64,000 nucleotides of DNA from Amphiura filiformis (taxonomy: Eukaryota; Echinodermata; Ophiuroidea; Amphilepidida; Amphiuridae): the NCBI RefSeq assembly GCF_039555335.1, contig NC_092647.1:9989274-10053273 (forward strand), written 5' to 3'. Positions 1 to 64,000 of this stretch are shown here, piece by piece (the first letter of the stretch is position 1; the number at the start of each line of letters is the position of its first letter). The notes beneath the pieces are model-generated. The model was not told the DNA's origin, did no database searches, and worked only from the letters and a program-made list of their open reading frames with translations. Made by a program: the position numbers and the translations under genes.

Positions 1-1200
1 CGAGATGTGTCGGACTCATTGGCGTACGCAGGGGGGGTGTTACGGGTGTGAAACACCCCCCTTGTGTCTGTCCAAAAAAATAAAAATGGGGAGAAAAGGC
101 AAAGAAAGAGAAAGGGAGAGAGAAGGGGGGGGGGGGAAGAGGAGAGGAGGGAGATGAGCAAGGCATAGGGGACATATTATCAAATTATCATAGGTCTATA
201 GATGCCTTAACTATCCCCACACAAATTTTTCTAACCCCTTTACCCGGTATTGACCGGCAACGTACGTAAATGTGTCGATTAATGTTAACATCCCCCACCC
301 CCCACACCCCACACACACATCATCATCATCATGCAGTCACACCTTTACCCTGGCAACGTACGTCCGTAAAGGTTTTAATTGTTAATTGACATGGATATAG
401 GGCCTACATGTTAACACCAACACCTCCACATCGTCACACCCCACATCCTACCCCCGTACCCTACCCCGGAAACGTACGTACGTAGGCCTAAAGGTGTTAA
501 TTGTGCAAATTGAGTTTGGGCCCTTTTTTCTTCATGAACCATTATTTCACCAATTTTGGGCTTTTTCAAACTAAAGTTTGACACACTAATAGTGTCTAAA
601 TGGTCCGCCAAATCGCTTCAATTAGGTCTTCAGTTTGCAAAAGTTTCTTAATGCTCAGGGGGGGGGAGTGCACATCCCCCTCAGACACCCCCCCTGCATA
701 GTGGATAAAGTAGCCATTTTGGCTTTTGCTTTCGACATTTACCAATTTGTATTTAACACAATTTATAGGCCTACAACTATAGGCAAGGCTTGTTCACGAA
801 AGGCTTTATGGACCGCCATTTGTTCAATGGATAAACAAGCAGCCATTTTTGCTTCTGCTTTCGACACTTACCAAAAATTGTGTTTAACCCTATTCATAGG
901 CCTATGAACTGTAGGAAAAACTTGTTCACGAAAGGCTTCATGGACCGTCATTTCACAAATTTTCGGCTTTTTCAAATTAAAATTTTACACACTAATAGTG
1001 CCAAAATTGTCCACCAAATCGCTTCAATTAGTCTTCATTATCCAAAAGTTTCTTAATTCTGAGGGGGGCACATCCCCTCAGACACCCCCCTGCGTCGCGC
1101 AAGCGCGACGGGATGGCCGCTATGCGGCCATTTTTATTGTTTATCATCACACCCCCCTTGAGAAATTCCTGCGTACGCGCATGGTCGGACTGTCTTGTTT
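1..1200. repeat. Composite C-rich repeat block
   Basis: No gene is seen. The two ends are imperfectly inverted: a GTACGCAGG-containing, C-run-rich segment near 1-60 reappears in reverse near 1147-1195. Inside are diverged tandem copies of an AACGTACGTA-bearing unit (about 245-500, three copies) and a direct duplication (about 530-680 against 950-1085), recognisable by the shared string CACTAATAGTG and the TCAGACACCCCCC tail. It may be one old inverted-repeat element with internal duplication. The family is not recognised. Confidence 0.5.
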
Positions 1201-2135
1201 TCTTGGGTACTTAGCTATGACGTGTGCCAGCTAATTACATCATCATTGTACTTTTCCAGCAGTCACGAGATCAGAAACATGGGGTGGGCGGACTTGCCCC
1301 GAGGGCGGACTTGCCCCGGTCTCCCCTACTCTGGATATTGTATTTAAGCTTAAAACTCTGATTTAATTAATGTGTGCACAATTGCTTGATTTTCACATGT
1401 GTTCTTTTCAGTCACCCTACTCCCTCTGTTTGTTTGGATTGCGGTCAGAGATGCTTAACACGGCTGTCTATGAGCTTCTATGGATGAGATTGTCGGAAAT
1501 CTGGCCTACTAAAATTGCCAATGATGTAATGCATCTTTAAATGGATCTGGCTTGTGATTTGGTCGCCCTGATCTCGTTATGGTTTAAATCCTCCGGTACC
1601 TGTCATTACCATTAATAACTACATGGTACACAAGTATGTGGCCTACCCGCCTTTGTGTTGTGTAATTGCATGAAGCGTCAATAAGTGCATGAACACATCT
1701 TGTATTTGCTTGCGGTTAAATTTGATTGATAAACAAGTATGATTGACAGTGTGAGTGTTAGGGACTTTGCCCGTGAGTGTTAGGGACTTTGCCCGTTCAA
1801 AATCCCGTTTAAAATTGAAAGTCCATTGTCTATTTTTAACATGGAATTTCGCGATTAATAAACTGGCAGATTCTAAAATCAGAATTGTTCAGTATTGAAG
1901 TGCCAATACAATTATGACATTATGATATGTTGCATTTAATAATATAAGCCTACGTACACTTTACTTTTACTGTCACTAATATAATTATATAAACTTTTTC
2001 ATAACAATTTTATACTAGTATTTTGTTGTAATTAATATCAGTATAATTTCGAGTTCAACTGAATGATTTCATCATGATTAACATCAAAAATAGACTATGG
2101 CATAGTCTAGAACTATGAGGGCATCTTGCTGAAAC
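1200..2135. other. Gene-free interval
   Basis: AT-rich sequence without a supportable gene. A GGGCGGACTTGCCCC repeat near 1285-1320 resembles the interior of the inverted-repeat element at 6385-7088. A 22-bp unit (GTGAGTGTTAGGGACTTTGCCC) occurs twice in tandem near 1751-1795, the second copy directly following the first. Confidence 0.5.
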
Positions 2136-2759
2136 ATGAGTAATTTCTTTGACAAAATCAATAAGCCCAAGAGTGCAAAATCAAACTCAAATAAGGACAG
2201 TAGTACTACAAACAAAGGACATATCGTGTTACCCTATATCAAAGGGATTTCGGAGGCTCTTCGAAGGAATTTCCAAAAATTCGGTATACGGGTAACATTT
2301 AAACCCACACAGACACTGCGCCAATTTTTAGTGGCGCCAAAAGACAAAACTGAGAAAAAGGACGTAACTGGTCCAGTGTACTTGATTCCATGCCAGGGGC
2401 AGACTACAAGAGGCACCTGCAAAGAATCGTACATTGAAGAGACTGAACGTTCTCTCAAGACCACATTTCTCGAACACAGACGTCCTAGCACAACTTTGTC
2501 TGAGGTTTCCAAACATATCCACATAGAGTCACCGGGCCATCACGTCAACCTGGACAAAGTTCAAATCTTGGATAGGGAACCTCGCTGGTTTGAGAGAGGA
2601 GTCAAGGAGGCCATCCACATCAGGGCCAACCAACCATCTCTGAACAAAGACGGAGGGCGCTACAAGTTACCAAAGGTCTATGACCCGGTCATTACGTCAC
2701 ACTTCAAGAGTGCGCGATCGGGTTATTCCGCTGACGAAGGCTGTAGTAGCAACAGCTGA
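2136..2759 (+). pseudogene. Penelope-like element GIY-YIG endonuclease relic (5'-truncated)
   Basis: This 207-residue frame matches the C-terminal part of Penelope-like retroelements: the end of the thumb/linker (LPYIKGISEALRR, about residues 33-45), then a GIY-YIG nuclease. The GIY part is VYLIPC (about 81-86). The YIG part reads YIEET where functional copies have YIGET, so a key glycine is lost. Arg and EHRR follow in the SLKTTFLEHRR stretch, and the catalytic Glu lies in KEAIHIR (about 157-163). The PLE signature LNKDGGRYKLPKVYDP closes the domain. The nuclease would nick target DNA for primed reverse transcription. The reverse transcriptase is absent upstream, so this is a truncated copy. 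Family assignment is secure. The methionine at 2136 simply follows a stop and is probably not the original start. Confidence 0.88.
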
Positions 2760-2762
2760 AAA
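2731..2762 (+). ncRNA. Hammerhead-like motif at PLE 3' end
   Basis: The string CTGACGA, one unpaired base, a hairpin (GGCTGT/ACAGCT, one G-T pair, six-base loop) and GAAA occur in that order across the stop codon. The same layout follows the other two PLE relics here. Hammerhead ribozymes are known from Penelope-like elements, but the extra base after CTGANGA departs from the strict core and stems I and III are not clear. The call is tentative. Confidence 0.35.
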
Positions 2763-4080
2763 TTACGGAGGTAAATATTTTGTATTGAGATCAAGAGTTT
2801 ATATCTTTCTATATGAGTAATTTCTATTATCAAATCGAAAAGAAAGATCACATTCAATGCAGTGCTGGATTTTGAAGAAAAAATGTAGGAATGTTCTTGA
2901 AAGCTAATTTTTCTCTATGAGGAAAAACATCTAAGTATAGAAAGGACAAATTTCCTGTCAGACTCTCAACAAGTGCCACTACACTCTTACATCCATCCAT
3001 CCATTCAAGAGCTTTGTAAACCTGACTTTTCTTCATGATGAAACTCATGGGGAATATTCTCCAATTTCTATTCATCCAAAACAGTTATAAATATGCTCTC
3101 TTCAAGTCAAATTGACCCAATATCATCACTTGAATTACCTTGAGACTGTCACAAGCATTTGCTGACAACAAGATGAGAAACTTGCAAGTTTGTCATATCA
3201 ATCGATGCAACTGCAGAAAGAATGGTAAAATGTCATTCCAAGGGGTTAATGCACAAAATTTCCACTATTATATTTTGCAATCAGTCATAAATGACACCCC
3301 CAGATTTCTAACTTTTCTCCACTTTTTCTGTATAAATATTGATCAGTCCCTGAAATTCTTAATAGATGCTACCTGCAGATTTCATGTCTCCGGGCAGAAG
3401 GAAACCTGTATTTTGGGCATATTTTTAGTAAATATTGTGCATCACACATACACACTACTCCTGTTAAATACACATTTCATTGACCATGTTCAGTATCAAT
3501 TTGTGCTGTTATGAGGCCTGCCTATTTGGTACTGATTAAACTATAGACCATGTTTTTCAATTCACTTGGACCACTCTAGGCTAATTTTCACCTTGACTAT
3601 AACATAAGTGCCTATCTCCTTTATTTCCCTAAATTTCTACTGCACTAACAAATACCAGTATGAGACACTTAACAAATCTTCTACTTCCAGGACTTATTTA
3701 TAACCACTTGAGGCCAATTTTCAGCTGTACTATGATAAAAACCGTCATTATAGTAATTGCCAAGATACGTCTTACGTTGCCCAGCGGTTCTAATAGTGTC
3801 GCAGCCTCTGGCTCATTCTGACGCAACCTGCGCCAGGTGAAGTTGGATATTTACAAAATGATTGGTAATTTTATCTCACTACCTCCGCCTACTATAAAGA
3901 ACCACATGCCTAGGTTAATCTGAGTGAGATTGCCATCAGTGATAATTGCAAGTAATTTTGATTAAGATTGTACCAAGTGGAGGTATGATGAATAGATGGT
4001 AAGATGATCTCAAAGCCACTTGTTCTACAATATTATGTCCTGCGGGTGATGGTTAATGCTCTGTCTGCTAGCCATAGGCT
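2763..4080. other. Gene-free interval
   Basis: AT-rich sequence with short chance reading frames only. I see no domain, no splice-flanked exon and no clear repeat boundary. Confidence 0.5.
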
Positions 4081-4082
4081 TC

Positions 4083-4305
4083 AACATCAAAAGTTCAATT
4101 TTGAGATATTTTCTCAAAATATCAAGAGCTATCTCAAGAACCACTGAACCAATATCAGGCTTGTTTGTACTCATTTTAATGCATTTTTCATGCTGATTCC
4201 AAATATGGTCATGAAAATTTACAATTCTGAAATTTTTGAGTATTTGAAAAAAAAATTGAAACTTGTCGTCTGTAATTGACACCCGCGTGGAGAGAGAGAG
4301 TTAAA
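4083..4305. repeat. Dispersed repeat E, copy 1
   Basis: About 200 bp, including GGCTTGTTTGTACTCATTTT, are shared in the same orientation with 15838-16022. Both copies begin near a GAGATATTTT.TCAAAATATC palindrome and end near GTGGNGAGAG(...)TTAA. The family is not recognised. Confidence 0.65.
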
Positions 4306-4593
4306 TATACACCTACTTGAAATAATCTGGGAAGTGAGTAGTATACTTGTCACAATAAATCTATGACTGTTTAGAAAAAGATTGTAAGAATGTATAAGCA
4401 CGCAGTAATTATTTACTTACATCCTTTTTGCACACAACCAACGAAATGTAATCAAAGGAATACCTTAATGATTTTTGTTCAACATGACTTTGAAACAGTC
4501 ACTAGGTGACTAAATAAATTCATCAGGTTTGTTGATAGACATTATAAAAGATTTCATTGAAACAAAACCAAAAGTAAACTCACTATTTGACGG

Positions 4594-4625
4594 TTTCGCC
4601 TATCATGGTCGATAGGCATCATCAG
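4594..4625 (-). ncRNA. Hammerhead-like motif at PLE 3' end
   Basis: On the minus strand, directly at the stop of the PLE relic, CTGATGA is followed by one base, a perfect 7-bp hairpin (GCCTATC/GATAGGC) and GAAAC, with a GTC triplet just downstream. This is the best matched of the three such motifs here. The unpaired base after CTGATGA and the absence of a clear stem I keep this a candidate only. Confidence 0.4.
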
Positions 4626-4996
4626 AATGATGGTTGCAGATCCATACTTCCGGTTGGACGTATCCCGACTGAAGAGGGTGTTTTATCAGCCAGGAGAGGA
4701 TCATACACTTGACTAAGGAAGTGGGCCCCCTCGTCTCTGTTCATGACGTTCGGACCTCGTCTCCTGATCCAAATGGATTCTTTAATTCTTCTTGTGTTGG
4801 CGTCATCCTCCTTACAAAGAATTTTGGCATTGTCCCAATTGATGACATGGTTTTGCTGGACCGCATGATCCGCAATGGCCGACTTTGACTGTTCACTCGC
4901 AGATTGCTTGCGTTGTTTGTCAATACATCCCTTTTTTAAACCAAACTCACACTCACAAACTTTTGTGTTTTTGTAGACTATACACAGATTGATCAC
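4622..4996 (-). pseudogene. Penelope-like element GIY-YIG endonuclease relic (C-terminal part)
   Basis: This 124-residue minus-strand frame carries the distal half of a Penelope-type nuclease: KSAIADHAVQQNHVINWDNA (about residues 38-57), the region ILCKEDDANTRRIKESIWIR with the expected Glu of the E(A/S)I-IR motif, and the terminal signature NRDEGAHFLSQVYDPLL (about 85-101). The GIY/YIG strands and the whole reverse transcriptase are missing or out of frame upstream. Its sequence differs clearly from the relic at 2136-2759, so two PLE lineages or ages are represented. Family assignment is strong; function is lost. Confidence 0.88.
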
Positions 4997-5042
4997 CTAC
5001 ATAATACACCACTGACAGCTCCTAGTTTCCAATACAAGTTAT

Positions 5043-5139
5043 TCCTTCATGTAACTCTACACAAAATTAGGATTAGGGTTAGGGTTGGAATTAGGGTTAA
5101 GATTAGCTTACACGAAATAATTACATGAAGGATCAACCC
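5043..5139. mobile_element. Small inverted-repeat element with telomere-like core, copy 1
   Basis: CCTTCATGTAA near 5044 and TTACATGAAGGATCAACC near 5121-5138 are inverted. Between them are degenerate TTAGGG/ATTAGG units. The same arrangement occurs at 19590-19760 with a longer core. I read this as a MITE with an expanding TTAGG-like interior, not as a chromosome end. Confidence 0.6.
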
Positions 5140-5815
5140 AGATTCACATATTGATATGTTCCACTCCCTATCACCATGATAGTTCCAGATACAGAAGCTG
5201 ATGACAATGGACATGATGGAATAGAAAAGCATGATGAAAGTTGATGAAAAATCTCACATCGTCACCCATAAATGCCATTTTTGTAATTTTGTGAACAAAG
5301 TGCAAAATGTGGTTAAAACATGCATGAGTTATGTAATCACCCTATTTCTGATTATTCCCTTTAATTTGTATCAGTATCATTTCTTTTTATGCAAAGATTG
5401 GTGAATAAATTATGTTTAAATGTAGGTGAATAGCCTAGGGGGACAGATAGGGGATGTGCCCTCCCCCATCGATCCCAAAATGCAGATGGCTTGTGTCCCC
5501 CCATCAGACCTGGTTGATGCCCACCCCCACAATATGATGACCCACACTACGCCACTGTTTAAATGCATGCTTGAACCATATTTTGTACTTTGTTCTCAAA
5601 ATTACAAACAATGACCCCGGCAGTTAGCGTAGCAGGCTGACGATATGGTGAAGTAGACCTACTTGTATAAAATAATCAATTCATGAGACCAAGTAGTTGT
5701 GCACCGGATGTTTACACCTCTATTTCAAACGGGTCTATAGTATAGATGATTATGAGATGCCACACTTACGCTAAAAATACATTTCTTTTGAATTGGAAAT
5801 GTGATCAAAAATACT
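5140..5815. other. Gene-free interval
   Basis: No gene or bounded repeat is recognisable. A C-rich segment near 5440-5545 resembles fragments of other dispersed repeats but has no clear ends. Confidence 0.45.
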
Positions 5816-6187
5816 ACATTGGCAATTCCAGTTGAAATCCATACACCCAATATGCAGGCCCGGTATGCAGGGCATAATTTAGTGTCAGAATTTTGCATAG
5901 CAAAATATTGTGACTTTAAAAGTTTTATTTGAATAGCAATAATTATGTATAGCAATGACATATGTTTGTGTGATTGCATAGCGATTTGCCTAGATTATGT
6001 AGCAATTATGTGATGCGATACCGGTTATATTATGCTCTGCCTTATGACTTTAATCTACACACACAGCGTGTAGATGGGGGTTACCTGAATGGGTGACTCC
6101 ATTTGAAATCTACACTCCCTGTGTGGGAGATTAAGGTCATGTCTTCCATAGGGGGTGTATGGCTTTCAACTGGAATAGGCCATTGTA
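5816..6187. mobile_element. MITE family F, copy 1 (interrupted)
   Basis: The left end (ATTCCAGTTGAAATCCATAC) and right end (GGTGTATGGCTTTCAACTGG) are inverted. The interior carries the family words TCTTCCATAGGGGGTGTATG and CCATTTGAAATCTACACTCC. About 200 bp of unrelated AT-rich sequence near 5852-6050 splits the copy. Other copies lie at 13384-13957, 17026-17313 and 24566-24758. Confidence 0.65.
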
Positions 6188-6384
6188 CTAGCATAAACAG
6201 AATTTTATCCCAAATTAATTTCGTCTATATAATTATAATATATATATGAAATTAAATAGGCCCTACTACAGAGTATAAATATGTGTTGTCTATTAAGTTT
6301 CAAATGCTTACTTGATTGTAATTCAGAAAAAAGTTGAAATGTCATCAGATGATAGTCTTTTAAGTCCAGGCATATAATTTCATC

Positions 6385-7088
6385 AATAGGGGAGAGCGGG
6401 GAGTGTTCGCCCTAGGGGCAGTTTCGCCCACCCCTTGTTTCTCAGCACTACGGCTATCGGGGGATTTGGTGATGGCAAAATTAGGTGACATAGGTCATTA
6501 TAAACTTCTCATATTAGCTACACGACATATAGGGATGTGTTCATCGAACTGCAGCCAAAACAAAAAAATTACACCAAAACGTAATTTTTTGTTGCATTAA
6601 TAATGTTGTATTATCATTGATACATAAATACAGATGGTTTTAATGGAAATCTGTGTTGGGAACATATGGGATTTCTCAAAGATTTAATGCAGTTATGAAC
6701 TCCTTATTTGATTTGTATTTTGCATACCCTGAAGAAAATACAAAAATGTGCACAAGGGGCACGTTCGCCCTTTTGAGGATGGGGCATGTTCGCCCTATAT
6801 CTTCCCCGGGCGGACTTACCCCAAACTGGAGGACGGACCTACCCCATCAGCGTATTATGCAAAATATTGATAATTATACCATTAAACAAGGTAAAACTAC
6901 TGAAAAGCATGTTTTTTAAAGTTATGTGGTATCAGTATTACTCATACCACCGTTTATGTCCTAATCCATAATCTCCCCAAAGACATAGGGCTTTCACCTG
7001 GGCTAATCAGGTCATCCCTAACCTTAAAATTGACATCGCTACGCTGGTCAGAAAAAAATAGGGCGAACACTCCCCGCTCTCCCCTATT
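6385..7088. mobile_element. 0.7-kb inverted-repeat element
   Basis: A perfect 30-bp terminal inverted repeat is present. It begins AATAGGGGAGAGCGGGGAGT at the left and appears reversed at 7059-7088. The interior has scattered GTTCGCCC and CGGACTTACCCC motifs and no supportable gene. No target-site duplication could be read with confidence. The superfamily is unknown. Confidence 0.8.
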
Positions 7089-8388
7089 GTTTCTACAGCA
7101 CATGTTTTTAATATAACATTTAACTGATTTTTAAGTGTTTTCTTAGTACTCACTGGCAACATAGACCCTAGAAAGAAGTGTAAGTTTCATAAACAGAATG
7201 ACATGAATGATATTACTAATTTTGTCTCAAATCAATTGAAAAAACATCAACTCACTGGCAATGTTGTTACTGCTGATAGGATTGAGCTAGTGGAAATTTC
7301 ATAAACAGAATGATTACTAATTTTGTCCCAAATCAATTGTAAAAAAATCATACTGCAAGAGGGAGTTTAAGTACTTGAAAGCAGACCGATAAGTCTATGA
7401 AGTCTAAAAATATACTTTTAAGTTAAAACGTGCCATAGTTCATAATTTCATACAGCGGAAAATGTCATCTGAGGTAATCTTAAGCCTATGAAGATAATGT
7501 CATCAATATTGCTTTTGCAGCACATGCTTTTAACATAGCCTCCTATAAGCAATATATATGTGCACATTAATGCGTTCCAATAGAAGAATTCAGGAACAAA
7601 CCATGACATACCCATGTGCTGCCTTGTGTCACTCTTTCATCATCATGGATGTAAGTAACCCTGAAGATAAAATACGGATAATTGGGGGGGAAAGCGTGTA
7701 AATTCGGGCTAAAAAGCCCCAAAATGGGCTGAAAATAAAAGAAATTGCGTAAATCTGGACTACAAAAAAAAACTGAATTCTGTAAAAATACAGAAAACTT
7801 ACATCCCTGCACCATTCGTGTTATTGATGTTACTTTATACATAGGCTTAGGAACTGGGTGGCTTGGGGGCTCAGTCCCTCAATAATTTTTAGTGCAGGGT
7901 TCAAATACCCTTTAGCCCCCCCAACAATTCCAGGTGAAGTGAAAAATGTCATCACAAACCAAGAAAAATGAGTGTTTTGATGTATTTTTGCAAAATTTTG
8001 CCAACACCGAGGGAGGAACCCCCTTCGGCCACCCCCCAGAATGGGTAGTCAACAAATTGTCATTTTCTCAGTTATAATATTTTTAATTGTACGTACACAT
8101 ACCGTATACTAGGTGTTGCATTTTTCCAAACTGGGGTGGAGGACATTTATTAGAAGTGAATTTTCAGTGAAAAAAAAAGCTTCAAAATCGGCGGGCGGAC
8201 TTCGGAAGAACTGCTCACTTCTGGGTTCAAATTCAAGATGGCGGCGCACACGGAACCACATGGAACATGATATTTTCACGGTAAATACAACAAAATTACG
8301 TCCGCAAGTGCATCATCAAGCGAGAATCTGATGAAATTATTGAAATTCTACCGTAACACAGCGATGAACTGGATCAAAGTTTTACAGT
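7089..8388. other. Gene-free interval
   Basis: AT-rich, with weak direct similarity between about 7140-7210 and 7245-7340 (CTCACTGGCAA...AAACAGAATGA). A C-rich stretch lies near 7850-8045. No gene is supported. Confidence 0.45.
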
Positions 8389-8396
8389 ACACAAAG

Positions 8397-9510
8397 CCCG
8401 GTGTTGTCACTTAACATTCAAAGGCGTAACACATGATCGTTCCCTAAGTCAAAAATACCCCCCTATTTTGCGCGGTTTCAAGAACATTTTCGTCATTTTT
8501 TACCCCTATTTTACATGAAAACGCGTACAAATTAGCCTTAAGAAATACCCCTATTTTTTGCATTTCAAGTACACTTTTACAAAAGTATCCCTTTTTTAAC
8601 ATTTCAAGAACACACACAAAAACACTTGTTCTGATTCATTGTTTTACTCCGTTGTCCTTTTAATATATAAATGAGGAAAATAACAGAAAAATATATACAA
8701 ATACATCCAATAGGATGCATCATGTGGTTTTTATGATACAGTTATCAACAATGTAATCTTTCCTCCCGCTTTTTTTTTTTTTTTTTTTTTGCAAAATAAA
8801 GCTTGAATGTGACCAATACATAAACTGACTGACAAAATTACGAACTCTGGCATTTGCCACGAATTCCCTCACTCAAACCACTATATCAGCACCATCTTTA
8901 GATATTTTCAAGAAAAACCTCTAGCTTGCCGCGGTCACCAAATAGTGAGCGATTTGCGGTTTTCGCCCTGCTGACTACAACTTCAAAAGGTTCAGAAGGA
9001 ACAATTCCTTTATGATCAGGTGCCATTTTGAAGAGTTTGTGGCTCGGTTTGTGGGACGGGTACCCAGTTTGTCAAGGCTCCGGAGGCCGGGTGCGTCATT
9101 AATAAAGCCAATGAAAAAAGTCTCACGGAATCAGCGGCCAAACTGGGTAAGTCCCCAGTGACGTAATCGGTGTAAACAAACCATGAAACAAATAAAACAG
9201 AGTCGAGCGTGTTGCTGAATATTTAGGCGGGATATTAGGAAGGCAAAAAAGTTTCATAAAAGTGAAATCGGGAGTAAATTGAGCGAGAAATGGTAAGATT
9301 TCTTGGGATTTCAACATTATGATGATGATGATTCACAGAAATATGTACCCTATTTTTTTTTTTCTAGTACACCGTCGTCAAAAACAACCCTATTTTTTAA
9401 ATATCGCGAACATAAAATGTTCGCGAACATAGTTTAAAAATAACCCCTTTTTTCGCGAAATTGGGAACGATCATGCGTACACATAGTCAATGTTAAGTGA
9501 CAACACCGGG
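8397..9510. mobile_element. Non-autonomous hAT-like element, 1.1 kb
   Basis: The ends CCCGGTGTTGTCACTTAACATT and its reverse complement are perfect for over 20 bp, and similarity continues inward (ATGATCGTTCCC). A perfect 8-bp target duplication ACACAAAG flanks it at 8389-8396 and 9511-9518. Eight-base duplications are typical of hAT elements (P and Merlin are alternatives). It contains oligo-T runs and palindromic TTCGCGAACAT, but no transposase. Confidence 0.85.
8898..9026 (-). CDS. Possible captured small reading frame inside hAT-like element
   Basis: A 42-codon frame starts with ATG in a favourable context (AAAATGG) and begins MAPDHKGIVPSEPFEVVVSR. The composition is protein-like and GC-richer than the surrounding element. 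It ends in a plain stop with no splice donor close by. It could be a fragment of a host first exon captured by the MITE, or chance. I do not recognise the peptide. Confidence 0.25.
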   Translation of the reverse strand: MAPDHKGIVPSEPFEVVVSRAKTANRSLFGDRGKLEVFLENI

Positions 9511-9518
9511 ACACAAAG

Positions 9519-11095
9519 CAGCCTTTGTATCTATCCCATTTTCACTTCAACCCAGGTTCTAATCCAACCTTATTCCCAATCAATAATATTACTTTGGGCT
9601 ACAGTTATAAATTCATTGGCTGAGAAAACACTTTAATGTTACAAATACGCCGCTATCAACTATACGAAATGAGTCACTTATCGCTCAAATCAGTTAACCC
9701 AATACAGACTACTGCCATTCTTACACAGTCTCTAATTGGTTAATTACATGATATAATCATCTCAGTAACCAATCAAATTAGAGCTTTTAGATCTCTTCAT
9801 TAATTTAAGATTAATCCCCTTGAGCCCTTCTGACTATTCTTACCATATCTCTGATTGGCTCAAATCCATGATACAACTCTCTTTCTAACGAATCAAAATG
9901 GTTCTTAGAAGCCGACCCATGGGATGCAGACCAAAATAAGCAGTCAAATTTTAGTTTCTTTCTTTGTTTTCAGCAACTTAAAAATAATCAAATCATCATG
10001 AATTGTAACTCCAAAATTGATTAAAAATGCAGCATATTGGAGTATGAAATGAAAAACTTGAACTGATTTTGGCGACAAACGACTTGATTTCTTTGAATCA
10101 TTTAGATACATCTTGAAGATACATTATGAATGGCAATATATTTAAGGGTTCAACTTTATTGTTCAAGTTCACTATGAATCAACAATAAACGACAACAAGG
10201 TTATGTAAATCAATTTGTGTCTTCTTAAAGGGGTGTTGTGTTTTCGTCACCTTAGCAAAAATTTATTTTCACAAAACCATAATAAAATCAGACTTATACA
10301 CTTGGCTTGTGCAAAGTAATTTTTATCACAAATTGTGGAAAACACATTAAAACCTACTTATATTTGTTGAGAGCAGCCAAGTTTTATTCAACATTAAATA
10401 ATGTCATCATAAATAATTGCTTGAACACCATACATTAGGGAAACATAAAATACCATGTAGCCAACATTCATAAACTTCAAATTCATAAACTTGGCAAACG
10501 TTAATATCTGTGGCAACTGTTAGAACTGTTAGACTATATACCCATTTATATTTTGGCATGTGTTACACGCCCAAGTGGCATGCGCAAAGGGGACATTTGT
10601 CAGTCAGTTGATGGAAAAGCACCCAGAAGGGCGTACAAATGGGGCTACCAATTATGCCAAGCATAGCAAGCCGAAAAATTTTGCTATAAAGTTTGCTGTG
10701 TGCTCAGCAAAATTATCCAGAGTTACACTATTAGCCCTTCATGAGCGACTTGCAGTGCGGCATGGGGGCAGGGGCAAATGCTCCCCAGTCAGAAGTCTCA
10801 CCCCTGTCCCCCCAGTAAAAACCAAAAATTACAAAATGTCCACTTTCTGCGGCAATTTTGCATAAAATTTGTTGCTTTGCCCCCCCCTGAAATTCAGTTT
10901 AGATATTGCAATTTACCAATTGGCTTGTGACTTACACAGCAAGTCACATGTTTAACATTATTTGTGTCCAACCAGTTAGACTACAGGAAGAACATTATAA
11001 AACATTTAGGGTTTAAAATTAATCTTCTAAATCTCTACAATCCCAGCCAAGAACTGATCATTATGATAATAAATGTTGATGCATCCAAATGTATG
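9519..11095. other. Gene-free interval with a diverged duplication
   Basis: An approximately 90-bp segment near 9705-9795 is repeated in diverged form near 9828-9908, each copy having CTCT(A)ATTGG-like words. A C-rich dispersed-repeat fragment near 10750-10890 (CAATTTTGC next to GCCCCCCC) appears inverted at 16440-16565. No gene is supported. Confidence 0.45.
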
Positions 11096-11103
11096 CTATC
11101 CAG

Positions 11104-11413
11104 CAGGGCTGTCAACTTTTTGGAATTGCTTGGCGTGAGACACAGGCGTACCGGGATTTACAGACTCCAATGTTCATTTTGTACCATGATTATTTGAGCC
11201 ACAGCGCTCGGGAATGTGAAAAGCAGGGGGGGTAGGAGCAACAAATTATTCATGATGATGCGTGAGATTTTACTCATTTTCCACCTTTTTGCGTGAGATT
11301 TACTACCTAGGCGTGAGATTATACTACCTTGGCGTGAGATTATACTACCTTGGCGTGAGAAAGTGACCCAATGCGTGAGACTCACGGCCAATGCGTGAGA
11401 GTTGACAGCCCTG
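11104..11413. mobile_element. hAT-like MITE with internal minisatellite, 310 bp
   Basis: The ends CAGGGCTGTCAAC and GTTGACAGCCCTG are inverted, flanked by a perfect 8-bp duplication CTATCCAG at 11096-11103 and 11414-11421. The right half carries three to four tandem copies of a roughly 21-bp unit (GGCGTGAGATTATACTACCT). No coding capacity. Confidence 0.9.
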
Positions 11414-11802
11414 CTATCCAGTCTTATAGCCCTAGGTATGGACAGGGATAGGGACATTTTAGCTGCTGTCTCTGAAACTGACATCCCTCATTCATTTTAT
11501 ATTTCAAACATTAATTCCTGCTGTATATAGAACTACTTTACTTGCGTTCAATGCATATTAGTAAAGAGTAATTAAGTCAAAACCAAGTTTAGTTGTGTTT
11601 TTTATTCTAAGCAAATACTTTTAAACAAAACAGATGAAAAGTAAATCTAGCAAGACCGAAATTTGAAGTAATTTGCAACTACAAGCCAATAGTGGGGCAC
11701 CGCCGTAGTGGGCGCCCAAAAAGTGGGGCGGATTTTTTTCAACAAATGAAGCAGTAAAGCTCAGGCGAACTGGCAATATAATAAAAGAGACAAAAAATCA
11801 GA
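11414..11802. other. Gene-free interval
   Basis: A GGGGC/GCCC-rich fragment near 11693-11735 (GTGGGGC...GTGGGGCGG) is probably part of an old repeat. Nothing else is recognisable. Confidence 0.4.
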
Positions 11803-11874
11803 AATGTTCGGATTCGAACCAGCGCGCACTCACGATTTCATGTTGGAGTTAATCACCTCCACACGCCACAACAG
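11803..11874 (-). repeat. tRNA-derived sequence (SINE head or tRNA pseudogene)
   Basis: On the minus strand a perfect B box GGTTCGAATCC lies at 11810-11820. About 40 bp upstream is an A-box-like TGGCGTGTGG with a D-stem-like GGAG/CTCC pair. A full cloverleaf is not convincing, so this is more likely a tRNA-derived SINE fragment than a working tRNA gene. Confidence 0.5.
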
Positions 11875-12239
11875 TTCATGGCAGACCTGCAGGCAGATAA
11901 AACACAATGATTTATTCTGTATTCTCTAATTTATCATTATAAAAAAAGGATTTTTCTTAAACAAGAAATACTAACAAAATACTTTATATTTTCCCTTTCT
12001 CAAAACCATTGTGAGGGGGACTGTCAAAATCACTATGTATTTAGCTGTAGAGGAATACCATGCCCATATGTGACATGATCAAGGGGAATGAGTTGGATGT
12101 CGCTAATATTGTTTTTGAGATATTGGCAATAACAGTGTTAAAATTCTTATGTTTTATATTGTTTTCAGCAATTCATTTTGATGTCCAATTTTGATGGGCT
12201 TTGTATCAAAATGTAGCCATTAAATAAACTGCCAGAAAT

Positions 12240-12673
12240 CAGGGTTGTTTGATTTAAATCACGCCAATTTTAAATCGCAATTTATATCACTCAATTTTTT
12301 TTTTTAAATCACTGATTTAAATCAGGTTTTTTTTCATTTTTTACCATTTTTGATAAATGTAAGTTAATTTCTTGCTTTTACTTCATTCTTAATGCTTCTA
12401 CAACTTTTGGTTACAATTAAAACACCTCTATGATGTCTATTGCTAAAAATTCATCTTCAAGGTGCAGAATTCAACAGGTTTGTTCCCCATGATTTTACCA
12501 AATGTTTTTTTTTAAATTTTCACATGTAAAAACATGTGTTGATTTTTTGGTAGGATTGTGCATATGACTAGCATTCCACTGGTACTCTTGACTTTAACAT
12601 AGGGTATAGCAGTTCTTGGAATAATTTTTTTTTTTTTAAATTGAGATTTAAATTTAAAAACTCAACAACCCTG
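12240..12673. mobile_element. hAT-like MITE, 434 bp
   Basis: The ends CAGGGTTGTTTGA and CAACAACCCTG are inverted. The flanks CCAGAAAT (12232-12239) and CCAGAAAA (12674-12681) agree at 7 of 8 positions, as expected for an aged 8-bp duplication. The interior is TTTAAAT-rich and non-coding. Confidence 0.85.
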
Positions 12674-12681
12674 CCAGAAAA

Positions 12682-13383
12682 TGATGTAAAAAACTTTGCC
12701 GACATATGACTCATTTCCCTTGATCATGTCTTAGTATTGTATTGGGAAATAAAGTGAGACAATAATACTAATAAACCACTTGCTATGCCAAGATATGATA
12801 GTTATGATTTATGATTAAAAGCGACACAGCCAAATTTTCACTACCGTCTGGATTAAATGCCGTTGGTTTTGACTCAGCGTAATTGAAGTTCCAACTGTCA
12901 AAAGAGATCAATTGGTAAGATTGATTGAAACAAGTTTTGCACGTACACACTTCTCGAATTTTCGGTCGGTCTTCTACAACCTGCTCTGAAAAACAGGTTG
13001 TATTTTGTGCAATAACGTTAACATTATACGCAAGATATGTGCATGCCAGTCAAAAAGCGAGCTGATCAGAAATAAGAAATAAAAAATAACAAATAACAAA
13101 TAACAAATAACAAAATAAAAATAAAAATTAATTGAACTACTTTAATTTAAAACTTGTTTCTTTGATCTTCTATTTTGTCTCTTGTTTCCGACTCTTCCCA
13201 TCCTTTGTTTGCTATAGCATATCTATTCTTTTCCCTTTTGGCTAAACACTAGATACTTCTTCCGAGAGGATGTTGATGAAAATCTCCTTGCAAATTTAAT
13301 CAATAGCTTCTCTTGTCCTACACACACAAGATGAGGGCGCAAGATGAGGCGGACACTTGTTACTACAATTTTTCAGGAAGTAT
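12682..13383. other. Gene-free interval with A-rich microsatellite
   Basis: A small inverted repeat, ACAACCTG...CAGGTTGT, lies near 12979-13005. An AAATAAC array runs near 13075-13128. No gene is supported. Confidence 0.45.
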
Positions 13384-13957
13384 TGGGCTATTCCAGTTGA
13401 AATCCATGCACCTTGTATGGAAGACGAACTTAATCTTCCACACAGGGGGTGTAGATTTCAAATGGAGCCACCCATTCAGGTCCCAGGGGGGCCACTCAGG
13501 TATGATAGTGTACGCATGCATGACCAAATTTTTTGGAAACACCCCCTAAAAGATTTTTACCCTACCAGCAAATTTAGCCCATAATAAGGTAGTTTAATAT
13601 AGAATTTACCCCCTAATGAGTTTTTGCCAAGTAAAAATTATTTAAAATGTACCCTTTTGGACTCGTAATTACCAACAATTAAAAGGTTACCCTAAATAAG
13701 TTGTTCAGTTTCAGAAAACTACCCTTATTCTTGAAAATCAGTGTTTTTTAGACCCTAAATGCATCACACGCTTAACTTGCCTTGCCTAAAAAAGCACCCA
13801 TGTTTACTTGTTTTTTTTGGTTACGCATGCGCACAGACCATTTGTGAGTGGCCCCCTGGGATTTAGGTAACCCATTTGAAATTCACACTCCTTGCATGGA
13901 TGATTAAGGATGTGTCTTCCATAGGGGGTGTATGGATTTCAACTGGAATAGCCCATT
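13384..13957. mobile_element. MITE family F, copy 2, host to a nested MITE
   Basis: GGGCTATTCCAGTTGAAATC at the left and its complement at the right delimit a copy of family F. The internal words TCTTCCACACAGGGGGTGTA and TCCATAGGGGGTGTATGG are present on the two arms. The middle is occupied by the younger element at 13482-13860. Confidence 0.8.
13482..13860. mobile_element. hAT-like MITE nested in family F
   Basis: The ends CCCAGGGGGGCCACTCA and TGAGTGGCCCCCTGGG are inverted with one length difference. The 8-bp flanks ATTCAGGT (13474-13481) and ATTTAGGT (13861-13868) differ at one position. Uninterrupted family F copies confirm the empty site. Non-coding. Confidence 0.85.
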
Positions 13958-14279
13958 GTGGAGAGACTGAACTGATGAGGGTTTAGTGCAAGAAGGGCCC
14001 CATCTGCAATAGCTGCCAGGTGTCATATTCTGAAATGTGTACCTACAATATAGAATCGGGCATAGAATGCATAAATTGTCAACGGCAGCTATTGCAGATA
14101 GGGCCTTCTTGAAAATTATCCCTCGATAAGAAGATACTTTTTTTGCAAGGAGAAATAATTCTAGTAAACATATACATGTAGTAAACATCCTCCTTATACA
14201 TCACGTCAGTTTCAATACACTTTGTATCGTTTGTTTGTTCGTTCAATTCATTCATTCATTCATTTTCTCTTGCCCTTTC

Positions 14280-14830
14280 TTATAATATGAAATTGGGTAG
14301 TTTTTTAAAACCTAATTTTCTGACATATTTGTTACTTTTACACCTGTCAACTCAACAACACTGGAATTAGCCAAAGTTGTTGTTTTTGTAGAACGACAGA
14401 GCATTTCTGGCCGTATCACATAGTGACGTATTCAACATTTTTAACATTTTTGAGAAAATTGGCATTAGTCCTTTTCACACTGACATTCTATTTCATATTG
14501 ATTTTTAAATTTGCAGAATAAGTTATGCCTTGACAGTGATAAGTGAATTACATTGAAAATATGGTATATTTGCATAACGTTTAACCAGGTTTTAATCGAA
14601 AATGTTTTAATCAAGATTCTGCAACAAATGAAAATCGCTAAATGTTCAAATTTGATTTTCTCAAAATGCATATTTTTGCAAATATGTCAGTATGAACGGC
14701 AGACAAATTGTCACATGTCATAATTATGATATTAACTTAAGTCCCCCATAAAACCCCACATTAAATGGCAAAAAATAGCCAGTGGGGTTTCTTTCACTTT
14801 ACCCTGTTATTTTGTCTTTAAATTCCTTCC
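14280..14830. repeat. Dispersed repeat H, copy 1
   Basis: TATAATATGAAATTGG and downstream blocks are shared with 20072-20224, and a TTTCTTTCACTTTACC block near 14790 is shared with about 20998-21015. It is an old, interrupted multi-hundred-base repeat without recognised coding content. A simple ATTC array precedes it near 14243-14270. Confidence 0.55.
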
Positions 14831-14849
14831 TGGCAGTTATTACCATCAT

Positions 14850-15197
14850 TACCATATTTAGTCAAATAGTTGCCCCCCTCAAATAAACGCCCCCACCACT
14901 TTTTTCAACCAAGATGTTTCAAAATGCCGATATTTCCATGCTATCTTGTGTAGTAAGCTTACCAAGTTGTCCACATGGTCGATAATAGCGTCAATTTTGG
15001 GCGAAAATCTGGATTGGAAGCCCGGAATTGAACCAGAAGTCAGTGTTTCTAGTTCATAGTTCGTCATTTTAGCGTGAGTTTTAAGTTTACCTAATGATTT
15101 TAACGGGAATTATCGTTCTAAAATGGACCTTGAATAAATGCCCCCCCCATTTGGGAAAATGTAACGCCCCAGGGCGTTTATTTGACGAAATACGGTA
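14850..15197. mobile_element. TIR element with AAACGCCC ends, 348 bp
   Basis: TACCATATTTAGTCAAATA at the left matches the complement of TATTTGACGAAATACGGTA at the right, each followed by a C-run and AAACGCCC. A B-box-like GGTTCAATTCC lies on the minus strand near 15018-15028, so a tRNA-derived piece may be included. Related ends occur beside the minisatellite (27930-27980). Confidence 0.7.
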
Positions 15198-15375
15198 CTA
15201 ATATTATGCAAGATAATGAATGCCAAAAGATGAATCACATAATCATGATAATGACTTGATTGATTCCTCAATTAGTAACCATGTTAACAAAATTGTTTAC
15301 TACCATCCCATGTCAATGCCAGAAATAATTATGTCAAGCTGAATGGCAGCTAAATTAACAGATGAACCACATTAA

Positions 15376-15711
15376 AGGAGGATTTCGTGATCCTAGCATC
15401 CTCTTTTTATGACATTTTTCAGTAGATATCCACGAAAAAAGGTTATTCCCAAAATGTCAGTTGATTCCGATTTTGCGTTTGCGAGTTATGCATGATTTAT
15501 GTGTTACACTGCCCCATAGGCCACTGTTGTAATTTCGTTCTGGTATACCAGAATGAAATTCAAATTTGGCGATATTTTTGCTAAACAAATTAAACTGTAA
15601 GAAATATTTGGTACATAAACATTTATGTAGCCAGAGTTTTCCAGTGTTATAAAAATCTCAACTTTTTTGAGAAAAGTGGGGGGATGAGGCTGCAGATCAC
15701 GAAATGCCCTT
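15376..15711. mobile_element. TTAA-flanked MITE family B, copy 1
   Basis: The element is flanked by TTAA at 15372-15375 and 15712-15715. It starts AGGAGGATTTCGTGATCC and ends GATCACGAAATGCCCTT, inverted. A second copy at 20229-20565 shares long internal blocks such as GATTCCGATTTTGCGTTTGC. The TTAA duplication fits piggyBac- or Kolobok-type mobilisation. Confidence 0.85.
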
Positions 15712-15837
15712 TTAAAAAGAAAAGATAATTGGTTTATCCCCATTAATAAGACGTTATTTACAAAACTAAAACAACACCATACGTGATACATTGCACAATG
15801 TCACACATACTCTTAATACTCGGTGTGCAAGCCATGG

Positions 15838-16022
15838 CCTTTGAGATATTTTATCAAAATATCAAGAGTTATCTCTGAGCCAAAACTAGGCTTGTTTGTA
15901 CTCATTTTAATGCATTTTTCATGCTGATTTCAAATATGTTCATGAAAATGAAAAATTCTGAATTTTTTGAATTTTTAAAATTTAAACTTGTCTGCAGTCA
16001 ACATCCATGTGGGGAGAGTTAA
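15838..16022. repeat. Dispersed repeat E, copy 2
   Basis: This is a same-strand copy of the sequence at 4083-4305, including GGCTTGTTTGTACTCATTTT and CATTTTTCATGCTGAT. No coding content is seen. Confidence 0.65.
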
Positions 16023-17025
16023 CATGTAAAAAATGTCCCTCACGTATGCTAAATCCCTTGCACATGATGTTTACTACTCCTAAGGCGAGATATTTGTTTT
16101 TCAATTTACCTTGCATCAAGTCATTCAAAGCATTGCCTGGGGGGTCACTTGACATTGACAAGGGGGGTATCATCCATGAACATGGAATTTTATAAAGCGC
16201 CCTAAACACGTACACAAGCATTGATTTGAAATGAAATACACCCCTAAACAAGTATAGCAAGTTTCATTTCCTATACCCTACACAAGTATTGGCATTATGT
16301 CATTCTTTAAGTAAAGTATCAATTTTCTGGACTCAAACAACTGGAAAAGCAGTTTTAAAAAATCTGATAAAAAAAACTAGCAGTTTAATAGAAACTTGTG
16401 CGGTTTTTTTTCTCATGTGCGATTGGGAAAGTGAATTTCAGGGAGGGGGCAAAATCAACAAATTTTTGCACAAAATTGCTGCAAAAAGTGAAAATTTTTG
16501 TAATTTTTGCCTTGACTGAGGGAGACAAGATAAATATTTGAGAGGGAAAATGCCCCCAGTGCCGCCACTGATTGGGACACAGCGACACCTAAATTTTTCT
16601 TGAATTTCAACATTTTGCATGATTGTAATCCCTAATTATGCACTTAAACACCCTATGAAAGACTAGGCCTGAAATGCTTTAAAATGAGTTTTCATAAAAC
16701 CAATAATGCTGGAATAAAGTAGCAATTTGTTCTGTTGTATCACATAGTAAAACCAACAACAATATTTTTTGGGGATCTAATTTGATGAATATTGCACACA
16801 ATTTTTACTCAAAGCTACTTGCTTAGTGCTTTAATCTTGAAAATGACCCTTTTCACATGAATTTTTTGGAGTTAATACCCACTCAATAACCAGTGGACTC
16901 CCTGGGAAAGATTGTTGAAGTTAAGATGAAATTCAGAGCGGATAATTAGGAAAATAATTTATTTTACATTTAAGGACAGTCAGCACAATCACATTAAATT
17001 ATAACTACACCAAATGACCAATGGG
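16023..17025. other. Gene-free interval
   Basis: A C/G-rich dispersed-repeat fragment at about 16430-16570 corresponds in inverse orientation to 10750-10890. The remainder is AT-rich and unrecognised. Confidence 0.45.
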
Positions 17026-17313
17026 CTATTTAAAATCCACACTCCCCCTGTGGAAGATTTTGGAAATATCTTCCATAGAGGGAATATGAATTTTAAATAG
17101 GCCTAGAATGAGCACATTGTGCAGCTCCATTTGAATTTCATACACCCTCTGAGAAAGATTCAACCTGAATCTTCCACACAGAGGAGGTGAGTTTCAAATA
17201 GAGTTGATTAATGTGCTAATTCCATTTAAAAGTCACACTCCTCCTGTGGCAGATATTTCCAAAATCGTCCACAGGGGTAGTGTGGCTTTTAAATAGAATA
17301 GCCCAATGCACTG
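17026..17313. mobile_element. MITE family F, copy 3
   Basis: Three arms with the family words CCTGTGGAAGAT, TCTTCCACACAGAGG and TATTTAAAATCCACACTCCC lie between inverted ends (CATTGGGCTATT-type against AATAGCCCAATG). It is a more diverged, internally duplicated copy. Confidence 0.7.
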
Positions 17314-18650
17314 TCCAGCAACAGCTGCTCATAATCTCAGTGAAATTTTACGCCTGAGAAATATTTACTTTAGGATTTGAATAAATAAAGTGATATAGGT
17401 CATTCCCAATGGTGGTATACTACCTGTACTGTTCTATGGGCCATTTTGTCGTCTTTCTTTTGGCTCGACCACTAACAAGTTATGTTTGCACATCTATGCT
17501 ACTAAGCAGGGGCCATAGCAAGCGGGGCAGTCGGGGATGCTATGGCCGCCCCACTTTTTGAGAAATTTGTTATGTTTTTCTTTATAGCTTTATTTCAATT
17601 TGGGCATTATTTGTATATTTGTATAATATTTTCCAAGGTACTCAACTTCCTTTGACAGCGTTAGCCATTGCATATCGTTACACGACATCAAGCATGTGCA
17701 TCGGACCTTGTGCAAAATAATACGCGCTGGACGGCTAGCAGTATGCTTAATTTGTAAAAGGAAATCTCAATAACAGAATAATTTGGTCGCCCTGCATTTG
17801 TGATGGCCTCCCAACATTTTTCAACCTCAGCCCTGCTACTAACGAAGGGCAAAAAACTAAATCTTATTGAATTTCATGATTTTTCAAAAATGAGCAAATC
17901 ACTGAATATTGATCAATTGTATTTGCTTCTTTTTTCAGTGCCATCAGTTTTCAGTACTGTCTATCATATTCCACTCATTCTTAATTTGTTACTGCAGTAC
18001 CTATATGGGTCACTCTTCAAGATAATGCCAATTTGATTGACATCTTCAATTATAGCCTTAAGGGAGCTCTTTAAAATTGAATCTGTAAATAAGATAACAC
18101 CTTCAACAAAACCAGAGGGATTCATCCTATGAGAATCTTCATTTCAATACTAGAGGTTCTCAGCTTTCGCGGTTCTCAGCATTCGCGGTTCTCGGTGGGT
18201 TTGTGGTATAGGGTAGGGGGACCTTGTGTGATCCTGGATGGTGTGTTTTATTGATTGGTTTATGTCTTTGCGCTGTTTTGGCCCGTATGTGTCGTTTCTG
18301 TTCAGAACCTTGTGTGATCCGAATGTGTATTGTTTTCTTTGTGGTATTTGATGTTTTAAATCCATAGGCCCTATATGTTTGTCTGCCTGTGCAATTGGAA
18401 TAACCAAATGCAAGAAACATATAGTTTGATTTGAAGATGACAGTAACGGTAAAAAGGATTTGTGCGCAGCTAAACACATGGATTTAAAATCTTCATATCT
18501 TTTTGTAGGTTGTAACTTGAGCGTCAATCACAATGCCTTAACCTTGTGCGGGTTGTATAAAAATATGTCCATAATTTAGATATTAGCTCAAATAACCCCT
18601 CTATCAGATATTTTGATATTTGGGACTTGTAAAATTCCTAGAATGGATCA
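17314..18650. other. Gene-free interval
   Basis: A local palindromic GGCCATAGC...GCTATGGCC lies near 17510-17548. The words CTTTCGCGGTTCTC and CATTCGCGGTTCTC are repeated in tandem near 18160-18193. No supportable gene. Confidence 0.45.
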
Positions 18651-18654
18651 TGCA

Positions 18655-18930
18655 TGTTGTTTTCTAGTTCATAATAGTATAATCCTAAACGATGGATATA
18701 GTTGGAAAAGACTTTTAAAGAACGATGCATACATCATGCACAGCCTAGATCATGCATGTTGTCTTATATTTCATAATAGTATTTTCTTGTGGTAATTGTA
18801 TGTTAATGTATTAATGTAGTTATATATACATGTAGTTGTATCATGATTTCTCATGTGTTTTAGTTCATAATCCTAAACGATGGATATAGTTGTAAAAGAC
18901 TTTTAAAGAACGACGCATATTATAGTATAC
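18655..18930 (+). repeat. Direct duplication, period about 200 bp
   Basis: CTAAACGATGGATATAGTTG followed by AAAAGACTTTTAAAGAACGA occurs at about 18686-18725 and again about 192 bp downstream, with GATCATGCATGTTGT repeats between. It looks like a two-copy tandem duplication. No coding content. Confidence 0.75.
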
Positions 18931-19072
18931 ATTAAAGTTGCATATGCATCAAGTGTTTATGCATGTCATCTTCATCCCATCACTCTTGAGTAAATCCATG
19001 ATCATGCACAAAATATGGTCAAAAATATGGTTGTTTCAGGGGAAGCACTTCAATATCATTTAGATATAGGTG

Positions 19073-19482
19073 TAGGGCTGACACTTTCACAGCCAGGGGC
19101 ATTCGGTTAGAGCAAAATGTAAATAAAAAATATGGGGTCATTGGGTGAGAGCATGATTTTTGGCATTCGGTGAGAGCAAAATGTAAAAAATATGGGGTCA
19201 TAGGGTGAGAACGTGACCTTTTTTTAAAGGGCCCTTTTGGGTGAGAGCCGAAATAGTGAAACCTCAAAATGGCTTCAAATTATTCTATTTTTTCAAAATA
19301 AATAACAAATTCAGTGATAAATGAAAGTTGCTATTCAAATTGAAAAATAAGGTTCTTTGGGTGACAGATCAAATGGAAAAATAGTGTGTCTTCGGTGACA
19401 GAGCATGTGTTCATAAACAAATATGGGATCTTTGGGTGACAGCAACGCTAAAAAAGGGGGGGGTCTTAACATGCAGCCCTAC
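19073..19482. mobile_element. Probable inverted-repeat element with GGGTGAGAGC repeats
   Basis: TAGGGCTG at the left and CAGCCCTA at the right resemble hAT-type ends. Inside, a unit reading roughly GGGGTCATTGGGTGAGAGC is repeated with variation. No matching flanking duplication is visible, so the boundaries are tentative. Confidence 0.45.
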
Positions 19483-19589
19483 ATACACGTCACCTCCAAA
19501 GTGTGAGTGCCCCCCTGATCTAGTCTAATTTCACAGTACTTACCAATCACTCACAGGTATACATACAACTTAAAAACGTTAAAAGTTCT

Positions 19590-19760
19590 TGGGTTACTCC
19601 TTCATGTAATTTTACCCGAAATTATGGTTAGGGTTACAGTTAGGATTAGGATTAGTTTAGGGTTAGGATTAGGATTAGCATTAGGGTTATGATTAGGATT
19701 AGGCTTAGGATTAGAGTTTGGATTAGCTTCCATGAAATAATAATACATGAAGGATCAACC
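19590..19760. mobile_element. Small inverted-repeat element with telomere-like core, copy 2
   Basis: TCCTTCATGTAATTTTA and ATACATGAAGGATCAACC form inverted ends around about 100 bp of degenerate GGATTA/GGGTTA units. It is the same design as 5043-5139 with a longer core. It is interstitial and bounded, so not a true telomere. Confidence 0.65.
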
Positions 19761-20071
19761 AAAAGTTGGGATTCCTATATCTACAAAAATGAATTCACAG
19801 AAATTTCATAGTTGTACGCTAGTATAAAGTACTAGTGTACAAATGTTTGTCAACTTCAACCGTAACATGCAGCAAGGAGCACGATAATTTGATTCTCATT
19901 CTCTCTCTAGTGATAAATGAGACTTTTTAGCCATCCGCAGATTTACATCAAAGTCTCTGCATGGCAGTATTACTTTACATCAAAGTCTCATGAGTCACCA
20001 AACCACAATTACTTTGAATATTGCCTTACACCCCCTCAAGTATATCAACCACTTTAAAGCTGTAATGTATG

Positions 20072-20224
20072 ATTTTATAATATGAAATTGGTTTTTTTTT
20101 TTCAAACCTGATTATTTGGCATATTTGTAAGTCCCAACTTGCACCCAAATAGAATCAGCCAAATTGTTTGTGTTTGTCAGGCAAACAGAGCAATTTTCAT
20201 ATAATGTTGTATAAATTCACACAC
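20072..20224. repeat. Dispersed repeat H, copy 2
   Basis: It shares TATAATATGAAATTGG and following blocks with 14280-14430, and resumes after the inserted TTAA element in the 20930-21130 region (TTTCTTTCACTTTACCTTG). Confidence 0.5.
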
Positions 20225-20228
20225 TTAA

Positions 20229-20565
20229 AGGAGTATTTTGTGATCCTAGTATCCTCTTTTTATGACATTTTTCAGTACATATCCACGAAAAAAGCATATT
20301 CCCAAAAGTTCAGTTGATTCCGATTTTGCGTTTGCGAGTTATGCATGATTATGTGTATTACACTGCTCCATAGACAATACGCTGTAATTTCATTCTGGTG
20401 CACCAGAATGAAATTCAAATTTCGCGATATCTTTGCTAAATGAATTAATCTGCAAGAAATATTTTGTACATAAACATTATGTAGCCAGAGTATTCCAGTG
20501 ATATAAAAATCTCAACTTTTTTTGAGAAAAGTGGGGGATGAGGCTGTGGATCACGAAATGCCCTT
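20229..20565. mobile_element. TTAA-flanked MITE family B, copy 2
   Basis: TTAA lies at 20225-20228 and 20566-20569. The element starts AGGAGTATTTTGTGATCC and ends GATCACGAAATGCCCTT. It is highly similar to 15376-15711 and interrupts repeat H. Confidence 0.85.
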
Positions 20566-21593
20566 TTAAGGTTGGCAACCATTTTATACTGTTGCGATTT
20601 GGTAGTTCAGAGCATCTTGCGAATGGTAGTGAGCTTTGGCAAAAATTGCATTGATAACATAGCAAGTGTGCAGAAGAATTCAAATATCACAGATATAGTT
20701 TTGTAGGTCTTGTGGTTCTTGAGTTATGTTGTAAAGAGGGCTGAAACAACAACTTCTGTAAAACATACATAACTCCTTAAAAACAATTAACCAAGTTTTC
20801 AAAGTATATCATTTGTGGAATTAACTTTTGCAAAACATCAAAGTGTTATTTTCAATAATATATTGATTTAGATAATGAAAATCATTTTTTTTTGGCTGCT
20901 TCGACCATTTTTTACAATACCTAGTCTTCCCTAATATTAATCTCCCATAGAAATCCATGTTAAAACATGAACCGCCAAAATACCTTTAGAAGTTGGTGTT
21001 TCTTTCACTTTACCTTGATTTTTTTGGCTTAAAATGGACAGAAACCTTTCCTGACTACTAATATCATTTCAGTATTTTGTGTAAAGAATAACAAAATTAA
21101 AATTGGATGGAAATCGTACATATTTAGGCTTATATGACTTTAAAGAAAAACTGTTCATGTACAAATATTTGGGCCTGGCAACAAGCACAGTAATCCATGT
21201 TTCCCCAATTTTCCTAGCCTGCTGCATCCCACGTTCTGACATTCCTACGCACATTATACAACACTTATTTTGTTTACAATATGAAATTGATAGCTATTTT
21301 TAACTCTATTCTTTGCGCCCACTGAACTATGACTAGTGTCGTTGTTAACATTCCATAATTTGACATTTGAAGAAAACAACACATCAAGTTCAATGATGAT
21401 ATATGGTTCAGTGAGAAACAACAATAAAGTACTATTAAAAATAACAATAGTAATGGGTTGTGCCAATATGAAAGCAAGAATTCAAGTAATATTTAATTTT
21501 TTGCCCTGGAACAATTTCATACATTTTTAGTTCCATAATTTTAAGTTGTGGAAGCAACAAAAAATTGATAAAGCACAAAATATGTTCAACTTA

Positions 21594-21737
21594 GGGGCTG
21601 TGCAATAATTATGAGCCCCCAAAATCACTTGCCCCCCCTCTCGGCTTGCCAAAATTGCTTGCCCCCCTTTGGCTCGCCAAAATTTCTTGCCCCCCCATTT
21701 TACCCTCCCCCAGGGCTCATAATTATTGCACAACCCC
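21594..21737. mobile_element. TTA-flanked MITE, 144 bp (Harbinger-like)
   Basis: GGGGCTGTGCAATAATTATG and its complement form nearly perfect ends, with TTA on both sides (21591-21593, 21738-21740). A three-base TTA duplication fits PIF/Harbinger. The centre has tandem CTTGCCCCCC.NTCGGCTTGCC-like units. Split relatives occur at 48600-48725 and 49048-49170. Confidence 0.85.
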
Positions 21738-21740
21738 TTA

Positions 21741-23337
21741 TATAGGCTTTTTAGCCTGGCTTGAGCATTTTGTTTGAGCCTGGTCCCATCAGGACCCAAG
21801 CGCGTCTCCACACGGAGCGACCATTTAAACAAACAAACAAACAAACGAGTGAAAGAAAGCTACTTTGCAACAGATCTACATCCCAATCTACATGGCATTT
21901 CTACCTACAAAGGGACATTTTGAACCATTGAAACCCAATATGAGCTGGTTATGTAAATAAATTGTGTCACACATAATTACTCTATACTAGTTTTTGAGGA
22001 TGTAAGTTGGAACTACTTGAAAATAAAAGTAGAATTTTTTAAATATTTGGCCAATTTTTGCATGTTTTCTTACAATTGCAATCATAAAATTCAAACACTT
22101 GTCTAACCATTCAGAATCTTGAATATAGGCTATTTTCCAGGCATAAACTGATATAAAAAAAAATTGTAAATGTTTTTAAGCTTGATTGTCACAGAATACA
22201 AACAACACCCCAAGAATACATATTTTTGGTGCTTTTATTCCAAATATTGGCCAAATATTAAAATTTTACTTATGATAAAGTTCCAACTAAAGCATTATGA
22301 TTGAGCTATGTTTTATTTTAGTAAAACAGGAGAATATTTGGCTATTTCTGGAAACGCAAGTAAATAAGTTGTTTCACACAATAAATACAGGAATTAAAGA
22401 TGGTCGCACATTATACATGTTTTTGTTTGTTTTTTGTATGTTAGCTCATTTTGCTTTCAAAAAATAACAACCAACAACTTCTTCAGCCTTTAGAAATACA
22501 TGAATGTGACATTGAATGACTTTCTTTGGCACATATGGTGTCTAATTGCATTACCAGATTCTGGTAAAAAACAATCTTCCCCACTCACAGCAGAGAGAGC
22601 TATTTATTCAACAACCAACAGCTATGAAATCCGACAGTAGAGGGGGTGATCACGCAATACTGAAACACCCACTTGCTTGATACAGCAAACCAACCATGTT
22701 TCAATGCCTTCCCTCCTCTTTAAAATCATACATTAATTTAAATGCAAAAAAGGCTAACAAGGCAAAAAACTTAACAAAACCAAAACATGTTTGTCTCTCA
22801 AATATTTTGCAAGTAAGCTATGCCATTTACTTGTTCTTCATTTTGTGTTAATACTTTTTTTTTTTGCAGCTACCCAGCCACCTTTTTTTAAATAACTAAA
22901 CAAAATGCCTGTAAAAAAAGGCCCAGCAAATGCCTGTAAAAAGGCCCAGCACATAGGGCTACGCATTGTAACAGCTTTCACACAATTGTGTCCGAGGGTT
23001 TAAAACATAACCTCATCTTTGGCCTAATTTAGACTCTGATATTTTGGTCCATAATCCTCAAAAATATATTCTTTGTGCTATGACCGATGAATTAGGAAAG
23101 AAAGAAACTTGTTATCTATTTTTATTTCGATACCGAGCATCAAACATCATTCTGATTCAGCACCATAATCAAAGTCGGAAACTAGTTATTCATGTTTGAC
23201 AATCCTGTCTATCAAATTCCCCATGACCCATGATTGGTTTAGTGGTATGTGTAAAAGGGAGATTCTTGCCTTCATCAGAGAAAAGCAATCAGAAAATGGC
23301 AAAAAAAATGTTGGTACTTTTGCAAGCCAAAGGCAAC
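21741..23337. other. Gene-free interval
   Basis: A CAAA microsatellite lies near 21828-21846. GCCTGTAAAAA(AA)GGCCCAGCA is duplicated in tandem near 22906-22950. Otherwise unremarkable AT-rich sequence. Confidence 0.45.
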
Positions 23338-23340
23338 TTA

Positions 23341-24024
23341 GGTCATGTTCACATATGAATTATTTACCCGGGACCCGAGTTAATCCGGGTTGTACCCGGG
23401 TCCCGGGTTCAAAAAATTTCTGTTCACACTATATAGCCACTCTCATGAAGAAAATTGACCCGGGTTGATTATTTTACCTAAGCCTACTGATGATGCAGGC
23501 GCATACGTATTCTGTCATTGACTATTACCGGGCTCCCGGCTTAATTATGCTAATTTTTTTAATTTTATTTTCAAATTCCACCTTATGTAATTTATCTAGT
23601 TGCTTCTTGTAGCTGTTTTGGGTTAAAAACTCACAAAAATAATTGTTACTTCTTGATTCGATAATACTAGTAATTTGTTTGCATGAAAATAACTTTCTTA
23701 TCTCAGGAATAGATGTTTATTGATTTTATTGCCAAAGAACTGAATCATTCTTTTCCCAGTGCAGACAGAAACAATAGAAATGGAGTGATAATGGTTGCGT
23801 TTACTTCTAGTAATGCGGGTCAAACAGTGCATTTCTGTTCACACTACAATTGACCGGGTCATACCCGGTTTGACCGGTTTTAACCTACTCTTTCCTAGGT
23901 TGAAAAAAATTGACCCGGGTCGATTGTTTAGAGGTTTTTTCCTGTTCACACGTATAACCAACCCGGGTCTAACCCGGGTTGTACCCGAGACCCAGGGCAA
24001 AACAGGCATAGTGTGAACACGACC
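23341..24024. mobile_element. TTA-flanked MITE with CCCGGGT clusters, 684 bp
   Basis: The ends GGTCATGTTCACA and TGTGAACACGACC are inverted and flanked by TTA at 23338-23340 and 24025-24027, a Harbinger-like arrangement. Each arm carries clustered ACCCGGG(T) words (23370-23410 and 23915-23990). The middle is AT-rich and non-coding. Confidence 0.85.
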
Positions 24025-24243
24025 TTAGTAGTGCCTTTTGGAAATAAAGTTTCCAATTTACTAAGACCCAACTTTTGAGACAATTTGTAAATTTGAAGTT
24101 GAAATACTGATATGGTACACTTTTTCCACTGCGTTTAGAAATTTCAATCATCACAACAAATCGTAAACAACCCATCTCTGAGTTTGATTGACAGGTGATG
24201 TCAGACACAGACTATTATCTTTAATTCTGACTTTCATTTATGC

Positions 24244-24486
24244 TTTGATCAGCTCGTAATTGGCGGGAAATATTAGGCTTTTACCACTACGCCAAAAAGT
24301 AAACACACTTTAAGAGTCATATAGTTGACCTGTATGGTCTATATTTTTCCTGTTAAAGAATGTACACAACGTATAGGACCTAAATTAATAATTTGTGATA
24401 CTTCTGGCGAGATGTCACAAGACGATTCTCCAAATAAATATTGATTCCGCGATGTTATAAGGCCAGCCAATTACGAGCTGATCAAA
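24244..24486. mobile_element. 243-bp element with perfect 21-bp TIRs
   Basis: TTTGATCAGCTCGTAATTGG(C) at 24244-24264 and its exact complement at 24466-24486. No clear target duplication. Non-coding interior. The superfamily is unknown. Confidence 0.75.
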
Positions 24487-24565
24487 CTATATAGCTATTC
24501 CTTCAAGACATGGCAATTCAAAATAGCTAAGTTGCAAATACAGGTACTCTATACTTTCTTCCAAT

Positions 24566-24758
24566 GTGCTATTCCGGTTAAAATCCATACACCCCTATGG
24601 AAGACCTGCCCTTAATCTTCCACACAAGGGGTGTGAATTTCAAATAGGGTTACCTGAATGAGTGACATCATCATTTAAAATCTACACCCTCTCTATGGGA
24701 TATTAAGGTCATGTATTTCACAGGGGTATGTCTGTCTGTATATCAAATGGAATAGCCA
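24566..24758. mobile_element. MITE family F, copy 4
   Basis: GTGCTATTCCGGTTAAAATC at the left and ATCAAATGGAATAGCC at the right are inverted, with the family words CTTCCACACAAGGGGTGTG and AAATCTACACCCTCTCTATG inside. Confidence 0.7.
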
Positions 24759-25702
24759 AAATAATTCCTACACTGATTGCCTGATTATTTATTAATGACT
24801 GTACTAGTTCGTCCAATTCTGTTGGGAAAGAATAAAAGGAACAAGATTTCTTTGAGCAGATTTCCTATAATATCCACACACTTGGGTTTCAGTTCTCAAA
24901 AATCCTCCAATTTGGAATGTGATATGATCCAAATGCGTTCACTTTTGGGTACTTATTATGTAGCAATGACAGGCTAGATTTAAGGGCAGTTTCTTCATAC
25001 ATACCTTAATATTCCTGAAATTGTCACATATCCCATTAAAATCACAATTTTTTTCAATTTAGCAAAGATATTGGGAAAAGTTGTTCAAACAGGTAAATTT
25101 GGTTCAATTTGAAATTTTGGTATATTATTCCGGATATTATTAAGTCAAAATTACTTGGAAATTTAGACAGTATAGCCACAAGTTCACTCTCAATATACCA
25201 CTGAACTTAAAACTTGAGTACCCCCAGGATTTTAACTCATTATTTTGGCTTAAAATGAACCTCCTCTGTTAAATTACTAATTAATTTTTGGTAAAAGAAT
25301 AACAAAATTGAAATTTGAAAGAAATCGTACATTTAATACGGCTTTAATTTTCCAATTTCACATTTATTTATTTTATCAAAAGCAACTTCAAAAGAGCATT
25401 AATTTTACTCTTCACTTACAAAGATATGTCACATATCAAATTCTCTGAGTCAACATCCACAAGTTGATTGACTCGGTGTATACTCTAATGTATACGCCGT
25501 TAATATGTTCATGTACACAATTGTGCGCAAGTTGCAAGTTTTGGTAAATTGTGCAAGTTGATTCTTTTCCGAAAAGTATAATGTATTTCTTGGCATGAAT
25601 ATAGTTTATCGCATTTTTATACATGTATTAGCATTTCTATACCAATAAAATCCGTGAAAATAAAAGCACGGCAAAAATAACAGCCAATACAGAATTCATG
25701 TA
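24759..25702. other. Gene-free interval
   Basis: AT-rich. Around 25290-25345, words such as AAGAATAACAAAATTGAAAT and AAATCGTACAT are shared with about 21084-21125, so part of repeat H or a related repeat is present. Confidence 0.45.
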
Positions 25703-25912
25703 TACTGTAAAACCACTTAATTTCGCTAGGATTTAATTTCGCTAATTTCGCTAGAAGCCTTAATTCGCAAATTAAATACCCATAAATGTAACAGTTTTAC
25801 ATTGAAGTGTGCACATGAATTGCTGGATTAGCTAAATTAAATACTCACGAAAATAGTGGTCATTGGCAATTAGCGAAATTAAGTACTAGCAAAATTAAAT
25901 AGCTTTACAGTA
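25703..25912. mobile_element. Tc1-like MITE family G, copy 1
   Basis: It starts TACTGTAAAACCACTTAATT and ends with the complementary TTTACAGTA. A TA at each end fits a Tc1/mariner duplication. Two relatives lie within the ISL2EU element (55610-55762, 60429-60614). Confidence 0.75.
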
Positions 25913-26527
25913 TACTGCGCTATTTGCCTGAAGTCAATATGGATAGCAATCAGCTACAATTGGAGTCCGTATGGAAATATATGTGACAATTTTGCTGTTG
26001 TTCAAACTATTTTTAAATCCAAAATCTACATGTGGGTGAGCTTGGGTGTCTGATGATGTTTGATATGACGCAAGTACTTTATGAATTATTCCGAAAGATA
26101 AATATTATGAAAAAATACCTCTTCAAACTTGTTTTTCATTTACTAATGGGTGTCGATATCGATATTTTCTGATCTTGAATATTTTTTTAAAAATAATGTG
26201 CAAGAGATTAATTGCAGAGAGTGCAATCCTAAAATTGCACTTTGTCAGCAGGAACCTATCCAGTAAACACAAAAATGGTTTTAAAAAGTTACAAAAACAT
26301 GTCTTAGTTTTGGTCAAAATGTTTAAATAATATTTACATGCAGGGTTCTATAACGGTCATATAATGATATGAACATTTTTTTTAAATGATGTTGAATTTT
26401 TAAAATATTTTGATAACACTTAATTTTATGCTAGAATCTTTTGCATCAAGTTTAACAAAAAACAATTAAAACATTATAACAACATTTTATTGCCTCTAAA
26501 TTTTTTCAGCGAAACAATTTGTGTTTC
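25913..26527. other. Gene-free interval
   Basis: AT-rich sequence without recognised features up to the minisatellite. Confidence 0.4.
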
Positions 26528-27742
26528 TAATAAGCGCCCATGGGCCGTGACATTTCATGAAAGGTGGGTGTGCAATTTGTGTTTTCAGGGTAGTTCTAAT
26601 AAGCGCCCATGGGCGTGACATTTCATGAAAGGTGGGTGTGCAATTTGTGTTTTCAGGGTAGTTCTAATAAGCGCCCATGGGTCGTGACATTTCATGAAAG
26701 GTGGTGTGCAATTTGTGTTTTCAGGGTAGTTCTAATAAGCGCCCATGGGCGTGACATTTCATGAAAGGTGGGTGTGCAATTTGTGTTTTCAGGGTAGTTC
26801 TAATAAGCCCATGGGCCGTGACATTTCATGAAAGGTGGGTGTGCAATTTGTGTTTTCAGGGTAGTTCTAATAAGCGCCCATGGGCGTGACATTTCATGAA
26901 AGGTGGGTGTGCAATTTGTGTTTTCAGGGTAGTTCTAATAAGCGCCCATGGGCGTGACATTTCATGAAAGGTGGGTGTGCAATTTGTGTTTTCAGGGTAG
27001 TTCTAATAAGCGCCCATGGGCTGTGACATTTCATGAAAGGTGGGTGTGCAATTTGTGTTTTCAGGGTAGTTCTAATACGCGCCCATGGGCCGTGACATTT
27101 CATGAAAGGTGGGTGTGCAATTTGTGTTTTCAGGGTAGTTCTAATAAGCGCCCATGGGCGTGACATTTCATGAAAGGTGGGTGTGCAATTTGTGTTTTCA
27201 GGGTAGTTCTAATAAGCGCCCATGGGCCGTGACATTTCATGAAAGGTGGGTGTGCAATTTGTGTTTTCAGGGTAGTTCTAATAAGCGCCCATGGGCGTGA
27301 CATTTCATGAAAGGTGGGTGTGCAATTTGTGTTTTCAGGGTAGTTCTAATAAGCGCCCATGGGCGTGACATTTCATGAAAGGTGGGTGTGCAATTTGTGT
27401 TTTCAGGGTAGTTCTAATAAGCGCCCATGGGCCGTGACATTTCATGAAAGGTGGGTGTGCAATTTGTGTTTTCAGGGTAGTTCGAATAAGCGCCCATGGG
27501 CCGTGACATTTCATGAAAGGTGGGTGTGCAATTTGTGTTTTCAGGGTAGTTCTAATAAGCGCCCATGGGCCGTGACATTTCATGAAAGGTGGGTGTGCAA
27601 TTTGTGTTTTCAGGGTAGTTCTAATAAGCGCCCATGGGTCGTGACATTTCATGAAAGGTGGGTGTGCAATTTGTGTTTTCAGGGTAGTTCTAATAAGCGC
27701 CCATGGGCCGTGACATTTCATGAAAGGTGGGTGTGTATTCAG
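26528..27742 (+). repeat. Minisatellite, 18 copies of a 68/69-bp unit
   Basis: CATTTCATGAAAGG occurs 18 times at a spacing of 67-69 bp. The unit also contains GTGTGCAATTTGTGTTTTCA and CTAATAAGCGCCCATGGGC. Copies differ mainly by one C (GGGCGTG against GGGCCGTG), which toggles unit length between 68 and 69. Where several 69-bp units adjoin, long frames of a 23-residue repeat open on both strands. These are by-products of the unit length, not genes. The unit probably derives from a TIR element whose other end is seen at 27930-27980 (GGGCGCTTATTAGGAACAAT). Confidence 0.95.
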
Positions 27743-28312
27743 GGATCAATTTTTTACATTATATGACCAAAATAACACCACCCATTCCAGTTTTAGATGC
27801 GTCTATTTGCAGGAGGAATGGCTTATCATCATGAGAAATGAATTTCCTGTCCAGTCAGACCTAGGAATGATCTAACATTCTTTGCACTTAATAATGGCAA
27901 ATTTCATTGCTTTTTCATTTTGAAAATGTTGGGGGTGGGCGTTTAATAGAGACTGGGCGCTTATTAGGAACAATACGGTATGTTACGGGGCAACATTTAT
28001 ACATTATTATGTTCTCAGAATCTTCCTTCCTATACTTTGTACAGAGTTGAAGAGTCCAATATAATCAACACTTGGACTCAAAACTTGGATAGGCTCACGT
28101 TTTCCCAAAAAATTTTGTTTTCTACAATTTTTTGACCAAAACTCATTTTTGACTTGCTCATTTTTGACCAAAATCACATTTTTGACCCAAAATCACATTT
28201 TTGACCAAAATAACATTTTTTACCAAAAATCACATATTTTACCAAAAATCACATTTTTTACCAAAAGTCATGTTTTGACCAAGAAAAGATTCTGAAAACA
28301 TAATAATGATAA
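27743..28312. repeat. Gene-free interval with TTTTGACCAAAA tandem repeats
   Basis: Between about 28095 and 28285 an 18-bp unit close to TCACATTTTTGACCAAAA is repeated roughly ten times with variation. No gene is supported. Confidence 0.65.
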
Positions 28313-28462
28313 AATTGGATGGTTTTTTCACCCAATACAAAATATATTGGTCTCGCTATGAGTTTTAAAATATTGGACTCGACTTCGTCTCGTCCAATAT
28401 TTTAGAACTCATAGCTCGACCAATCAATTTGTGTATTGGGTTCAAACCATCCAATTTTATAT
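28313..28462. mobile_element. Foldback MITE, 150-bp hairpin
   Basis: AAAATTGGATGGTTTTTTCA on the left pairs with its complement on the right. Pairing continues almost to the centre (ATTGGACTCGACTT/CGTCTCGTCCAAT). The whole element can form a single hairpin. Confidence 0.8.
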
Positions 28463-30711
28463 CATTGTAGGTCTACAGGTTCTAATGTCAATTGTCCTGT
28501 TTAATTAGTTGATCAGTTGTACCTTGGTTAGTAAATATATATCACAGAAAGTAGGAATTTATCCATTTCTCAGTGTCGAATGTTAAACAAACAATGTGGT
28601 CCAAAATATTATGAAAATTGGTACAACTTGCAAATTGACCTTCAATAACTCCACAACCACAGGTCGTATAATGTACAACATATTTTTGTGATTCTCACAA
28701 TCAGAGGGATAATTTAATATGCTTTTGAGTCAAATCCAAGCATATTTAACTTTTGACCACTGGGGTCATTCCGGTGGTCATTTTGAGGATCAAAATAACC
28801 CCTTTTGTTTGATTTGGTAGATGCAAATTTGCACAGATATATGTATGCTACCACTTTTTCTCATAAATGCTTCAACCATTTTACACAATCTGCATCCCCC
28901 TTGACAAAAAGTCCACTTTACAAGGGGTGGAAATGTTTAAATATTATACCCAAGAAGGTCAGTTTGAAGGAGAAAAATAACATGGACCACTTTTTTCTGC
29001 TAAATTGTTCAAAATAGCTTGAATATTTCATTTTCAGTGGTGCTATTAAAGTTGACTTTCAGCATGTGAAGTAAAATTATTTTGGAAAAAGGTGTACATT
29101 TTGGAAATTCCCCACCTCCACACAAAATAAATCCTGGCTACAGGCCAATCAATTTGTATTGGTTTCACTGTCACTTCTGTTTTGACAGGTCAGTTTCATC
29201 TTTTGTAATTCAAGGGCAAGGCTAAAAGAAAAAGGATATTGGGTGTAAATTTAGCCAAGCTCATACAGGATATATGATGGAGATCTGTAAACACTTCCCT
29301 CAGCTATTCTATTTCATTGATTTGATTTTACATCACAAAAGATCCCCTTTAAGCATGATTTAGGAGGCTTTTTTAACAGAAAAATATTTTATACTTCACC
29401 GTCTAATTTTAGAACCAAATGATTCCTGTGCAAAACTCCAGACAGAATCTCAAATTATGCGATACAATTCTGACTTATTGTGCCCCTTGTCAACAGAGAT
29501 CTGCTTGTTCTCTGTTGACAAGGGGCAGTCTTCAGTGAACGGCTCTTTTCAGAGCCATCAGTAGGCAATGGGCGGTCTACATGTCTCATTCTTAGGTACT
29601 TTGTCCTGAAGAAGTCAGAGCTACTCCTGATGAAAGCTTGACAGTTCTAAACTTGTCTGACGGCGAACCTGCTAAAAACCCACTAATTGTTACAATTTTG
29701 ACTTTGATTACTAAATTGGGGAAATTTTCACATCTCATCATCAAATAATCAAAACCATTTGAAAATAATTGAATCACACAGATAACTTTTAAATTCTTTT
29801 CATTATTTCAAAATTTATTTTTATCTTCTTACTTATCTTCTTACTTTCTGTAAAAATTATTTAAACATAAAACAAAGTATACAAAATACAGAGATAACAG
29901 CACACACCTTTAATAAATAAATAAATAAATAAATAAACAAATTACATTAAATAAGGCATCAGACTGAAGAGTTATAGTACAATAATATGCTTCCAAGATT
30001 CAAGCATTTTAAACCCATCAAGTATATGTGTGTATGTTTCATTTAAAGATTAAAAACCAGTAAATCTCAAAAGAAAATGAAAAGTCTGTACACATGCTGT
30101 TGGCTTTACTTCTTCTTTGCTTTTCATACCATTTTGAAATAGCTATGGAGAGAGAGAAGCATGATTTTTTTTATTGCAGTTTTGATATTTTTCCACATAC
30201 TTTGTGGCCATTTTGTTTCTCAAAAAAAATATACTGAAAGAATATTAAGTGCACTTTTACACTCCTTGTGCGGTTCTGCCATATTGGATAGAGGCTAGTG
30301 ACAAACATGAAATGAGCAACTACATAATTTAACACAATGTTATATAACTTGTTCAATTCCTACTCATGTATGCTGCTAAAGTTTGTTTGGCTTCAGGTGA
30401 AAATTATTCGGATTTTTGTTACTCCGTGTGTCAACAAGGTTCCAACTTACGCTCAGCAGAATTCACATAAGCATGTGCTAGTCGCACATTACGCAACACA
30501 CAACTAGCGAAGTGCTATGCCTAACTGTGTTCATGCCATTCTATATCAATACACACTGTTATGAGTCTAATTTTTTTTTTTTATTAACCCTAACGCTCCT
30601 GAATGCTACAAAATACTACTTGATATATGCGCTGTTCGTGCATGCATCCCACGTGGTGTGATGACGCAATCGCCCTAAGTGATATATAGGCACGGTTTCG
30701 CTGGCCAGCGA
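28463..30711. other. Gene-free interval
   Basis: AT-rich. It holds the perfect hairpin at 29481-29527 and an AAAT array near 29911-29938. The segment 29600-29670 (CCTGAAGAAGTCAGAG...CTGATGA) resembles PLE-end sequence but lacks a readable protein. No gene is supported. Confidence 0.45.
29481..29527. repeat. Perfect 19-bp inverted repeat with 9-base loop
   Basis: TGCCCCTTGTCAACAGAGA is followed after nine bases by its exact reverse complement. The stem is strong relative to the AT-rich surroundings. It could be a tiny foldback element or a structured RNA. It is not followed by a T-run. Confidence 0.8.
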
Positions 30712-30920
30712 AGCCCAAGACCCGTGGCAAAGTGTCGCCGACCGAGTGTTTGGCATGCGAGGGGTCTCGGGTTCGAATCCCACCCAGAGCAAACAACTTC
30801 TCTTTCCTTCTTTTCTCTCTTTATTCTTTCCTTCTTTCCCTTCCCGTCCGCCAAAAAGCCCTTAGGCGGTTAGGGTTAAGTCGAACAAACATTAGTTCAC
30901 GGCTCTACCCTCATACTTGA
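30712..30920 (+). repeat. tRNA-derived SINE
   Basis: An A-box-like GTGGCAAAGTG (30724-30734) and a perfect B box GGTTCGAATCC (30770-30780) form a polymerase III promoter. A pyrimidine-rich body (TTTCCTTCTTTCCCTTCC) and a short tail near AAGTCGAACAAACATTAG follow. The spacing is tRNA-like but no intact cloverleaf is apparent. Confidence 0.7.
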
Positions 30921-31698
30921 TAACCATGCAATGAGCGAATTGTGTTTCCAAGATGACAATAAAAAAGATTTTTCTACATCTTGTTTTGTAGTGTAATGAA
31001 TGTGTTTCATGCATATTATTTTATGTGTAACATAATTATTGATCTTATCTACAGTAGTGCATAATTTTTGCATATTTATGTAAATTATTTCTGTGGAAAA
31101 AATTGCTGTGGAGAAAATTGCAAGGTGTTATGCAAATTTGTAAGAAATATCAATCATTGGTAATTGTGAGCCATATCATCAAAATATGGCACTAGTGAGA
31201 CAGAAACCCTCATAAGAGAGAAAATATGTAAGAAAACATAGTACTTATCAGTATTCTGTATCTGACATCAATAAAAAAATGTTATTATAATGCAAAAAAG
31301 GTTGTGAATTTTGTAATTATTTATTCTCATTTCACAACAACGTTTCCTCATTCATTAAACCTACATTTACTCTAGAATGATACCAGCAATGTAAACTAAA
31401 TCATTTGTATTTAAATACAGTACATATTGATCTTTGCCAGAGAATGGGATGACAGACAAATAACTCCATTAAATAGTTGCAGTTTGAAAGTCAAAAAGTT
31501 GAACAGCCTATATAAGTGGGGGAATTTTATGCATGAGCAATCACATCAATGACGTAGTAACGAATACCCTCTATTCCCCCATTCTCTCCTCTGTGACTTT
31601 TTTATGTATACATCTCTAAATTTATGTTGACATGTTGGGATATTTCGTATTCACACATCCCCGACTCATATTTCCCGCCAATTTAACTTCAGCTGTCT
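30921..31698. other. Gene-free interval
   Basis: AT-rich sequence with only chance reading frames. Confidence 0.4.
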
Positions 31699-31702
31699 TT
31701 AA

Positions 31703-32334
31703 GGGAAGGGGTATGAACGTTTGGACAGTATTTATTGTGGGACATTAGAGCACGTCAGACATATCGAATTGCATTCTGAATACAAAGAATGTCCTTCTGA
31801 TATCAAATAATTTTGATTTTTGCAATTTGCAATGTAATACACATTTTATGGCAAATCATTAAAAATTGATATTTTTGATATTTAACAGTTCTCGAAGTAA
31901 ACTGTATAAACCTGATGATTTATACTTAACGTGTATGTAGGTGGGATGAAAAGCTGACGAACAATTGAAAATTTTGACCTTTCGTATTGAAGATATGGAT
32001 TTTTTTTTCCCAAAACACCAAAAAAATTAGGTCTTTTTGGGAAAAAATCCATATCTTCAATATGAAAGGTCAACATTTTCAATTGATCGCCTGCTTTTCC
32101 TCCCAGCTACATACACTTTAAGACTGTATCATTAAATTTATAAAATTTACCAAAATGTGAAAAATATCAAATTTTAATAATTTGTCATAAAATGTGTATT
32201 ATATTGTGAATTTCATAAAATGGAAATTATTTGATATCAGAAAGACATTCTTCATATTCAGAATGCAATTCGATAGGTCTGATGTACTCTCATGTCCCAC
32301 AAAAAATGCTGTCGAAACGCTCATTCCAGTTCCC
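31703..32334. mobile_element. Palindromic TTAA MITE family A, copy 1
   Basis: It is flanked by TTAA (31699-31702, 32335-32338) and starts GGGAAGGGGTATGAACGTTT. Inverted similarity runs along nearly the whole 632 bp, meeting near 32020. Copies at 41004-41646 and 44836-45475 share the same ends and body. It is non-coding, with end bases GGG...CCC inside the TTAA. PiggyBac- or Kolobok-type mobilisation is inferred from the TTAA duplication. Confidence 0.9.
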
Positions 32335-32408
32335 TTAACCATGTGACTTTTTAGAGTTGGAAAGAGAAAAGCGATTTTTAAATCAAGAAGAAATGGGAGG
32401 AGATATTA

Positions 32409-32612
32409 GTCCCAAACAAAAATGTTTGGTAGACTCATAACCGGTGCGATCTTACCTTTCCGATGTTGATTAAGATACTTCTTGCATCGATCCCGAGATG
32501 CGGAAAAACCAATAGTCATTTTGTCCCACATAAATGAATAAATAACAAAAACCCCGATCCCCGAGTGGACTCACCCAATCGGTGACGTCACACACGATAA
32601 TCACCCTTATCC
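32409..32612 (+). repeat. DIRS inverted terminal repeat, left
   Basis: The segment from TAGACTCA at 32430 to about 32612 is the reverse complement of 39504-39689, including CCCCGATCCCCGAGTGGACT and TGAATAAATAACAAAAAC. The outer 21 bases (from GTCCCAAAC, 32409) have no partner in the right repeat but are copied in the internal complementary region. Confidence 0.92.
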
Positions 32613-32664
32613 GACTTGGGCAGCCCCTACTCGCCAAACTTGTAGGGGGCGGCGGGAGTCGGGA

Positions 32665-32790
32665 TAATCAACATCGGAAAGGTAAGATCGCACCGGTTAT
32701 GAGTCTACCAAACATTTTGTTTGGGACTAGACTCAGTACACCGGTCGATCTTACCGCTTCCGATGTTGATTAAGATACTTCTTGCATCAA
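32665..32790 (+). repeat. DIRS internal complementary region (circle-junction template)
   Basis: The first half (32665-32727) is the reverse complement of the element's left outer end. The second half (32728-32790) matches the reverse complement of its right outer end. The two abut at 32727/32728 (TTTGGGAC|TAGACTCA). This is the arrangement thought to template completion and circularisation of DIRS cDNA, and it fixes both element termini. The final bases diverge (CATCAACATC). Confidence 0.92.
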
Positions 32791-32993
32791 CATCTGAAAG
32801 ATCGATCTAGCAAGTAACCGACGGATGGAGGTACAAGATTGGCCAGCATCTGATAAGGATCGGGAGAGTGGGTAGCATGGTAATCGCGAGGTCAAACTAT
32901 TTCCCCCCCTCACGGCCGGAAACAGAAAGACTACGTGAACAGACAAAACCCCTGAACTGAAAGTGCAGTGGTTAAGAATAGAAACACTGGTTC

Positions 32994-33961
32994 TTACCAT
33001 GTTGGAATTCTGATGGTCCGCAAAACACCTGATACCCAACCACCATATTCTCTCCGCAGAATAGCCCTGGAGAACTTATCGCCTGGTCGTTGGTTTACGC
33101 TTTTGTAGTAAACCGTGGAAAAGGACGACGGGTTCTTCCAAGACACAGCCTGACAAATCTCTTCAATGGGGACCCCCCTATGGTAGGCCCACGAAGATGA
33201 GATAGATCTGGTTGAGTGGGCCTTGGGGCGAGCGTCTTTTGCCGCCCCCGAGTCCACCAACACCTGGACCAGCCACCGTGCCAGAGTCTGTTTAGCGGCT
33301 GGACCGTGCGGTTCTGCGTGAGTGATAAATAAGCGGTCATGAGCCCCTCTTAAGGTTTGTGTTCGGCCAAGGTAGTGCTGTAGCGCCCTCACCGGGCACC
33401 ACAACCTGTCTTCGGCTATTGACGAACCCTGCCCAATACTGGGGAGGAAGGGGGGCGAGTGTCGGAATGTACTTCGCTCATTTTTTGCAAGGAAATCCGG
33501 GCGAAGAAACAGCGTCGCTCCGTTGTTAGTAAACACGGAGGCTGACTTCGAGACTGCGTGCAACTCTGAGCAGCGCCGTCCGAAGCCAACGCCAGAAGGC
33601 CGCTTAAGAGTGACGTATTTAAGGGTCGCTTTTGACAGGGGCTCAAAGGGGACCCTTAATATACTCCAAGACTGTGTTGAGGTCCCATGGAGGACCACCT
33701 TCCTTTCGGCGGGCGCTCGTTGAACATACCGTCGAGAAGAAGACTTAGGGACCCATCTGAATTGATAGTCGACCCGTCTTCAAATCCCCGATGAATCGAG
33801 AGAATGGCTGACTTATAGTTGGCTATCGTTGCCTGCTGAAGTCCTGACCTGAACTTTTCTGTCAGAAAATCTGCCACTAGAGGCACAGGGGCTCTAGTGG
33901 GAGATGTATTTCTCTCATTGCACCATGCGTAGTAGGGAGCCAAACGCTGACTATACGTCAC
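32994..33961 (-). CDS. DIRS tyrosine recombinase (frame-broken)
   Basis: Two overlapping minus-strand frames make one recombinase. The N-terminal core-binding part lies at 33961-33656 (YSQRLAPYYAWCNERN; VADFLTEKFRSGLQQATIAN). The catalytic part lies at 33698-32994. It has the DIRS signature CPVRALQHYLGRT, then RLFIT, then HSTR (the H-x-x-R catalytic pair), the helix IEEICQAVSWKNPSSFSTVYY and the nucleophile tyrosine in STVYYKSV. The enzyme would integrate the circular DNA copy. The parts are separated by small frame changes near 33640-33700, explicable by loss of single bases in short runs. It lies directly next to the internal complementary region, as in other DIRS elements. Confidence 0.9.
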
Positions 33962-33969
33962 GGAGGGTA

Positions 33970-35980
33970 GACTCGTCTACCCCGGCGATGAGAGAAGCAG
34001 CTTCTGATGAAAAGCCTCCCTACGCCGCACGTTCCTGATAAGGGCCATGCAGCTAACTGCAGGTGCTCTAGTGGTAGACTTGGTACCTCTCCTCCGGGCA
34101 TCCGGAGTAGATTTGGTAACTCGGGGAGTACTCGCGGCTGTGCCGCTAGTAGATCCACCATCGGTCGAAACCACAGGTGTTTCGCCAGAACGGTGCTATC
34201 AGAATGACGTTGCAATCCTCCTCCCGATCTTGGTCACCACCCTTGCGAGCAGTGAGATCGGGGAAAGCGTAAGCAGTCATTCCTCCCCAGTCTCACGGAC
34301 AGAGCGTCCACGGCGAATGCCTGTGGGTCTGCGACCCTCGAGCAGTACACCGGCAGCTGATGATTGCGATGAGATGCGAACAAATCTATCGAGGGGTGGT
34401 ACATCACCTCGAAGATCGTCTGGGCGACCTGCGGAGCAAGGGACCATCCTGTAGGTCCCGACACCTTTCCTCGTGACAGATCGTCCGCGAGGATGTTGGT
34501 GACTCCCGCTATGTGCATCGCTCTCAACGTAATCTGCCTGGCCTTGCACCACCCTATCAGGCGTAGTGCGTGCAGGCACAACCGTGGTGACCTGGTGCCC
34601 CTTGTCTGTTGAGGTAGGCCACCACGGTTGTGTTGTCCGCTTGGACAACGATATGAGATCCACGATCACCTTCTCGAAATGCTGGAGAGTTCTCTCCACT
34701 GCCCAAAGTTCGAGAAGGTTGATATGGAACTCCGTCTCCGTGGCCGACCATAGGCCCGAGACTGAGTCCCCGTGGAGGTGGCCCCCCCAGCCCAGTTTTG
34801 CCGCGTCGGTCGGCACTACGTGACGCACCGCTGGTGCAGGGAACCTGACACCTTGAGTCAAATTGGGCTGATGGGTCCACCACCAGAGTTCCTCTCGCGC
34901 GATCTCCGACATCGGAACCGCGAGGGATATTGGGTGACGACTGGGCCTGTAAAAGGCTAGAAGGTGTAGTTGTATAGGCCTCATGTGAAAGCGGCAGTAC
35001 GGTACAAGGTCTACCATACTGGCCATAAGGCCCAAAACCTTCATCCATGCCACAGCGGGTGCTCCCTCTGACTCGGCCAAGAGTCGGGCACACCTCGCCA
35101 TGTTCGTCACCCTCTCGGGTGAGGGCGCCGCGATCCCCTCCTTGAGGTTGATCTGGGCCCCTAAGAATAGTGGTGTCTGCGTCGGGACCAAATTGGATTT
35201 CTTGGCGTTGATCAGAAATCCCAGGTCCCGCACCGCACGGACTACTAACTCCACGAGACACTGTGTCTCCAGTGGGGTGCGTCCGTACATGAACCAATCG
35301 CCCAGGTAGCAACACATGTTGACTCCACTGCGCTTCAGGTACGCTGCCACCGCCCTGACCAGGAGTGTAAACACTCTGGGGAGGTGGACAAGCGAATGGC
35401 AGGCATCGAAACTGGTAAGTTTGACCCTGTACCTTGAAGCGTAGAAACCTCTGATCTTGAGGTGCGATCGGAACATGCAGATATGCGTCCGAGAGATCTA
35501 GCGATGCCGCCCACATACCCTTGATGGGGCAGGCTAGCATCAAGCGAAGTCTCCATTCTGAACCTCTTGGGCCTGATGAACTCGTTCAACGGCTTGAGGT
35601 TCAGAATGGCCTCAGTCGCCGGTCTTCTTTGGAGCCAGAAAAAGTGCTCCAAAACCCCTTGGTGAAAGGGGGGTAGACCGGGACAATCGCTTGCTTCGTG
35701 AGAAGCTGAGTGACCTCTGACAGTAGTGCCCGACGCTGGGGCCGTCTGGCGGCACTACCGTGGACCTCTGAATCGTGCAGGCGCACGAGGGGGGGCTGGT
35801 AAATTCCAGGCTGTAACCCCCACTGACCACTGACAATACCCAGGCGCCCGGTGAGATGGCATGCCATCTCTGGGCGTAATGCACAGCGGCCGCCCACAGG
35901 GGAATCCCTGTGGGAAGTCCAAACCTGCCGGCATGGACTGTCGACCGCCGTGCCCTCAGGACCGATCTGGTTTGCCACCC
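33970..35980 (-). CDS. DIRS reverse transcriptase-RNase H (frame-broken)
   Basis: The domain order is read across several frames. The RT entry region with LLTKQAIVPVYPPFTKGFWS lies at about 35978-35640, and ILNLKPLNEFIRPKRFRMET at about 35590. Motif A is SLDLSDAYLHVPI (about 35490). The catalytic box reads CCYLGDWF (about 35310), where DIRS enzymes normally have two aspartates, so one metal ligand is Gly. Thumb and connection follow (LGLMASMVDLVPYCRFHMRP). RNase H has PTDAAKLGWGGHL, the Glu of INLLELWAV, QADNTTVVAYLNRQG and ADDLSRG with IDLFASHRNHQLP. At least four small frame changes occur. The enzyme makes cDNA from the element RNA. Confidence 0.9.
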
Positions 35981-36132
35981 TTAGAAGAACGGCTCTTCTT
36001 GGGGGCTTGCCATACGATCCAGCACTACTCTTGCGCTTCCCAGATTTGTTGGGAGGTGCTGGAGTAGCCTCGGGCTCGGGTGTAGTCTGTGGTGCGCGTC
36101 CTGCTGAAGCCGGAGCTGGCGCTGAAGAACGC

Positions 36133-38892
36133 TTAGAAGACTTCTTCTTCTTGTGCTTCTTTTCGCCTTACTGCCCTTCCCTTGGTCAGGGCAGCCTCTG
36201 ACTTCTTCAGAGTGCTCTCATTGGTGGCCTTCTTTGCCCGGTCCTCCACCGTAGCGCAAAAGGCCTGTCCAAAGAGTAGCCCCTGTCCCACCGAGTCTGA
36301 CTTCTTCATTGCTTCAGCAAAGTCGGAGCCGTAAGTTGACTGGAGGGACAGACAGGCATTCTCCCGGCGGCGAGATGACATCCTATGGGCTAGGCCCATA
36401 GAACTCTCGTTGAGGTTAGCTGTTAGCACCGCTAACAGATTAACCTCGCGGAAGAGTTCGGCGTTGCCCGTGGTCGTTCGCTACCTTCCTACCGAGGTGC
36501 TCGGCAAGCGTGGTAGCGACGCTAGAGACTCTGATAAGCGAGCGTGCTCGCTTATCGATGAGCTTTAGCTCCTCCTCCCACTGGGGGGAGAACGACCCGT
36601 GCGCCTTGGCCGCAGCGGCAGGCGCTTGGCACCGTCTGGATCCATGTCAGGGACCCTGAGGTAGGTTTCGTAGTCCTCCTGCGAAACACGCAGTGGAAGC
36701 GTGCAAGCACGCGGCGTCGAAGCTCCAGCGAGCCTGACAGCCCTACGAAACCTACCCTTGAGGTCCGCCGGGAATGCAAGTGCGGGCGACCCTTGTGTGG
36801 ACGCGCTAGCTGGGCATCCTACTGAAAAGATGCCCTGGTCCTCCTGAACGGACTCCTCCTGAGAGAAAGCCAGGCCCAAACCTTGGGCCACACGGCTCAT
36901 CACCTCAGCGGTGTCCGCAGGCAGACCATTGCTAGCGAAGTTCCTCACGGGAAGCGGGGAAGGATACCTGAAGCTAGCTGCACAGCCTCATCAGACTGTG
37001 AGTCGCTACTGGTTTCATCTTCCGACTCCTTTCCCTCGCCTTCAGACTCTGACTCACTCTCTGATGAGGAAGAGATCTGACGACGGGCATCTGAAGGTGG
37101 GCAGGGAGGTGTCGCCACCGTGTGGCTAGCCAACTGAACACCAGCAGAAGAGGGAGTACTCCGCTAGACCCCGAGATGCTAGCTATAGCACCCCGGGCTC
37201 CGCACGCTCTCGCTGCTGTCGCCCTAGCCATAGCAGTGTGCGGCCTACCCTGAGCTGTCTCAGGGTTAGCCACTCCCCGCCCGGGTTGGGTAACAACTGG
37301 TGGTACTGCTTGCCCAACGCTAGGCGGCACTTGCCACGGTGCTAGACCGTGGAAGAAACCACCCTGCGGCGGATACCACGGGGCATACCCTGTTGGTAGC
37401 TGACCCTGAAAGGATCCACCACCAGGGAAACCCCATGGAACGGCAGTACCAGTACCGCCTCCCCCTGTTGCCACAGAGACTGTGGTAACCAGGACGCAGT
37501 ACTGCGGTACCTGCGTGGTTGTAGCGTAGGGTGCCCGGTAGGGCTCCCCGGCCTGCGCACCACTGTACCCATGCCTCACAGCGTTCCCCGCTAGAGGATC
37601 AAGCCGTGTGTATGGGTACCCCGCTATACTGGCTGTCCCTTGGCTAAAAGGAGCTTGCCTAGTATCACGGGTAGCTGAGCGTGTATACCCTCGATCAGTC
37701 ACCTCGCTACCTGAATAGGCAGGATCAATCAATGGAGCCATGCTCCGCTGAATAGATAGTGATCGATCATAAGAGGGTAATTGACCCATTGACTTTAATG
37801 GATCACCCACGCTCTGCTGGCTCTCGAGGACATAAGTGGGTTGTTGATCAGCCAGGCTGTTCAAACTACCTACCCTAACCTCTTGAGCCTCGCCCAAGGT
37901 CGCTGTGTGTGGCGGCCCACTCCCGGCAGCTATGGGCGCGTGCATAGTGGCTACCACTGAAGTCAAGCCGTAGCTCGTCTCGGTAGCTGCCACTGTTTGC
38001 ACTTGGGTCGCTGTCCCGTGAGAGACTGCGAGCCCATCCCCGGTATAGCCGCTAGCCAGTCCCGGAGGACAGCCGGCAGCCATTCCAAGGCCCAGGGAAT
38101 CACTCGGCGGTCCCACCATGGAACGCTGCCGTGTGACAACCCCAGTTGGTTCTGCTAAGACTACACCAAGCGTTAGCCCGGTATCGTCTCTGCTAAACCC
38201 ATGCGCGTTTTCATTCGACCCTTGCGGGGAGCGAAAAGCGTGCTGCGTGCCGTGGATCAACCCAGGCAAGCCCGGGGTTCCACTGGCACGCTGCGTGCTA
38301 CAGACCGGCCGAGGCAAGTCCGCTGCACGCTGTATGCTAGGATTCAACCCAGGCAAGCCCGGGGTACCCTTGGCATACTGTCCGTCGCCGGCTACTTCCG
38401 CGGGTGCTAGACCCGCTCGTTCGCCAGCAATAGACGGGTGTCCACTTGCAAGAAACTCGCTAGAGATCTCACTGGTAGACTGGTACTCGCCTGTTAGGGC
38501 AAGTACCGCCCTGCTGCCTGCTACTAGCTTAGACGTTAAGTCAGTGCTTTCGCTGGCTGCTAGGCCTTCGGGCTCGCTAGCCGTCCCCGGAGGGTCCGCC
38601 TGCTTGCCCGGGACCGGAGCCCCAGAGGTTACCTTAGCGTGGCCCTTCCCGCCGCGCTAGTACCTACCATATCAATCTTACCTGTAGGCTTCTGTTTCTT
38701 AGTCTTCGTCTTCTGTCTGTGTCGAAGACCTAAACGGGCGCTACTTTCTAAATCCTCGAAGTGGATGTCCGATAAGCCTATGCAAAAGGAAGCACACTTA
38801 TTTGATTTAGAGCAATCCCTGTGGGTGTAGCAGAGTGGATGCGGGTCCCACTCTGCCACAAGGGAAGGGCATGATTGACAAGGCCTGGACAT
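36133..38892 (-). CDS. DIRS gag-like ORF1 region (frame-broken)
   Basis: The product would be a nucleic-acid-binding particle protein. The N-terminal piece (38892-38629) holds a cysteine/histidine cluster, PCQSC...DPHPLC..HRDC...NKCASFC, typical of the start of ORF1 in DIRS-like elements, followed by basic residues. A long open stretch (to 36974) is low-complexity and rich in Gly, Pro, Ser, Thr and Gln. Two further pieces continue downstream: 36948-36565, with ADLKGRFRRAVRLAGASTPR, and 36429-36133, with QSTYGSDFAEAMKKSDSVGQ. The pieces lie in different frames. Function is inferred from position upstream of RT and from the Cys cluster. No close homologue is recognised. Confidence 0.75.
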
Positions 38893-39503
38893 TGTAGTAA
38901 TCGGGAGCGCACAGCACTACCCCCGAACACAAGCTCAAGCCCAATAAACAGACCCACACGCACAGTGGCTGTCGCTGATGTAGTGGTATGATATAAAAAT
39001 ATATATACAAAGGGATGAAAAACTGAAAACCTTTTGGTATAGATTTGTCAGGCTGGTCCCTTCGGAAACCCACCGAACTCTTAGCAGTAACTCGTCATCA
39101 GACGCGTACTGAAAGATATAACGATAGAGCACACCATAAACATAGCGATAATCACTCACCATACATGTATACACAGTACTGTACAAACATCTATTGTAAC
39201 TTACTAGTCTGCTATAGTTGTTTTACGTGAGAACAAAAATAAAATGGCGCCCTAAGGGCGGCTATTTGAAAACGTGTGTCCCGTGATACTGAACGGAAAC
39301 ACACATACAAGCTAAGTTTTTGGATCGTTTTTGTCACTTTTCTAGCCGAAAAATGTCGTCAAAACTATCTCCCTAGCGTACTATACTGGTTGGTTTTTAC
39401 CTCAGTGTAACAAACAAACTGTATATCTCGTCCTTTGGTTCGTAATGATACTTAGCGTTGGTAAAGAAAAATCCACACGTCTATCTCATCTAGAAACCAA
39501 GGA

Positions 39504-39689
39504 GGATAAGGGTGATTTTCGTGTGTGACGTCACCGATTGGGTGAGTCCACTCGGGGATCGGGGTTTTTGTTATTTATTCATTTATGTGGGACAAAATGA
39601 CTATTGGTTTTTTCCGCATCTCGGGATCGATGCAAGAAGTATCTTAATCAACATCGGAAACGGTAAGATCGACCGGTGTACTGAGTCTA
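39504..39689 (+). repeat. DIRS inverted terminal repeat, right
   Basis: This is the reverse complement of 32430-32612, ending TGAGTCTA at 39689. Small differences from the left repeat (for example CGATCGACCGG against CGATCGCACCGG-type words near the tip) match the corresponding half of the internal complementary region. Confidence 0.92.
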
Positions 39690-39744
39690 AAAAGTTATAC
39701 AGCTTCAAGTGAAAGAATACATCCTAGTGTTCACTTGGGAGTGA

Positions 39745-40703
39745 ACAAATGTGTCTCCCCTTTCCCTACCCTAAGCCTTTTCAACTTTTGAAAGGAGGGA
39801 GTGAATATAATCCATTTTTCCCATATGTATTTGATTCAGCATTAGAACAGCAGACATATATACAGGTGGGAGATGATGGCTCTCTTACCTTGGTGCATGG
39901 GGGACTAGGGCCATGGAAGGAGTATTGCTATGGAGTCTTAACAAAACAAGAGAATATTTGGATGACATCAAGTTCATGGGTGAGGCTTGGAACCAACAAA
40001 TGAACAAACAGAACAAAATAGAAAAGCAACTATTGCTAAAAAAGCAGGCTGCCGAGAACACCGCACACATGCTGTGAAATTGTGTGGGTCAATATGCACA
40101 TCTATAGAAGACATTGATAAACTGAAAGAAAATAGGAATGACAAAGAACGTGAAGAGTCATTAATCGCAAAGATCAAACATTGGAAGATATCATCCAAGG
40201 GTGGTCTAAGTAAAGATCTGTTCTACCTCACAACAAAAGGAAGAAAACTTGAAACAAATTGTCACCCAGGTCATGACTGGTCCACCCAGTGATGCTGAAG
40301 CTAGTTCATCCATTAACCTCTCTTGCCTGAAGAAAAGGAGCAGCAGCGAAAAGCGCTCAAAGAAAAGCTCTTGGCTAAAGTATCTCACTCGCCCAGCAAG
40401 ACGAGATATCAAGGTACTTTTCGAGGCAACAGGATTGTACAGAAGTGGATTTGCCATACATTTGTTGATGAAGAAGGGACTATGCTTGAATGCAAGGGGA
40501 CAGTGCTCAGGGAGGCAACTGAAGAAGACCTGGAAGAGTTAGTTGAAATGGGAGACAGAAAGCATGTTATCCCGATAACGTTTCAGTCACGAAAGACTCT
40601 GCAAAAGTACCCATACAAAGCCTCTTTGATCATACTACACTCAGGAGAAGGAAAAGATTACACAAGTAATAAAGTCTGGAAGAAGATGACAATTAAATTG
40701 TGA
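39745..40703 (+). pseudogene. Frame-broken unrecognised coding region
   Basis: Several overlapping plus-strand frames look like one decayed protein. A frame near 39930-40080 reads EYLDDIKFMGEAWNQQMNKQ with a run of Lys/Gln/Leu suggestive of a coiled coil. One near 40070-40250 has SIEDIDKLKENRNDKEREES. The longest (40323-40703, 126 residues) has a basic helix-like start and then RIVQKWICHTFVDEEGTMLE, followed by an acidic segment and TFQSRKTLQKYPYKASLIIL. Codon-like composition persists over nearly 1 kb, more than chance would give. I do not recognise the family. It may be a decayed host gene or the cargo of a transposon. Confidence 0.45.
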
Positions 40704-40871
40704 CTTGGTGTGCAAATGGGGATTTGACGGCTCCTCAGGCCAAAGCGAGTATAAACAGAAATCTGCAGGATGCTGCTATGAGAGATAGTGTAACTGCATC
40801 TGTATTCAAAAACATTTGTATAAATAAATGGGACTATTTTGATTTGCATCATACAGATTGTTGAAGAAAGT

Positions 40872-41000
40872 GCTACGTGCAATACAAGGTTCATTATGTT
40901 GGTTGGCCAACTAAATGGGACAGGTGGCTGCCAAAAGAAAACTGTGTATTAGATATCGATGATGATGTCCGGTCTCTGATGAAGAAAAACTGTCCTTCCT
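40872..41000 (+). pseudogene. Chromo-barrel-like exon fragment
   Basis: The frame reads CYVQYKVHYVGWPTKWDRWL followed by PKENCVLDIDDDVRSLMKK. The pattern Y-x-V-H-Y-x-G-W-x3-W-D-x-W-[LV]-P is that of the MRG15/MSL3/Tip60-type chromo-barrel (tudor-knot) fold, which binds modified histone tails or RNA. The segment ends abruptly at the TTAA site of the palindromic MITE copy 2, which may have interrupted it. No start and no clear splice sites are seen. Confidence 0.6.
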
Positions 41001-41003
41001 TAA

Positions 41004-41646
41004 GGGCTGGGGTATGAACATTTGGACAGTATTTATTGTGGGACATTAGAGCACCACAGAAATATCGAATTGCATTCTGAATACGAAGAATGTCCTTCTG
41101 ATATCAAATAATTTTGATTTTTTGAAATTGCAATGTAATACACATTTTATGGCAAATGATTAAAATTGATATTTTGATATTTAACAGTACTGAAGTAAAC
41201 TTTATAAATCTGATGATTTATACTTAAAGTGTATGTAGGTGGGATGAAAAGCCGATGATCAATTGAAAATTTTGACCTTTAGTATTGAAGGTATGGATTT
41301 TTCCCCAAAACACCAAAAAAATTAGGTCTTTTGGGGAAAAAATCCATATCTTCAATATGAAAGGTCAAAATTTTCAATTGATCGTCGGCTTTTCCTCCCA
41401 GCTACATACACTTTAAGAATATATCATTAGATTTATAAAATTTACTTCGAGGACTGTTATATCAAAAATGTGAAAAATATCAAATTTTAATAATTTGGCA
41501 TCAAATTTGTATAATATCGTGAATTTCAAAAAATGAATATCAGAAAGATAATCTTCGTATTCAAAATGTAATTCGATATGTCTGATGTGTTCTCATGTCC
41601 CACAAAAAATACTGTCGAAACGCTTAAAACGCGCATTCCAGATCCC
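41004..41646. mobile_element. Palindromic TTAA MITE family A, copy 2
   Basis: It is flanked by TTAA (41000-41003, 41647-41650) and starts GGGCTGGGGTATGAACATTT. It has the same body and central palindrome as the copies at 31703 and 44836. Confidence 0.9.
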
Positions 41647-41650
41647 TTAA

Positions 41651-41907
41651 CAAACTCAAATGTACCAGATAAAGATGCATTTACACCAAGCGCAGGCTCA
41701 ATAATTAGAAGTTGTCATTAAGCAAAGACTGTGTTCAAAACATTTTTCCTTCTCTTAAAACACAAATCCAGTTGTCCAATTCAGATGTATCTACAATATT
41801 TGGTGATAGCGACTGGTACTTTAGACATAACAGAAACTTTGACTTTTGTTATATCATTGATGGAACTGTTACTGTAAATATTAACAAACATAAAACATGC
41901 TTATAGG
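41651..41907. other. Gene-free interval, possible coding remnant
   Basis: A 64-residue frame (41712-41906) runs up to the PLE relic but has no recognised motif. Confidence 0.35.
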
Positions 41908-42021
41908 GAAGCCATACAAATCAGGAGACACACGCCGCAACTCAACCGTGACCTGAGCCTCGAGATCCCGACACTGTACACTTCATTGATTAGACCTAAG
42001 GCCATCTCAGGTCAATCGTGA
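41908..42021 (+). pseudogene. Penelope-like element endonuclease relic, C-terminal end
   Basis: Immediately after 41907 the frame reads EAIQIRRHTPQLNRDLSLEI and continues PTLYTSLIRPK to a TGA at 42019-42021. This is the end of the PLE GIY-YIG nuclease: the catalytic Glu region (EAI-IR), then LNRD. All upstream parts are missing. Too short for subfamily placement. Confidence 0.8.
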
Positions 42022-42054
42022 AGTCAACTCCTTCACAACATCTTTGGAGTTCTC

Positions 42055-42104
42055 CTGATGACGATGTGTGTCACACGTCGAAATATTGAGGTTAGTTCTC
42101 AATA
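42055..42104 (+). ncRNA. Hammerhead-like motif downstream of PLE relic
   Basis: CTGATGA, one base, an 8-bp hairpin (GATGTGTG/CACACGTC) and GAAA are followed by a second perfect hairpin, TATTGAG/CTCAATA, in the place of stem III. The layout matches the motifs at 2731 and 4594. The bases after stem III (ATT) and the extra base after CTGATGA deviate from a canonical hammerhead. Confidence 0.4.
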
Positions 42105-42540
42105 ATTTTGTGTTGAATGACTGTTTAAACTTACTTTGCTGTCCAAACATAAAACAGGAAGTGAATTTGCATACACTGACGGACAGCTATCTGAAAAGAT
42201 AACCACTTGAGGATACTACGTAACTTTTAGATTTGTAAGCCGAGAGTCTACTTTGCAGCAACGCCTGCAATAAATAATTGGCACTCATACCAGAAGCACG
42301 CATACGGATAAGACATTAGCAGCTTAATGGGTGTTTTTTTTTGTCTTTTTCTTTATAATATACTTATACCTATAGTACAGTAATGTGTCCTGATGTGAAC
42401 ATTTATGTTTAGTGCCACTAAAACACACCGTTGTGGCATCTTGAAATGTGATGTCACAAGAAGAAAAGTGTCATATGCTTCAGAATAGGCTGCCAAGCTG
42501 ACACAAGGAATTACAGTGCTTCTTAGAAATTTTTCAGTAT

Positions 42541-43195
42541 CATGAAAAGATTGAGGACACACACCTGGATGGAAATAGAGTGGGTGGCACTGGGTGCGGC
42601 CAATGAACCCGGCATACTTGTCCTAAATTCAAACAAAAGTGGGATTATTCGTTTAGTCAGAAATGTATATAAAGCATTTGCAAAGGGGGGAGATGAAAAG
42701 AACGGTTGTCACCGATCTTGGAAAACATACATGAAAAACACACACAAATTTGGGCATATTCTTGTTTGGTGGCTATGTCTATCATCTGTATAAGCATATA
42801 AGAGATTTCTTGGGAAATGTTCATGGAACATAAAATGGACTCCTAAAGGCAGCATATGTAGATAGTCACGTTCCAGTTTACATAGCTGGGTGCAAAGTCC
42901 TAGGGATACTAAATAAAATGCTGAGTGCTCCATTATGGCGCAATACTGAATGTGAAAGACACATATTTGAGATGACAAAGGTTTATGGGCAAATTGATCA
43001 AATGTTGGCAGAAGTGACATCAGATGAGTCAAAATTGCTTGATTTTAGGGCAATTTACATGTTTCGATGAATCTGACATACACACAGATGATGTCTATGA
43101 AAGTATAACATCTTCCAGACCTTATGATGATATTGTGTTGGGCAAGTTGAAACATAGCCTTTTGGCCATCCATCAAACTTCTAAGGTGAATGACT
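42541..43195 (+). pseudogene. Decayed unrecognised coding region
   Basis: A frame at 42542-42793 (WKTYMKNTHKFGHILVWWLC near its end) is followed in another frame by PVYIAGCKVLGILNKMLSAP, then LWRNTECERHIFEMTKVYGQ and SDESKLLDF, and later DIHTDDVYESITSSRP. The A/I-G-C/I-R-x-L-G-I-x-N/D-K pattern followed by P-[FL]-[WF]-R recalls a multicopy family of uncharacterised invertebrate proteins, from memory and unconfirmed. Stops and frame changes make it a relic. Confidence 0.4.
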
Positions 43196-43200
43196 AGCGA

Positions 43201-43930
43201 CTTTTTGCCCGATGGTAAAATTTTTAATCAAAAGCAAGATAAGGATTTTCAACAGGAAACCAAGTCATAATAAGTTGATTGGAAACCAGGCAGACATAAA
43301 AGCAGCCAAGACTTGGGTTTTTTGAATCCTCTTGCAACAGTTACAATTAACCTCTAAGTCATTTTCTCTGCAGCAACCTTCCTCAAGCAACTAATCACAA
43401 AGTGATACCACCATACTGAAAATTAATCTGGTTTACATCCCTACAGCCAAAAACTATAGGGTCCACAACTTCCCCCTAATACTTTTTAAAGTCACACATC
43501 ATTGCGTTTAGTCACAATGGTTAATTGAGTTAAAGAAAAGAGGCTTTTGTAAAAGTTGCACCTGAGTCCATGTGATAGCAGTCAGGTTTTCTTTAACAAA
43601 CACAAGAATAGGCCTGGTCTACTGTATTGTTTGAGAGTTGATTCCTATAGACTCAGATGCAACTTTTAACACTGTTTAAAGCAGTTTCTTTTTTTACATA
43701 ATGAACCATTGTGACTGAACGCACTAACGTGTGAGGCTATAATTTGGTCCATATGTGTAACTCTTTGCATTTCGTCAAATATTTTTCGACTTATTTAAAA
43801 AAGTATTTAGGGGGGAACTTATAAGTTAAAGTTGTGGACCTATATTACAACCAAATGTACTAGCTATAACTATTGTAAATGACAACAATCAAATTGGATA
43901 TAACAATAAATATAATCATTCTTTTATAGG
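43201..43930. other. Gene-free interval
   Basis: TTGTGACTAAACGCAATGAT and related words occur near 43495-43525 in inverse relation to about 43705-43725 (ATTGTGACTGAACGCACT), with similar flanks. This suggests an old inverted-repeat element (about 43450-43850). No gene. Confidence 0.45.
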
Positions 43931-44121
43931 ACTCTGCCATCAATGCAGCATTAGCCAGGCAAGCAACATTACAATCGAAGGTGACAGTGGCCAAATACAG
44001 GTGGCACTATGGAACACGATAGCCACCAGCCCAGTAAAGAGCGGCGACAGAGTAAGGCTAACACAAACAAGCCCAAGACATAACAAGTTCTTGAAGCAAC
44101 TATATAGATATAATAATTCAG
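43931..44121 (+). CDS. OB-fold-like exon with intact splice sites
   Basis: A segment preceded by a pyrimidine-rich tract ending ATAG and followed by AG|GTAAGAT encodes CHQCSISQASNITIEGDSGQ and then IQVALWNTIATSPVKSGDRV-RLTQTSPRHNKF. An E/D-G-D-S/T-G-x-I-x-V-A-L-W strand pair followed by G-D-x-V-R-L is characteristic of RPA-like OB folds that bind single-stranded DNA. No stop interrupts it. It looks like one exon of a gene whose other exons are decayed or outside the readable fragments. The assignment is a pattern inference and not a confirmed homology. Confidence 0.5.
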
Positions 44122-44199
44122 GTAAGATCATAGCAATAAATTACTTAATTCCAGCAATAACAAATCAGATTTTCACTGTCTTCACTGTTCTCATATAGA

Positions 44200-44831
44200 A
44201 ATATAGAACTATTGAATTGTCTGGAAGAAGAAGAGAACAAAGGATGAAGGACACACACTTAAGAGTGAGGAGAGAAAAATGCACCAATGAGCACTGATTT
44301 CCCATCATGGGTGTATGGCCAAAGACATTCTCAGACAGAGATCAACCACTACTCTGCCATCATTGCTGCATCAGTCAAGAAACCACAGAAAAGGCTGAAA
44401 GTTCTTGTCTGGAAACGGATCTGACCATGCACATAACTAGCATGAACACTGTGATTTTCATCCACAGAGAAGCAACACCTTTGGCACTTTTGAGGAAGGT
44501 GACGAGCCTATGCAAAAGGAATTCATGCATGTTCTTCCAAATATGTTTTATCATGCCCACATCACCAGAAAGAATGCAACACATGAGCCAAACTGCAAAT
44601 GACATCCAGACTTGGGACATGGGCACTCCAACTACAGAGGTGCCACTTGGTGATATCAAAATGTCCTGAAAAACATGAATAAATCCTGAAAATGCACTTT
44701 TTCCTATCCTTTTGCATAGAAAAGGTAGAGCAAATATTTCCTGAAATTGGTCAATTTTTTTTGTAATTTCCTGAAATCAGGAAATTTCCTGAAAAGTGGC
44801 ATCTCTGCAATTAGCCATTAAATGAGATGAT
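44200..44831. other. Gene-free interval
   Basis: The start of an open stretch near 44349 (CTCTGCCATCATTGCTGCAT) weakly resembles the OB-like exon start, possibly an old duplicate. FCCTGAAAT-type AT-rich repeats (TTTCCTGAAA) recur near 44738-44800. No supportable gene. Confidence 0.35.
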
Positions 44832-44835
44832 TTAA

Positions 44836-45475
44836 GGGCTGGGGTATGAACGTTTGGACAGTATTTTTTGTGGGACATTAGAGCACATCAGACATATCGA
44901 AGTGCATTCTGAATACGAAGAATGTCCTTCTGATATCAAATAATTTTGATTTTTGAAATTAGCAATGTAATACACATTTTATGGCAAATCATTAAAAATT
45001 GATATTTTGATATTTAACAGTACTTGAAGTAAACTTTATAAATCTGATGATTTATATTTAAAAAGTGTATGTAGGTGGGATGAAAAGCCGACGATCAATT
45101 GAAAATTTTGACCTTTCAGATTGAAGATATGGATTTTTTTCCTAACACCAAAAAAAAAAAAAAAAGGTCTTTTGGGGAAAATCCATTTTTTCAATTGATC
45201 GTCAGCTTTTCCTCCCAGCAACATACACTTTAAGAATATATCATTAGATTTATAAAATTTATTTCGAGGACTGTTATATATCAAAAATTTGAAAAATATC
45301 AAATTTTAATAATTTGTCATAAAATATGTATTATATCGTGAATTTCAAAATATGAAAATTATTTGATATCAGAAAGACATGCTTCGTATTCAGAATGCAA
45401 TTCGATACGTCCGAGGTGCTCTCATGTCCCACAAAAAATACTGTTGAAACGCCATAAACGCTCATTCTAGATCCC
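44836..45475. mobile_element. Palindromic TTAA MITE family A, copy 3
   Basis: It is flanked by TTAA (44832-44835, 45476-45479), with ends GGGCTGGGGTATGAACGTTT and CGCTCATTCTAGATCCC and the same palindromic body. One arm of the central hairpin is partly deleted (near 45150-45200). Confidence 0.9.
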
Positions 45476-45666
45476 TTAATTGTTTTGTACTTTGAATGAC
45501 ATACAAAGATTTGCTTTATTATCACATAGCCAGCGAGATTTTCTCTGCGCTTGTGTAGAAGAGAATTAAGGCACCAAAACAATGTGTTGGAAAGAATAAC
45601 AATAAGCAAAAGATTTCACAATATTATTCATTTCCAAAAGGGGATCTCTGTGTCCCAGTCTGTCAA

Positions 45667-45999
45667 ATGTTCTTTGTTGCTACACTACAGATCGCACTGA
45701 CGTCATGTGTTGGGAAAGTCTTCCACCAAATCCTATCTGACAGGATCTCTTCCTACATGCTGCAAAATAACTTGCTCGATCCCAGCACCCAGAAGGCCTT
45801 CTTTAAGGGCATAAATGGTTGCATAGAACACTCATTTGTCATGAATGAACTTCTTGCGCATGCAAGAAATAAGAAAAAGACAATACATGTCACATTCTTT
45901 GATTTAGCTGATGCATTCGGTTCTGTTGAACATAACTTGGCAGCATCTATCGATTATGGATATTTTCTGAACAAAGCGTGTGACTTTCTTACCCATTAA
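45667..45999 (+). pseudogene. Non-LTR retrotransposon reverse transcriptase fragment
   Basis: A 110-residue frame carries IALTSCVGKVFHQILSDRIS (the fingers region preceding motif A), QKAFFKGINGCIEH, and motif A as FFDLADAFGSVEHNL, where active enzymes usually have F-x-D-L-x-x-A-[FY]-D-S-[IV]-x-H. The D expected after F in motif A is present; the D of A-F-D-S is Gly. The fragment stops before motif C. It is from a LINE-type element; the clade cannot be set. Confidence 0.8.
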
Positions 46000-46480
46000 A
46001 AGGACACGGGAAAATTGGAGCAACAAAACTTGACCAACAATGGCTACCCGATAATGTCGGCATTTCTGATTCATTCGCTCGGAAATAACAAAAAGTAAAA
46101 GACTTAGAAGGTTGGGTATTTCCTTGACAGAGCTTTGGCAGCACAACGAAGAAATAAGAGTTATGATGAGTGTGTTTCCAGATATACATGTAGCAGCTAT
46201 TTGGAGAGAAATTTGACCTTTGACCGTTCATACAAAAACGGTGATTTAGAAATCTGAAAGATAGTCTGCAAGCATGGTCTGATATGAGAGATGTAAGCGT
46301 CACAGAGCTGGCTCTTATCACTTTCATATTTGTTTTAGTCAACAACTTTCTGCGTTATCTCTGATATGTACAGATGCTATGGCTAACTGCAAACAGGGAA
46401 GATAAGATAATTAATTTTAACAATTCTGACACAATAAAAAATATTTTAATTTTGAACTAACAAATTCAATAGATATAAAA

Positions 46481-46917
46481 ATGCCCACCTTCTCACTCAA
46501 TGACTTTGACATTTTGCTACGCTCCAACGCTGAGACTTTGGAATGCGAAAAAACCATCAACATGAGCGTGCTCGAAGAAAATAAGCCATATATGATGACT
46601 GAATGGCGCAAATTTGCGTACACATTCGACAGGAAAGAACGCACTCAAGCAATCGCCCCTGAGTGAGACTTCAAAGTCCCAATTTGTAGGGGGCCAGGCA
46701 CGACAGACAGTTGACACAGATACAGAGTATTATTATTGATATGCTCTCTACTGATGAAGAGAGTACACACAGTGCAACACAGTGCAGAGTTGTGCTTTAT
46801 GGATTCCACATGAAGCATGGATCGACATGGATGCAGAGTTTTCATATTACTAACACACAGTGTTGGGAATGTTGGGTGACTCCCACTTGGAATCATAGTG
46901 ACTACTTCAGAGAGTGA
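46481..46917 (+). pseudogene. Unrecognised coding remnant upstream of the RING array
   Basis: Frames at 46481-46666 (ending FAYTFDRKERTQAIAPE) and 46711-46917 (CRVVLYGFHMKHGSTWMQSF; TNTQCWECWVTPTWNHSDYF) look protein-like and a further acidic segment (SEDIIFDGLQLLKSILPKDA) follows at about 46915-46980. They lie 5' of the first RING exon and could belong to the same gene. No family is recognised. Confidence 0.35.
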
Positions 46918-47091
46918 AGATATCATATTTGATGGCTTACAACTACTTAAATCAATACTTCCAAAAGATGCATTCAGTGGGCATGGCACACAAGGACTGC
47001 AGCTATTCTTATGAGGTTGCATGCATTATTAGAAAAACAATAGGAGAACAGTAAAGGTGATCATATTGTGATATATTTATTCACTTTTCAG

Positions 47092-47240
47092 ATTTGCACA
47101 ATATGCCAGGACAGGAGGGCAATGTTCAGGATGAGATGCGCAAACCGCATCTGTGGAAAATGTATACAACAATTCTTTGAATTAATTCAAGGAGGAGGAG
47201 AACAGTCAAAATGCCTCATTTTGACTTCTTTTTTCCCATT
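47092..47240 (+). pseudogene. RING exon, unit 1 (degenerate)
   Basis: It is preceded by TTCACTTTTCAG and followed by GTAAGTTTGAGGG, the same splice sites as units 2 and 3. It encodes ICTICQDRRAMFRMRCANRI-CGKC, a C3HC4-type RING start, but the metal-binding His is Arg (CANRIC against CNNHIC). The final Cys pair region is shortened so that only one cysteine of CPFC-like sequence remains. It cannot fold as a complete RING. Confidence 0.75.
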
Positions 47241-48333
47241 GTAAGTTTGAGGGAAAATATGCATCATTACAAATTTGATCAATTATCTATGCCAAAGCAT
47301 AAGGCCTCTTACAGTCTCAACCAATGCTGGATACATCATCATGAAAGGTTTCTTTAAGCACAGAATGTCAAGAGAATTGGGCACTTTTACAATATGGAAA
47401 TGTCCCTCTTAAATAGGCATGGAATGTGAGGAAGCAAATAATGAATTCTATTGGGCCGAACAGTAATTAGTTTGGCTTTGACTGGAAAGTATTATAGAGT
47501 GAAGGTGATCATATTGTGATATTTATTTACTTTTCAGATTTGCACAATATGCAGGGACAAGGCTGTCATGTTCAAGTTGACCTGCGGCAACCACATTTGT
47601 GGTTATTGTATATACAGAAGATATTTGAAACAAACAAAGAAGAAGAAGATGATGATCCAGCCAAATGCCCCTTTTGTAGGGATGAGCTGACCGCATTCTA
47701 CCCATTGTAAGTTTGAGGGAAAATATGCATTATTACAAATTTGACCAATTATCTATGCCCTTGTAATGGGGCACAGTCAATGGAATGTTTACTGCTCTAC
47801 CTCTTTTCATATAAAATTTGCACCAAATATAGCTCAACACATGCCTAATCTATTTTCAATTGTTACCCAAATTTAATTTGCACATTTCCAGATAATTAAG
47901 TCTTAAAACAATACGGTTGTAAAGTATTACGCATTTCATAGCTATCCCCTTATCTCAAGGATTACCCAAACCCACTGAAATAGTGAAAAATGTTTTTATT
48001 TTAGAAATTTGGAATGATTTGAAAAAATGTTTTTATTTTTAAAAAAATTGGAATATTTTTAATATGTTTAACATGAAATGATTGTGTTTCACTCCCGATC
48101 TTGAGGTAAACCAAAGGCCTTTAACGTCATCCTCAACCAATGCTGGATATAAAAGGTTTCTTTGGGCACAGAATGTCACAAAATTGGGCACTTTTCAAAA
48201 TATGGAAATGACCCTCTGTCAAATATGCATGGAATGCGAGGAAGCAAATAATGAATTCTATTGGGTCCAACAGTAATTAGTTTGGCTTTGACTGGAAAGT
48301 ATTATAGAGTGAAGGTGATCATATTGTGATATT
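47240..48333 (+). repeat. Tandemly duplicated RING-unit intron sequence
   Basis: Introns following each RING exon share long blocks, for example AAATATGCATTATTACAAAT and GGCATGGAATG(T/C)GAGGAAGC and the pre-acceptor block GGTGATCATATTGTGATATT. Unit 1 has a shorter intron (47241-47537). Units 2 and 3 contain an extra approximately 350-bp block (about 47756-48080 and 51355-51690). The array arose by tandem duplication. A frame CQICMECEEANNEFYW near 48217-48264 recurs in each unit and might be a second short Cys-containing exon. Confidence 0.75.
47538..47706 (+). pseudogene. RING exon, unit 2 (frameshifted)
   Basis: Perfect flanking splice sites (TTTTCAG and GTAAGTTTGAGGG) bound the exon. The first half reads ICTICRDKAVMFKLTCGNHI-CGYC with all first-half ligands. 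A 2-base gain just after CGYC (TGTATATACAG against TGTTTACAG in unit 3) moves the second half (DDDPAKCPFCRDELTAFYP) out of frame. Confidence 0.8.
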
Positions 48334-50275
48334 CAGTGTTGTAGTCGAGTCCTCGTCATCCGAGTCCGAGTCCGAGTCCGAGTCCTTGGTGTCCGAGTCC
48401 AAGTCCGAGTCCGAGTCCCTGCCAATTTCTGATGTCCGAGTCCGAGTCCGAGTCCGAGTCCTCAATGTTCGAGTCCGAGTCCGAGTCTTTATGTATAAAA
48501 TTCAAACGTAGGCCTATACTTAACCAGAATTTTAGTTCTATAATTTTTTCTTGTAAATACATAATTTGCTAGTCCCCCTAGCATGCCTAGTATTGTTTTG
48601 GGACTGTGCAATAATTATATGAGCCCGGGAGGGGTGAAATTGCAAAAAATGCCCCTCTCGGCCTGCCAAACCCCCCCTTCCCGACCTGCCAAAAATCTTT
48701 GCACCCCCCTTTGCACATGCCATTTAGATACATGTTGCAAGCGCAGCGAGCAGGGTAATTTGCAAGCGTTTCCGTACTGTTTCAGTTCTATAAGCCTTTT
48801 AGAGCATTTTATTTTTTTTGTCTTTCAATGTTTATTAGATTTTTATTATGAGAAAAACAATTATCAACAAATTACAGTAATCACAAAAAAAAATAAAAAA
48901 ACAACAGCAGACAACAAATTTTAACATGAAAGTACATTTGTACATTGTTGCATTTGTTGGGTAATTCAAAATATACATGTATATCATGATCATGCAGCCA
49001 TTACCTAACATAAAAGAAAGTATTTGAAAGGTGCTCCATATGTGCCAAAAATTCCTTGTTCCCCCTCTCGGTTTGCCAAAAATTGCTTCCACCCTCCCTT
49101 TCGATCGGCCAAAAAAAAAACCTCCCCCCCCCCCTCCAATGCTCATAATGTTTGCTTCTAAAGCCCCTTAGGTAGCATACCTTGAAACCGGGGGATTTCA
49201 ATTTTGAGGACTAATTGTTCAAAAAAGGGGGTCATTCAGTGTAGGCTATATACTAAAAAAAAACCCGGTGTCATTGAGTGTAGGGTTTGCCAAAAATAAT
49301 GGGGTCATTTCATGGGCACATGACGTATGTCAATATATGGGAGTGCTCCTGCCCCCGGGCCTTGAAACAGAGTATAATCACAGACTCACAGTAACTTAGG
49401 CTTATGTTTTAAAGAGGCAAAAGATGCAATATGACAATCAAAATATGACGTCACTACCAAACTGCAGGTGCCAAACGAAGGGGTGTTGGATCTGGCTGTA
49501 TATAGGCCTATGCAGTATTATTCCGGGGGTGGGGGAGGGGTCACTCACATGTAAAGGTGGTACAGGTATGTGCTGCGGTCAAAGGTCCCTTTTTCGGGCT
49601 CTCCGACAGTTCATTAAGACCCACATTTGCATCATGCTCTAGTTCATTAAGCCTAACACTCTGAAAATTGTAGGTCTTTAGCTCAAATTTGGAAACATTT
49701 TAAAATTATTAGCTCCAAAGCCCACATGTATAATTCGCCCAATTTTTAGTTCACGTGAGACCTCCACAAAAATGTTGAAATTTCAGTTCATTAAGCCCCT
49801 ATTTTGCCCCCAAATCGGCACCGCACACCCCTACCAAAATTTAATTTTAATGCCCCAGAGTATTATTATTCATTCTAGACTTGCGTCTAACAAAGCAGTC
49901 ATGTCAAAACAAACGATTATGATTAAAATCCATTTAACCAATTAAAGATGTAACTGAAAGCAATCTTGCTTTTTGGTTGTAGGCCTACTTTTATTTACAA
50001 ACTAAATTTATTTGCATGCAAATCACGTGTTGTGATCATTGATCAAGCATAAGAGGAAGTTTTCAATGAACGAAAATAAAAGACCTAAAAAGACCCTATT
50101 TTGCCGGACGCGAGGAGGACTCGGAGCCGAGTCCCCGAGTCCTTGGGGTCCGAGTCCAAGTCCGAGTCCGAGTCCTTAGCTCCCGAGTCCAAGTCCGAGT
50201 CCGAGTCCTTGAAAAAAGGACTCGAGTCCGGACTCGAGTCGAGTCCGAGTCCGAGTCCCGAGTCCTCCAACACTG
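48334..50275. mobile_element. hAT-like element with CCGAGT hexamer ends, 1.94 kb
   Basis: The ends CAGTGTTG(T) and CAACACTG are inverted and a perfect 8-bp duplication GTGATATT flanks it (48326-48333, 50276-50283). The uninterrupted site is visible upstream of RING exon 2. Each end carries an array of GTCCGA hexamers (48352-48488 and 50102-50265) in inverted arrangement. No transposase is seen inside. A split TTA-type MITE relative occupies about 48600-49170. Confidence 0.9.
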
Positions 50276-50297
50276 GTGATATTTATTTACTTTTCAG

Positions 50298-50467
50298 ATA
50301 TGCACAATATGTATGGACCATACGGTGATGTTTAAATTGACCTGCAATAACCACATTTGTGGTTATTGTTTACAGAACATATTTCAAGCCAATAAAGAAC
50401 AAGATGACGACGATGATCCAGCCAAATGCCCCTTTTGTAGGGATGAACTGACAGCGTTCTACCCATT
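50298..50467 (+). CDS. RING-finger exon, unit 3 (intact)
   Basis: A 170-bp exon between TTTTCAG and GTAAGTTTGAGGG encodes ICTICMDHTVMFKLTCNNHI, then CGYCLQNIFQANKEQ, five aspartates and PAKCPFCRDELTAFYP. The ligand series C-x2-C, C-x-H-x2-C-x2-C, C-x2-C is a complete C3HC4 RING, a fold usually acting as an E3 ubiquitin ligase that recruits E2 enzymes. The exon starts in phase 0 and ends in phase 2. It is the only uninterrupted complete copy of the four. The hAT-like element lies 14 bp before its acceptor, so the branch-point region was displaced. Neighbouring exons of the host gene are unknown except the possible C2H2 part at 63329. Confidence 0.75.
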
Positions 50468-50480
50468 GTAAGTTTGAGGG

Positions 50481-51322
50481 TGGCCATGCGTTTTGAATTG
50501 GGCCAGTAAATAGGTGGAGATGTTACATGCGCGCGACATTTTAGGGTTCATCTTTTTAATTTTCTCAGTTAATATGCAGCCTATGTAGTTAAATTTGGTG
50601 TCAAATTAAAGCTTGTGATGAGACCAATACAGTAAACCTTAAAAAAGTTGTAAAAATTTATTAACATTTGAATAATTTGCATCTAATTAGCATAATGTGC
50701 GGGGTGGAGGATGATCAGGAGGAGGATGATCAGGAGGAGCAAATTTAATAAAAGTGACCCCCAGGGGTCATATGATGCAAGAGGTCCATTTCTTTTTTCA
50801 CATTTTACAATTCACTTTAAACTGCATACTATAACACCATACAATCATATTCCAGGTAATTTAATTTGCTTTGAGAAGCAATTTTGCATATTTTATTTTC
50901 CGTTCGGGTTATACATTGAAGTCAATGGGAAAATATGCCTTGAAAGAGGCTGGCGCAAAATCATTTTAATATAATTGAACCCTATGATGTTATATATGTA
51001 TTTAAAGCTCTGACTGAGAGGAATTCAAATATGGAACATATGTGGGGTGAAGCTAACTTTTTTTTTTAATTTGTCAAATTTTACATTTTTTCCCTAAAAT
51101 ATTTGGTATTTACAGTTTCATAACTCCTTAGTGTTACACCTGGTGTCAATTTAAAGTGCATTTTTGGATTCCTTGGTTCATTTGCAGCTAGAAAATGTAT
51201 ACTTTTATATATGTTGGGTATAATATGTGAAAGATATTCATATCTAAACAAAAAAACATGCAATTTTCATCTCGCTGAAAACATGTAACGACACGCCTAA
51301 CTCAAAACGCATGACCAGCGTA
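50481..51322. mobile_element. TIR element in RING intron 3, 0.84 kb
   Basis: TGGCCATGCGTTTTGAATTG just after GTAAGTTTGAGGG and its imperfect complement ending ATGACCAGCG interrupt intron sequence that is continuous in unit 2 (GAGGGAAAATATGCATT). No transposase or clear target duplication is seen. Confidence 0.75.
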
Positions 51323-51946
51323 GAATATGCATTATTACAAATTTGACCAATTATCTATCCCCGTGTAACGGGGCACAGTCTACGGGATATATTGTGCTCT
51401 ACCTCTTTTGATTTAATAAAATTTGCACCAAATATAGCTCAACACATGCTTAATCTATTTTCAATTGTTACCCAAATTTAATTTGCACGTTTTCAGATAA
51501 TTAAGCCTTAAAACAATAAGCTTGTAAAGTAATACACATTTCATACATATCCCCTTATCTCACAGATTACCTAAACCCATTGAAATAGTGAAAAATGTTT
51601 TTAATTTGGAATGATTTAGAAAAATGTTTTAAATTTAGAAATTGGGAATTATTTGGAATGTTTTTAACATATGTTTAACATGAAATGATTGTGTTTCACT
51701 GCCGATCTTGAGGTGAACCAAAGGCCTTTAACGTCATCCTCAACCAATGCTGGATATATAAAAGGTTTCTTAGAGCACATAATTGGGCACTTTTAACAAT
51801 ATGGAAACGTCCCTCTGTCAAATATGCATGGAATGCGAGGAAGCAAATAATGAATTCTATTGGGTCCAACAGTAATTAGTTTGGCTTTGACTGGAAAGTA
51901 TTATAGAGTGAAGGTGATCACATTGTGATATTTATTTACTTTTCAG

Positions 51947-51958
51947 ATTTGCACAATA
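51947..51958 (+). pseudogene. RING exon, unit 4, first 12 bases
   Basis: After a TTTTCAG acceptor the exon begins ATTTGCACAATA and is then cut by the ISL2EU element. The remainder resumes at about 63146. Confidence 0.75.
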
Positions 51959-52348
51959 GATCCTTTGCACGGTCAGTATCGATTTTTTCCGTCCGCCATT
52001 TGTACGGGGCTCGCCGCAGAGCTCTGTCGACTGCTGTTTTACTACGTTTACAATTACACCGGTCGGTAAATGAACTTACATATCACGTGACAGCTGATGC
52101 GCATTTTTTTACTTTTTTTCCTTTATTTGCAAGTAAAACACATGTTAGACATCAAAATCATTACAATAATATAAAAACAAATTTACATGTGTACAATAAC
52201 GCAATTTATGTTGAATTATACAAGAAATAGAAAATATTGACAGCGAACTGAACGTTACTCCGGCATATTTCGCGTCCTTTTAAACTTCCGTGTTTACAAT
52301 TAGAACTGCATGTGTGAAAAAGCTACAGTAAAACTCCAATTTCTCGCC

Positions 52349-55300
52349 ATGATTTACTCAGAATATTTTAAATCCAAGCTCAAAGGGACCGCCAAAACTC
52401 GTTACATTGAAAAAATGAAAAATGTGGACTGACAACGGACCCGTATTGCCTGAAAGACGATGCTTGGGATGCTAGACCGGCGACAATTCCCAATATCCAA
52501 CCATGGGATATTTCAGTGTACATGATACATACGCCAAGTCCGTACACCAAAGAAGCAACAAAGGTAAAGAAACAAACATCTTACATTAATTAAATAATAT
52601 TAATAACTAGCCTGAATTTGCACTAAATCTGAATAGAATTAGGAAGGAGAAATAATGCTACGACACGCACATTTTTAATTTTACAACATAAATCATGTCA
52701 CTGTCATGATCATGAGTGTCAGCTCAGATGACATGGACATGATGGATGCACTTGCTAAAGTTACAACCTGAACTGAAGTTGAACATATTACAATTTACAT
52801 GTTGAAACTTACATGTAACATGATAAGCTTACATTAACTGTCAATGGTCACTACAAGCAGTCCAGTGCAGGGTGATATTAGATAATTAGGTCGGACAACA
52901 GCATTATTTCTACTGACCACCTTATATATGCAATGCAAGGATTATTCAGTAAACATCGCAAACATTATACATTTTTAGATCTGAGAAGGAGTGGCTTCAA
53001 AATATCAACCCTGACAACTGATAACAACAATAGTGTCCTGAGCCTTTCACCATTCTTATTCATGTTTTATCTTCACAGGCGTTCAAGGGGTGTATTGGAG
53101 CTGACAATTTTGTCGAGGCAGGTTGGGTGAGGTCCCTTCGTCTTCATCAATATGGTGATCGGTTCCTTGTGTCAGCGAGAGTGCGCCATTCTATGGCAGT
53201 AAGAGCAACCCTTACCAGTGTGTGGTTTGTGGCAGAGGCAAGCGGTGAAATCATGGCGGCTCACTGTGATTGTATGGCTGGGTAAGCTACATTATTTTGA
53301 TGCGTTGACCTACAGTGAAAAGTGTGTGTTCTGATGACCAGAGACTTGTGGCAAAAAGTGCAGGTTACCTGCAATTGCGTAAATTTTTATGAATCATACG
53401 CGCCTAATCGCATTTTGGACTTTCACCACGAGCCTCAGAAGAAATCAAGCAAGCAGTGTATTTAATATTCTTCCTAAATAATAATTTGTCCAAAAGCAAA
53501 TTGAACCACAGACAATCAAATGAAATTAAATAATGATCGGGTCCGACACAGCAACTGAATGTTTCAATTATTGTTTTTTAAAAACTTGCCATTTTAGCAA
53601 TTCCTGTATGATGGAAGCAGTTGGTTAAAAAATAATAGTAATTTATATTGAACAAACTGACCAAATAATAGTTACTGCACAGTAGTCGGTACATTTAATT
53701 GTCACTTACGTCTACATGCTAGTTTTTTGTTTATTAGGCCGAAAAAGATATCATTTTAACATTAATGTTTGTTTTGAATTCCAGACTTGGTGAAACTTGT
53801 TCGCATGTTGCATGTGCAATGTCAGCTGTTGCCCGGGCTGTATTCATTCGGAAGCAAAGTGGATTAGATGCATGCACATCTCAGAAGTGTGAATGGCTTC
53901 CACCAACACAAGAGGTGAGTTTTTATTTTTATTTTTTAATAGTAAACATACAAGCTTGTTCTCAATGTACATGTGTTTGCCCATAATCCTGGCATGCCTT
54001 TTAGAATTGAAAATGTATTATTTAAAAAAATAAAATTTAAAAAAAATGTATAAAAAATAAAATAAACAAATAAATTTAATTATCATTCCTTTAGACATTG
54101 TATTTATTACCTTGTACTGCAAAAATGGCTTTGAACAGACCATTACTTTATTTTGCCTTCAAATGCCTTGCAATGTGTCTAATTAAAGGTGTGTGAATAA
54201 CAAGATCATTTAATGGAGTTTATGTGTTTACTTTATTTTTAGGTATCTGCTGCAATGGTTAGAGATATCGCTTTTGTTCGGCCAAGCACAAAGAAGAAGA
54301 AGGCATTAGCATCATCTCCATCCACCCCAGCAAGCAAGCTCCCACGCACCGCCATGACCTCTCCAAATCAGCAGAGGAATAGCGACGCCTTTTCATCTCC
54401 ATCCACCCCAACTAGGAAGCTCCCACGCACCTCCATGACCTCTCCAAATCAGCAGAGGAATAGCGACGCCTTTTCATCTCCTCCAACTACCCCATCGCGC
54501 AAGGCTAAACTGAAATCCATTCCCCCGCCAACTAAAGCTGAACTGGACGAGTGTTATGCGTCACTGGACAGATGCGAACAGAAGCCTGCTATTCTACGGG
54601 TCTTGGATGACTATGCAAAGAACTTTATTCCTGTAAGCCGTGACCCAAGGTTTCCCCGAGCCCTCGGATACCTGTACAACCCAGATACGCTGGAACTTGG
54701 CTACTTAGATCTACTGACAGAGTGTGAAAGGGTGTATTCGACTGTGCAGGTAAATAATTTTCTTTGTTGAAAAGTGTGTTTCTAATATTGCATCATGCTT
54801 AAGATAAGTATCTACTGTGATGGAGCATTTTGCATAATACCTGGCTTGGTAAAGCAAACAAAAGGGAACACAGGCAAAATAGTTGTCTTGAAAGTTTTCG
54901 CCTGTCGTGATCAGAGTTGTAACTGGGGTTGTAACACACTTATTTATCTACTATATGTGCTAACCATTAACCCAAGAGCTGAATTAGTGTAAAACATTTG
55001 AATATATCATGCCTGGCAGAATAGTTTAACCATGGCAGGCAATAATGTTCTGCGCCGGTTCTGCGCCACGCCGCCATATTACTGCGTGGCACACTTGTCA
55101 ATGGTAGAACACACACAATTATTCTGCCTGGCAAATACAATGCTCTCATCACAATCACCTGTGATGGGAGACTATGAAATTACATGTTCATGTATTTGAA
55201 TGTGCTGCTATCCTTATCTATTTACAGGTAACAGATGAACAGATCGAGTTGGTGGAGAAAAGCTCCAGGGACCAGGCAAATTGTCATCTATGGTTTCATC

Positions 55301-56761
55301 AGAGAACTGGACGTGTAACAGCTTCCATCTTTAAGGCAGCATGTTGTACCAACCCAGCCATGCCGGCGCAGAGCCTTGTAAGCGCATTTGTTCTCCAGAA
55401 GCACATCGCTTTTCTTCTGCAGCAACTAGGTTGGTATTATTTTAATGTAAATTTACAGTATATGTTGCTGTACTTGACAAAAATCTATTGCATTGTTCTT
55501 GGAAAATACTGTGTTTCCCTCAAGTGGTCATTTTGGGTAGGGCAATTATTTGACCACTTTCAAACACCACAACCCCCCTCCCCATGGCAGCAAAACCTTC
55601 ATTCCTTGCTACTGTAAAAACACTTTAATTCAATGGAATTAAATTTCTCGAATTTGAAATTTGGTACACTGTAAACAATGCCAAATTTTAATGTTGCGGA
55701 TTTTTGCCTACAGCGAAATTCACGAAATTAAATTGCCCGCAAAATTAACTTGTTTTACAGTATTCGTGCAATACTTGGTATCTTTGAAGTGGCCCCTCAA
55801 CGTGTATTATGTACTCGGATATGAATCGTGAATGGACTGGTCAAGCGTACTTTTTACCTAAGTATGGCTAGTCAAATGATTACAACAGAATGAGCTCGTA
55901 TCCATTATAATGGTACCTCTATCAGTGGAATTAAGGCATGTTTATTAACATGTTTTTTTGTTCTTTTCTACTTAGGTACGGTTGTGAACATGAAGATAAA
56001 GCAAGAAAGGCTTTCATCGAAGCGACTCGCACAGCGACACGAAAACTTCACCTGTAGAGAAGCAGGTTTACACCTCAGCGCAGAACATCCATTCATAGCA
56101 GCCAGCCCAGATGGCATTATAAGTTGTGATTGCTGTGGGGAAGGACTTCTAGAGGTAAATGCCCTTTACTTACTGCGACAAGGATCTCCCAAACAAGGAG
56201 AACTATGATCATGAGGCGATGAAGACTTTTTGCATGGCACCAGACACCGACTCAGATACTCTAGAATTGAAGCATAACCACCCATACTATTACCAAGTGC
56301 AAGCCCAAATGAACGTTTGCAAAAAGCCATATTGCGATTTTGTGATTTGGAATCACAAAGATCTTATCGTTAGACGGATTTATCGGGACACTGATTTCTT
56401 CGCAGACCAAATCCCTCAGGTGGAACATTTTATCAAATACGGCGTTCTGCCAGAACTGGTTGGCAAATGGCTAACGAGGCAGGTAGTGGCAGGGCATGAT
56501 GGGATTGTTCTGAAAGATGTAGTTAACCACGAGGAACCAGCTGATAATGACACAGAGGATACTATGGGTAAGCTGGTGTGCTACTGCAACATGCCAGCCC
56601 ATGATGAGGAGTGCATGCTGAAGTGTGCAAACAAAGACTGTGCAATTAAGTACTTCCACATGGAATGTCTGAGAATACGATGTCCACCCAAGGGAAAGTG
56701 GTACTGCCCATATTGCAGAACTTTGCCAAAGTTTAAGAGGGGAAAACAAAACAAAAAGTGA
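52349..56761 (+). CDS. SWIM-YqaJ nuclease-PHD protein of ISL2EU transposon (six exons, frame-broken)
   Basis: Exons: 52349-52563, 53079-53281, 53785-53914, 54243-54749, 55228-55443, 55976-56761, about 685 residues. All joins use GT-AG and keep phase. Start MIYSEYFKSKLKG is in a fair context. Exon 1 holds DPYCLKDDAWDARP and PSPYTKEATK. Exons 2-3 form a SWIM zinc finger (AHCDCMAG-LGETCSH). Exon 4 has a duplicated Ser/Pro-rich segment. Exons 5-6 are a YqaJ-type exonuclease (WFHQRTGRVTAS; YGCEHEDKARKAF; SPDGII with the metal Asp; GLLEV, where the Glu is followed by a broken Lys codon). The end is a PHD finger (VCYCNMP...CANKDC...FHMEC...WYCPYC). Three to four single-base frame breaks occur (about 52420, 56027, 56157-56163). 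The nuclease is thought to assist transposition; its exact role is unknown. Confidence 0.88.
54300..54490 (+). repeat. In-frame 78-bp tandem duplication in exon 4
   Basis: The segment encoding KLPRT-MTSPNQQRNSDAFSS occurs twice in a row, with nearly identical DNA (CTCCAAATCAGCAGAGGAAT in both). It keeps the frame and lengthens a disordered Ser/Pro/Thr linker between the SWIM and YqaJ domains. Confidence 0.85.
55610..55762. mobile_element. Tc1-like MITE family G, copy 2 (in intron 5)
   Basis: It starts TACTGTAAAAACACTTTAAT and ends TTGTTTTACAGTA, with TA at both ends. It sits in intron 5 of the YqaJ gene. Its body (GAAATTTGGTACACTGTAAAC) is shared with copy 3. Confidence 0.8.
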
Positions 56762-57381
56762 CTGTTACAACTCTCTTGAACATTAAAAGACTGGACTCAG
56801 GGCAGATGCATAGTTTGTTTTCTCTAATGCATGATATTGAATAGATTCGGTTGGCAGCTGGAACTTCCTTCCTAAACCATTTACTTTTCAGGACTAGAAA
56901 TTCAACGAGAATCAAGGAATTGAATCTTGCGAGTCGCGACGATTCTCTCGACGATCAGATATGAGAATAAATTTCCCTCATTGAATTGTACAGTACATTG
57001 ACCAATTTTTGTTAAATTTGAATCTTGCAAAGTGAGGCGAATTTCTAGCCCTGCTTTTTGTATGATTTCACAGAAATGTTAACATACACATAGTCCTACT
57101 GCCAACATGGTTGATGTTACTAGTATCTGTCATGTACAAATAATAAAATAACATCAGTCAAGTTAGCAGTAGACCTCTAGTGTATATCACAATTAATGAA
57201 TTTCTGAAATGTTACTATAGGCCTACAATTTTGTTTGATGCAAATTCACACATGGAAACATTGGTGGTTTATTTTCTTCTGGTATTTTATTAATACAGGT
57301 CTCTCAAAACTCATTCAATTTATTTCTTCTCAGAAAAATGTTTATCACAGTTTGTACAAGTATTTATAATGCAGAAAATAT

Positions 57382-58197
57382 TGAAATGCCCTGAGCCTAC
57401 GGGTGTCTCCCTGTCTTTTTCAGGCTTTACCTTTTTTTCTTGTATGTGAAACTTTCATCAAATGTAATGACTTCGGCGATGCAATTTTGCATCGCCATCG
57501 ACTGACGAACGGACATTGACCCAGGAGAGTTTGTTGACTTGTTTACTTGCTGTATTTTGCACAAGGCGCACATTCCTGATTGTTTGCGTATTTTCGGACT
57601 TTCATAAATGAAACCCAAATTATTCCTTTTGTTAATTAATTGACGCCAATTGCTTATAAATTGTCCCATCACTTCTCTTCCTCGTTATTGTGGATGCGTC
57701 TGCATTTGTGGTATGCATTATGCAGCGGAAGGTAGACGATTTCTGCAATGAGGGCGGAGAGAGGTGGTAACGTATCAGTAGACGCACTTTTGCGTCCACT
57801 CTCGCGATGCACTTTTACGTCGCGCCCTGGCCCTGATTGGTTGGTGCTGTTGCTGGGTCGACTGGCATGTGAGAGGAGCGTGCCATGAGCGTCTTGCGTG
57901 GGCCAGTCATCCGATGCACCTTCACTTATGATTTGGAGCTTGTTGAGTTAACACGTGCATTTGTTTCTGTGCAAAGACGGCTTGACCATTTGTTTAGAGA
58001 CATGACTTTCAATATAAGCGGCAGTCTCTGTATGGTTAGGATTCGTGTTTTATTAATAAATCGTGTTATTTTGTGATTGTAGGCCTACTTCCATTGTCGT
58101 TTTGCTCCATGTTTTTAGTTCTCTGAGTTATTTATCAGGAAATCACGCATCATCCATATACCACCCGGGTATACCACACCCTGAGTAAATCATTACA
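57382..58197 (+). repeat. 5' LTR of gag-only LTR retrotransposon
   Basis: The last 122 bp (58076-58197) are repeated at 59541-59662. The full left boundary is inferred from TG at 57382 preceded by ATAT, which also follows the 3' copy. It contains a TATA-like ATATAAG (about 58011), an AATAAA signal (about 58055) and the terminal ATTACA. TTGGTGAGCAGCGGTG directly after it is a plausible primer-binding site. Confidence 0.65.
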
Positions 58198-58223
58198 TTG
58201 GTGAGCAGCGGTGCGATTTCGAT

Positions 58224-59591
58224 ATGACTTCTGAAATCGTTAGTGAACCCACTGGTATAACCAGAGGGCAAGGTAAGGATGAATTAAACATGCATGATTT
58301 TCTGGAACAGACCAAAGTCCGGCTGCAAGAAATAAAAAGCCGTAACAGTGTCTCGTATACGAGCGACTACGCTTGTGGTAGTAGGCCTACTAGACCTACA
58401 GGGACAGCTTATTTTGATTTTGACTTTGAGTCTGAAAGTGAACCGGCGAAACTGCCGAGGCTCTCCGATTTAGAAGGGAGCACACAACAAAGTCCCTTGT
58501 GTAAAACAAGGAGGCCGTACCATTACAAAACATGTACGATGTTGCCTGTAAGTCCTGATGAGACGAGGTGCACATCAATGACAAAACCATTGATGAAGCC
58601 ATCAGAATATGACGGCTCAACACCGCTACAGGATTATTTGGCACACTTTGAAATTGTGTGTGAATTAAATGCTTGGCCTGATGATGTCAAAGCAGCATTT
58701 TGGCTACCAGCCTTAGAGGGGCTGCTCTTGCGGTTCTGAGTGATTTGGAAGAACATTCCAGGTATCACTATCCAGCGTTGATAAGCAAGACTGGAAAGGG
58801 CTTTCAACTCTGAAAATAAAGCAGAGTTGAATAAGACGCTATTAAAGAACAGAACCCGTGAAAAGGGCGGAGTCACTTCCAGAGCTGGCACAAAATTTTG
58901 CGTGAGATTAACCAAATATGCATACCCAAATACACCCAGGAGTATGCAAGACATTCTGGCTAAAGATCAATTCTTAGACGCATTAGACTCTGATATGAGA
59001 TGGAGCATATTTCAAACCAGGCCTAAGACCCTGGATGAAGCACTTGACGTTGCTATCGAGTGTGAGGCCTTCAAATTGGCCGAAAATCAGAGATCATGTC
59101 AATACGTCAGATCTGTGAGCAATCTTGAAGTAGGCCTAGACCTACAGTCGGACAAATTGGAGTCATCTGAACAAGTTGACTCGCTCATGTCGAAGGACCA
59201 AATAGTCTTACAGTCCCTGCTGGAAATTCTCAGGGTAATTCTCCAGAAGATCGAGTCTGTGCAAAATAAAGACCAAAGTTACGAAAACCAACGCCGTAAC
59301 CATGGTAACTATGACAACAAAAGACACAGAAAAGATCTGATCTGTTTTAAATGTGGAGAAGTTGGTCACTTCCAAAGACACTGCAAAACGAGTAGGCCTA
59401 TAAACTCGACAACATCTCCAACTTTGTCAAACACGTCCTATGAACATGATCATGATGACAACTCAAAACGAGTGTCAAACGTGAAAATGGTGATGCCTAA
59501 TAACGTGGTCAAGGAAAACACGGACGTGGAAGAAATGAAGATTGTAGGCCTACTTCCATTGTCGTTTTGCTCCATGTTTTTAGTTCTCTGA
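58224..59591 (+). pseudogene. Gag of LTR retrotransposon remnant (frame-broken)
   Basis: Two frames (58224-58739 and 58827-59591) give one Gag-like protein of about 430 residues. The first has an N-terminal charged region and then KPSEYDGSTPLQDYLAHFEI with NAWPDDVKAAFWLPALEG, the capsid N-terminal pattern. The second has YPNTPRSMQDILAKDQFLDA, FQTRPKTLDEALDVAIECEA (capsid C-terminal part) and a CCHC zinc knuckle CFKCGEVGHFQRHC. A frame break lies near 58725-58830. No protease, reverse transcriptase or integrase follows: the frame runs directly into the truncated 3' LTR, so pol is deleted. Confidence 0.85.
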
Positions 59592-59662
59592 GTTATTTAT
59601 CAGGAAATCACGCATCATCCATATACCACCCGGGTATACCACACCCTGAGTAAATCATTACA
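59541..59662 (+). repeat. 3' LTR fragment
   Basis: This is the 122-bp copy of 58076-58197. Its 5' part is missing, so a deletion runs from inside gag to inside the 3' LTR. It is followed by ATAT, matching the bases before the predicted 5' LTR. Confidence 0.8.
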
Positions 59663-59666
59663 ATAT

Positions 59667-60428
59667 GAACAATTTGTTATGTGTAAAGTAAATTGCGAAA
59701 TAGAACAATTTCAAATATCACAAAGATTTAAGAATAATTGTGTACATTATTTGCTCATCAGGTTTCACAACTTTGTAAAATGTTTTTCAGTGCAGCAATC
59801 TGTACACAAGAATACCACAAATAATTTGATTACATTTTCAATTCATCCAATTTGTATTATTACAAATGGATACATGTTCATGTAGCTCTTATGTGTTTGT
59901 AAAATAAGAACAAGCTGAGCCTTCGTGTGAGGACTGCATTGAAATTACCATGGTCATAAGCCCATGTTTCTGCCATCCTTCCTCTATAGTTTGCTTTTGT
60001 TCATGCTCTTTTTTTCAATTTTGCTCAACTAAAATCCTTAAAACCTTATCACAATCAAATTACATGAACATGATGATGAAGGATAGTGGAACATTCAGCT
60101 ATCACCATGGTAACTGTTTTTCTAACTCTTCCCAATTCTTCAGCATACAGCCTGCATGAAGGGTCAACTTGTCCTTAGTTATAATATAAGCAAGTTTAAA
60201 TTTCAATAGCATGCAGATTTCTGTGTCCTTGAAAAAGACATTTCAATTTGAATGGCAGTCTGTGAATAAAGATATTAAAGATATTGCAAAACTGAAAATG
60301 TTGTTTTAATGCATGATCTTTTCATCATTCCCACCTTTATAATGGTAGTAACTAGTAAGTAAACTACAATAAAATGTCAAGTCACTAGTTCAGCAACATT
60401 GAACAAAAATGTTAGAGGAACAATGATA
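59667..60428. other. Gene-free interval between the convergent transposon genes
   Basis: AT-rich spacer, probably transposon 3' untranslated sequence. No extra gene is seen. Confidence 0.5.
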
Positions 60429-60614
60429 TACTGTAAAACACTTTAATTTCAAGGATGTTTCTTTCGTGAATTGAAAATCAGTGACAATTTTATGGGAATA
60501 TAATTTCGCGATTTTGAAATTTGGTACACTGTAAACATTGCAAAATGTTTATTTTATGGATTTTTGCCTACATGAAATAAATTCGCTTGAAATTAACTCA
60601 AGTGTTTTACAGTA
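60429..60614. mobile_element. Tc1-like MITE family G, copy 3
   Basis: TACTGTAAAACACTTTAATT at the left, AGTGTTTTACAGTA at the right. Closely related to copy 2 at 55610. Confidence 0.8.
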
Positions 60615-60781
60615 ACAATTTCAACAAGCTGCATGTACAAATGATAACCAGTGTTATCAGAATGAATGCAACTGATCATCTCCAATCCCAATTTATCAAT
60701 TGATATTATTTCACCAATTTTTTTTTGCCTTATATAAAAGTTTTTCACTATAAGTTTTCATTTTACAAAGTTCTAATGTCT

Positions 60782-62667
60782 CTAGTCCATTGGCACTATT
60801 GGAAGGCAGAGGTTGGTTAGTGCACAGCATACTTTCACAAGTTTATCAATAGGGGCATCACCATTTCCTAACATATCAATACCACCAACCATTGAGAGTG
60901 GAAGAGTTCCTTGAAGAATTGAATATTTCTGTTTCACAAGCCCGATCACACTTTCCACATGAATGCGAACAATTGAAAGTTCTCTCGACCAGTCAACCTC
61001 CTTCTTTGTAAATCGCGCTTTGGCCCTCGTAAATGGTCGAATAACAAGCTCACACATTGCAAGTCGACAGTAATCGCTCACAGTAAATCCACGGTCAGCT
61101 ATGATGACGTCTCCTGCTTCTAAATAGTTCAATAGTCCACTTGTCTCGGTGATTTCCTTGTCAGATACCCGCCCTCCCAACATCTACTTATGAAAGAAAC
61201 AGTTCCTTGTGGGGTGATGCCAATTAAAAACTTAATGGTGTTGTGGTGCTTATAATTTGACCACGTTTGGGCTCGGGCTAAAAAGTCGATTGGGGTTTCA
61301 ATAAACACTTCTGTGCAGTCAATAATAACACAAGCCTTTTTGTAAAATTTCAAAAATGCAGTAGGCATGCTTGTCCTCAGAGCAAGTCGAGACGGCCAAT
61401 GTATTAAGTGTCCAAGTCTTACTGACATAGCATCAAGCACACGGTGATAGGTTCTGGAAACTGTAGAAGTACTAACATGAAAGCGATACGCTAAGTCTAG
61501 ATGTCCAAAATTATGAGTGATTTTCATAAGGAACACCATCATCTGCTCAAATGGTGTCAACTTGCAGTTCGCAATTATTTCTGGCAAGTATGGGGAGATT
61601 AGATTAAACACAGTCATTAAAGTTATCCATGATGGTAATCCAGTATAGTATACCAGCTTTTCCGAATCATCTCTTAATGCCTCTTCAGTCAGAGACATTG
61701 ACTTGATCACTTTATCCTTCTGTTGCACTGTTCGGCGCAGCTCTTCACTATCCGCGACTAACTGTCTAAGTTCCTTATCCCACTCAAGGTCAGTCTGGGT
61801 TTCTTCCTCCTTTGTCGGCTCTTCCGGTACTTCTGGCGGCGCTTGAGGTGCTTCCTGCTGATGAAAATCGATGAGGGCACATGCAGCTTCATTGGTTTGG
61901 ATCTGCTTTTTCCTTTTCTTTATTCGCTCATGTCTTTCCACAGACACACGCTTTCCTCCTGACACCGAAGCACTGTTGTGGCCCATGTTGACGGTTGGAA
62001 TCCAGTCTGGGTGAGTCTTGGATAAGCGGTAGGATGGCTTTCCTGTAAAAAAACAAAAATTAAACAATAAATTTTAAGTAATTGCTGATTACAGAACTCA
62101 TCAGTTACGGTATAGAATCTATAGATATGTAGCAAGTTGCACTTTCCGTTATTTATGATCAGTGTGTATCTTTTTACTAGACGCTTCTCTATACAAATGT
62201 TGGCAAATGGTCAGGTTACCCAGCCAGAATCACATGAAAGTATCATGGTTGAAGCTTTTTTTTAGTCATACATGTTCATGTTGTCATATTCATGTTGTTC
62301 ACAATTGACAACAAACTTTTTTGCATCGGATCATCATCGCCATCATGATGATCATCATGATGATGATCATCATGATCATGGCTGGGTGACAGGCAAAGGG
62401 CTGAAACTAATTTGAACTACATTTTACCTGAATGAAAGTGTACTGAACACACTTTACTGTGTTTAGAAGGTTCCCATGGTTTGTTAGTAGAGGTATTCTT
62501 CTCTCGTTTGAGGGCAGAAATCCAAGCGGTGCGCCTCTCCGTTGTTATTGCACGTTCATCATCAGCCTGTCTGATGGCTGGTATGGAATAGAAGCTTATC
62601 TTTTTCCCACTTTCGTCGACATCTCCGCCTCATTTGAGCAGCCAATAACACAACAAAAATCAGGCAT
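60782..62667 (-). CDS. THAP-DDE transposase of ISL2EU transposon (two exons, frame-broken)
   Basis: Exon 1 (62667-62428) encodes a THAP-type C2CH zinc finger: start MPDFCCVIGCSNE, then TAWISALKREK and VCSVHFHSG, the DNA-binding module. A GTAAAA donor and a TTACAG acceptor join it in phase to exon 2 (62042-60782). Exon 2 has a basic linker (RHERIKKRKKQ), an acidic/coiled segment, a helix-turn-helix (LTPFEQMMVFLMKI; LAYRFHVSTSTVSRTYHRVL) and a DDE_4-type nuclease. The nuclease residues are the first Asp in CVIIDCTEVFIE, QTWSNYKHHNTIKFLIGITP, the second Asp in IIADRGF, and the Glu in VRIHVESVIGLVKQKYSIL. Two single-base frame breaks (about 62595 and 61183) lie in short A or G runs. The catalytic triad is preserved. 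It faces the YqaJ gene. Confidence 0.9.
62333..62385. repeat. ATC/ATG simple repeat
   Basis: CATCATGATGATCATCATGA-type trinucleotide array within the transposase intron, able to fold on itself. Confidence 0.8.
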
Positions 62668-63145
62668 ACTGTAAGTTTATGCTCAACTTAAAATAAGAAG
62701 CAAAACTTGTTTGAAAAAGCACCGTTTTATAATTAAAATGAGGAAGATTCTATCGTATTGCGTGTGTGTGTTGACGAAAATCAGCTGATCGAATGGACTT
62801 TAAACAACGTGCTGTTCGTGCACTTTGATTTATGTAGTCGCGGCGTGGAAAAATACTCATTTTTATTCAAAATGAAAATTAAATAATAAGTCAAGGCTCT
62901 TAATATAGTTTTTAATTATTATTATTACATCTGTGTTGATAACAATTTTATTTTGAACGTTTTATTTATAAAAACCTTGTTATTTGATTTGCTCAAAGTA
63001 ACAGACTTCTTCATCAACTATACGGAAAATACTGCTACATGTCTGTGTTTGGAAAACAATACAATATCGTGCATACACAGCGTCCCGTACAAATGGTGGA
63101 CAGGTGCAAGATCGATACCGTGTGACGTCACGTGCAAGTGATGTA

Positions 63146-63305
63146 TATGTATGGACCATACGGTGATGTTTAAATTGACCTGCAATAACCACATTTGTGG
63201 TTATTGTTTACAGAACATATTTCAAGCCAGTAAAGAACAAGATGATGACGATGATCCAGCCAAATGCCCTTTTTGCAGGGATGAGCTAACCGCATTCTAC
63301 CCATT
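63146..63305 (+). CDS. RING exon, unit 4, main part (interrupted at its 5' end)
   Basis: It resumes at about TATGTATGG and encodes MDHTVMFKLTCNNHICGYCL, then QNIFQASKEQ, an Asp run and PAKCPFCRDELTAFYP, nearly identical to unit 3. The second and later ligands are intact. The first C-x2-C pair is split by the 11.2-kb insertion. The end lacks the GTAAGT donor of the other copies: the bases after CCATT read TTGCTGCGTCC. Unless the transposon is spliced out or excised, this copy is inactive. Confidence 0.7.
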
Positions 63306-63328
63306 TTGCTGCGTCCATGCCAGGGCAG

Positions 63329-63715
63329 TACATTTGTAAGAAATGCTGTATGTTTGCATCTACTGAGTACGCAGCCTTGAAATTGCATATCAAACAAGTA
63401 CATCAACCCAAGTACTAGTGCAACTATTCAAATTGTTCGTACACCGCAAACCAACAATCAAAGGTTCAGAGTCGCAAACGTGTAAAGCATCTCACAACAG
63501 TTCCAGCAGCCCCAGTTACTAGCAGTTGGGGCCCGGTTGCGACACCTTCAATGTCCGCTGCACCACCCCAGTGGACAGCGCCACCGGTTTGGCATGCAAC
63601 CTCCACCCCAGTAACCCCAGCAGATAACTGTGAGAGCGGGACCACAGACTCCAAAGACAGACGAGGAAAAAACAGACAAGGCAAAGACAGACAAGGCAAA
63701 GGCATGGCTGACTAA
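63329..63715 (+). pseudogene. C2H2 zinc-finger region downstream of RING unit 4
   Basis: After a GGGCAG acceptor the frame reads YICKKCCMFASTEYAALKIH-IKQVH, a complete C2H2 finger (C-x2-C-x12-H-x4-H). An in-frame TAG at 63416-63418 falls where a second finger begins (CNYSNCSYTANQQ; the first His is Arg). The frame stays open to 63715 through a Pro/Ala/Thr/Trp-rich segment and a Lys/Arg/Gly-rich tail (KDRRGKNRQGKDRQGKG). With the RING exon this suggests a RING-C2H2 protein, now broken by the stop. Confidence 0.55.
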
Positions 63716-63772
63716 AGGATCTCCTGCTCACAAGGCGAAACAGCAATTGGGACAGAGAAGAGATTCCTTAGA

Positions 63773-63958
63773 ATGCTATCAAAGTCAAGTATGCATAAGT
63801 TTTTCATGGTGAGCAAACCCATCAGATCAGGTTTTAAAATATTTGCCCTCTGCAATAGTAGAAATGGCTACATGGCTAACTTTGACTTTTACAGACAGGG
63901 ACCGGACAACAGGGTTGATGTGCATTGTGCCTCACTAAAGTTGCCGCACTATCAGTAA
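63773..63958 (+). pseudogene. piggyBac-type transposase fragment
   Basis: A 61-residue frame contains MVSKPIRSGFKIFALCNSRN followed by GYMANFDFYRQG, corresponding to the K-P-[IV]-[KR]-x-G-[FI]-K-[VI]-[WF]-x-L-x-D-S-x-x-G-Y region of the piggyBac DDE domain. The expected catalytic Asp in L-x-D-S is Asn. The rest of the transposase is missing or beyond the window. It may be related to the TTAA-flanked MITEs of this window, but no shared end sequence is available. Confidence 0.75.
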
Positions 63959-64000
63959 ATAAGGCGCTTCATCCATGGATTCCAGCTGTGAGAAACAATT

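Follow-up and report, generated by a model that had tools for sequence, protein, structure and literature searches.

Within a 64,000-nucleotide stretch of the Amphiura filiformis genome (NC_092647.1, positions 9,989,274 to 10,053,273 of the forward strand; hereafter the window, whose own coordinates are used throughout) we identify an autonomous-type ISL2EU DNA transposon of the PHIS superfamily, inserted by cut-and-paste into the third of a set of repeated RING-exon units, close to its 5' end, where it duplicated the dinucleotide AT; we give this reading a probability of about 93%. The element spans 51958-63144 (11,187 bp including nested insertions), and is filed as ISL2EU because the AT duplication and both of its genes match the features listed for that group in the available text of PMC4482050. 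A preliminary description of this DNA, as an 11.2-kb ISL2EU-type transposon within a RING exon, stands: joining the flanks restores a paralogue-like sequence, with AT at both edges.

The RING exons of the window comprise a partial or degenerate copy near 47092 (47050-47250), unit 1, unit 2 and the interrupted unit 3. These units and the borders of the element are as follows.

47538-47706, plus strand: uninterrupted RING exon of unit 1, a paralogous empty site
48334-50275: hAT-like element that splits unit 2 within its intron, flanked by GTGATATT duplications of 8 bases, its inverted ends reading CAGTGTTG
50298-50467, plus strand: uninterrupted RING exon of unit 2, a paralogous empty site
51947-51957, plus strand: left half of the RING exon that the element splits (unit 3), 3' of a TTTTCAG acceptor and ending in CACAAT
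51956-51957: left AT of the target-site duplication, from the empty-site join and the register of the ends
51958-52008, plus strand: left terminal inverted repeat (51 bases), imperfect and gapped, as aligned locally with the right end in reverse complement
63084-63144, minus strand: right terminal inverted repeat (61 bases), imperfect and gapped, from local alignment to the left end
63145-63146: right AT of the target-site duplication, from the same join and register
63147-63305, plus strand: right half of the split RING exon (unit 3), without the GTAAGT donor, unlike the three other copies

The empty site was rebuilt by joining the two flanks (51776-51957 and 63147-63318) and aligning the product to the paralogous copies, and the joint was gap-free in every case: 334 of 351 aligned bases were identical to unit 2 (48177-48333 plus 50284-50485, a reference itself joined across the hAT-like insertion), 308 of 347 to unit 1 (47367-47725) and 143 of 189 to the partial copy at 47050-47250, counts which take in some non-matching bases 3' of the exon end. 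The earlier proposal that intact and partial upstream copies give the empty site is thus borne out by three copies, the exons at 50298 and 47538 both crossing the joint without a gap, and the exon limits it gave, 51947 and 63305, both hold; its figure of 12 exon bases split off from the rest is right provided that the A at 51958, which is ambiguous, is included, and is otherwise 11. Taken alone, the empty site is compatible with a duplication of AT, TA or ATA. When the outermost 15 bases at the left are compared with the reverse-complemented right end, however, AT gives 11 matches of 15, whilst TA, ATA and no duplication give 2, 4 and 3 and were rejected, as the ends then fall out of register. 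Because AT alone brings the inverted ends into register, AT is the duplication and 51958-63144 the element, and unit 3 carries a 2-base AT target-site duplication at a site which reads A-AT-A in units 1 and 2. As the empty site is read from paralogues, the borders and the duplication could be fixed without recourse to other individuals. The inverted ends claimed in the preliminary description are seen both in this register and in a local alignment score of 42, which was reached by 7 of 19,870 pairs of 100-base stretches drawn at random from the same window, a background which includes other real inverted repeats of the window.

A single insertion into one RING unit is the best reading of these junctions, as AT stands at both edges and the flank joint is gap-free against all three copies, as expected from one event, with both exon halves ~95-96% identical to unit 2. 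The minor rival is a chimera, in which the halves would come from two RING copies joined through the element, either in a misassembly or when two ISL2EU copies recombined. It draws on the right half, which lacks the GTAAGT donor and runs into C2H2-like sequence whilst the left half retains its upstream intron, and on a difference in affinity, the left half being about equally close to unit 1 (94.9% over 178 bases) and unit 2 (151/157, upstream part), with an exon start identical to unit 1 over all 33 bases and to unit 2 over 32 of them, and the right half being close to unit 2 (151/159) and less so to unit 1 (82.8%). Set against the intact joint, we consider such a chimera improbable.

In the three other copies GTAAGTTTGAGG lies directly 3' of the RING exon, whereas unit 3 continues into the different, C2H2-like sequence. 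Within this right flank (63305-64000), which is cut off by the end of the window, the frame carrying the C2H2-like stretch has 4 stops among 230 codons and the other two frames have 6 and 14, which points weakly to coding, and 3' of the stretch lies a piggyBac-like fragment (DDE_Tnp_1_7, 17.0 bits, cut-off 22.4). The missing donor of unit 3 could reflect loss of an intron by way of cDNA, or the joining of two loci. The interrupted target may be a host gene or may itself belong to a mobile element. The RING exon itself reached the Pfam cut-off for 0 of the 12 families listed; in unit 2 it scored 30.9 bits for RING_XB3-XBAT31 (cut-off 50) and 25.4 bits for zf-RING_2 (cut-off 27.3), and a sequence search of the RING piece against solved structures gave nothing better than E 0.07. 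The neighbourhood holds further repeats. We take the insertion at 48334-50275 to be of hAT type from its 8-base duplications and CAGTGTTG ends, and it carries CGAGTCC-type repeats near each end. The stretch 50481-51315 is missing at the equivalent place of unit 1, has inverted ends near TGGCCATGCGTTTTGA and TCAAAACGCATGACCA, and is probably another small inverted-repeat element. Further upstream, 32994-38656 on the minus strand is a retroelement, presumably DIRS-like. Its reverse transcriptase matches lie in two frames, at 16.5 and 21.9 bits, and a match of Phage_integrase type reaches 25.3 bits; each of the three falls below its cut-off.

The element was expected to carry two genes, and Pfam finds both: a transposase with THAP, HTH_Tnp_4 and DDE_Tnp_4 domains, and a second gene with a YqaJ domain.

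60782-62667, minus strand: transposase gene (gene 1), two exons with one frame break in each
62667-62428, minus strand: its THAP exon, from ATG to GT donor
62043-60782, minus strand: its main exon, with HTH_Tnp_4 and DDE_Tnp_4, 3' of an AG acceptor
52349-56761, plus strand: YqaJ/RecE-like nuclease gene (gene 2), six modelled exons, from GT/AG borders and frames
52349-52563, 53079-53281 and 53785-53914, plus strand: its modelled exons 1-3
54243-54749, 55228-55433 and 55976-56761, plus strand: its modelled exons 4-6

In the transposase, the main exon scores 59.6 bits for HTH_Tnp_4 and 57.8 and 95.5 bits for two pieces of DDE_Tnp_4, and the THAP domain 41 bits (with the piece after the frame break spliced to the main exon). 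Candidates for the D, D and E residues are found in VIIDC, IIADR and RIHVES, with a spacing of 47 residues from the second to the third, and by analogy with the family these would be catalytic. Part of the transposase (61129-62073) found no relative in IMG/VR, and a transposase piece searched by sequence against solved structures matched nothing better than E 0.09.

The start of the nuclease gene was set at the ATG at 52349, and its frame is broken once in exon 1 and twice in exon 6. Exons 5-6, with X placed at the two frame breaks, score 64.8 bits for YqaJ (cut-off 22); they also score 34.5 bits for Viral_alk_exo (cut-off 20), whilst the exon-5 piece by itself gives 14.2 bits for YqaJ, below cut-off. 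The nuclease domain resembles that of phage recombination exonucleases of the RecE-like/YqaJ kind, matching phrog_434 (RecE-like phage exonuclease) with 56.8 bits over ~210 residues, but differs from these in sitting in an intron-bearing transposon gene. Searched by sequence against solved structures, it gave a weak match (E 0.0033) to 'uncharacterized protein R354', which we take to be a mimivirus protein; the C-terminal nuclease/PHD piece (56159-56761) found no relative in IMG/VR, and an AlphaFold model of 56159-56758, with no relatives supplied, had a mean pLDDT of 35.4 and was set aside. One of the frame breaks adjoins the nuclease LLEV, beside which we assume the E-x-K nuclease motif to lie, and because of this position the present copy, as sequenced, should not encode an active nuclease.

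On either side of the nuclease lie two motifs found by pattern match, a SWIM-like C-x-C-x7-C-x-H in exons 2-3, for which Pfam gave no SWIM match, and a PHD-like C4HC3 at the C-terminus, for which the Pfam PHD models reach 13.4-16.5 bits, short of their cut-offs. Neither motif is mentioned as flanking the nuclease in the available parts of PMC4482050, PMC9179366 and PMC12730594; in the excerpt of PMC9179366 the word 'SWIM' is absent and 'PHD' occurs only as PhD, and that of PMC12730594 contains neither word. It is conceivable, although we think it rather unlikely, that the product would be a three-part protein of SWIM-like zinc motif, RecE-like nuclease and PHD-like finger, which might serve as an accessory resection factor of transposition, the nuclease resecting DNA at breaks made by the transposon and the finger tying it to chromatin.

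Other transposons landed in the element after its own insertion. Three nested pieces were recognised.

55610-55762: MITE-like element with TACTGTAAAA...TTTTACAGTA ends, in intron 5 of the nuclease gene, identified by its inverted ends and by aligning it with the second copy
57464-59662 (~2.2 kb), plus strand: LTR/gag retroelement remnant, apparently internally deleted
57464-58197 (734 bases), plus strand: its putative 5' LTR, TGTAATG...CATTACA
58185-59591, plus strand: its gag region, with a zinc knuckle (23.9 bits, Pfam)
60429-60614: second copy of the MITE-like element, with TACTGTAAAA...TTTTACAGTA ends, downstream of the transposase gene

The retroelement remnant contains a 123-base direct repeat, 100% identical between 58075-58197 and 59540-59662 with 1,342 bases between, and the copy at 58075-58197 probably closes a 734-base LTR that begins at 57464, an outer left border which is drawn from a 7-base inverted end only. 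On this layout everything between gag and the tail of the 3' LTR would have been lost, and no match to pol was found in the two frames scanned. We also considered gag lying between 121-base direct repeats that start with TG and end with CA, an arrangement for which we take 'TR-GAG' to be the term; the sequence before 58075 resembles the rest of a longer LTR, with a TGTAATG start and AATAAA, and the internally deleted element is preferred. By eye no matching target duplication was seen for the nested retroelement, under either layout. A third, partial MITE-like copy lies outside the element at 25702-25776, a reverse-strand match to 55687-55763 (78% over 78 bases). Because the LTR/gag remnant and two MITE-like elements are nested within the 11,187 bp, the element proper comes to ~8,650 bp (about 8.6 kb) once the three pieces are subtracted.

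Han et al. 2015 (PMC4482050, available text) describe ISL2EU elements as present in animals, with AT duplications at an A-AT-T target, inverted repeats of 6-259 bp that usually start with GG, a mean length of ~4,840 bp, and genes for a THAP + HTH + DDE transposase and a YqaJ protein; the accessible part of PMC9179366 agrees on this two-gene make-up. The present element shares the AT duplication, the inverted ends, the THAP + HTH + DDE transposase and the YqaJ nuclease gene, and its inverted repeats are within the published length range. It differs in beginning with AG and AC at its two ends, not the usual GG, in its A-AT-A target, in its length (~8.6 kb once nested pieces are removed, the published mean being ~4.8 kb) and in the two motifs that flank the nuclease, SWIM-like and PHD-like, of which the available text makes no mention. 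We do not take the A-AT-A site to exclude ISL2EU, since the A-AT-T target in the text of PMC4482050 is inferred from many copies and one site is weak evidence. We count against the ISL2EU reading the AG/AC ends, the A 3' of AT, the length, the IMG/VR search without a relative, and the ends themselves, of which no second copy was found within the window.

The closest alternatives are other PHIS groups (Harbinger, Pangu, Nuwa or Spy), and the AG/AC ends recall Pangu in particular, whose ends usually begin with AG or GG (PMC4482050, available text). A 2-base AT duplication together with THAP and YqaJ speaks for ISL2EU, however, as the YqaJ second gene is named in the same text for ISL2EU alone among six groups, and membership of another group is very improbable. 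PIF/Harbinger elements resemble this one in a related DDE_Tnp_4 transposase and in having two genes, but in that text they make a 3-base TWA duplication and carry a Myb/SANT second gene; here the register of the ends gives AT and not TWA, and Pfam scans of the gene pieces returned YqaJ and no Myb/SANT match.

The ISL2EU element is whole in outline but not in its coding state. The preliminary description had called it complete-looking, which is true from end to end, but the two genes carry five frame breaks in total and ~2.5 kb of the length is later nested insertions. Neither protein could be made whole from the element as sequenced. Apart from the breaks there are zero stop codons within the modelled exons, and open stretches as long as the 314, 133 and 200 codons seen would arise by chance with probabilities of ~9e-10, 1.5e-4 and 1.7e-6 (each taken singly at the present base composition, uncorrected for the number of frames). 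This pattern of five breaks and no further stop could mean that the breaks arose in sequencing or assembly, the animal itself carrying an intact element, and the identity of the nested element's repeat over 123 bases suggests that part of the nest may be young; yet the three nested insertions suggest that the element is old, and the reverse transcriptase of another retroelement of the window also extends over two frames, which is compatible with either reading. We hold error to be a doubtful explanation, though one to be reckoned with.

From the family and the domains, the insertion would have proceeded as follows. The THAP and HTH domains would bind the element ends, and the DDE transposase would excise the element elsewhere and join its ends to a target cut two bases apart on the two strands, repair of which would yield the AT duplication; cut-and-paste insertion with a two-base stagger, as the family suggests, fits the empty site. 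The function of the additional genes of ISL2EU is given as unknown in the available text of PMC4482050. Because the domain of the second gene is RecE-like, its most likely role, which is a guess, would be 5'-3' resection at donor or target breaks. Later, further transposons landed in the element, and the breaks in its frames are due to decay or to sequence error.

The nested LTR/gag element, the two MITE-like insertions, the frame breaks, the hAT-like insertion of unit 2 and the missing donor all go beyond the preliminary description. Its expectation of a useful reference is met in part, as the copy is now annotated but is damaged, with genes partly out of frame and nested insertions along its length. 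The element is an ordinary ISL2EU insertion, which leaves the picture of the family unchanged, and provides an annotated reference copy of ISL2EU with an exon model of its little-studied nuclease gene.
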